A stretch of DNA of 33,793 bases from Sphingomonadaceae bacterium (GCA_947451875.1 CANGBE010000002.1:1-33793), one strand, 5' to 3'; positions 1-33,793 are shown, counted from the first letter of the stretch. Notes: a model not told the origin generated them from the letters alone. Program-made: numbers and translations.

Positions 1-191
1 ACCTTGATCCTGTCACCATTGCGCGCAGCGACGACGCCTTTGATCTCGGGCCCTGAGGGAAGGACTTCGCCCTTCACGATGATGCTTGGATCGGGCGCTG
101 CTGTCTGCTGCGCAGCGAGGCTGCCCGGTACAGACAGGGCGAGAATGGCGATTAACGGAAGAAAACCCGGTTTTGTGAAATTGGCTTGCAT
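1..191 (-). CDS. Secreted protein of unknown function, N-terminal part only (runs off left edge)
   Basis: Reading the minus strand from ATG at 191 gives MQANFTKPGFLPLIAILALSVPGSLAAQQTAAPDPSIIVKGEVLPSGPEIKGVVAARNGDRIKV with a clear signal peptide and no stop before the window edge. Confidence 0.6.
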   Translation of the reverse strand, partial: MQANFTKPGFLPLIAILALSVPGSLAAQQTAAPDPSIIVKGEVLPSGPEIKGVVAARNGDRIK

Positions 192-234
192 AAAGCTGCT
201 CCTTCAAACTGCCCCAGCGGGAGGTGCCTTGTCG

Positions 235-272
235 GACAAACATTTCTGACACATGAACACGGATGGTTTGTC
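235..272. repeat. Inverted repeat GACAAAC...GTTTGTC upstream of the left-edge gene
   Basis: Arms GACAAAC (235-241) and GTTTGTC (266-272) with a 24-nt spacer, in the intergenic region upstream of the minus-strand gene starting at 191. Confidence 0.4.
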
Positions 273-373
273 TAGGGGTTGAGCGGTCAGTTAGAGCGCG
301 CCGTGCGATGAACCGTTAATCTGCCAATGCCTCAAACCGGAAATAGCGGTATAGTACCTAAGCCTTTGCGGCC

Positions 374-1366
374 TCAAGCCAGCCCTATGGTGCGCGACCA
401 TGCCCGCCACAGCTCGGGCCAGGACTCGACCGGCTTGCCTAACGTTTTGCGCAGGCCAAAGCCGTGCCCGCCGTTGGCGAAGAGGTGCATCTCGACGGGA
501 ACCTTCTTCGCCCGCAAGGCGGCGTGCAGGCGCAGAGTGTTGTCGACCGGGACGGTATCATCGTCCTCGGCATGGAGCAGAAAGTGCGGCGGCGCGTCGG
601 CGGGAACATTGCGATCGGGTGAGTGGGCGGCCTCCATCTCGGGCGTCGGGTTTGCCCCGAGCAGCAGCGTGCGCGATCCGGCATGGGCTATGGCGGGGTC
701 CATCGAGACCACTGGATAGACCGGCGCGGCACTGTGCGGCTTGGCCGAATGCTGGTCCGCGGCATCGACCGGCTCATAAACCTTCGCCGCAAACCGGGTG
801 GATAGATCGGCGCAGACATGGCCTCCCGCCGAAAAGCCCATCGCGGCAACCCGCTCTGGATCGATGGCATAGTCCTTTGACCGATGCCGGATCAACCGCA
901 TCGCCCGCTGGGCATCGGCGAGCGAAGTATCCGGCCCGCTCGCCCAGCCCTCGCCCGGCAGGCGGTAGAACAGGACAAAGGCGGTAAAGCCCCGCGCGCT
1001 GAGCCAGCGCGCCATTTCGTAGCCTTCCTTGTCGACCACCACCCAGCGAAAGCCGCCGCCCGGCGTGATCATTACCGCTGCGCCGTTGGGCCGGTCCGGC
1101 CGGAACGCCGCCATGCGCGGGCGGGTGATGCCATAGACAGCGCGGTCAGTGATCAGGCTGTCGGTGGAGCGTTCATCCACCTTTTCGGTGAGCGCTTTGG
1201 CTGGCGTGCCGGGAGCGCCCTTGGGCCACAGATCAATCGTCTCGCTGGGCTGGGGCAAGCCCGGCAGCTGGCCCTTCAATGAAACGGGCGGAGGCGTTTG
1301 CGCCCCCGCCCGATCAACGATTATGCTGGCGGCAAGGCCAGCGGCAATAAGAGATCTGCGGTCCAA
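374..1366 (-). CDS. Exported alpha/beta hydrolase (acetylesterase/BD-FAE-like, candidate pectin/xylan acetylesterase)
   Basis: 330 aa; N-terminal MDRRSLIAAGLAASIIVDRAGAQ signal; GGGFRWV oxyanion region, GFSAGG nucleophile elbow, DDDTVP and GGHGF catalytic Asp/His; only 12 nt downstream of the TonB receptor. Confidence 0.8.
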   Translation of the reverse strand: MDRRSLIAAGLAASIIVDRAGAQTPPPVSLKGQLPGLPQPSETIDLWPKGAPGTPAKALTEKVDERSTDSLITDRAVYGITRPRMAAFRPDRPNGAAVMITPGGGFRWVVVDKEGYEMARWLSARGFTAFVLFYRLPGEGWASGPDTSLADAQRAMRLIRHRSKDYAIDPERVAAMGFSAGGHVCADLSTRFAAKVYEPVDAADQHSAKPHSAAPVYPVVSMDPAIAHAGSRTLLLGANPTPEMEAAHSPDRNVPADAPPHFLLHAEDDDTVPVDNTLRLHAALRAKKVPVEMHLFANGGHGFGLRKTLGKPVESWPELWRAWSRTIGLA

Positions 1367-1378
1367 AGCCGCGCTCTA

Positions 1379-4327
1379 TCAGAACTTGTAGCGCGCACCG
1401 AACGTCAAGGTACGACCAGTGTGGTAGTACTCGTAGTTGCGCTGCGCGTTGACGTCGTTGAAGTGGTAAATGTAGGTGTCGAGCAGGTTAGTGGCATCGA
1501 GCGTCAGATCGATGCCTTTCATCACCGTATACCGCACAGAGGCGTCAACTGTCTTGATGGGCCCGAAGCCATCGAAAACGTTGCCGTTGTTGCCACTAGT
1601 GCTGTCGTAATACGGCCCGCGATAGGCATAGGACACGCGTGCGCCGAACCGCGAATCTTCATAGTACAGTGTGAAATTGTACTGCGTTTTCGAGGCATTT
1701 ACGAATGGCCCCGTAACCGTCGACGATGATGCGGTAACAATGCCCGTCGAGGTTGCCGCGACTGTCGTTGCGGCCCCCGCCACCGAATAATTGACGTTGG
1801 AATCCGTCAGCGTCAGGTTGGCAATCATGCCAAGGTGGGTGAGCGGCCCCGGCAGGAAGCGGAAGGGCATTTGCAAGCCGAGTTCAAGCCCTTTGATATT
1901 AGAGGACACTGCCGAATTCGTGGTCCGGCTAATGCTCCAGTTGCCGGGATCACCTTTGGTCACGGCATCGACGTAGCCCGGCAGAGTGGTATTGAGCAGG
2001 GCGGTGGATAGTCCGCTTGAGGCGTAAGTCTGGTTGGACAGGGTGCTGGTCAGAATACCCGCTTTGACGTTCTTGCTGAACAGAGCGACTGACAGCAGCG
2101 ACTGTGGCGCGAAATACCATTCGAGCCCAACGTCATAGTTGGAGGCAATCGATGGCAGCAGATTGGGGTTGCCAAAGCTGATCGTCAGGTTGGTCTGGTT
2201 GATCGAAGCGGTGGTAGACAGGTTTGCCAGCGAAGGCCGGGTCATCACACTGGCCGCAGCCAAGCGGAAGATCAGGTTCTGCGCCGGGAAGAAGTTGATA
2301 TTTACCGACGGCAGCCAATTTGAATAGTTCCCGTTAGCCGTGAGTGGCACAGCTGTAACCGGCGCAGGTGTCAGAGTGACTGCAGTCGAGCGCACGTCGG
2401 TCCTGATGTAACGGACACCGGCGTTCAGCGCGTAATCCAGGCCGACAATCTTGCCCCTGGCATCGAACTGCAGATAGAACCCCTTTTCCTTCTCCGTCAC
2501 GTTGCGGTTGTTGCCAGCATCAGTGGTGGCATCGGCAAGGCGGCTGTAGAGGCTGGAGAATGCCGCCGCACTGTCGATATTGGCGACGACAAAACTACTT
2601 GTGGTTCCCGCAGGCTGACCCGCCGCGCCCAGGCTGACCAGCGAGGTGGTGAGCGCTGGATAGGCAGAAAGCGGATAGCCGCTTGCCGCCGATCCCGCGC
2701 AGATGCCGGTCGCACCTGCCGGGCTACCGCCGAATACGGCTGCGCCCAGCTTGGCCGAGCAGGCTGCGGTATCGCGCACCCCGCTGACCGAAATGAAATC
2801 GAACTGGCGGTAGAAGGCACCGCCGCGCATCTTGAAGCCGTCTGCCACGTCCCAATCAAGATCGAACTTTGCCGTGGTAAATTTGTTGACCGTATCGTTC
2901 GGACGGTCCCGGACGTTGGTCAATTGGTAGTTGGCGGGATTGGTCGGATCACTGGCCCCGGTCCCGAATGTCAGCACCGGGGTTTTCATGTTGGTGTAAT
3001 CGTAGGTGTAACCCTGAGAATTGCCGATGCCGGCTGCGGTCAGATTGTCGATGATGATTGTGGTGGCAATCGGCACTGACTCCTCGGCCTTTGACGTGCC
3101 GCCGGAAAGCGTGACCTTTAATTTGTCAGTCAGCTGTTGCTCAAGCTTGCCGCTGATCTGCCAGAACGTATCGCGCTGATCCTGATAGTAATTTTCGTTA
3201 CGATTGAAGGCGTTGTTCAGAGTTGCCGAAACAATATCGTTGTTGGCGTCATAAACAGGATTGACGAGATTGATCGTCTTTTCATTGGTGCGCAACAGCA
3301 CTTCTGTCCATTGTTCCGTACGCACTTCATGATAGCGTGAATACAGGCCGTCGATTTCAAGATGAGTGCGGTCACTCGGCTGCCATTCAAATGCACCGGT
3401 GATCCCCAGTCGCTCACGATCATGGGTGATATTGCCATAGCGCGGAATGCGCGGGTGGAACGCAAGTGTTGCCTTGTCGCAGACCGTGCTGGAGACATAG
3501 TTGCCGGTAGCGTTGCCGGTGAAGCAGTTGGTCGTCACTCCGCCGATCGTCACCGAATTGAACGGTGCCTGTGCCCAGCGAGTGGTGTTGTTACCCAGCT
3601 CCAGCGTTTTGTTCTTCGACCAGGCGACCGAGGCGTTGATGCCAATGGTACCGTCATCACTCTTCCAGTTGAGCGCTCCGGAAAGTTTGGGCGAAGTCTT
3701 CTTGCTGAGGTCGTTGTAGTAACCCTGCGCCGAAACGGCGCCGGTCAGTCCGCTTTGGCCGCCAAGCGGATGGCCGGTGTTCAAATCGACCACTGCCCCC
3801 AACGAACCCTCATCGAGATTGGCTTCTGCTGTCTTGTGTACGACCAGCGACTTGAACATTTCGGTGGCAAACACGTTGAAGTCGAACACGCGCTCGCGGT
3901 TGACGCCGCCGCCGCTGCCTGCGGTATAGCTGGCTGCTTCCGCCTGCATGCCGTTGACCCGAACCGTGGTGAACTGGCCTGAAAGGCCCCGCACGGTGAT
4001 CTGCTTGCCTTCACCGCCATCGCGCGAAATCGCGATGCCGGGAATACGCTGCATTGATTCGGCCAGGTTGTTGTCAGGGAACTTGGCGATGTCTTCGGCT
4101 ACGATCGCGTCAACTGCGCCGATCGATTCCTTTTTCAGATTGAGCGCCGCCTCAAGGCTCTTGCGAAAGCCGGTTACCACAATGACGTCGCTATCAGCCG
4201 CGTCGCCTGCCGCAGCCGGGGCGGCGGCGGGCGCTTGCTGGGCGAAGGCCTCTGATGGCAGTACAATCGCTGTTCCAACTGCAAGCGCAAGCTTCAGGAC
4301 GGAAAAACGCGAAGAATTGTTGCTCAT
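1379..4327 (-). CDS. TonB-dependent receptor
   Basis: 982 aa; signal peptide, plug domain (VIVVTGFRKSLEAALNLKKESIGAVDAIVAEDIAKFPDNNLAESMQRIPGIAISRDGGEGKQITVRG), C-terminal beta-barrel ending TFGARYKF. Confidence 0.95.
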   Translation of the reverse strand: MSNNSSRFSVLKLALAVGTAIVLPSEAFAQQAPAAAPAAAGDAADSDVIVVTGFRKSLEAALNLKKESIGAVDAIVAEDIAKFPDNNLAESMQRIPGIAISRDGGEGKQITVRGLSGQFTTVRVNGMQAEAASYTAGSGGGVNRERVFDFNVFATEMFKSLVVHKTAEANLDEGSLGAVVDLNTGHPLGGQSGLTGAVSAQGYYNDLSKKTSPKLSGALNWKSDDGTIGINASVAWSKNKTLELGNNTTRWAQAPFNSVTIGGVTTNCFTGNATGNYVSSTVCDKATLAFHPRIPRYGNITHDRERLGITGAFEWQPSDRTHLEIDGLYSRYHEVRTEQWTEVLLRTNEKTINLVNPVYDANNDIVSATLNNAFNRNENYYQDQRDTFWQISGKLEQQLTDKLKVTLSGGTSKAEESVPIATTIIIDNLTAAGIGNSQGYTYDYTNMKTPVLTFGTGASDPTNPANYQLTNVRDRPNDTVNKFTTAKFDLDWDVADGFKMRGGAFYRQFDFISVSGVRDTAACSAKLGAAVFGGSPAGATGICAGSAASGYPLSAYPALTTSLVSLGAAGQPAGTTSSFVVANIDSAAAFSSLYSRLADATTDAGNNRNVTEKEKGFYLQFDARGKIVGLDYALNAGVRYIRTDVRSTAVTLTPAPVTAVPLTANGNYSNWLPSVNINFFPAQNLIFRLAAASVMTRPSLANLSTTASINQTNLTISFGNPNLLPSIASNYDVGLEWYFAPQSLLSVALFSKNVKAGILTSTLSNQTYASSGLSTALLNTTLPGYVDAVTKGDPGNWSISRTTNSAVSSNIKGLELGLQMPFRFLPGPLTHLGMIANLTLTDSNVNYSVAGAATTVAATSTGIVTASSSTVTGPFVNASKTQYNFTLYYEDSRFGARVSYAYRGPYYDSTSGNNGNVFDGFGPIKTVDASVRYTVMKGIDLTLDATNLLDTYIYHFNDVNAQRNYEYYHTGRTLTFGARYKF

Positions 4328-4362
4328 GATTCACTCCCTTCGTCCGCCGTTTGGCGGTATCT

Positions 4363-4378
4363 TTGACATCGGTGTCAA
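4363..4378. promoter_or_regulatory. Candidate LacI-type (KdgR-like) operator TTGACATCGGTGTCAA
   Basis: Palindrome with perfect TTGACA/TGTCAA arms and CG-containing centre, 36 nt upstream of the TonB receptor start; related to four other sites in the pectin module. Confidence 0.75.
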
Positions 4379-4488
4379 CGAAGGTTGAAATCTGTGCGGC
4401 AAAATCGCCCCACATTCGTTTCCAGGCCTTCCCAACACTTCCTGTATCGAGCGGTTGAGCTGTTACGTCTCTTGCCGCCAACCGGCAT

Positions 4489-4503
4489 GGTAACCGGTGT
4501 CAT
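4489..4503. promoter_or_regulatory. Candidate LacI-type operator GGTAACCGGTGTCAT
   Basis: Exact 15-nt match to the site at 9895-9909; upstream of pectate lyase. Confidence 0.75.
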
Positions 4504-4570
4504 TTTTTAGTTGCCGCATTTGATCGATGCTGTCAAGGTTCTGTTGGGAAGTGGATTGCGGAGAGTGACG

Positions 4571-6004
4571 ATGAATAAGAAAGTGTTGCTAATCGGTCTC
4601 GCTTTGACTGCGATCTGTGCCGTGATGGCTGTGCCGGCAGCGGCCCAATCGCCCGCCAAAGCCCCCGCTCCCGCACTGGCTCCGAACGGAGGATTTGGGC
4701 AAGGCGGCGGCACCACTGCGGAATTCGCCCACCCTGCCGATCCTACCAAGGGCGGCGCTGGCGGGCGGATCATCCGCGTGATCACGCTGGCCAAGGACGG
4801 CCCGGGCTCGCTGAAAGAAGCCATCGACGCCAAGGGCCCGCGCATTGTCGTGTTCGAAGTGGCGGGCAATATCGATCTTGGCCGCGATACCCTGACGATC
4901 AAGGAACCCTACGTCACTATCGCCGGACAGACCGCGCCATCGCCTGGCGTCACGATCATTCGCGGCGGCATCGATGTGAAGGGCCACGATGTCGTCCTCA
5001 GCAACATCCGGGTGATGGTCGGTGCTGATAATCAGCCACATTTTTCCGGCTGGGAGTCAGACGCTTTCTCTACCGTTGGTGCCTACAATGTCGTGGTCGA
5101 GCACTGCAGCTTCCTGTGGGCCCTCGATGAAAACATGTCGGCTTCGGGTCCGCGCTTTGTAGGCAAGAACCTTGCCGAATGGCGTGCCAATACCACCCAC
5201 AATGTGGTGTTCCGCAATAATCTTGCTGCCGAGGGCCTTGCCTTTGCCAGCCACCCCAAGGGCGAACATTCCAAAGGCAGCCTGATCCACGACAACGCCA
5301 CCGGCATCGTCTTTTACCGCAATATCTTCGCCCACAACGTCGAGCGATCACCGCTGCTCAAGGGTGGAGTGCAGGCGCTGATGATCAACAACCTGATCTA
5401 CAACCCCGGCCACCGCGCGGTGCATTACAACCTGATGAATCTCGAATGGACGGGCCATGCTTACGTCGCGGGTGAGCTCACCGCGCTGGGCAATGTCCTG
5501 CGCGGCGGCAACAATACCGATCCGGGCCTGCCGTTCCTGACGCTGGGCGGTGACGGTGATCTCAAGTATTTCCTGAAAGACAACCGCGCGGTCGACCGCT
5601 TCGGCAAGCCGCTGCCAATGCTCGGCCGCTATGGTGAAACGGCGGCGAAGTTCCTGCCCGCCAAGGCTCCGCTCACCAGCGTGGCGGGCTATGCAGTGCT
5701 GCCATCCGGCGCAGTCGAAACTTCGGTCCTGCAGACCTCTGGCGCCCGCCCCTGGGATCGCGCGCCCGACGATATCCGCGTGCTGTTCTTCGTCGCCGAA
5801 GGCCGGGGCGAAATCATCGATGACGAACATCAGGTCGGCAATGGTTATCCGCAGACCAAAGAGGCCCACGCGCCATTCATCGAGGCGGACTGGGATCTGG
5901 CGACGATGACTCCGAAGTCAGGGCTCTATCCGGGGCAAAAGGCAGGCGCGCAGGAAAAGCTCAGCCCGCGCGATGCGGCGATGCGGATGGGCGGGGTGCG
6001 CTAA
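4571..6004 (+). CDS. Secreted pectate lyase (polysaccharide lyase family 1-like)
   Basis: ORF 4511-6004; start at 4571 gives signal peptide MNKKVLLIGLALTAICAVMAVPAAAQ; GGAGGRIIRVITLAKDGPGSLKEAIDAKGPRIVVFEVAGNIDL and repeated beta-helix rungs typical of PL1 pectate lyases. Confidence 0.9.
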   Translation: MNKKVLLIGLALTAICAVMAVPAAAQSPAKAPAPALAPNGGFGQGGGTTAEFAHPADPTKGGAGGRIIRVITLAKDGPGSLKEAIDAKGPRIVVFEVAGNIDLGRDTLTIKEPYVTIAGQTAPSPGVTIIRGGIDVKGHDVVLSNIRVMVGADNQPHFSGWESDAFSTVGAYNVVVEHCSFLWALDENMSASGPRFVGKNLAEWRANTTHNVVFRNNLAAEGLAFASHPKGEHSKGSLIHDNATGIVFYRNIFAHNVERSPLLKGGVQALMINNLIYNPGHRAVHYNLMNLEWTGHAYVAGELTALGNVLRGGNNTDPGLPFLTLGGDGDLKYFLKDNRAVDRFGKPLPMLGRYGETAAKFLPAKAPLTSVAGYAVLPSGAVETSVLQTSGARPWDRAPDDIRVLFFVAEGRGEIIDDEHQVGNGYPQTKEAHAPFIEADWDLATMTPKSGLYPGQKAGAQEKLSPRDAAMRMGGVR

Positions 6005-7458
6005 GTTCCCGGCTGGACATAGGGCACGCGGGCAAACAGTTCGCGTTCCCACTGGCGCGGGTTGGCGACCACGCGGCTCTCGCGATCGAACACCATCGTC
6101 TGGCGCTTGCCCAGATCATAGGCGGGCCAGCCGGGGTTGCCGGTGCGGGCGAAGCGGACGAAGGCGTCCATCACCGAGCGGCTCATCGCGGCGCGGGCCG
6201 GGGTCATGTCGAGAGCGGTGCCGAAGGACAGGCCGATATCATCGGTGTGCTTGGCCTGCTCGAAATCGAGCTGGTAGACGAAAGCCGGAACGCCAGCCCG
6301 GGCGCGCGCCTCGGCCTCTTCCACTTGGCCGCGCCAACTGCGCGCGGCGGTAACGATGCGGTGGAACTGCTCGGCGGGATCGGCCTTGGGATAGCGTGCG
6401 CGGAATTGCTCCACCACCCAGTCGGCCTTGATATCGATCCGCATTTCAGGCGCGACGCGGGAGGAGAGGTTAGTCCAGTCGATGGCTTTCAGCTGGCGGC
6501 TTTCAGGGCGATAGAACTCCCGCGTTTCCATCACGCAGTTGCCCATCATCATCGGGATCGCATTGCCCAGCGGCGCGGCGGTGGGCCAGAAGGGGTGGCG
6601 CGTCAGGTGCTTCATATCGAGCACCGGCCCCATATAGACCCCGCCGCCGAGGATCGGGTCGGTCGCGGAAAGCGCGGCGATCAGCTGCTCGACCGGCGCG
6701 GTGGCGGGATCGATGCCTGTGCCCAGCTTATCGAGGAAAGCCCGCGCGCGGCGGGTGGCGTTGAGCGGGCCGCTCGCCGTCACCTGCTGGCCGCTCATGG
6801 TGATCGCCTTGTGGAACAGCCCCTTGGCCTCGGGCATGGCCATCAGCGTCGCAATCTTCGCCCCGCCGCCGGACTGGCCGAACAGGGTGACGTTGTGCGG
6901 ATCGCCGCCGAAGCTGGCGATGTTGCGCTGGACCCACTGGAGGGCGCAGATCAGGTCAAGCTGGCCTGCGTTGCCGCTGTCCGGAAAGCGCGGATCGAGC
7001 TGTGCGAGGTAAAGGTAGCCGAGCGCGTTCAGCCGGTGGTTGACGGTGACCACCACGACATCGCCATGTGCTGCGAGCCTCGCCCCATCGTTGATCGGAT
7101 CGGTCACCGAACCGGATGAATAGGCGCCGCCGTGGATGTAGAGCATCACCGGGCGCGGTCGGACCGCCTTTCCCGTTGGCGCCCACAGATTGAGGAACAG
7201 ACAGTCCTCGCTCTGCGGCTGATAGGCCTTGCCGGGCTGCGGGCAGACCGGGGCGAAAGCGTTAAAGCGGTCAATATCGACCATCCCCCACGGCGCGGCT
7301 TCGGGCTTTTTGAAGCGTTCGGCGCGGCCATAGCGGATGCCGAGAAGCGCCTTCACCGGCTGCGATGTTCCGGTAGCTTTGGCAAAGGCAGGCGCAGCAG
7401 CCACAGCCAACCCGCCGCCGATCATCGCCCGGCGGCTGAAGCCCTCAGCGCCGGACAT
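6001..7458 (-). CDS. Type-B carboxylesterase with Tat signal
   Basis: ORF to 7659; start at 7458 gives MSGAEGFSRRAMIGGGLAVAAAPAFA (twin Arg); EDCLFLNLWAP, YIHGGAYSSGS and GQSGGGAKI motifs of carboxylesterase type B. Confidence 0.88.
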   Translation of the reverse strand: MSGAEGFSRRAMIGGGLAVAAAPAFAKATGTSQPVKALLGIRYGRAERFKKPEAAPWGMVDIDRFNAFAPVCPQPGKAYQPQSEDCLFLNLWAPTGKAVRPRPVMLYIHGGAYSSGSVTDPINDGARLAAHGDVVVVTVNHRLNALGYLYLAQLDPRFPDSGNAGQLDLICALQWVQRNIASFGGDPHNVTLFGQSGGGAKIATLMAMPEAKGLFHKAITMSGQQVTASGPLNATRRARAFLDKLGTGIDPATAPVEQLIAALSATDPILGGGVYMGPVLDMKHLTRHPFWPTAAPLGNAIPMMMGNCVMETREFYRPESRQLKAIDWTNLSSRVAPEMRIDIKADWVVEQFRARYPKADPAEQFHRIVTAARSWRGQVEEAEARARAGVPAFVYQLDFEQAKHTDDIGLSFGTALDMTPARAAMSRSVMDAFVRFARTGNPGWPAYDLGKRQTMVFDRESRVVANPRQWERELFARVPYVQPGT

Positions 7459-8455
7459 CGCCCGCGCCTGCGGAAAAGCCGGCAAGGTCCGCTGCGCCCA
7501 GCAGGCACATATCGCCGGGGATGGTATGTTTGAGCGCGGTGAGCGCGAGGCCGCTCTCCGCCATGGCCCGAACGTCACCGTCCAGCAGCCACTGGTGCAG
7601 CACACCAGCGGCAAAGGCATCGCCGGTGCCGATCCGCTCGACAATGCCGGTGACATCAATCTCCTCGGTCTGGTGCGCGCGGTTGCGCGAATCGACGCGG
7701 GCGGAAATTCGGTGGTGGTCGCTGGTGACGAGGTGGCGGGCGGTCGAGGCGATCAGTTGCAGCTTGGGGAAGGCGGCAAAGGCCGCGTCCGAAGCCTCGC
7801 GCCGACGGTCTTCGCCATCGCCGGAGAAGGCCTTGCCAAGCAGAAGCGAAATGTCGCGGTGGTTGCCGATCAGGATCGTCGCGTCGGCGACAAGTTCGTT
7901 CAGCACTTCGCCTGGGTTCGAATCCCACGCCGACCACAACTGCCCGCGGTAATTGCCATCGAAGCAGATCGGCACGCCTGCCGCCACGGCAGCGGCATTG
8001 GCGGCGCGGGCCAGCGCAACGCCGTTTGGCCCCAGCGCGGGCGTGATGCCGCCGGTGTGCAGCAGCGCCGCTCCTGCCAGAGCTCCGGCAAAGTCGATTC
8101 CAGCAGGATCAGCCTCGGCAAAGGCGCTGCCGGCCCGGTCATAGGTGATGGCGGAAGGGCGCGGGCCCGATCCGGCCTCCATGAAGTAGATTCCCATCCG
8201 TCCCGCCGCGCGGGAGAGGTAGCGTGTGTCCACCCCGGCACCGCGTAGGGCGCTCAGCGCCTTGCGGCCCAGCGCATTGCCCGACACCAACCCGGCAAAG
8301 CGCACATCATGCCCAAGCGAGGCCAGCCCTGCGGCGACGTTCGCTTCCGCCCCGCCCACAAACATGCCGAGGCTGTCTGCCTGCGCCATCAGTTGCGATC
8401 CCGGCGGTGTCAGCCGGAGGAGGAGTTCGCCGAAGCAGGTGACGGTTTTGGTCAT
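7445..8455 (-). CDS. kdgK: 2-keto-3-deoxygluconate kinase (PfkB family)
   Basis: 336 aa; CFGELLLRLTPPG N-terminus, GGAEANVAAGLASLG, C-terminal GTGDAFAAGVLH PfkB signature; adjacent to KduD-like and RpiB-like genes. Confidence 0.88.
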   Translation of the reverse strand: MTKTVTCFGELLLRLTPPGSQLMAQADSLGMFVGGAEANVAAGLASLGHDVRFAGLVSGNALGRKALSALRGAGVDTRYLSRAAGRMGIYFMEAGSGPRPSAITYDRAGSAFAEADPAGIDFAGALAGAALLHTGGITPALGPNGVALARAANAAAVAAGVPICFDGNYRGQLWSAWDSNPGEVLNELVADATILIGNHRDISLLLGKAFSGDGEDRRREASDAAFAAFPKLQLIASTARHLVTSDHHRISARVDSRNRAHQTEEIDVTGIVERIGTGDAFAAGVLHQWLLDGDVRAMAESGLALTALKHTIPGDMCLLGAADLAGFSAGAGDVRR

Positions 8456-8464
8456 GCCAATTAC

Positions 8465-9220
8465 TTAGCGCGCCAACCAGCCACCGTCCACCGCCAGAAC
8501 CTGACCGGTGACATAGTCGGAAGCCTCGCTGGCGAGGAACACAGCTGCCCCGGCAATGTCCTCTGGCCGTCCCCAGCGTCCGGTGGGGATGCGCTCGAGG
8601 ATCTGGCGGCTGCGAGTTTCGTCTTCGCGTAGCGCCGTGGTGTTGTTGGTGCTGATATAGCCAGGGGCGATAGCGTTAACCTGCACGCCCTTGGGCGCGA
8701 GTTCGTTGGCCATGGCCTTGGTCACCCCGCCGACGCCGGACTTGGCCGCAGCATAGCTCGGCACGCGGATGCCGCCCTGAAAGGTGAGCAGGCTGGCGAT
8801 GTTGATGATCTTGCCTGAACCGCGTGTCGTCATGTGGCGCGCTGCCGCTTGGCTGAGGAAGAACAGCGTCTTGAGGTTGGTGTCCATCACCGTGTCCCAG
8901 TCCTCTTCGGAGAACTGGAGCAGATCGTCGCGGCGGATGATCCCGGCATTATTGACCAGTACGTCGATGCGGCCAAGGCCTGCCAGTGCCTCATCAATCA
9001 CCCGTCCGACCGGTTCGATCGAGCCGAAATCGGCCTTGATGTTCACCGCTTTGCGCCCTGTTGCCGCGATGGCGCGCAGGGTCTCGGTCGGCTCCGAGCG
9101 TCCAGCCACAGCCACATCGGCCCCGGCCTCGGCCAAAGCCACGGCAATCGCCTGCCCGATCCCGGTGTTGGCACCGGTAACTAGGGCAGCCTTGCCCGCG
9201 AGCGAGAACGAAATCGCCAT
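8465..9220 (-). CDS. kduD: SDR oxidoreductase, KduD/DhuD-like (2-deoxy-D-gluconate 3-dehydrogenase type)
   Basis: 251 aa; TGANTGIG cofactor motif, NNAGI, YAAAKSGV catalytic motif; context with kdgK and pectate lyase. Confidence 0.85.
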   Translation of the reverse strand: MAISFSLAGKAALVTGANTGIGQAIAVALAEAGADVAVAGRSEPTETLRAIAATGRKAVNIKADFGSIEPVGRVIDEALAGLGRIDVLVNNAGIIRRDDLLQFSEEDWDTVMDTNLKTLFFLSQAAARHMTTRGSGKIINIASLLTFQGGIRVPSYAAAKSGVGGVTKAMANELAPKGVQVNAIAPGYISTNNTTALREDETRSRQILERIPTGRWGRPEDIAGAAVFLASEASDYVTGQVLAVDGGWLAR

Positions 9221-9222
9221 GC

Positions 9223-9855
9223 TTACAGGCTCTTGAGATAGGCGGCGATCGCCTCATCCTTGGCGTTGGGATAGAATAGTTCGGCAAAATGCTCACCTGC
9301 GATTGCCGCCCTGAGCAGGCCCTGATCGACGGTCTTGAGCACGGTCAGCATGTCGTGGCACGAAGCCGACTTCATGTCCTTCAGGATGCTGCGGTTGGCG
9401 GCCATGAAGTGGGCGCGCTCCTTAGGGTAGCCTGCGCCACCTTCGTTCTCGAAGATCTTGCGATAGCAATCCTGCAGGTTGAGCTCCGCTGCCCAGCCGA
9501 AACCCTTGGCATAGGGCATCGACATGGCGTTGCCGTCGTTGATCTGGCTGAACAGGAACGCGTCGGTGGGATCGATGACGAGGCCACAGAATACGCCCGG
9601 CATGGCATTGGCTGCCAGCATCGAACCCATGCCGGTGCCACAACCGGTCACTACGAAATCGGCCGCGCCGGAATTGAGCAGAATGCCCGCCAGCAGCCCG
9701 TTCATCACATAGGTCAGCGAGGCCTTATCCTCGGGTGTGTACATGCCATAGTTGAACACCTGATGGCCCAGCGGTTCGGCAACCGAGCGCAGTGCCTCAT
9801 GGACAATGGCGTTCTTGGCGGCCTGGCTGTTCTCGATAATCAGGGCGATCTTCAT
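9223..9855 (-). CDS. RpiB/LacA/LacB-family sugar isomerase (candidate DhuI-like 4-deoxy-L-threo-5-hexosulose-uronate isomerase)
   Basis: ORF to 9921, MKIALIIENSQAAKNAIVHEALRS start at 9855; VTGCGTGMGSMLAANAMPGVFCGLV is the RpiB/LacAB core; 2 nt upstream of kduD. Confidence 0.8.
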   Translation of the reverse strand: MKIALIIENSQAAKNAIVHEALRSVAEPLGHQVFNYGMYTPEDKASLTYVMNGLLAGILLNSGAADFVVTGCGTGMGSMLAANAMPGVFCGLVIDPTDAFLFSQINDGNAMSMPYAKGFGWAAELNLQDCYRKIFENEGGAGYPKERAHFMAANRSILKDMKSASCHDMLTVLKTVDQGLLRAAIAGEHFAELFYPNAKDEAIAAYLKSL

Positions 9856-9894
9856 GGCTGGTCTTTCTTGCTTGTGTAGTGAATTGGCGCGCTG

Positions 9895-9909
9895 GGTAAC
9901 CGGTGTCAT
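9895..9909. promoter_or_regulatory. Candidate LacI-type operator GGTAACCGGTGTCAT
   Basis: Identical 15-mer to 4489-4503; 40 nt upstream of the RpiB-family gene start. Confidence 0.75.
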
Positions 9910-9929
9910 AGACAAAGGCAAGCGCAGAG

Positions 9930-10943
9930 CTAAACCCCTGCTACAGATGCGCGCGGGACGAATTCGGTAAGGAACAGCGATTTTTCCTCGGCTGCTGCCT
10001 CTGGATGGATCAGCTTCAATGCCGCCGAGCTGGCCATGGCGCGAATTGGCCAGCGCACTGTGGTCAGCGGCGGCCAGATCGTTGCGGCAATCGCGGTATC
10101 GTCAAAGCCGACGATGGAAAGCTCCTGCGGCACTGAAAGCCCGCGCGTCCGGGCGGCGTGGAGCACGCCTGCGGCCATCACATCGTTGCTGGCGAAGATG
10201 GCGGTGAAGCGCTCTGCGCCATCCAGCAACTGCTCACCGGCCGCGCGTCCGGTATCAAACGTATAGTTGCCGCGCGCGAGCATGTCTGGCCCTGTCGGCA
10301 GGCCTGCTGCGGTCATCGCATCGCGCCAGCCTGCCTCTCTCTCGGTCGCTGATCGGAACCCCTCTGGCCCTTGAACGAGGCCGATCCGTTGATGCCCTTG
10401 CGCGATCAGATAATCCACTGCATCGCGCACCGCCTGCCGGTCATTCGACTGCACCAGATGCGCGTCATCATCGAGTGTTGCTGAGCCCATGCGGACATAG
10501 TTGCAGCCCAATTCGGTAAAAAGTGCCGCCAGCGCGTCGTTTTCCGAAAGCGGCGGCAGGATCATCACGCCATAAAGTCGCTGCTGCTCAATGAATGCGC
10601 GGATATCGTCGAACAGATCCGGGCTGTGGCGATCGACCGGGCGGACGACAAGCGCGAATTCGCTGCCGCCGATGGCATCAAGCACGCCTTCCTGAAAGTT
10701 GAGCACCATCTGCGCGTTGGGGTTGTCATAGATCATCCCCAACAGGAAATTGCGCCGCAGCGCCAGCGCGCGCGCCTGCGGGTTGGGTACATAGGCAAGG
10801 TCGGCGATTACCGCCTCAACCTTTTCGCGCGTCGCCTCATTGAGCAGCGGCGAGCGGTTGATGACGCGGCTGACAGTTTTCTTCGACACACCGGCAAGGC
10901 GGGCGACGTCGTTGATCGTTGGCTGCCCTGTTCGCTTTGCCAT
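9930..10943 (-). CDS. LacI-family transcriptional regulator (candidate KdgR-type regulator of the pectin module)
   Basis: 337 aa; TINDVARLAGVSKKTVSRVINRSPLLNEATREKVEAVIADLAYVPNPQARAL HTH, periplasmic-binding-like effector domain. Confidence 0.93.
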   Translation of the reverse strand: MAKRTGQPTINDVARLAGVSKKTVSRVINRSPLLNEATREKVEAVIADLAYVPNPQARALALRRNFLLGMIYDNPNAQMVLNFQEGVLDAIGGSEFALVVRPVDRHSPDLFDDIRAFIEQQRLYGVMILPPLSENDALAALFTELGCNYVRMGSATLDDDAHLVQSNDRQAVRDAVDYLIAQGHQRIGLVQGPEGFRSATEREAGWRDAMTAAGLPTGPDMLARGNYTFDTGRAAGEQLLDGAERFTAIFASNDVMAAGVLHAARTRGLSVPQELSIVGFDDTAIAATIWPPLTTVRWPIRAMASSAALKLIHPEAAAEEKSLFLTEFVPRASVAGV

Positions 10944-11011
10944 GCCTGTGAACTCGGTTCCTTATCCGCTCCGCCTCTCTCTTGCCTTATGACGACGGGT
11001 GAGGCAAATGA

Positions 11012-11026
11012 TTGACACCGGTTTCC
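11012..11026. promoter_or_regulatory. Candidate LacI-type operator TTGACACCGGTTTCC
   Basis: In the divergent lacI/uxaA intergenic region; matches the other module sites; TTGACA also resembles a -35 box. Confidence 0.75.
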
Positions 11027-11042
11027 ATAGAGGTATTCGCCG

Positions 11043-12542
11043 TTGTCAATCAAGCCCGAACCTGCACTTTACCAAGCCGCGCTGCGTGTGCATGTGGCGG
11101 ATTCGGTCGCGGTTGCCTTGCGCGATCTGGCAGAGGGCGAGCAGGTGTTCGCCCTGACGCTGCGCGATGCTGTGCCGCAGGGCCACAAGTTTGCCCTCGC
11201 TGATCTCGCCTCAGGAGAGGTTGTGGTAAAATATGGCCAGCCGATTGGCCGCACGAGCCGGGCGATTGCGGCGGGCGAGCATGTCCATAGTCACAACCTT
11301 TCGACCGCACTTGCCGGCGAACTGGCCTATCAGGCCCAGGCAAAAAGCGCAGCGGTTTCGGGCCTTAGTGGGCAGGCACCCCGTTGGCAGGGCTATGTCC
11401 GCGCCGATGGTCGCGCCGCGACGCGCAACGAGGTTTGGATACTCCCGACCGTCGGCTGCGTCGGCATGACTGCCGAACAGATCGCGCGTGAGGCGCAGGT
11501 CCGGCATCATGGGCGCCTTGATGGCGTTCACGCCTTCGCTCATCCGCATGGCTGCTCGCAACTGGGTGATGACCTTGCCGGAACCCGGGCAGCACTGGCG
11601 GGCCTTGCCGCCAACCCCAATGCCGCTGGCGTGCTGTTGCTTGGTTTGGGCTGCGAATCGAACCAGCTCGATGTCTTGCTTGAGGCGGTCCCCGAATCGG
11701 CGCGCGGAAAGTTGCGTTTTCTCTCCAGCCAGAGTGCGGGCGATGAACTGGCCGAAGCGGGGCGAATGATTGATGATTTGGCCGATGCGGCTGCGGCGGC
11801 ACATCGGGAGGATTTGCCGCTTTCTGCTTTGACCGTGGGGCTGAAATGCGGCGGATCGGATGGCTTTTCCGGCCTCACCGCCAACCCGCTGCTCGGCCGT
11901 TTCAGCGATGCGCTCTGCGCCGCTGGCGGCAGTGCGGTGCTCACCGAAATCCCCGAGATTTTCGGCGCGGAACAGGCGCTGCTCGAACGCGCAGTCAGCC
12001 GCGAGGTGTTTGATGCGGGCGCGGATCTCGTCAATCGGTTCAAGCGTTACTATCTCGATCAGGGCCTGCCGGTTTCAGAAAATCCCTCGCCGGGCAATCT
12101 GGCGGGCGGGATCACCACGCTCGAGGAAAAGTCGCTGGGCGCGGTGCAAAAGGCCGGATCCGCGCCGCTTGCTCATGTGGTGGGCTATGGCGAACAAGCA
12201 GGACAAGGTGGGGTGACCCTGCTCGAATCGCCAGGCAATGACGCCGTTTCGTCAACGGCTCTCGCGGCGGCTGGGGCAACGCTTGTGCTGTTTACGACTG
12301 GTCGAGGCACGCCGCTTGGGTTCCCGGTGCCAACGATCAAGGTTGCCTCGAATCACGCCCTGGCGCTGGCAAAGCCGCACTGGGTTGATTTCGATGCGGC
12401 GCAGGCCTTTGATGATGGAAAATCAGCCACTGACGCCGCCTTTATGGAACGCGTTTTATCGATTGCCAGCGGGGAAAAAACTGCCTCTGAACGGGCGGGC
12501 CAGCGTGCTATTGCCATCTGGAAACGCGGGGTCACCCTGTAA
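11043..12542 (+). CDS. uxaA: Altronate dehydratase
   Basis: 499 aa; VAVALRDLAEGE, QGHKFALADLASGEVVVKYGQPIG and HVHSHNL (SAF domain), TRNEVWILPTVGCVG, FAHPHGCSQLGDD, GLKCGGSDGFSG, NPSPGNLAGGITTLEEKSLGAVQKAG; TTG start preceded by AGAGG at 11029-11033. Confidence 0.93.
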   Translation: MSIKPEPALYQAALRVHVADSVAVALRDLAEGEQVFALTLRDAVPQGHKFALADLASGEVVVKYGQPIGRTSRAIAAGEHVHSHNLSTALAGELAYQAQAKSAAVSGLSGQAPRWQGYVRADGRAATRNEVWILPTVGCVGMTAEQIAREAQVRHHGRLDGVHAFAHPHGCSQLGDDLAGTRAALAGLAANPNAAGVLLLGLGCESNQLDVLLEAVPESARGKLRFLSSQSAGDELAEAGRMIDDLADAAAAAHREDLPLSALTVGLKCGGSDGFSGLTANPLLGRFSDALCAAGGSAVLTEIPEIFGAEQALLERAVSREVFDAGADLVNRFKRYYLDQGLPVSENPSPGNLAGGITTLEEKSLGAVQKAGSAPLAHVVGYGEQAGQGGVTLLESPGNDAVSSTALAAAGATLVLFTTGRGTPLGFPVPTIKVASNHALALAKPHWVDFDAAQAFDDGKSATDAAFMERVLSIASGEKTASERAGQRAIAIWKRGVTL

Positions 12543-12575
12543 CTTCGCGGTGAATTCGCGCCTCGCCTCTTGCCT

Positions 12576-12590
12576 ATGACACCGGTTTCC
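12576..12590. promoter_or_regulatory. Candidate LacI-type operator ATGACACCGGTTTCC
   Basis: Matches the other module sites; 67 nt upstream of the hydratase ATG at 12658. Confidence 0.75.
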
Positions 12591-12657
12591 CCTAGGTGGC
12601 TGGCTGTGCCGCGAATACGCATCGCGAGCGAGAACTATAAGGGCTGGGTAGAGGGAA

Positions 12658-13452
12658 ATGGCTGACGCACAGGCAATAGCGACTGCATTTGTTGAAGCAC
12701 GCCGTGCTGCCCGCGCACTCCTCTCCTATCCGGGCCTTGCGCCGGGGGACCTTGGCTCTGCCTACCGTATTCAGGATGCCGCCATCGAACTGGATGGTCG
12801 GTCGATCAAAGGCTGGAAGGTGGGACGGATCAATCCGCCACTAGATGGGCAGCTCGGGGCGAACCGCCTTGCTGGCCCGATCTTTGCCGAAACGGTGGTT
12901 TCGCTCAACAATAGCGAAGTGCCCGTGATGCCGGTTTTTGCTGATGGATTTGCTGCGGCTGAGGCCGAGCTGCTGCTCCACATCGCCCCCGGCATGGCCG
13001 ATAAGCGCCCTGTTACCGATGCGGAAACGCGATTGGTCATTGATGAAGTGCGGCTCGGCATGGAAATTGCCAGCTCGCCCTATCCCGGGATCAACGAAGA
13101 CGGCCCGACGGTGACAGCTTCGGACTTCGGCAACAACCACGGCCTCGTCATGGGTGCGCCGCTTGACGACTGGCAGGAGACTGACCTCTGCGCGATTTCG
13201 GTCCGCACGCTGATTGATGGCGTTCTGATCGGTGAGGCAACTGCAGCGACCATGCTGGATGGTCCCTTTGGTGCTGTGCGCTTCCTGCTTGCCAACCTTG
13301 CGGCTCGCGGGATCGACATTTCCGGCGGCACTTGGGTTTCTACAGGGGCGATCACCGGAGTTCATCAGGTAGTTCCCGGCCAGGCGGTGCAGGCACAATT
13401 CGGAACGCATGGTTCGGTGCAGTGCACGATTGGAACTGCTAAAGTGGTTTGA
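12658..13452 (+). CDS. 2-keto-4-pentenoate hydratase / fumarylacetoacetate hydrolase-family protein
   Basis: 264 aa; AYRIQDAAIELDGRSIKGWKVGRINPP, AEAELLLHI, GNNHGLVMG; MhpD-like fold signature; GAGGG-type RBS upstream. Confidence 0.8.
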   Translation: MADAQAIATAFVEARRAARALLSYPGLAPGDLGSAYRIQDAAIELDGRSIKGWKVGRINPPLDGQLGANRLAGPIFAETVVSLNNSEVPVMPVFADGFAAAEAELLLHIAPGMADKRPVTDAETRLVIDEVRLGMEIASSPYPGINEDGPTVTASDFGNNHGLVMGAPLDDWQETDLCAISVRTLIDGVLIGEATAATMLDGPFGAVRFLLANLAARGIDISGGTWVSTGAITGVHQVVPGQAVQAQFGTHGSVQCTIGTAKVV

Positions 13453-13502
13453 GCAATTTTCCGCCACAGGGCATGATCCCGGGCGGTTTTTCGGAGAGAG
13501 TG

Positions 13503-14768
13503 ATGCAGGAACACCGCAGCAGCCGCTATCGCTGGGTTATCGTTTCGCTGCTGTTCGCGGCTTGCACGGTTAATTATATCGACCGTCAGATGATCGGTAT
13601 TCTCAAGCCCACGCTTTCCAAGGAGATGGGCTGGAGCGAGAGCGACTATGCCGGCATCGTCTTCTATTTCCAGATGGCCTATGCGGTGTCCTACCTCGTA
13701 TTCGGCAAGCTGATCGATATGTTCGGCGCGCGGATCGGCTATTCGATTGCGGTTATCATCTGGACAATCGGCCATATGGCGCACGGCCTGGCCGGGTCTG
13801 CCACCCAGTTTGCGCTGGCACGCGCGGGCCTTGGCATTGGTGAGGCGGGCAATTTCCCCGGCGGGCTGAAAGCTGTGGCTGAATGGTTCCCCAAGAAGGA
13901 ACGGGCCTTTGCTACCGGGCTGTTCAATGCCGGATCAAACGTCGGTGCGATCCTTACCCCGCTACTTCTGTGGCTGATCATCGAGCACTGGGGTTTTGAC
14001 TGGCGCATGGCCTTTTACATGACCGGCATTTTCGGCGTGATTTGGCTCGTGGCCTGGTGGATGATCTATCGCCACCCCACTGAAAAGCCGCAGGTTTCGG
14101 CGGAGGAACTGGCGTTTATCCAGCAGGATAATGACGATAATATTGCCAAGGCCGGTTGGGGCAAGGTGATCAGACGGCGCGAAACCTGGGCCTTTGCATT
14201 GGGCAAGTTCTGCATCGATCCGATCTGGTGGTTCTTCCTGTTCTGGCTGCCGGGCTATCTTGGCACGCGCTATGGTCTTGATCTTAAGACCTTCGCCCTG
14301 CCGGTGGCAGCGATCTACCTGATCTCTGACGTGGGCTCGATTGGCGGTGGCTGGATGTCGTCCAAGCTGATGGCGATGGGCAAGAGCATCAACTATGCTC
14401 GCAAAATGACGATGCTGCTCTGCGCCGTGCTGATCCTGCCGATCTGGTTTGCGCAGGATGTGTCATCGGTCTGGGGCGCAGTCTTACTGATTGGCTTGGC
14501 TACCGCCGGGCATCAGGCATTCTCGTGCAATCTCTATACGCTGCCGTCAGACGTTTTTCCGCAAGCCGCAGTTGGCTCGGTGGTTGGTATCGGCGGCACA
14601 GTGGGCGCGGTGGGCGGCATGTTCATGGCCAAGTTCACCGGCTATATCCTCGATACGACGCACTCCTATGCGCTGCTCTTTGCCATTGCGGCAGGGGCAT
14701 ACTGGGTTGCGCTGCTGCTGGTTCACCTGCTGATGCCGACTATGGTGCCGGTGAAAATCGAAAACTAG
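13503..14768 (+). CDS. MFS transporter, hexuronate/anion:cation symporter type (ExuT-like)
   Basis: ORF 13449-14768, ATG at 13503 after ggagag RBS; VNYIDRQMIGILKPTLSKEMGW, GIGEAGNFPGGLKAVAEWFPKKERAFATGLFNAGSNVGAI motif of the ACS family. Confidence 0.88.
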   Translation: MQEHRSSRYRWVIVSLLFAACTVNYIDRQMIGILKPTLSKEMGWSESDYAGIVFYFQMAYAVSYLVFGKLIDMFGARIGYSIAVIIWTIGHMAHGLAGSATQFALARAGLGIGEAGNFPGGLKAVAEWFPKKERAFATGLFNAGSNVGAILTPLLLWLIIEHWGFDWRMAFYMTGIFGVIWLVAWWMIYRHPTEKPQVSAEELAFIQQDNDDNIAKAGWGKVIRRRETWAFALGKFCIDPIWWFFLFWLPGYLGTRYGLDLKTFALPVAAIYLISDVGSIGGGWMSSKLMAMGKSINYARKMTMLLCAVLILPIWFAQDVSSVWGAVLLIGLATAGHQAFSCNLYTLPSDVFPQAAVGSVVGIGGTVGAVGGMFMAKFTGYILDTTHSYALLFAIAAGAYWVALLLVHLLMPTMVPVKIEN

Positions 14769-14799
14769 GCCAGCGCCTCGATCAGTTGAAAATTAGCCG

Positions 14800-17700
14800 G
14801 TGAAATTGCCGCAAGCCGTGCTATTCGCTGCATATGTTGCAAACGAAACGATTATAGCGCCCTTCGCTGATTTCGCGCCACCGGTGCGAGTACAGTCGGT
14901 TTTGCGTGCGGCGATTACGGCGGCTTGTCGCCGGCCCGAACCAGAATGTGTCACTGCACTGATTGGTGAGGCAGAGTTGCCCGATGCTTTGCGTGCGCAG
15001 GTTCGGGTCACGGCCATTGCCCTTGTCACGGCTCTCCGCGCCAAGGGCCAGCGCGGCGGGGTAGAGGCGCTGGTCAAGGAATACTCGCTCTCCAGCCATG
15101 AGGGTGTGGCGCTGATGTGCTTGGCCGAGGCCCTGCTGCGCATCCCCGACAATGCCACCCGCGACGCGCTTATCCGTGTCAAGATCGCCCACGGCAACTG
15201 GCAGGCCCATCTGGGCGAGGGGCGTTCGCTGTTCGTCAATGCCGCGACATGGGGGTTGGTGGTTACCGGAAAGCTCACGGGCAGCGTCAATGAAACTGGC
15301 CTCGCCGCAGCACTCGCCCGGCTGGTGGCCCGGGCCGGGGAGCCGGTAATTCGGCGCGGCGTCGATCTCGCCATGCAGATGATGGGCGAACAGTTCGTCA
15401 CCGGCCAAACTATCGCCGAAGCCCTGAAACGCGCGCGGAAGCTGGAGGCAGAGGGCTTCCTCTATTCCTACGACATGCTGGGAGAGGCCGCGACAACTGC
15501 CGCTGATGCGGCGCGTTATTACGCAGACTACGAAACCGCGATCCACGCCATCGGCAAGGCTTCGGCTGGCCGCGGCGTGGTTGGCGGGCCGGGCATTTCG
15601 ATCAAGCTCTCAGCGCTCCACCCCCGCTATTCGCGGTCGCAAGTCGCCCGGGTGATGGGCGAGCTTCTGCCGCGCGTGCAGGCGCTGGCCCTGCTGGCGC
15701 GGAGCTATGACATCGGGTTCAATATCGACGCCGAGGAGTCCGACAGGCTCGAACTGTCGCTCGATCTGCTTGAGGAACTGGCACTCGATCGGCGGCTTTC
15801 GGGCTGGAACGGACTGGGCTTCGTCGTCCAGGCTTATGGCAAGCGCTGCCCCTTCGTGATCGACTGGCTGGCTGATTTGGCGCGCCGTTCGGACCGGCGG
15901 ATCATGGTGCGGCTGGTCAAGGGCGCCTATTGGGACAGCGAGATCAAGCACGCGCAGGTCGATGGGCTCAGCGATTTTCCGGTCTATACCCGCAAGGTCC
16001 ATACCGATGTGGCCTATATCGCCTGTGCCAAACGACTGCTCGCAGCAAAGGTTTACCTGTTCCCGCAATTCGCTACCCACAATGCCCAGACCTTGGCGAC
16101 AATCTATGGCTTGGCGGGCGAGACCTTCACGGCTGGCGACTACGAATTCCAGTGCCTGCACGGCATGGGCGAACCGCTCTATGAAGAGGTCGTTGGCCCC
16201 GACAAATTGAACCGCCCCTGCCGCATCTATGCGCCGGTTGGGACGCACGAGACGCTGCTCGCCTATCTCGTGCGCCGCCTGCTGGAGAACGGAGCCAACA
16301 GTTCGTTCGTTCACCGTATCTGGGACGAGGGCGTGGCGGTAGAGGAGCTGGCGGAGGATCCGGTGGCAGCCGCGCGGGCGATTGCGCCAGTCGGGCTCCC
16401 GCATCCGGCGATTGCCCTGCCGCGCAATCTGTTTGCCGGGCGGTACAACTCTGCAGGGCTTGATCTGGCTAGTGAGGCGGTGCTGACGCGGTTGTCAGGC
16501 GTGCTCCCGCAAGGCCAGCAATGGGGGGCCGAGCCGCTGATCACGGGTCTCGAAATCGCCCGCCGCAGCCAGCCGGTGACCAATCCGGCGGGCCGGGGCG
16601 ATGTGGTTGGCTCGGTATCTTTTGCTCTGGATCGCGATGCTGCCCACGCGGTGCGGGCGGCGCATGGCGCTTGGCCGGACTGGGCTGCAGTGCCCGTGGA
16701 CCAACGCGCTGATTGCCTGAACCGCGCCGCCGATCTGCTCGAAGCGCGGATGGAAAGTCTGCTTGGTCTGATCTTGCGCGAGGCGGGCAAATCGCTTGCC
16801 AATGCTGTGGGTGAAGTGCGCGAGGCGGTCGATTTCCTGCGCTATTACGCAGTGCAGGCGCGGGCAACGCTTGGCCCAGATCACCAGCCGCTCGGCGCGG
16901 TGGTCTGCATCAGCCCGTGGAACTTTCCGCTAGCGATCTTCACCGGCCAGATTGCCGCCGCGCTGGTGACGGGAAATGCCGTGCTCGCCAAGCCGGCCGA
17001 GGAAACCCCGCTGATCGCCGCCGAGATGGTGCGCCTGCTGCATCAGGCAGGCGTGCCGCGCGAAGTGCTGCAATTTGTCCCCGGCGATGGCCGCGTCGGC
17101 GCCGCGCTGGTCGCCGAGCCGGAAGTGGCAGGCGTGATGTTCACTGGTTCGACCGAAGTCGCCAAGCTGATCCAGCGCGAGCTTGCTGGCCACACATCGC
17201 CGCACGGCGCGCCGATTCCGCTGGTCGCGGAAACCGGCGGGCAGAACGCGATGGTGGTCGATAGCTCGGCGCTGGCCGAACAGGTGACGGCTGACGTGAT
17301 CGCCTCGGCCTTTGATTCAGCAGGGCAGCGCTGCTCAGCGCTCAGGGTCTTGTGCCTGCAGGAGGATATCGCCGACCGCCAGCTTGCCATGCTGCGCGGG
17401 GCCTTGGCGGAACTGGCCGTCGGCAATCCGCAGCGGCTGGCTTGCGATATTGGTCCGGTAATCAGCGACGAGGCGCGCGCCGGGATCGAGGCGCATGTCG
17501 AGCGGATGGCCGCACTGGGCTGCCGAGTAGAACGCCTACCGCTTTCCGCCGAATGTGCGCATGGCACCTTTGTCGCTCCGACGATCATCGAGATCGACGA
17601 TATTGCCCAACTGGGCCGCGAAGTCTTCGGGCCGGTGCTGCACGTGGTGCGTTATCGGCGTGAGCGGCTGGATCAAATGATCGAGGCGATCCGCGCCACC

Positions 17701-18483
17701 GGCTATGGCCTGACTTTCGGGCTTCACACGCGGCTGGATGAGATGGTGGAGCAGCTTTCGAAACAAGCCGGGGCGGGCAATGTCTACGTCAACCGCAACG
17801 TCATCGGTGCGGTGGTGGGCGTGCAGCCGTTTGGTGGGCGCGGGCTTTCGGGTACCGGGCCCAAGGCGGGTGGTCCGCTGGCACTGGGGCGACTGGTGCG
17901 GACTGCACCAGTGGTTGAACTCGCTGCATCGGGACACAGCGACACCGCGAGTGCGGCGCTGGCCGAATGGCTCAAATCCAAAGGTGAAACAGACCTTGTG
18001 CAGCTTGTCAGGCAATGCCAGCGCCTCTCCCCGCTTGGCTTTATTGCGGAACTCCCGGGGCCAGTGGGAGAGCGCAATATCTATACGCTGCACCCACGCG
18101 GAGACGTGCTCTTGCTAGCGCGTACCCATGCCGGACTAGTGGCGCAACTGGCGGCAGCTCTGGCAACCGGCAACCAGGTCAGCGTGCTTAGCGATGCTGC
18201 CCTCAACGTGGGCTTTGGCGATCTGCCAAACAGTGTTTCCAGTCGGATCATCTGGCTGGGTTCCCTGCCCCAACGCGCCAACTTCGCTGCCGTGTTGATC
18301 GAACCCGGCGAGCAGCAGGCCTCCCACTTGCGGGCAATCGCCGCGATGGAGGGCCCCATCCCGCTGGTCCAGACCGCAGCGCCAGACGGCATCTACCGGC
18401 TCGAATGGCTGGTCGAGGAGCAATCGACTTCGATCAACACCACCGCAGCAGGGGGCAATGCCAGCCTGATGGCTTTAGTGTGA
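14800..18483 (+). CDS. putA: Bifunctional proline dehydrogenase / L-glutamate gamma-semialdehyde dehydrogenase
   Basis: 1227 aa; PRODH core ([48 protein letters not shown]) and ALDH core ([66 protein letters not shown]); GTG start, weak RBS. Confidence 0.92.
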
Positions 18484-18519
18484 TCGGCTTTGCGCTTGCA
18501 TGAGTCGCCTGGCTCCGAT

Positions 18520-18540
18520 ATTGCTATTTTCTATAGCGAT
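18520..18540. promoter_or_regulatory. Candidate MarR operator ATTGCTAT-tttct-ATAGCGAT
   Basis: Imperfect palindrome (7/8 arm match), 5-nt spacer, 20 nt upstream of the aldehyde dehydrogenase ATG; same architecture as two sites upstream of the MarR gene. Confidence 0.65.
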
Positions 18541-18560
18541 AATTTCCGGAGAGAGTCGTC

Positions 18561-19958
18561 ATGGAATTCACCCGCATCAATCCGCTGACTGGTGAGATCG
18601 CAAGTTCGGCTGTGGCGATGCAGGCTAGTGATATGCCTGCCATCGCTGCGCGCGCCGCCGCTGCCTTTCCGGAATGGGCTGCGCAGGGGCCAAATGCCCG
18701 CCGCGCTGTCCTGATGAAGGCCGCCTCGGCGCTTGAAGCTAAGAAAGATGCCTTCGTTGAGGCGATGATGGGCGAGACCGGATCGACCGCCGGCTGGGCG
18801 ATGTTCAACCTTGGCCTTGCTGCCAGCATGGTGCGCGAAGCTGCCGCGTTGACCACCCAAATCGCCGGTGAAGTGATCCCCTCGGACAAGCCGGGCTGTC
18901 TCGCCATGGCGCTGAAGGAGCCGGTTGGCGTCCTGCTCGGAATTGCCCCGTGGAATGCGCCGATCATTCTCGGCGTGCGCGCCATCGCCGTTCCTTTAGC
19001 TTGCGGCAATGCGGTGATCCTCAAAGCCAGCGAGAACTGCCCGCGCACCCATGCGCTGATAATCGAAGCCTTCGCCGAGGCCGGCTTCCCCGATGGCGTG
19101 GTCAATGTCGTGACCAATGCGCCCGAGGACGCCGCCGAAGTGGTCGGCGCGCTGATCGATGCGCCGCAAGTTAAGCGGATCAACTTCACCGGATCGACTG
19201 CAGTTGGCCGGATCATCGCCAAGCGCGCAGCCGAGCACCTCAAGCCCTGCCTGCTCGAACTTGGCGGCAAGGCACCGCTGATCGTGCTGGAAGACGCCGA
19301 TCTGGACGAAGCCTTGAAGGCCGCTGCCTTCGGTGCCTTCATGAACCAAGGCCAGATCTGCATGTCGACCGAGCGGATTATCGTTGTCGATGCTGTGGCT
19401 GATGCCTTTGCGGCAAAGTTTGCTGCCAAGGCCACCTCGATGCCTGTCGGGGATCCGCGCGATGGCAAGACGCCGCTTGGCGCTGTGATCGACCAGAAGA
19501 CCGTTACCCACGTCAACGCGCTGATCGATGATGCCGTCGCCAAGGGTGCGAAAGTCATCGCGGGGGTCAAGGGTGAGAGCGTACTGATGCCCGCCACGGT
19601 GGTCGACGGCGTAACCGAAGCGATGAACCTCTACCGCGACGAGAGCTTTGGCCCGGTTGTGGCGATGATCCGCGCCCGCGATGCCGAGCACGCGGTGGAA
19701 CTGGCGAATGATACGCAATATGGCCTTTCGGCTGCGGTCTTTACCAAGGACATTGCCAAAGGCCTCACCATTGCCCGCCGCATCCAGTCGGGCATTTGCC
19801 ACGTCAATGGCCCGACCGTGCATGATGAGGCGCAGATGCCCTTCGGCGGGGTTGGCGCATCAGGCTATGGCCGGTTTGGTGGCAAGCAGGGCATTGACAG
19901 CTTTACCGAGACGCGCTGGATCACGGTGGAAACGCAACCCGGGCATTTCCCAATCTAA
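18561..19958 (+). CDS. Aldehyde dehydrogenase, vanillin/benzaldehyde dehydrogenase-like
   Basis: 465 aa; PVGVLLGIAPWNAPIILGVRAIAVPLACGNAVILKASE, LLELGGKAPLIVLEDADLD, MNQGQICMSTERIIV; context with ferulate genes. Confidence 0.85.
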   Translation: MEFTRINPLTGEIASSAVAMQASDMPAIAARAAAAFPEWAAQGPNARRAVLMKAASALEAKKDAFVEAMMGETGSTAGWAMFNLGLAASMVREAAALTTQIAGEVIPSDKPGCLAMALKEPVGVLLGIAPWNAPIILGVRAIAVPLACGNAVILKASENCPRTHALIIEAFAEAGFPDGVVNVVTNAPEDAAEVVGALIDAPQVKRINFTGSTAVGRIIAKRAAEHLKPCLLELGGKAPLIVLEDADLDEALKAAAFGAFMNQGQICMSTERIIVVDAVADAFAAKFAAKATSMPVGDPRDGKTPLGAVIDQKTVTHVNALIDDAVAKGAKVIAGVKGESVLMPATVVDGVTEAMNLYRDESFGPVVAMIRARDAEHAVELANDTQYGLSAAVFTKDIAKGLTIARRIQSGICHVNGPTVHDEAQMPFGGVGASGYGRFGGKQGIDSFTETRWITVETQPGHFPI

Positions 19959-19967
19959 AGGACTCCT

Positions 19968-20495
19968 ATGGCCCGCCTGAAGCCACTTGTTGCTGCTGCC
20001 ATGCTCAGTTCCGGCGCTGCCCTTGCTGAACCGGCCGCTCCCGTGCCGAATCTCGAATATGCCTTCACGGCGACAGTGAAAGTCGCCGCGCCGGTCGAAA
20101 TGGGGCAGGCGGATGGAGGCCGAAAGCGCTTTATCGCCATCACCGGCGGATCGGTTGCTGGGCCGAAGCTAAATGGCGAAGTGCTGAACGGCGGTGGTGA
20201 TTGGCAGGTTATCGAAGCGGGTGGCCTCGCCCGGGTTGAGGCGCACTATTTCCTCAAAGCCGCAGACGGCACGGTGATTGAAGTGACCAATCCCGGCGTG
20301 CGTGTGGCCTCGGCCGAAGTGACCGAGCGGCTGGCCAAGGGCGAACTGGTCGATCCTTCGGCTTATTATTTCCGCACCACGCCCAGCTTCAAGGTTGCCG
20401 CCGGGCCGCACGAATGGCTGCGCCGGTCAGTTTTCGTTGCGCGCGGGATCCGCAAGCCGGATTCGGTGGTCATCGATTTCTACGTGGTGAAATAG
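19968..20495 (+). CDS. Exported DUF3237-family protein
   Basis: 175 aa; signal peptide MARLKPLVAAAMLSSGAALAEPA; LEYAFTATVKVAAPVEMG...RFIAITGGSVAGPKLNGEVLNGGGDWQ...YYFRTTPSFKVAAG...SVFVARGIRKPDSVVIDFYVV pattern of DUF3237. Confidence 0.8.
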   Translation: MARLKPLVAAAMLSSGAALAEPAAPVPNLEYAFTATVKVAAPVEMGQADGGRKRFIAITGGSVAGPKLNGEVLNGGGDWQVIEAGGLARVEAHYFLKAADGTVIEVTNPGVRVASAEVTERLAKGELVDPSAYYFRTTPSFKVAAGPHEWLRRSVFVARGIRKPDSVVIDFYVVK

Positions 20496-20497
20496 GC

Positions 20498-21367
20498 ATG
20501 GCCATTGATCTCACAAAGATCCGCGCCATCGACATGCATGTTCATGCCGAGGTATCCTGCCACGATCCCGAAGACCCGGTGATGGGCGCGTTCTTCGATG
20601 CCGCCAGCGCCTATTTCAAGGCGCCGCGCGAGCGCCCCAAGATGCCGGAGATTGCTGCACTGTACCGCGAGCAGCAAATCGCCTTTTGCCTGTTCACCGT
20701 CGATTGCGAGAGCGGGGTTGGGGCGAAGCGTGTCTCGAATTACGAGATCGCCGATTTCGCCGCGCAGCACAACGACATCTGCATCCCTTTCGCCTCGATC
20801 GATCCGCACAAGGGCAAGCTAGGCGCGCGTGAAGCGCGGGATCTGATCGAGAATCACGGCGTCCGCGGTTTCAAGTTCCACCACATCATGCAGGATATCG
20901 ATCCGGCAGACCGCGTTGCCTATCCGATCTATGAGGTAATCGCTGAGCACGGACTGCCCGCGATTTTCCACACCGGCCATTCCAGCATGGGCACCGGTAT
21001 GCGCGGCGGCGGTGGCATTCGCCTGAAATATGGCCAGCCGATGCTGGTCGATGATGTTGCGGTGGATTTCCCTGACATGAAGATCGTGCTCGCCCATCCC
21101 TCATGGCCTTGGGTTGATGAAAGCCTGTCGATGGCGCTGCACAAGGAAAACGTCTTCATCGATCTGTCAGGCTGGTCACCAAAGTACTTCCAGCCGCAGA
21201 TCATCCAGTACGCCAACACCCAGTTGCGAGGAAAAATGCTGTTCGGCAGCGATTTCCCGCTGATCCACCCCGACAAGTGGCTAAGCGCGGCGCGTGAGGT
21301 CGGTTTCCGCGAAGACGTGCTGCCGGGCATCATGAAAGACAATGCCGTGCGGCTGCTCGGGCTCTAG
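20498..21367 (+). CDS. Amidohydrolase-2 family metal-dependent hydrolase/decarboxylase
   Basis: ORF 20414-21367, ATG 20498; IDMHVHAE, IFHTGHS, IVLAHPSWPWVDE, LFGSDFPLIHPDKW metal-binding and catalytic motifs. Confidence 0.85.
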   Translation: MAIDLTKIRAIDMHVHAEVSCHDPEDPVMGAFFDAASAYFKAPRERPKMPEIAALYREQQIAFCLFTVDCESGVGAKRVSNYEIADFAAQHNDICIPFASIDPHKGKLGAREARDLIENHGVRGFKFHHIMQDIDPADRVAYPIYEVIAEHGLPAIFHTGHSSMGTGMRGGGGIRLKYGQPMLVDDVAVDFPDMKIVLAHPSWPWVDESLSMALHKENVFIDLSGWSPKYFQPQIIQYANTQLRGKMLFGSDFPLIHPDKWLSAAREVGFREDVLPGIMKDNAVRLLGL

Positions 21368-21789
21368 TCGATCAGCGCCCTCAGTGCGGGCATGAAGTGC
21401 GGCCGGTCTGCATCGGGGATGCGGGCGAGGAGATCTGCCTCGAACTGGTGCGTTATTGATTGAACCTCACCAAGTGTGGTCCGACCTTCAGGGGTGAGGA
21501 CGATCGCTTGCGATTTGCGGTCCAGTGGCTGCCGTGTAATCAACTCCGCAGCCTCTAGACGGTTGAGCAGCGGCACCATGTTGGCGCGCTGGATGTCGAG
21601 CACTTTGCCGATCTCGCTGGAGGTCATGTCATCGCGCCCGGCGATCAGTAGCAGCACTGAGGCATCGGAAATCTTCAGGTCAATCGCGCCAAGTCGACTG
21701 GCTAGCTCAGCCATCATGGCATTGGCGGCGCGGCGCAGGACATAGCCAGGAAGCGCTGCCAAGGGGTCATTGGATGGGACATCGCTCAA
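21364..21789 (-). CDS. MarR-family transcriptional regulator (candidate FerC/FerR/HcaR-type)
   Basis: 141 aa; LKISDASVLLLIAGRDDMTSSEIGKVLDIQRANMVPLLNRLEAAELITRQPLDRKSQAIVLTPEGR wHTH; divergent from feruloyl-CoA hydratase/lyase. Confidence 0.9.
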   Translation of the reverse strand: MSDVPSNDPLAALPGYVLRRAANAMMAELASRLGAIDLKISDASVLLLIAGRDDMTSSEIGKVLDIQRANMVPLLNRLEAAELITRQPLDRKSQAIVLTPEGRTTLGEVQSITHQFEADLLARIPDADRPHFMPALRALID

Positions 21790-21805
21790 TGCCGGTAACT
21801 CCAGA

Positions 21806-21824
21806 TAGCTATTGACTATAGCAA
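21806..21824. promoter_or_regulatory. Candidate MarR operator 1 TAGCTAT-tgact-ATAGCAA
   Basis: Palindromic, 5-nt spacer, in the marR/feruloyl-CoA hydratase intergenic region. Confidence 0.7.
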
Positions 21825-21829
21825 AACCG

Positions 21830-21848
21830 TGGCTATGCCAGATAGCAA
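21830..21848. promoter_or_regulatory. Candidate MarR operator 2 TGGCTAT-gccag-ATAGCAA
   Basis: Second copy, same arms and 5-nt spacer, centre 24 bp from operator 1. Confidence 0.65.
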
Positions 21849-21874
21849 TCTAACCACATTGCCGAGATTTTGCC

Positions 21875-22714
21875 ATGTCAGATCGTGCAGAAGAAGATAC
21901 CGTCGCCGTTGTTATCGAAAACCGCATCGCCTGGGTCTCCTACAACCGCCCGGAAAAGCGCAACTGCATGAGCCCCAAGCTCAATCGTCAGATGATGCGC
22001 GTGCTGGAAGAGTTGGAATTCCGTGACGATGTTGGCGTGCTGGTGCTCACTGGCGCGGGCGATGCGTTTTCTGCGGGCATGGATCTGCAGGAATATTTTC
22101 GCGACAACGAAGCGCTTGGTCTCGGCGCGATCCGCAAGAGCCAGCGCGAAGCCTATGGCTGGTGGGATCGTTTGCGCTGGTACGAAAAGCCTACCATCGG
22201 CATGGTCAACGGCTGGGCCTTCGGCGGCGCCTATGGCCCGCTGCACGCGCTCGACATCGTCGTGGCTGCGGATGAAGCCACATTTGGCCTGTCGGAAATC
22301 AACTGGGGCATCCTGCCCGGGGGCGGTGCCAGCAAGGTCGCGCAGGAATTGATGCCGTTCCGCAAGGCGATCTATCACGCGATGATGGGTGAGAACCTTA
22401 ACGGCAAGCAGGCCGCCGAACAGGGTCTTGTGACTGAAAGCGTGCCCGCCGATGGGCTCAAGGCGCGGGTCGTCGAAATCGCCGAAAAGCTGCTCAAGAA
22501 GGACCAGAACGCATTGCGTGCCACCAAGTGGGCGATGCGCCGGATGAGCGAAATGACCTTCGACAACGCCATGGATTACCTGATCCGCGCGCAGGAAGGC
22601 CTTAACGGCATGGGCGGCAGCGAAGCGCGCAAGGAAGCGACCAAGCAGTTCCTTGACGAAAAGACCTTTAAGCCGGGCCTCGGCGCTTTCGACACATCGA
22701 AAATAAAGAAGTAA
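21875..22714 (+). CDS. p-Hydroxycinnamoyl (feruloyl)-CoA hydratase/lyase
   Basis: 279 aa crotonase family; RIAWVSYNRPEKRNCMSPKLNRQM, GAGDAFSAGMDLQEYFR, SEINWGILPGGGASKVAQE characteristic of Ech/FerB proteins. Confidence 0.92.
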   Translation: MSDRAEEDTVAVVIENRIAWVSYNRPEKRNCMSPKLNRQMMRVLEELEFRDDVGVLVLTGAGDAFSAGMDLQEYFRDNEALGLGAIRKSQREAYGWWDRLRWYEKPTIGMVNGWAFGGAYGPLHALDIVVAADEATFGLSEINWGILPGGGASKVAQELMPFRKAIYHAMMGENLNGKQAAEQGLVTESVPADGLKARVVEIAEKLLKKDQNALRATKWAMRRMSEMTFDNAMDYLIRAQEGLNGMGGSEARKEATKQFLDEKTFKPGLGAFDTSKIKK

Positions 22715-22746
22715 GTTAAGCTGGGAGGCGGAAAGGCAAGACAACG

Positions 22747-24222
22747 ATGGTAATGGTCGATCCGGTCAAAACCCACGGTGCTGCCATGCCGCAACGCCTG
22801 GCGATCGGTGATGCCGAAACCGGGCGTCGCTGGACCTATGGCGAGCTTGACCGGGCTGCTGATTGTGCCGCCGCGTGGCTTGTTGCAAAGCTGGGCCCGG
22901 CATCGCGCGCGCGCGTCGCGGTTTTGGCGCGCAACAGCCCGTTGCTGATCGTTCTGCAATTCGCCTGCGCCCGGGCAGGTGCAGTGTTCGTGCCATTGAA
23001 CTGGCGTCTTGTTCCGGCCGAGCTGGAATCAATTCTCGCCGATGCAGGGCCTTCACTGGTCTTCCACGACGCCGATTTTGCCGTGCCCGGCTCTATGGGT
23101 GAGCGCTTCAGTCTTGCAAGTCTGGAGAGACTTGGTGACCCGGGCACCAGCGCCCCTGCATTTGCGCGTCTTGGCTGGGACGAGCCGATGACGCTGCTCT
23201 ATACCTCGGGCACCAGCGGCAAGCCCAAAGGGGTAATCATCACAGAAGCAAATGCCTTTTGGGGCAATGCCAATTTCGCGCTGGGCAGTCTGGTCAGTCA
23301 TCAAAGCGCATTTCTGTGTGACATGCCGATGTTCCACACCGCCGGCCTGTTCGCAGCTGTGCGGGTGCCGCTGTGGGCCGGCGGTTCGGTTTGGATCAGC
23401 AAAGGCTTCGATCCGGCAAAGACAATCGCCCGCATTGCCGATCCGGCTTTGGCTATCACCCACTATTTCTCGGTGCCGCAGATGGCGACGACGCTGTGGC
23501 AGCATCCCGATTTCACGCCGGAAAAGTTTTCGCGGCTGGTGATGTATGCCACTGGCGGCGCGCCCAATCCGACGGCTCAGGTTGAGCGTTTTGCCCGCGC
23601 TGGGATTGCCTTTTCGGATGGCTTTGGCATGAGTGAGACGGGCTCCAACTTTGGAATGCCGGTGCTGGATATCGAGCTACTGATCGCCAAAGCGGGAAGC
23701 TGCGGCCTGCCGTTTGCCTCGGTTCAGGCGCGGATCGTCGATGATTGTGGCGATGATGTTGCAGCAGGGCAAACCGGCGAACTGTGGCTTAAGGGCCCGA
23801 GCATCACGCCGGGTTATTGGAATCAGCCCGAGCTCACCGCCAAGGCTTTTGACAATGGCTGGTTCAAAACCGGTGACGCCGCGATCCGCGATGCGGACGG
23901 CTATTACTTCATCGTTGACCGGCGCAAAGACATGTACATTTCTGGCGGTGAGAACGTTTATCCCGCCGAAGTCGAAGCCTGTCTTGCCGAATTGGCTGAC
24001 ATTGCTGCGGCAGCGGTGATCGGCGTGCCCGACGAGCGCTGGGGCGAAATTGGCCGTGCATACATTATGGTCAAACCCGGCGCAGCACTTGGCGAAGATG
24101 CGGTGATCGCCCACACCCGCGCCCGGCTGGCGAAGTTCAAGGTTCCGGCATCGGTGGTTTTTGTCGAAGACATGCCTCGGACGGGCTCGGGCAAAGTGCA
24201 AAAGCACCTGCTGCCGCGATAA
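22747..24222 (+). CDS. Acyl-CoA synthetase (feruloyl-CoA synthetase-like AMP-forming ligase)
   Basis: 491 aa; TLLYTSGTSGKPKGVIITEAN, YFIVDRRKDMYISGGENVYPAEVEACL, RTGSGKVQKHLLPR; directly after the hydratase/lyase. Confidence 0.87.
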   Translation: MVMVDPVKTHGAAMPQRLAIGDAETGRRWTYGELDRAADCAAAWLVAKLGPASRARVAVLARNSPLLIVLQFACARAGAVFVPLNWRLVPAELESILADAGPSLVFHDADFAVPGSMGERFSLASLERLGDPGTSAPAFARLGWDEPMTLLYTSGTSGKPKGVIITEANAFWGNANFALGSLVSHQSAFLCDMPMFHTAGLFAAVRVPLWAGGSVWISKGFDPAKTIARIADPALAITHYFSVPQMATTLWQHPDFTPEKFSRLVMYATGGAPNPTAQVERFARAGIAFSDGFGMSETGSNFGMPVLDIELLIAKAGSCGLPFASVQARIVDDCGDDVAAGQTGELWLKGPSITPGYWNQPELTAKAFDNGWFKTGDAAIRDADGYYFIVDRRKDMYISGGENVYPAEVEACLAELADIAAAAVIGVPDERWGEIGRAYIMVKPGAALGEDAVIAHTRARLAKFKVPASVVFVEDMPRTGSGKVQKHLLPR

Positions 24223-24343
24223 TGCCTGAATAGTTGCCCTGAAAAATTGCCGTGACTGTGCCATTGCCTTTGCAAGCTGGCTGGGAATATCATGCCCGCG
24301 TGTGAAAGCCGGAACTGGACCCGGCGTTTAAGAGGAATCATTG

Positions 24344-24991
24344 GTGTCAGCGAAACAGGATGGCCTGCCAAAGCGGCGCGCGGAAGCCTTGGAAACGCGT
24401 GAGAATATTCTTGAGGTAGCCACCCGTGAGTTTTCCGAGAAGGGCCTGGCTGGCGCTCGGATTGACGAGATTGCCGAGCTGACCTCGTCATCCAAGCGGA
24501 TGATCTATTATTATTTTGGCGGCAAGGACGAGCTTTATCGCGCCGTGCTTGAGCGCGCTTATGAACATATCCGCAATCAGGAGCAGGCCGCCAACTTTGC
24601 CAGCCTGCCACCCGATCAGGCGCTGCGGGCGATTGTCGGGCACAATTTCGATTACCATTATGAACACCCGGAATTCGTCCGTCTCGTAATGAACGAAAAT
24701 GTCCATCACGGCGAGCACATCGCCAAGATCGAAAGCATGAAGCAGCGCAACCGCAGCGTGATCGACGCGCTGGCGGGCATTCTTGAAAAGGGGCAGGCGC
24801 AAGGATTGTTCCGCGACGGGATTGATCCGGTGGAACTGCATACGACGATTTCGGCGCTCAGCTTTTACAATGTGTCCAACCGGCACACTTTCCTGCATAA
24901 TTTTGGCGTCGATTTCACTGCCCCCGAAGTGCGTGCGCGGCGCCGTGACCAGATCATTGATTGCGTGCTCACTTGGGTCGCCAAGCGCTGA
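24344..24991 (+). CDS. TetR-family transcriptional regulator
   Basis: GTG start at 24344, 7 nt after AGAGGA; TRENILEVATREFSEKGLAGARIDEIAELTSSSKRMIYYYFGGKDELYRAVLERAY HTH. Confidence 0.92.
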   Translation: MSAKQDGLPKRRAEALETRENILEVATREFSEKGLAGARIDEIAELTSSSKRMIYYYFGGKDELYRAVLERAYEHIRNQEQAANFASLPPDQALRAIVGHNFDYHYEHPEFVRLVMNENVHHGEHIAKIESMKQRNRSVIDALAGILEKGQAQGLFRDGIDPVELHTTISALSFYNVSNRHTFLHNFGVDFTAPEVRARRRDQIIDCVLTWVAKR

Positions 24992-25034
24992 CAATTTGAG
25001 ACAATTCCTGCGCTTGCCGTTGCGCCAATATGAT

Positions 25035-25050
25035 TGTACTAACCGGTACA
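25035..25050. promoter_or_regulatory. Candidate TetR operator TGTAC-taaccg-GTACA
   Basis: Perfect TGTAC/GTACA inverted repeat between the tetR gene and the esterase, 22 nt upstream of the esterase ATG. Confidence 0.7.
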
Positions 25051-25072
25051 CATAATAAGCGAGGGATGGGAT

Positions 25073-26071
25073 ATGCGGGCAGGTTGGGTAATTGCGTCGG
25101 CAATCGTTGCCGTGTTGGGTGCAAGTGCAGCAGTGGCGAAGGCGCCGCGAGATTTTCCTGTGCTCGAAAAACCCGGAACCGTTGATACCTATCCGGTCCA
25201 CACTACCCAATGGCCTGGCGGCGTCACCAGCCTTGCCGATGTTACCTATTCGACGATCCCGGGCTATCGCCCGATGATGATCGACATCTACATGCCGCCC
25301 AAAAAGAGCGGGCCAAAGCCACTGATCATGTACATCCACGGCGGCGGCTGGGTTGGCGGTACGCCGCGCAATGCGGGCGCGCATGGCAATTTTCCTGCCG
25401 CTCTGGCCAAGCTGGCGAGCGAAGGCTTTGTTGTCGCCAGTCTGGAATATCGCTTGGCCAGCGAAGCGTCATTCCCTGCGCAGGTCCAAGACGTGCGCGC
25501 AGCTCTTCGCTTTCTCAAGAGTAATGCCGCCATCTATGGCATGGATCCGAGCCGTGCGGGCGTATGGGGCGGTTCGGCGGGCGGCCACCTGACGGCACTT
25601 GCCGCATTGAGCTGCGGTGTATCATCGCTTGAGGCCAATGGCGTGAAAGCGGCGGCTGGCAGCGAATGCTTTCAGGCTGCGGTTACATGGTACGGCGTGT
25701 TTGATTTCGGGGCACTCGCCGCAGGACGGCCGGGCGGCAATGACGGTGCGGCAAACAAGCTGCTCGGCTGTGATGGCCCCTGCAGCGACGAAAAGTTCGC
25801 TGCCGCCAGCCCGGTGACCTATATCGACGCCAAGGATCCGCCGTTCCTGCTGATCCACGGCACGGAAGACAAGACCGTGCCCGTCGCCCAATCGCATCTG
25901 GCCGAGGCCAAGATGAAGGCGGCCGGAATGCAGGTAGAATCGATCTACATCCCGGGCGTCGATCACAGCTTTATCGGCCACACCCCGGCAGAAACGCGCG
26001 CAGCCACTTTGCTTGCGACCAACGCGACGTTCGATTTCTTCCACAAGACCTTGGACAAGCCTGCGAAGTGA
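25073..26071 (+). CDS. Exported alpha/beta hydrolase (BD-FAE/HSL-like esterase; candidate feruloyl/chlorogenate esterase)
   Basis: 332 aa; signal peptide; MYIHGGGWVGG, GGSAGGHLTALAAL, LLIHGTEDKTVP, GVDHSFIG. Confidence 0.85.
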   Translation: MRAGWVIASAIVAVLGASAAVAKAPRDFPVLEKPGTVDTYPVHTTQWPGGVTSLADVTYSTIPGYRPMMIDIYMPPKKSGPKPLIMYIHGGGWVGGTPRNAGAHGNFPAALAKLASEGFVVASLEYRLASEASFPAQVQDVRAALRFLKSNAAIYGMDPSRAGVWGGSAGGHLTALAALSCGVSSLEANGVKAAAGSECFQAAVTWYGVFDFGALAAGRPGGNDGAANKLLGCDGPCSDEKFAAASPVTYIDAKDPPFLLIHGTEDKTVPVAQSHLAEAKMKAAGMQVESIYIPGVDHSFIGHTPAETRAATLLATNATFDFFHKTLDKPAK

Positions 26072-26457
26072 CCCGCGCCAAGACTGCTCTTGCCTGTACG
26101 GTTGCACTGGTTCTCGGCGGGCTTGCGGCCTCGCTTAGCGCACAGGAAGCGCCGCCGGTTGAACTGCTGCCGCCATTACCACCAGAGCAGGTGCTTGCTG
26201 CTTTTGCACCGGACAAGGGCCGGGATCAAACCGCGGCGTCCTGCGGCCTGTGCCATGCCCCCGCGATGATAACCGGCAAGCATTACAGTGCCGACAAGTG
26301 GGCGGAAACCGTCGATCACATGGTCGACAAGGGCGCCAAGGTCAGCGACGCCGACTATGACACCATCGTTGATTACCTCGCGCGCAATTACGGCCCTGAA
26401 AAGCTTGCCGCTATTTCACCGGTAGCGGGTGCGGCTTCGGGGTCTGCCCCCCGCTGA
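26068..26457 (+). CDS. Small exported c-type cytochrome
   Basis: 129 aa, GTG start overlapping the previous stop; signal peptide and a single CGLCH (CxxCH) heme motif. Confidence 0.82.
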   Translation: MTRAKTALACTVALVLGGLAASLSAQEAPPVELLPPLPPEQVLAAFAPDKGRDQTAASCGLCHAPAMITGKHYSADKWAETVDHMVDKGAKVSDADYDTIVDYLARNYGPEKLAAISPVAGAASGSAPR

Positions 26458-27346
26458 TCGCCCACTTGATTGCCTCCAGCGTCATGGTCCGCACCCGTGG
26501 ATCGTCCCATGATGCGTCGGTGTGGCCGAGCCCGGTGTAGAACACCCGGCCCGCGCCGTATGACTTGATCCACGCCACCGGAAAATCGCCGTCGGTGCGG
26601 TGGACCGAGGGTGCTTTCATGTTGACGCTCGAGGTGTCGATCCGCGCCAGCACATCGACATTGGCCCGCGAATAGGGCTTGGCCAGCATGGCATAGTGCT
26701 CGTCTTTCAGCACCATACCGCTCTTCAGCGCCTTCATTGCCGGGAAATCGGGCCGCTCGACCACGATCTTGGCATCGGCGATTCCCCAGGGGTGGTTATC
26801 AAACACCCCGCCCAGCATCTCGCCATATTCGGGCCAGTTAACGGCCGTGGCAGTTGCCGTGTGAATGCCGATGAAGCCCTTGCCATCCTTCGCGACGAAA
26901 TCCAGGAGGTCCTGCTTCTGCTCGGGCGTCATGGTCGTGTCGCCATTGGTGTAAAACAGCACAGCGTCGAAATAATCGAGGTTCTTGCCGCGGGCCTGCT
27001 TGGGGCCGCCCTTGGCATAGGCGAACTTGCCCCAGGTTTCCTGCTTGGTCACCCAGTCGGTATCGGTGCGGATGAAGGTGACATAGGCCCCCGATTGGCG
27101 GCCGATCTGCTCGATCACTGAGATGGCATGGCTAACCGCCATGTGCGCCGACTGGTTTCCGGTGGAAAGATCAGCGATCACCAGCAGGCGCTTCTTGCCG
27201 GCATAGACATCCTGATCGCCCGGCGGCGGGGTGCGCGGCGGGCCTATAGGCGCGGGGGGAGGGACAGGAGCAGGTGCAGTTTGGGCTGAAAGAGTAAGCG
27301 CCAACGCGGCACCAGCGGCAAGGCGAAGGATGGTGTTCTTCATCAT
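26411..27346 (-). CDS. Exported ThuA-like domain protein
   Basis: 311 aa; signal peptide; KKRLLVIADLSTGNQSAH, YFDAVLFYTNGDTTMTPEQKQDLLDFVAKDGKGFIGIHTATAT, GAGRVFYTGLGHTDASWDDPRV as in ThuA-like proteins. Confidence 0.85.
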   Translation of the reverse strand: MMKNTILRLAAGAALALTLSAQTAPAPVPPPAPIGPPRTPPPGDQDVYAGKKRLLVIADLSTGNQSAHMAVSHAISVIEQIGRQSGAYVTFIRTDTDWVTKQETWGKFAYAKGGPKQARGKNLDYFDAVLFYTNGDTTMTPEQKQDLLDFVAKDGKGFIGIHTATATAVNWPEYGEMLGGVFDNHPWGIADAKIVVERPDFPAMKALKSGMVLKDEHYAMLAKPYSRANVDVLARIDTSSVNMKAPSVHRTDGDFPVAWIKSYGAGRVFYTGLGHTDASWDDPRVRTMTLEAIKWAISGGQTPKPHPLPVK

Positions 27347-29316
27347 TTTGGCTCCCGTGGCAGGGCGAAGGCAGTGATCGTGTCGGAGGCGAGCGGGCTG
27401 TCGAGGAAGCTGCCGCCGGTCGAAGTGATCGTCACGAACTGGCGACCATCGCTGCCTTTGTAGGTGATCGGCGTGGCATGGGCGGCGGCCTCAAGCTTTA
27501 CCTCCCACAGCATCTTGCCGGTGCTGGTGGCAAAGGCGCGAAAGCGCGAATCGTCGCTGGCCCCGATGAAGGTGAGGCCGCTCGCGGTAGTGATCGAGCC
27601 GCCGATATTGGGCCGCCCGGTCAGGCGCTTGCCCTCGGGCAGGCTGTCGGTCACGCCGAGCGGAACCTGCCAGACGATCTTGCCGGTATTGACGTTGACC
27701 GCGCTCAGTCGGCCCCACGGGGTCTTCTGGCACATGAGTTTTGTGCCTTCCATCTGGAAGCGCCCGCTCACCGGCCCGCGCTCATAGGGAAGCGCGCCTT
27801 TGGAGGGCACCAGCGAGGTTACCTGTCCCAGATCGCTGGTGTTGACTATCAGCAGGCCTCTGTCGGGATCATAGCTCATCCCGCCCCAGTTTGCGCCGCC
27901 CTGCAGGCCGGGGAAGCTGATCGTAACTTCGTTGAAGCGCACCGGCACATAGAGACCGCCGGACACCATCTTGTTGGCGGCGATCCAAGCCTCGCAGCCA
28001 GCCTTAAGCTCGGGCGTGACATCGGCCACATCGCCCGGGGCAAAGTTTGTGCGAGCCAGCGGCGGGGTAATCTTGGGGTAAGGCTGGGTTGGTGCCGCCG
28101 CTTCGCCTGGAACATCGCTAGCCGGAACCTTCCGATATTCCACCGGCAGGATCGGCTTGCCCGTGACCCGGTTGAGCACGAACAGCAGCGCGTTCTTGGA
28201 TACGATTCCTACGGCGGGAACTGACTTCCCGCCCACCTTTGCATCGAACAGGATCGGCGGGGCTTGCAGGTCATTGTCCCAGATATCATGGCGGACTGCC
28301 TGAAAGTGCCAGAGGTATTTGCCGGTCCTGGCATCGGCCGCAACCAGCGAGGTGCCGAACAGGTTGTCGCCCTTGCGGTCACCACCATAGCGGTCAAACG
28401 CCGGGGCGCCGAAGGGCATATAGACGATGCCGCGCGCCGCATCGACGGTGAGAAAGCCCCATGAATTGACCCCGCTACGCCGCTCAGCGCTGCCCGGAGC
28501 CCATGTTTCGTAGCCCTTCTCACCCTTGTGCGGCACCGAGTGGAAGGTCCAGACCAGCTTGCCCGTTCGAACATCCCAAGCGCGGACATCGCCAGCCGCG
28601 CCCAGCGGCGGGAACTCCTGAACTGCCGCGCCGGTAATCACCAGATCGCCATAGACGATCGGCGGAGAGGTCATGCCATAGAAGCGCGCCTGCGCGCCGT
28701 TCAGCACTTCAGGCGTTTTCAGATCGACGATGCCGTGGTCACCAAAGCCCTCTGCGAAAGCGCCAGTCGCCGCGACAAGCGCGATCAGGCGGCCATCGCG
28801 GGTGCCGAAAACGATGCGGGCCGGCGTAGCGGCGTCACCCGGCCAGTATTCCACCCCGCGCAGGCTTGGCTGGCCATCGCCGCCAATCGGTGTGGCCCAT
28901 AGCTCGGAACCGGTGGCCGGATCGAGCGCGACCACGCGGCCATAGGGGGTGGAGATGAACATGCGCCCACCGACAACCAGCGGCGTGACTTGGGATCCGG
29001 CAAAGCGCGAGCGGCGGCGCGAGATATTCGGCGCTCCACCAGCGCCTGCGCCAATCCCCTCGGCAGCGCGCTGGGCATCGGCATTGGCATCGGGTGTGGC
29101 GGCGGCGGGAATCGCTGGCGGCTTCATATGATAGACCCATGCCGGCCCAAGGCTGGCAACGTTGGTCGGAGTGATTTCCTTGAGCGGAGAGTGGCGCTGG
29201 CCGCCTTTGTCATGGCCATAGGTTGCCCAGTCACCATTGGCATCGGCTAAAGCTGGGGCGGAAAGCAGCGCTGAGCCCAGCAGCACGGCCTTCAGACTTT
29301 TCAAGCCTGCTCGCAT
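27343..29316 (-). CDS. PQQ-dependent dehydrogenase (quinoprotein, glucose/quinate dehydrogenase-like, periplasmic)
   Basis: 657 aa; signal peptide; GDWATYGHDKGGQRHSPLKEITPTNVASLGPAWVYHM, repeated beta-propeller blades, TPWGRLSAVNVNTGKIVWQVPLG; no multi-TM N-terminal domain visible. Confidence 0.9.
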   Translation of the reverse strand: MRAGLKSLKAVLLGSALLSAPALADANGDWATYGHDKGGQRHSPLKEITPTNVASLGPAWVYHMKPPAIPAAATPDANADAQRAAEGIGAGAGGAPNISRRRSRFAGSQVTPLVVGGRMFISTPYGRVVALDPATGSELWATPIGGDGQPSLRGVEYWPGDAATPARIVFGTRDGRLIALVAATGAFAEGFGDHGIVDLKTPEVLNGAQARFYGMTSPPIVYGDLVITGAAVQEFPPLGAAGDVRAWDVRTGKLVWTFHSVPHKGEKGYETWAPGSAERRSGVNSWGFLTVDAARGIVYMPFGAPAFDRYGGDRKGDNLFGTSLVAADARTGKYLWHFQAVRHDIWDNDLQAPPILFDAKVGGKSVPAVGIVSKNALLFVLNRVTGKPILPVEYRKVPASDVPGEAAAPTQPYPKITPPLARTNFAPGDVADVTPELKAGCEAWIAANKMVSGGLYVPVRFNEVTISFPGLQGGANWGGMSYDPDRGLLIVNTSDLGQVTSLVPSKGALPYERGPVSGRFQMEGTKLMCQKTPWGRLSAVNVNTGKIVWQVPLGVTDSLPEGKRLTGRPNIGGSITTASGLTFIGASDDSRFRAFATSTGKMLWEVKLEAAAHATPITYKGSDGRQFVTITSTGGSFLDSPLASDTITAFALPREPK

Positions 29317-29341
29317 GACTTAACTCTCCCTTTTCCTTTTA

Positions 29342-29357
29342 TGGACTAGTTCGTACA
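29342..29357. promoter_or_regulatory. Candidate TetR operator TGGAC-tagttc-GTACA
   Basis: One-mismatch version of TGTAC-N6-GTACA in the divergent PQQ dehydrogenase/dehydroquinase intergenic region. Confidence 0.6.
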
Positions 29358-29428
29358 TAAATCTTTCCATGGCAAGGCCAATCGGATATGCCAAGGTGTA
29401 GCCGTGTGAAACAAACGGTATCTGGAGA

Positions 29429-29884
29429 ATGAATGTGGGCGGGACAATTCTGGTTCTCAACGGACCCAACCTGAACCTTCTGGGCGAACGCGAACCGGCG
29501 ATCTACGGGCATGATACGCTCGCCGATGTCGAAGCGGCGTGCCGGGCAGAGGCTGCTGCAGCGGGCTATGAGATCGATTTCCGCCAGACTAACGCCGAGC
29601 ATGAAATGGTCGACTGGATTCAGGCGGGGCGCAAGGGGCTGGCTGGGATCGTCATCAATCCGGCTGCCTTCACTTATGCCGCCTATCCGATCCTTGATGC
29701 GCTTAAACTCGTCGATTGCCCGGTGGTGGAAGTGCATATCTCAAACATTCATCGGCGCGAGGCCGAGTGGCGCTCGAAGTCGATTATGACGCAGGTGGTG
29801 ACTGGGATCATCTCGGGGCTTGGCGTCAATGGCTATCCGCTCGCCGTGCGCCACATCATCACGGCGCGGAGCCGCGCGGTATGA
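29429..29884 (+). CDS. Type II 3-dehydroquinate dehydratase homolog (divergent, probably catabolic)
   Basis: 151 aa; LNGPNLNLLGEREPAIYG, HEMVDWIQAGRKGLAGIVINPAAFTYAAYPILDALK, VEVHISNIHRREAEWRSKS; strong AroQ family match with altered substrate loop. Confidence 0.88.
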   Translation: MNVGGTILVLNGPNLNLLGEREPAIYGHDTLADVEAACRAEAAAAGYEIDFRQTNAEHEMVDWIQAGRKGLAGIVINPAAFTYAAYPILDALKLVDCPVVEVHISNIHRREAEWRSKSIMTQVVTGIISGLGVNGYPLAVRHIITARSRAV

Positions 29885-31161
29885 GCGGGGCGACGATGAA
29901 GCCCAGCCGTGCCCGGCTTACCGTGCTGGCGCTGATCTCTGTCGCGACGCTGATCAACTATCTTGACCGCTCAGTGATGGGTGTTGCCAAGCCCGAACTG
30001 GTCAAGGATCTGCACATCTCGCCCGAAGTGATGGGGCTGATCTTCTCGGCCTTCTCGTGGACCTATGCGCTGGCGCAGATTCCCGGCGGTTATGTCATAG
30101 ACAAGCTGGGCACCCGGCTGACCTATGCCCTGTCGCTCGGCCTCTGGTCGCTGGCGACGGCGGTGCATGGCCTGATGACCAGCGTTGCCGGTCTGGTTTC
30201 CGCGCGTCTGGCGCTGGGCATTGCCGAAGCACCTTGCTTCCCCGCCAACAGCCGCGTGCTGAGCACCTGGTTCCCGCAGCAGGAACGCGCCAAGGCCACC
30301 GGCGTCTATACGGTCGGCGAATATATCGGCCTTGGCATGCTGATCCCGGTGCTTGGCTGGATCATGGCGCACTATGGCTGGCGCTCGCTATTCTATGTCG
30401 TTGGCGCCATCGGCATCATCTTTGCCTTCATTTTCCACCGCCTCTATCGCGATCCGCAGGACAGCAAGTCGGTCAATCAGGCCGAGCTGGATCTGATCGC
30501 GGCGGGCGGCGGATTCACCGCAGGTTCCGCCAGCAACGCCTTCAGTTGGTCCATGGTGCGCAAACTGGTGACCACGCGGCAAATTGCCGGGGCGTCGATC
30601 GGGCAGTTCTGCAGCAACTCGACGCTGGTGTTCTTCCTCACCTGGTTCCCCAGCTACCTCGCCGAAGAGCGCGGCATGACATTCATCAAGGCGGGCTTCA
30701 TGGTCTCGCTGCCTTACCTTGGTGCATCGCTGGGTGTGCTGCTCGGCGGTATCTTTTCCGACTGGCTGATTCGTCGCACCGGCTCACCGACGATTGGCCG
30801 CAAGGTGCCGATCATCACCGGGCTGCTGCTCTGTGCCTCAATGATTAGCGCCAACTTCCTTGAGAGCAACGAGGCAGTGATCGCGGTCATGTCTGTTGCC
30901 TTCTTCGGACAGGGCCTCGCCGGCCTCGGCTGGACACTACTGTCAGACGTTGCACCAAAGGAAATGATGGGGCTGACGGGCGGTCTGTTCAACTTTTTCA
31001 CCAACCTCGCGGGCATCATCACCCCGCTGGTCGTTGGTTTCGTGGTTGGCGCGACCGGCAGTTTCTATGGCGCGCTTGCCTATATTGGCGCGCTCGGGGT
31101 GATCGGCGCTGCGGCCTATATATTTGTGCTGGGTCCGGTGGAGCGAGTGGTTATCGATTGA
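29881..31161 (+). CDS. MFS transporter (ACS family; sugar acid/aromatic or alicyclic acid type)
   Basis: ORF 29716-31161; ATG at 29881 overlaps the dehydroquinase stop (ATGA); LINYLDRSVMGVAKPELVKDLHISPEVMGLIFSAFSWTYALAQIPGGYVIDKLGTR, GIAEAPCFPANSRVLSTWFPQQERAKATG. Confidence 0.88.
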   Translation: MSGATMKPSRARLTVLALISVATLINYLDRSVMGVAKPELVKDLHISPEVMGLIFSAFSWTYALAQIPGGYVIDKLGTRLTYALSLGLWSLATAVHGLMTSVAGLVSARLALGIAEAPCFPANSRVLSTWFPQQERAKATGVYTVGEYIGLGMLIPVLGWIMAHYGWRSLFYVVGAIGIIFAFIFHRLYRDPQDSKSVNQAELDLIAAGGGFTAGSASNAFSWSMVRKLVTTRQIAGASIGQFCSNSTLVFFLTWFPSYLAEERGMTFIKAGFMVSLPYLGASLGVLLGGIFSDWLIRRTGSPTIGRKVPIITGLLLCASMISANFLESNEAVIAVMSVAFFGQGLAGLGWTLLSDVAPKEMMGLTGGLFNFFTNLAGIITPLVVGFVVGATGSFYGALAYIGALGVIGAAAYIFVLGPVERVVID

Positions 31162-31196
31162 GCTGCGTCCCTAAGGGAAAATGAAACCGGCTTGAC

Positions 31197-31226
31197 ATGT
31201 ACTGATTGGTACATGTACCGTTCAGT
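31197..31226. promoter_or_regulatory. Candidate TetR operator TGTAC-tgattg-GTACA nested with a 26-bp palindrome
   Basis: TGTAC-N6-GTACA at 31198-31213; overlapping near-perfect palindrome ACTGATTGGTACA/TGTACCGTTCAGT at 31201-31226 (11/13 arm match); immediately 3' of TTGACA (31192-31197). Confidence 0.7.
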
Positions 31227-31276
31227 TAACTGTGAGGGAACACCCGCAGTCATTCACCCACGGGAGGGGACCAATA

Positions 31277-33793
31277 ATGAACTCGAAGATCCGCTTCGCG
31301 GCGAACTCGTCGCTTGTCGCCATCGGCCTCGTATGGAGCGCCGCCGCTTTCGCGCAGGCCAAGCCTGCTGCTGATGATCAGGCCGCCGATGATGCCGCCG
31401 CGACCAAGGAAATCGTCGTTACCGGCTCGAGCATCAAGGGCGTTGCTCCGGTTGGTTCGAACCTCGTCACTGTCGGCAAGGATGACATCGCCAAGCTGGG
31501 CGCCAACACTGTCCAGCAGGTGCTGAAGTCGGTTCCCGCCGTTGTCGGTCTCAACAGCCCAGGCCAAGGCGGCTTCGGTTCGTTTGACGGCGCGGGCACC
31601 AATGCCCCGACCATCCATAGCCTTGGCGCTTCGGCTTCGAACTCCACGCTGATCCTGCTCAACGGCCACCGCATGCCAGTTGGTGGCGCGAACCACGTGC
31701 TCGCCGATCCCAACATCGTTCCGCCGATGATGCTGCAGCGCGTGGAAGTTCTTTCGGACGGCGCCTCGTCGGTTTACGGATCTGACGCCGTTGCCGGTGT
31801 TATTAACTTCATCACCCGCCGCGATCTCGATGGCTTTGAAGTCAACCTGCAGAAGGGCTTTGGCAAGCAGTATGGCACGATCAACGCCGGTCTGGTTGCC
31901 GGCAAGAAGTGGGATACCGGCTCGGTTATCTTCGGCTATGCCTATTCCAACCGCGACAACCTGAGCGCGGGCGACCGCTCGTTCATGGACCCTAACCTGG
32001 TTTCGCGCGGCGGTTTCAACTTCCGTGACAACTTCTGCGGCCCCAGCGCGTCGATCACCACAGGTGGCCGCACCTACTACACACCTTATGGCGCGGGCGG
32101 CGTCAACGGCGTAGCCTATGTTCCGGCGGCAACCGGCACCGCCGTGGCCAATCAGAACGGGCAGTGCGAATACCACAGCGCCTGGGATTTGATTCCGTCG
32201 GAAGTGCGCCACAATGCGATGGTCAGCGTCCAGCAGGAAGTTGGCGATTCGCTCAAGCTGACTGGCGATATTGTCTATTCAAATCGCAAGAACGTGCAGC
32301 GCGTTTCGCGCGGCAATGCGACCGGAACGATCTTCGCTTCGGGCGCTCCCACTGGCCAGTCGAACAATCCATTTGCAACTGCGGCCTTCAACGCACTTAA
32401 CGCGGCCGAACTGGCGCGTTGGGTTGGTCTCGGCGGCACCAATACATCGGGAAACTTTGTTCCGATCACTTCGGCTGCAGTCAACTTCAACGCTGATACG
32501 CTGATGGGCCCCGGCGCCAAGATCGTCGGCAAGGATGAGACGTTCTATGCCCGTCTCGATGCTGAATATGCGATCAATGATGCATGGCATGTCAATCTGG
32601 GTGGATCGCTAAGCCGTGATCAGTCGTCGGTTGAATCGCTCAACCGCCTGAACGCCAGCGGCTTCCAGCTGGCCCTTAATGGCAAGGCTTCTGCGGTTAT
32701 CAACGGTGTGGCAAACACTGTCAGCCAGACGCTCACTGCAGCCAATGCCATCGACGTATTTGGCGGCGGTGGCACTTCAGCGGCAACGCTGGCTGGCCTC
32801 GCAGACTCGCGCGTTTACCAGATCGGCGACATGACGCTGTTCAACGCCTACGGCAAGATTGACGGCGAGCTGTTCGAACTGCCCGGCGGCAAGGCCAAGA
32901 TCGCCATCGGCGGCGAATATTCGAAGTACTCGCTTGAGCAGAACACGGTTCAGCCGAACGGCTTGGGCGCTGCCTCGTTCAACTCGCTGGCCTATGTCCT
33001 GCACTATGGCCGCAATGTAAAATCGGGCTATGCTGAGCTTTACCTGCCGCTGGTTGGTCCGGAGCAGAACATACCTGGCATCTACAAGCTCGACATCAAC
33101 CTTTCGGGCCGCACTGATAGCTACAGCGACGTTGGCAGCACGACCAATCCCAAGATCGCCGCCAACTGGGAAGTGATCGAAGGTATTCGTTTGCGCGGCA
33201 ACTGGGCCAAGAGCTTTGTTGCTCCCGCGCTAACCTCGGTCGGTTCGAACGCAGTGGGCCGCACGGGTGAATCGAGCTTCACAACCTCGGGTAATGTTAC
33301 CCTGCCTTACTCGATCTTCCCGAATGCCGCAGCAGCAGCTGGCGCAGGCTGCGTTTCCACGGCGACGTCTTGCACGATCAACGGAGCCAACTTCGGCATT
33401 CAGATCAACGGCGGCAATGGCGCTCTGGTTCCGCAGAAGGGCAAGGCCTGGTCAATCGGTCTGGATATCGCACCGCCATCGCTGCGTGGCCTGCGCATTT
33501 CGGTCACCTATTGGAACAACAAGCTGACCGGCGGCGTCACGGCTCCGGCTCTGTCGCTGATCACCAGCTCGTCGGCCCTGTCCCAGTTCCTCACCGTCTA
33601 TCCCACCGGCGCTACGGCAGCCCAGATTGCCGCAGCTACGGCAACCTTGCCGCAGACCGGCGTAGTTGGCGGTGGCGCCGGTTCCAGCGTCAGCGGTACG
33701 GTCAACCCGATCTACTTCATCTACTCGAACCAGCAGCAGAACGTGCTCAACCTCGATGTCTCTGGCGTCGACGTTTCGGCATCCTACAAGCTG
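31277..33793 (+). CDS. TonB-dependent receptor, C-terminally truncated by the window edge
   Basis: Reads MNSKIRFAANSSLVAIGLVWSAAAFAQAKPAADDQ... EIVVTGSSIKGVAPVGSNLVTVGKDDIAKLGANTVQQVLKSVPAVVG... VEVLSDGASSVYGSDAVAGVINFITRRDLDGFEV plug domain followed by barrel. Confidence 0.93.
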   Translation, partial: MNSKIRFAANSSLVAIGLVWSAAAFAQAKPAADDQAADDAAATKEIVVTGSSIKGVAPVGSNLVTVGKDDIAKLGANTVQQVLKSVPAVVGLNSPGQGGFGSFDGAGTNAPTIHSLGASASNSTLILLNGHRMPVGGANHVLADPNIVPPMMLQRVEVLSDGASSVYGSDAVAGVINFITRRDLDGFEVNLQKGFGKQYGTINAGLVAGKKWDTGSVIFGYAYSNRDNLSAGDRSFMDPNLVSRGGFNFRDNFCGPSASITTGGRTYYTPYGAGGVNGVAYVPAATGTAVANQNGQCEYHSAWDLIPSEVRHNAMVSVQQEVGDSLKLTGDIVYSNRKNVQRVSRGNATGTIFASGAPTGQSNNPFATAAFNALNAAELARWVGLGGTNTSGNFVPITSAAVNFNADTLMGPGAKIVGKDETFYARLDAEYAINDAWHVNLGGSLSRDQSSVESLNRLNASGFQLALNGKASAVINGVANTVSQTLTAANAIDVFGGGGTSAATLAGLADSRVYQIGDMTLFNAYGKIDGELFELPGGKAKIAIGGEYSKYSLEQNTVQPNGLGAASFNSLAYVLHYGRNVKSGYAELYLPLVGPEQNIPGIYKLDINLSGRTDSYSDVGSTTNPKIAANWEVIEGIRLRGNWAKSFVAPALTSVGSNAVGRTGESSFTTSGNVTLPYSIFPNAAAAAGAGCVSTATSCTINGANFGIQINGGNGALVPQKGKAWSIGLDIAPPSLRGLRISVTYWNNKLTGGVTAPALSLITSSSALSQFLTVYPTGATAAQIAAATATLPQTGVVGGGAGSSVSGTVNPIYFIYSNQQQNVLNLDVSGVDVSASYKL

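Follow-up and report, generated by a model that had tools for sequence, protein, structure and literature searches.

Near-perfect palindromes beside a TetR-family gene outline a predicted quinate/shikimate regulon in a Sphingomonadaceae bacterium

Quinate and shikimate catabolic clusters are known as qui in Acinetobacter and Pseudomonas and as qsu in Corynebacterium glutamicum, and their described regulators are the IclR-type PcaU and the LysR-type QsuR. The locus described here lies in a 33,793-nucleotide stretch of Sphingomonadaceae DNA, all of which was analyzed and which we call the window. It would have in common with qui and qsu a predicted route from a PQQ or NAD quinate/shikimate dehydrogenase through dehydroquinase and dehydroshikimate dehydratase to protocatechuate. 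Unlike those systems, it has a regulator of the TetR family, its proposed regulon includes an outer-membrane TonB receptor and esterases predicted to be exported, and its PQQ dehydrogenase has no membrane segment and is accompanied by a small cytochrome. The TetR-family catabolic repressors RutR, KstR, RolR and MbdR offer a second comparison, as they share the TetR fold, a short palindromic operator placed over promoters and a multi-unit regulon, but the operator and the quinate/shikimate gene set here are different. The solved structures closest to this TetR include RutR, at a sequence identity of about 22%. TetR repressors and quinate pathways are each well known; in the open-access literature, a body that leaves out most subscription papers, we found nothing describing control of quinate catabolism by a TetR-family protein.

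The regulator gene and the four units downstream of it are as follows.

24341-24991, plus strand: tetR, TetR-family regulator (Pfam TetR_N and TetR_C_29), the proposed reader of the sites
25073-26071, plus strand: predicted secreted alpha/beta esterase of the BD-FAE family (Pfam BD-FAE, 9.1e-59)
26068-26457, plus strand: small c-type cytochrome with a CGLCH haem motif (weak matches: Cytochrome_CBB3, 9.9e-4; SorB, 5.6e-10, under the cut-off)
26411-27346, minus strand: ThuA-domain protein (Pfam ThuA, 1.4e-40), same direction as the PQQ dehydrogenase
27343-29316, minus strand: PQQ quinoprotein dehydrogenase (Pfam PQQ, 8.7e-188)
29429-29884, plus strand: type II 3-dehydroquinate dehydratase (Pfam DHquinase_II, 1.7e-52; NF003806, 185 bits, cut-off 171)
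29881-31161, plus strand: MFS importer (Pfam MFS_1, 1.5e-59), its start overlapping the dehydroquinase stop
31277-33793, plus strand: TonB-dependent receptor, incomplete at the contig end (Pfam Plug, 1.4e-14; barrel, 6.7e-14)

The esterase is assigned as far as the BD-FAE family, with its ester specificity predicted: its nearest relatives in the PDB include acetyl-xylan esterases, the N-terminus resembles a signal peptide as judged by eye, and the protein is a candidate hydroxycinnamoyl-quinate (chlorogenate/feruloyl) esterase. The PQQ dehydrogenase is nearest to the glucose/quinate/shikimate family, but the N-terminal membrane segment is missing. Against TIGR03074 (QuiA, the membrane-bound PQQ quinate dehydrogenase) it scores 452 bits over positions 203-783 only, under the cut-off of 832.65, so that on both score and membrane domain it falls outside QuiA and its substrate is therefore not fixed by family. 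Between 26068 and 29316 this enzyme without a membrane segment is convergent with the small cytochrome c gene and paired with the ThuA protein. It is possibly a soluble quinate dehydrogenase having its own electron acceptor, with the cytochrome a candidate to take its electrons. The dehydroquinase could alternatively serve biosynthesis. In the sister genome G013 a shikimate/quinate dehydrogenase gene of the SDH type (L036:11786-12694), above the NF009201 cut-off, comes next after the TonB gene. No quiC was found in the window's own assembly, which is 64% complete.

Palindromic sites lie in the intergenic gaps ahead of these units.

25035-25050, no strand: operator 1, TGTACTAACCGGTACA, perfect match (0 mismatches), esterase start 22 bp downstream
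29342-29357, no strand: operator 2, TGGACTAGTTCGTACA (minus-strand reading TGTACGAACTAGTCCA), 1 mismatch
31198-31213, no strand: operator 3, TGTACTGATTGGTACA, perfect match (0 mismatches), TonB receptor promoter
31214-31229, no strand: weaker tandem copy, TGTACCGTTCAGTTAA, immediately 3' of operator 3, matrix score 13.1

The first-pass annotation had reported three 16-nt sites of the form TGTAC-N6-GTACA, and all three are present where it placed them, with 0, 1 and 0 mismatches, in intergenic gaps of 81, 112 and 115 bp. Operator 2 occupies the divergent gap between the PQQ dehydrogenase, whose minus-strand start is 26 bp away, and the dehydroquinase, whose start is 71 bp away. The inventory overlooked the second, tandem site that is conserved at the TonB promoter. 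Its "N6" is also too unspecific, since the spacer is non-random: the aligned sites give the consensus TGWAC-BRRYYV-GTWCA, with a palindromic purine/pyrimidine core, BRRYYV.

For the window, a first-order Markov model predicts 0.0019 perfect copies, against 2 seen, and 0.13 copies with at most one mismatch, against 3 seen. With at most two mismatches the window shows no enrichment (6 found versus 3.7 expected), and the claim therefore stands on the near-perfect sites. Genome-wide counts were made by pattern searches, and the matrix was applied to loci. The genome's own assembly (G000; 1.63 Mb, 240 contigs) has five places with at most one mismatch, three of them in the window. Near-perfect sites on contigs C63, C121, C15 and C53, seen in the sequence only, were regarded as background because about six sites with at most one mismatch are expected by chance per 1.63 Mb. 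The 118-bp gap upstream of tetR (24223-24340) holds no site, and autoregulation of tetR was rejected for the window; many distant genomes do have a site before tetR.

The regulator itself is a canonical member of its family, with matches to TetR_N (PF00440; 6.4e-12, 45.5 bits versus a cut-off of 24) and TetR_C_29 (5.7e-45, 152.7 bits versus 26.2). Its AlphaFold model (mean pLDDT 93.8) has an all-helical TetR fold, and the Foldseek matches are TetR proteins. The closest solved structure by both sequence (31% identical) and fold (TM 0.81) is 3npi, the TetR-family protein DIP1788 of Corynebacterium diphtheriae and prototype of TetR_C_29, whose entry title names no ligand. In the ligand domain, the polar residues R114, E119, N120, H167 and N180 are invariant, which would fit a polar acid; the argument is a weak one because R114, E119 and N120 are present in 3npi too.

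Where TetRs are 72-97% identical, the site recurs at the corresponding promoters, and alignments of six genomes show footprints in which sites are kept while flanks diverge. Operator 1 is kept in six genomes (own, G013, G034, G051, G039 and N. piscinae). Operator 2 is identical in four of five (own, G013, N. piscinae and N. aerophilum) despite differing flanks, and operator 3 is kept in G013, G034, G039, N. piscinae and N. aerophilum. G013 (matrix score 13.1) and G034 (17.1) likewise have a tandem copy beside operator 3. Farther out, G005, G007, G029 and G048 (TetRs 46-51% identical) have a perfect site ahead of a membrane-type PQQ dehydrogenase. G027 and G046 (TetRs 54-59% identical) have no site at the standard threshold; the quiC-tetR gap (L046, L048) holds only the variant core GGACTAGTTCGT, which is the core of operator 2 and is conserved beside TTGACA in both genomes, and this suggests that their TetR subclade may use a shifted operator.

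The G013 genome (3.4 Mb), whose TetR is 97% identical, extends the regulon beyond the cluster. It has four perfect sites genome-wide, two of which are the cluster's esterase and TonB promoters. The third is placed 35 bp upstream of where the match to an unlinked quiC begins (645 bits against the QuiC model, cut-off 1200), and the fourth lies 67 bp ahead of a carboxylesterase with homologues (43-69% identical) inside the G034 cluster and beside quiC in G039. As the targets are the cluster, quiC and the carboxylesterase, all four perfect sites suit one pathway. The earlier proposal that the sites unite these units into one regulon is strongly supported by the comparison across genomes, though it left the quinate/shikimate pathway unnamed and missed quiC, the second esterase of G013 and the DAHP synthase gene of the own genome described below.

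The assignment to quinate/shikimate catabolism follows from gene neighborhoods. TetR orthologues lie near QuiC in 47 of 80 loci, near shikimate dehydrogenase (SDH) in 52 and near dehydroquinase (DHQase) in 39; since 72 of the 80 are linked to at least one of the three, we take the regulon to be one for quinate/shikimate catabolism. Conceivably the TetR does use these sites as its operators yet responds to caffeate, ferulate or their CoA thioesters, with the quinate genes as passengers. The regulon includes esterases, and directly upstream of tetR lie genes for a p-hydroxycinnamoyl-CoA hydratase/lyase (NF006588, 417 bits, cut-off 276) and a CoA ligase, both in the window and in G013. No site precedes the hydratase/lyase and ligase genes, however, and they have a MarR gene of their own; the hydratase/lyase is near this TetR in just one of the 80 loci. 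We therefore regard hydroxycinnamate sensing as unlikely. Service of the operators to the upstream hydroxycinnamate genes was likewise rejected, as no site was found there.

Quinate/shikimate control can be laid out as a pathway. In the simplest mechanism, a TetR dimer would in the off state sit on the 16-bp palindrome TGWAC-BRRYYV-GTWCA where it overlaps core promoters, and the quinate/shikimate branch would supply the metabolite that releases it: quinate, shikimate or 3-dehydroshikimate. The TonB receptor would carry quinate or a hydroxycinnamoyl-quinate ester across the outer membrane, and the exported BD-FAE esterase would free the quinate. A periplasmic PQQ dehydrogenase, together with the small cytochrome c, would oxidize quinate to 3-dehydroquinate, which the MFS carrier would import. 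Dehydroquinase would then form 3-dehydroshikimate, and QuiC, presumably encoded elsewhere in the genome, would convert it to protocatechuate. The substrates are probably chlorogenate-type (hydroxycinnamoyl-quinate) esters, an assignment made because of the esterases, the TonB receptor and the neighboring hydroxycinnamate genes.

We consider it very probable that the sites, with the tandem copy, are operators of the TetR at 24341-24991 acting by repression and metabolite release on one quinate/ester pathway. From the computed sites, their conservation, the co-occurrence of motif and TetR clade and the gene families, we infer the binding, repression, ligand, chlorogenate substrate and enzyme compartments. 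Such a regulon predicts how plant-associated bacteria turn on the use of quinate and probably chlorogenic acid, and the operator and regulator could act as a quinate/shikimate biosensor.

That the neighboring TetR is the protein reading the sites was examined at more distant loci, a scan that the first-pass annotation had proposed as a check. A matrix built from 14 near-relative sites was run on 74 loci, from a TetR search of GTDB genomes, in which the TetR is just 46-55% identical. It found 54 sites in 52 of the 74 loci, 40 of which have a site at most 300 bp before the orthologous tetR; the other 22 had none at threshold. Symmetric column permutations of the matrix gave a mean of 1.4 sites and a maximum of 18, with none of 300 matching the real count, and the reversed sequence of the same loci gave one. 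The 74 loci are not all phylogenetically independent, and the controls share the same dependence. The motif accompanies this TetR in Novosphingobium and as far away as Burkholderiales and Rhizobiales. A TRAP transporter, a shikimate dehydrogenase and QuiC parts adjoin the TetR gene of Acidovorax sp. NB1 and Ensifer, and Novosphingobium plasmids carry a compact form in which carboxylesterase-esterase-quiC is divergent from tetR-MFS-TonB-shikimate dehydrogenase.

These counts bear on whether a paralogous TetR, or some other regulator, binds the sites while the neighboring TetR has a different operator. Adjacency by itself is no proof of binding, and the tetR of the window is not preceded by a site. 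Against this stand the sites before orthologous tetR genes in 40 distant loci, and the perfect core-matching sites of the genus, which occur in 11 of the 60 genomes and are mostly at loci of this TetR or at its targets. A second binder is accordingly very improbable, and the neighboring TetR almost certainly reads the 16-bp sites, as judged from co-occurrence and promoter conservation. Perfect sites in G006, G031 and G035, and further ones in G039 (C1, C13 and C44, of which C1 and C13 were read), have no recognized pathway link; these unlinked sites of the four genomes would be background or belong to another regulator. The regulator appears as a "TetR/AcrR family regulator" in 341 plasmid records and is present, unnamed, in many proteobacterial genomes; it would now have both a name and a code for the DNA that it recognizes.

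Two candidate promoter elements place the sites relative to transcription.

31192-31197, plus strand: TTGACA, candidate -35, abutting operator 3 and likewise ahead of it in 5 of the 6 TonB promoters that were aligned
29370-29375, minus strand: TTGCCA, candidate -35 of the PQQ dehydrogenase promoter, invariant in 5 genomes

At the TonB promoter five of the six genomes have the site immediately 3' of TTGACA, and in the five-genome alignment operator 2 is located 18 bp after the invariant TTGCCA. With 17-bp spacing, the latter would put the -10 within operator 2, a putative promoter assignment.

The same TetR appears to control a class II DAHP synthase gene too, tying catabolism to aromatic biosynthesis, and this link is the most novel part of the analysis. 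The discovery cases were G051, where the gene (above the TIGR01358 cut-off) is preceded by a perfect site, and G039; later finds were the G000/G013 pair and N. flavum. In the own genome the site is TGAACTAACTGGTACG (C56:3275-3290, locus L230), and the match to the gene in L192 starts 87 bp farther on. Of 10 genomes whose TetR is at least 65% identical, 5 (G000, G013, G039, G051 and N. flavum) have such a site (score 19.8-23.3; 66-131 bp before the match); it is absent from all 8 whose TetR falls below 60% and from all 17 that lack a close TetR relative. G000 and G013 are near-identical at DAHP synthase, so these amount to about four independent cases. Searching the own genome for TGWACBRRYYVGTWCA with one mismatch gives six places (three in the window, the C56 site and two others); the backwards pattern gives eight, and the degenerate search alone is therefore non-significant. 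We weigh evenly, for and against, the broader proposition that this TetR clade is a general proteobacterial regulator of quinate/shikimate catabolism which, in part of Novosphingobium, has also brought the single class II DAHP synthase gene under its control; one shikimate-branch sensor would then couple quinate breakdown to entry into aromatic biosynthesis. Inclusion of DAHP synthase perhaps replaces dehydroshikimate drained by QuiC. The sites make the connection between catabolism and biosynthesis directly testable.

A biosynthetic target also raises the question of sign, as the TetR could be an activator instead of a repressor at certain units, such as the DAHP synthase gene, or even at all of them. 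A few TetR-family proteins are activators, and opposite signs at biosynthetic and catabolic promoters would be physiologically sensible. At the TonB and PQQ promoters, however, the site overlaps the presumed -35/-10, the usual place for a repressor, and we judge activation to be highly unlikely.

Chance palindromes are the least credible explanation and can be set aside: the pattern with at most two mismatches is not over-represented in the window, but near-perfect sites are about 20- to 1000-fold above expectation and are conserved across genera, and the Markov expectation together with the distant-orthologue matrix test excludes a chance origin.

The rest of the window holds other catabolic genes. 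Between 18561 and 24222 lies a hydroxycinnamate set of p-hydroxycinnamoyl-CoA hydratase/lyase, CoA ligase, aldehyde dehydrogenase, DUF3237 protein and amidohydrolase, with a divergent MarR gene (21364-21789); it is probably a separate MarR-controlled regulon using the acid freed by the esterase. A second, unrelated group at 374-10943 has its own TonB receptor, two esterases, a sugar kinase, a KduD-like dehydrogenase, an RpiB/LacAB-like protein and a LacI regulator, and looks like a set for the use of uronate or pectin-derived sugar. Between both catabolic groups, at 14800-18483, is the gene for the proline utilization protein PutA.
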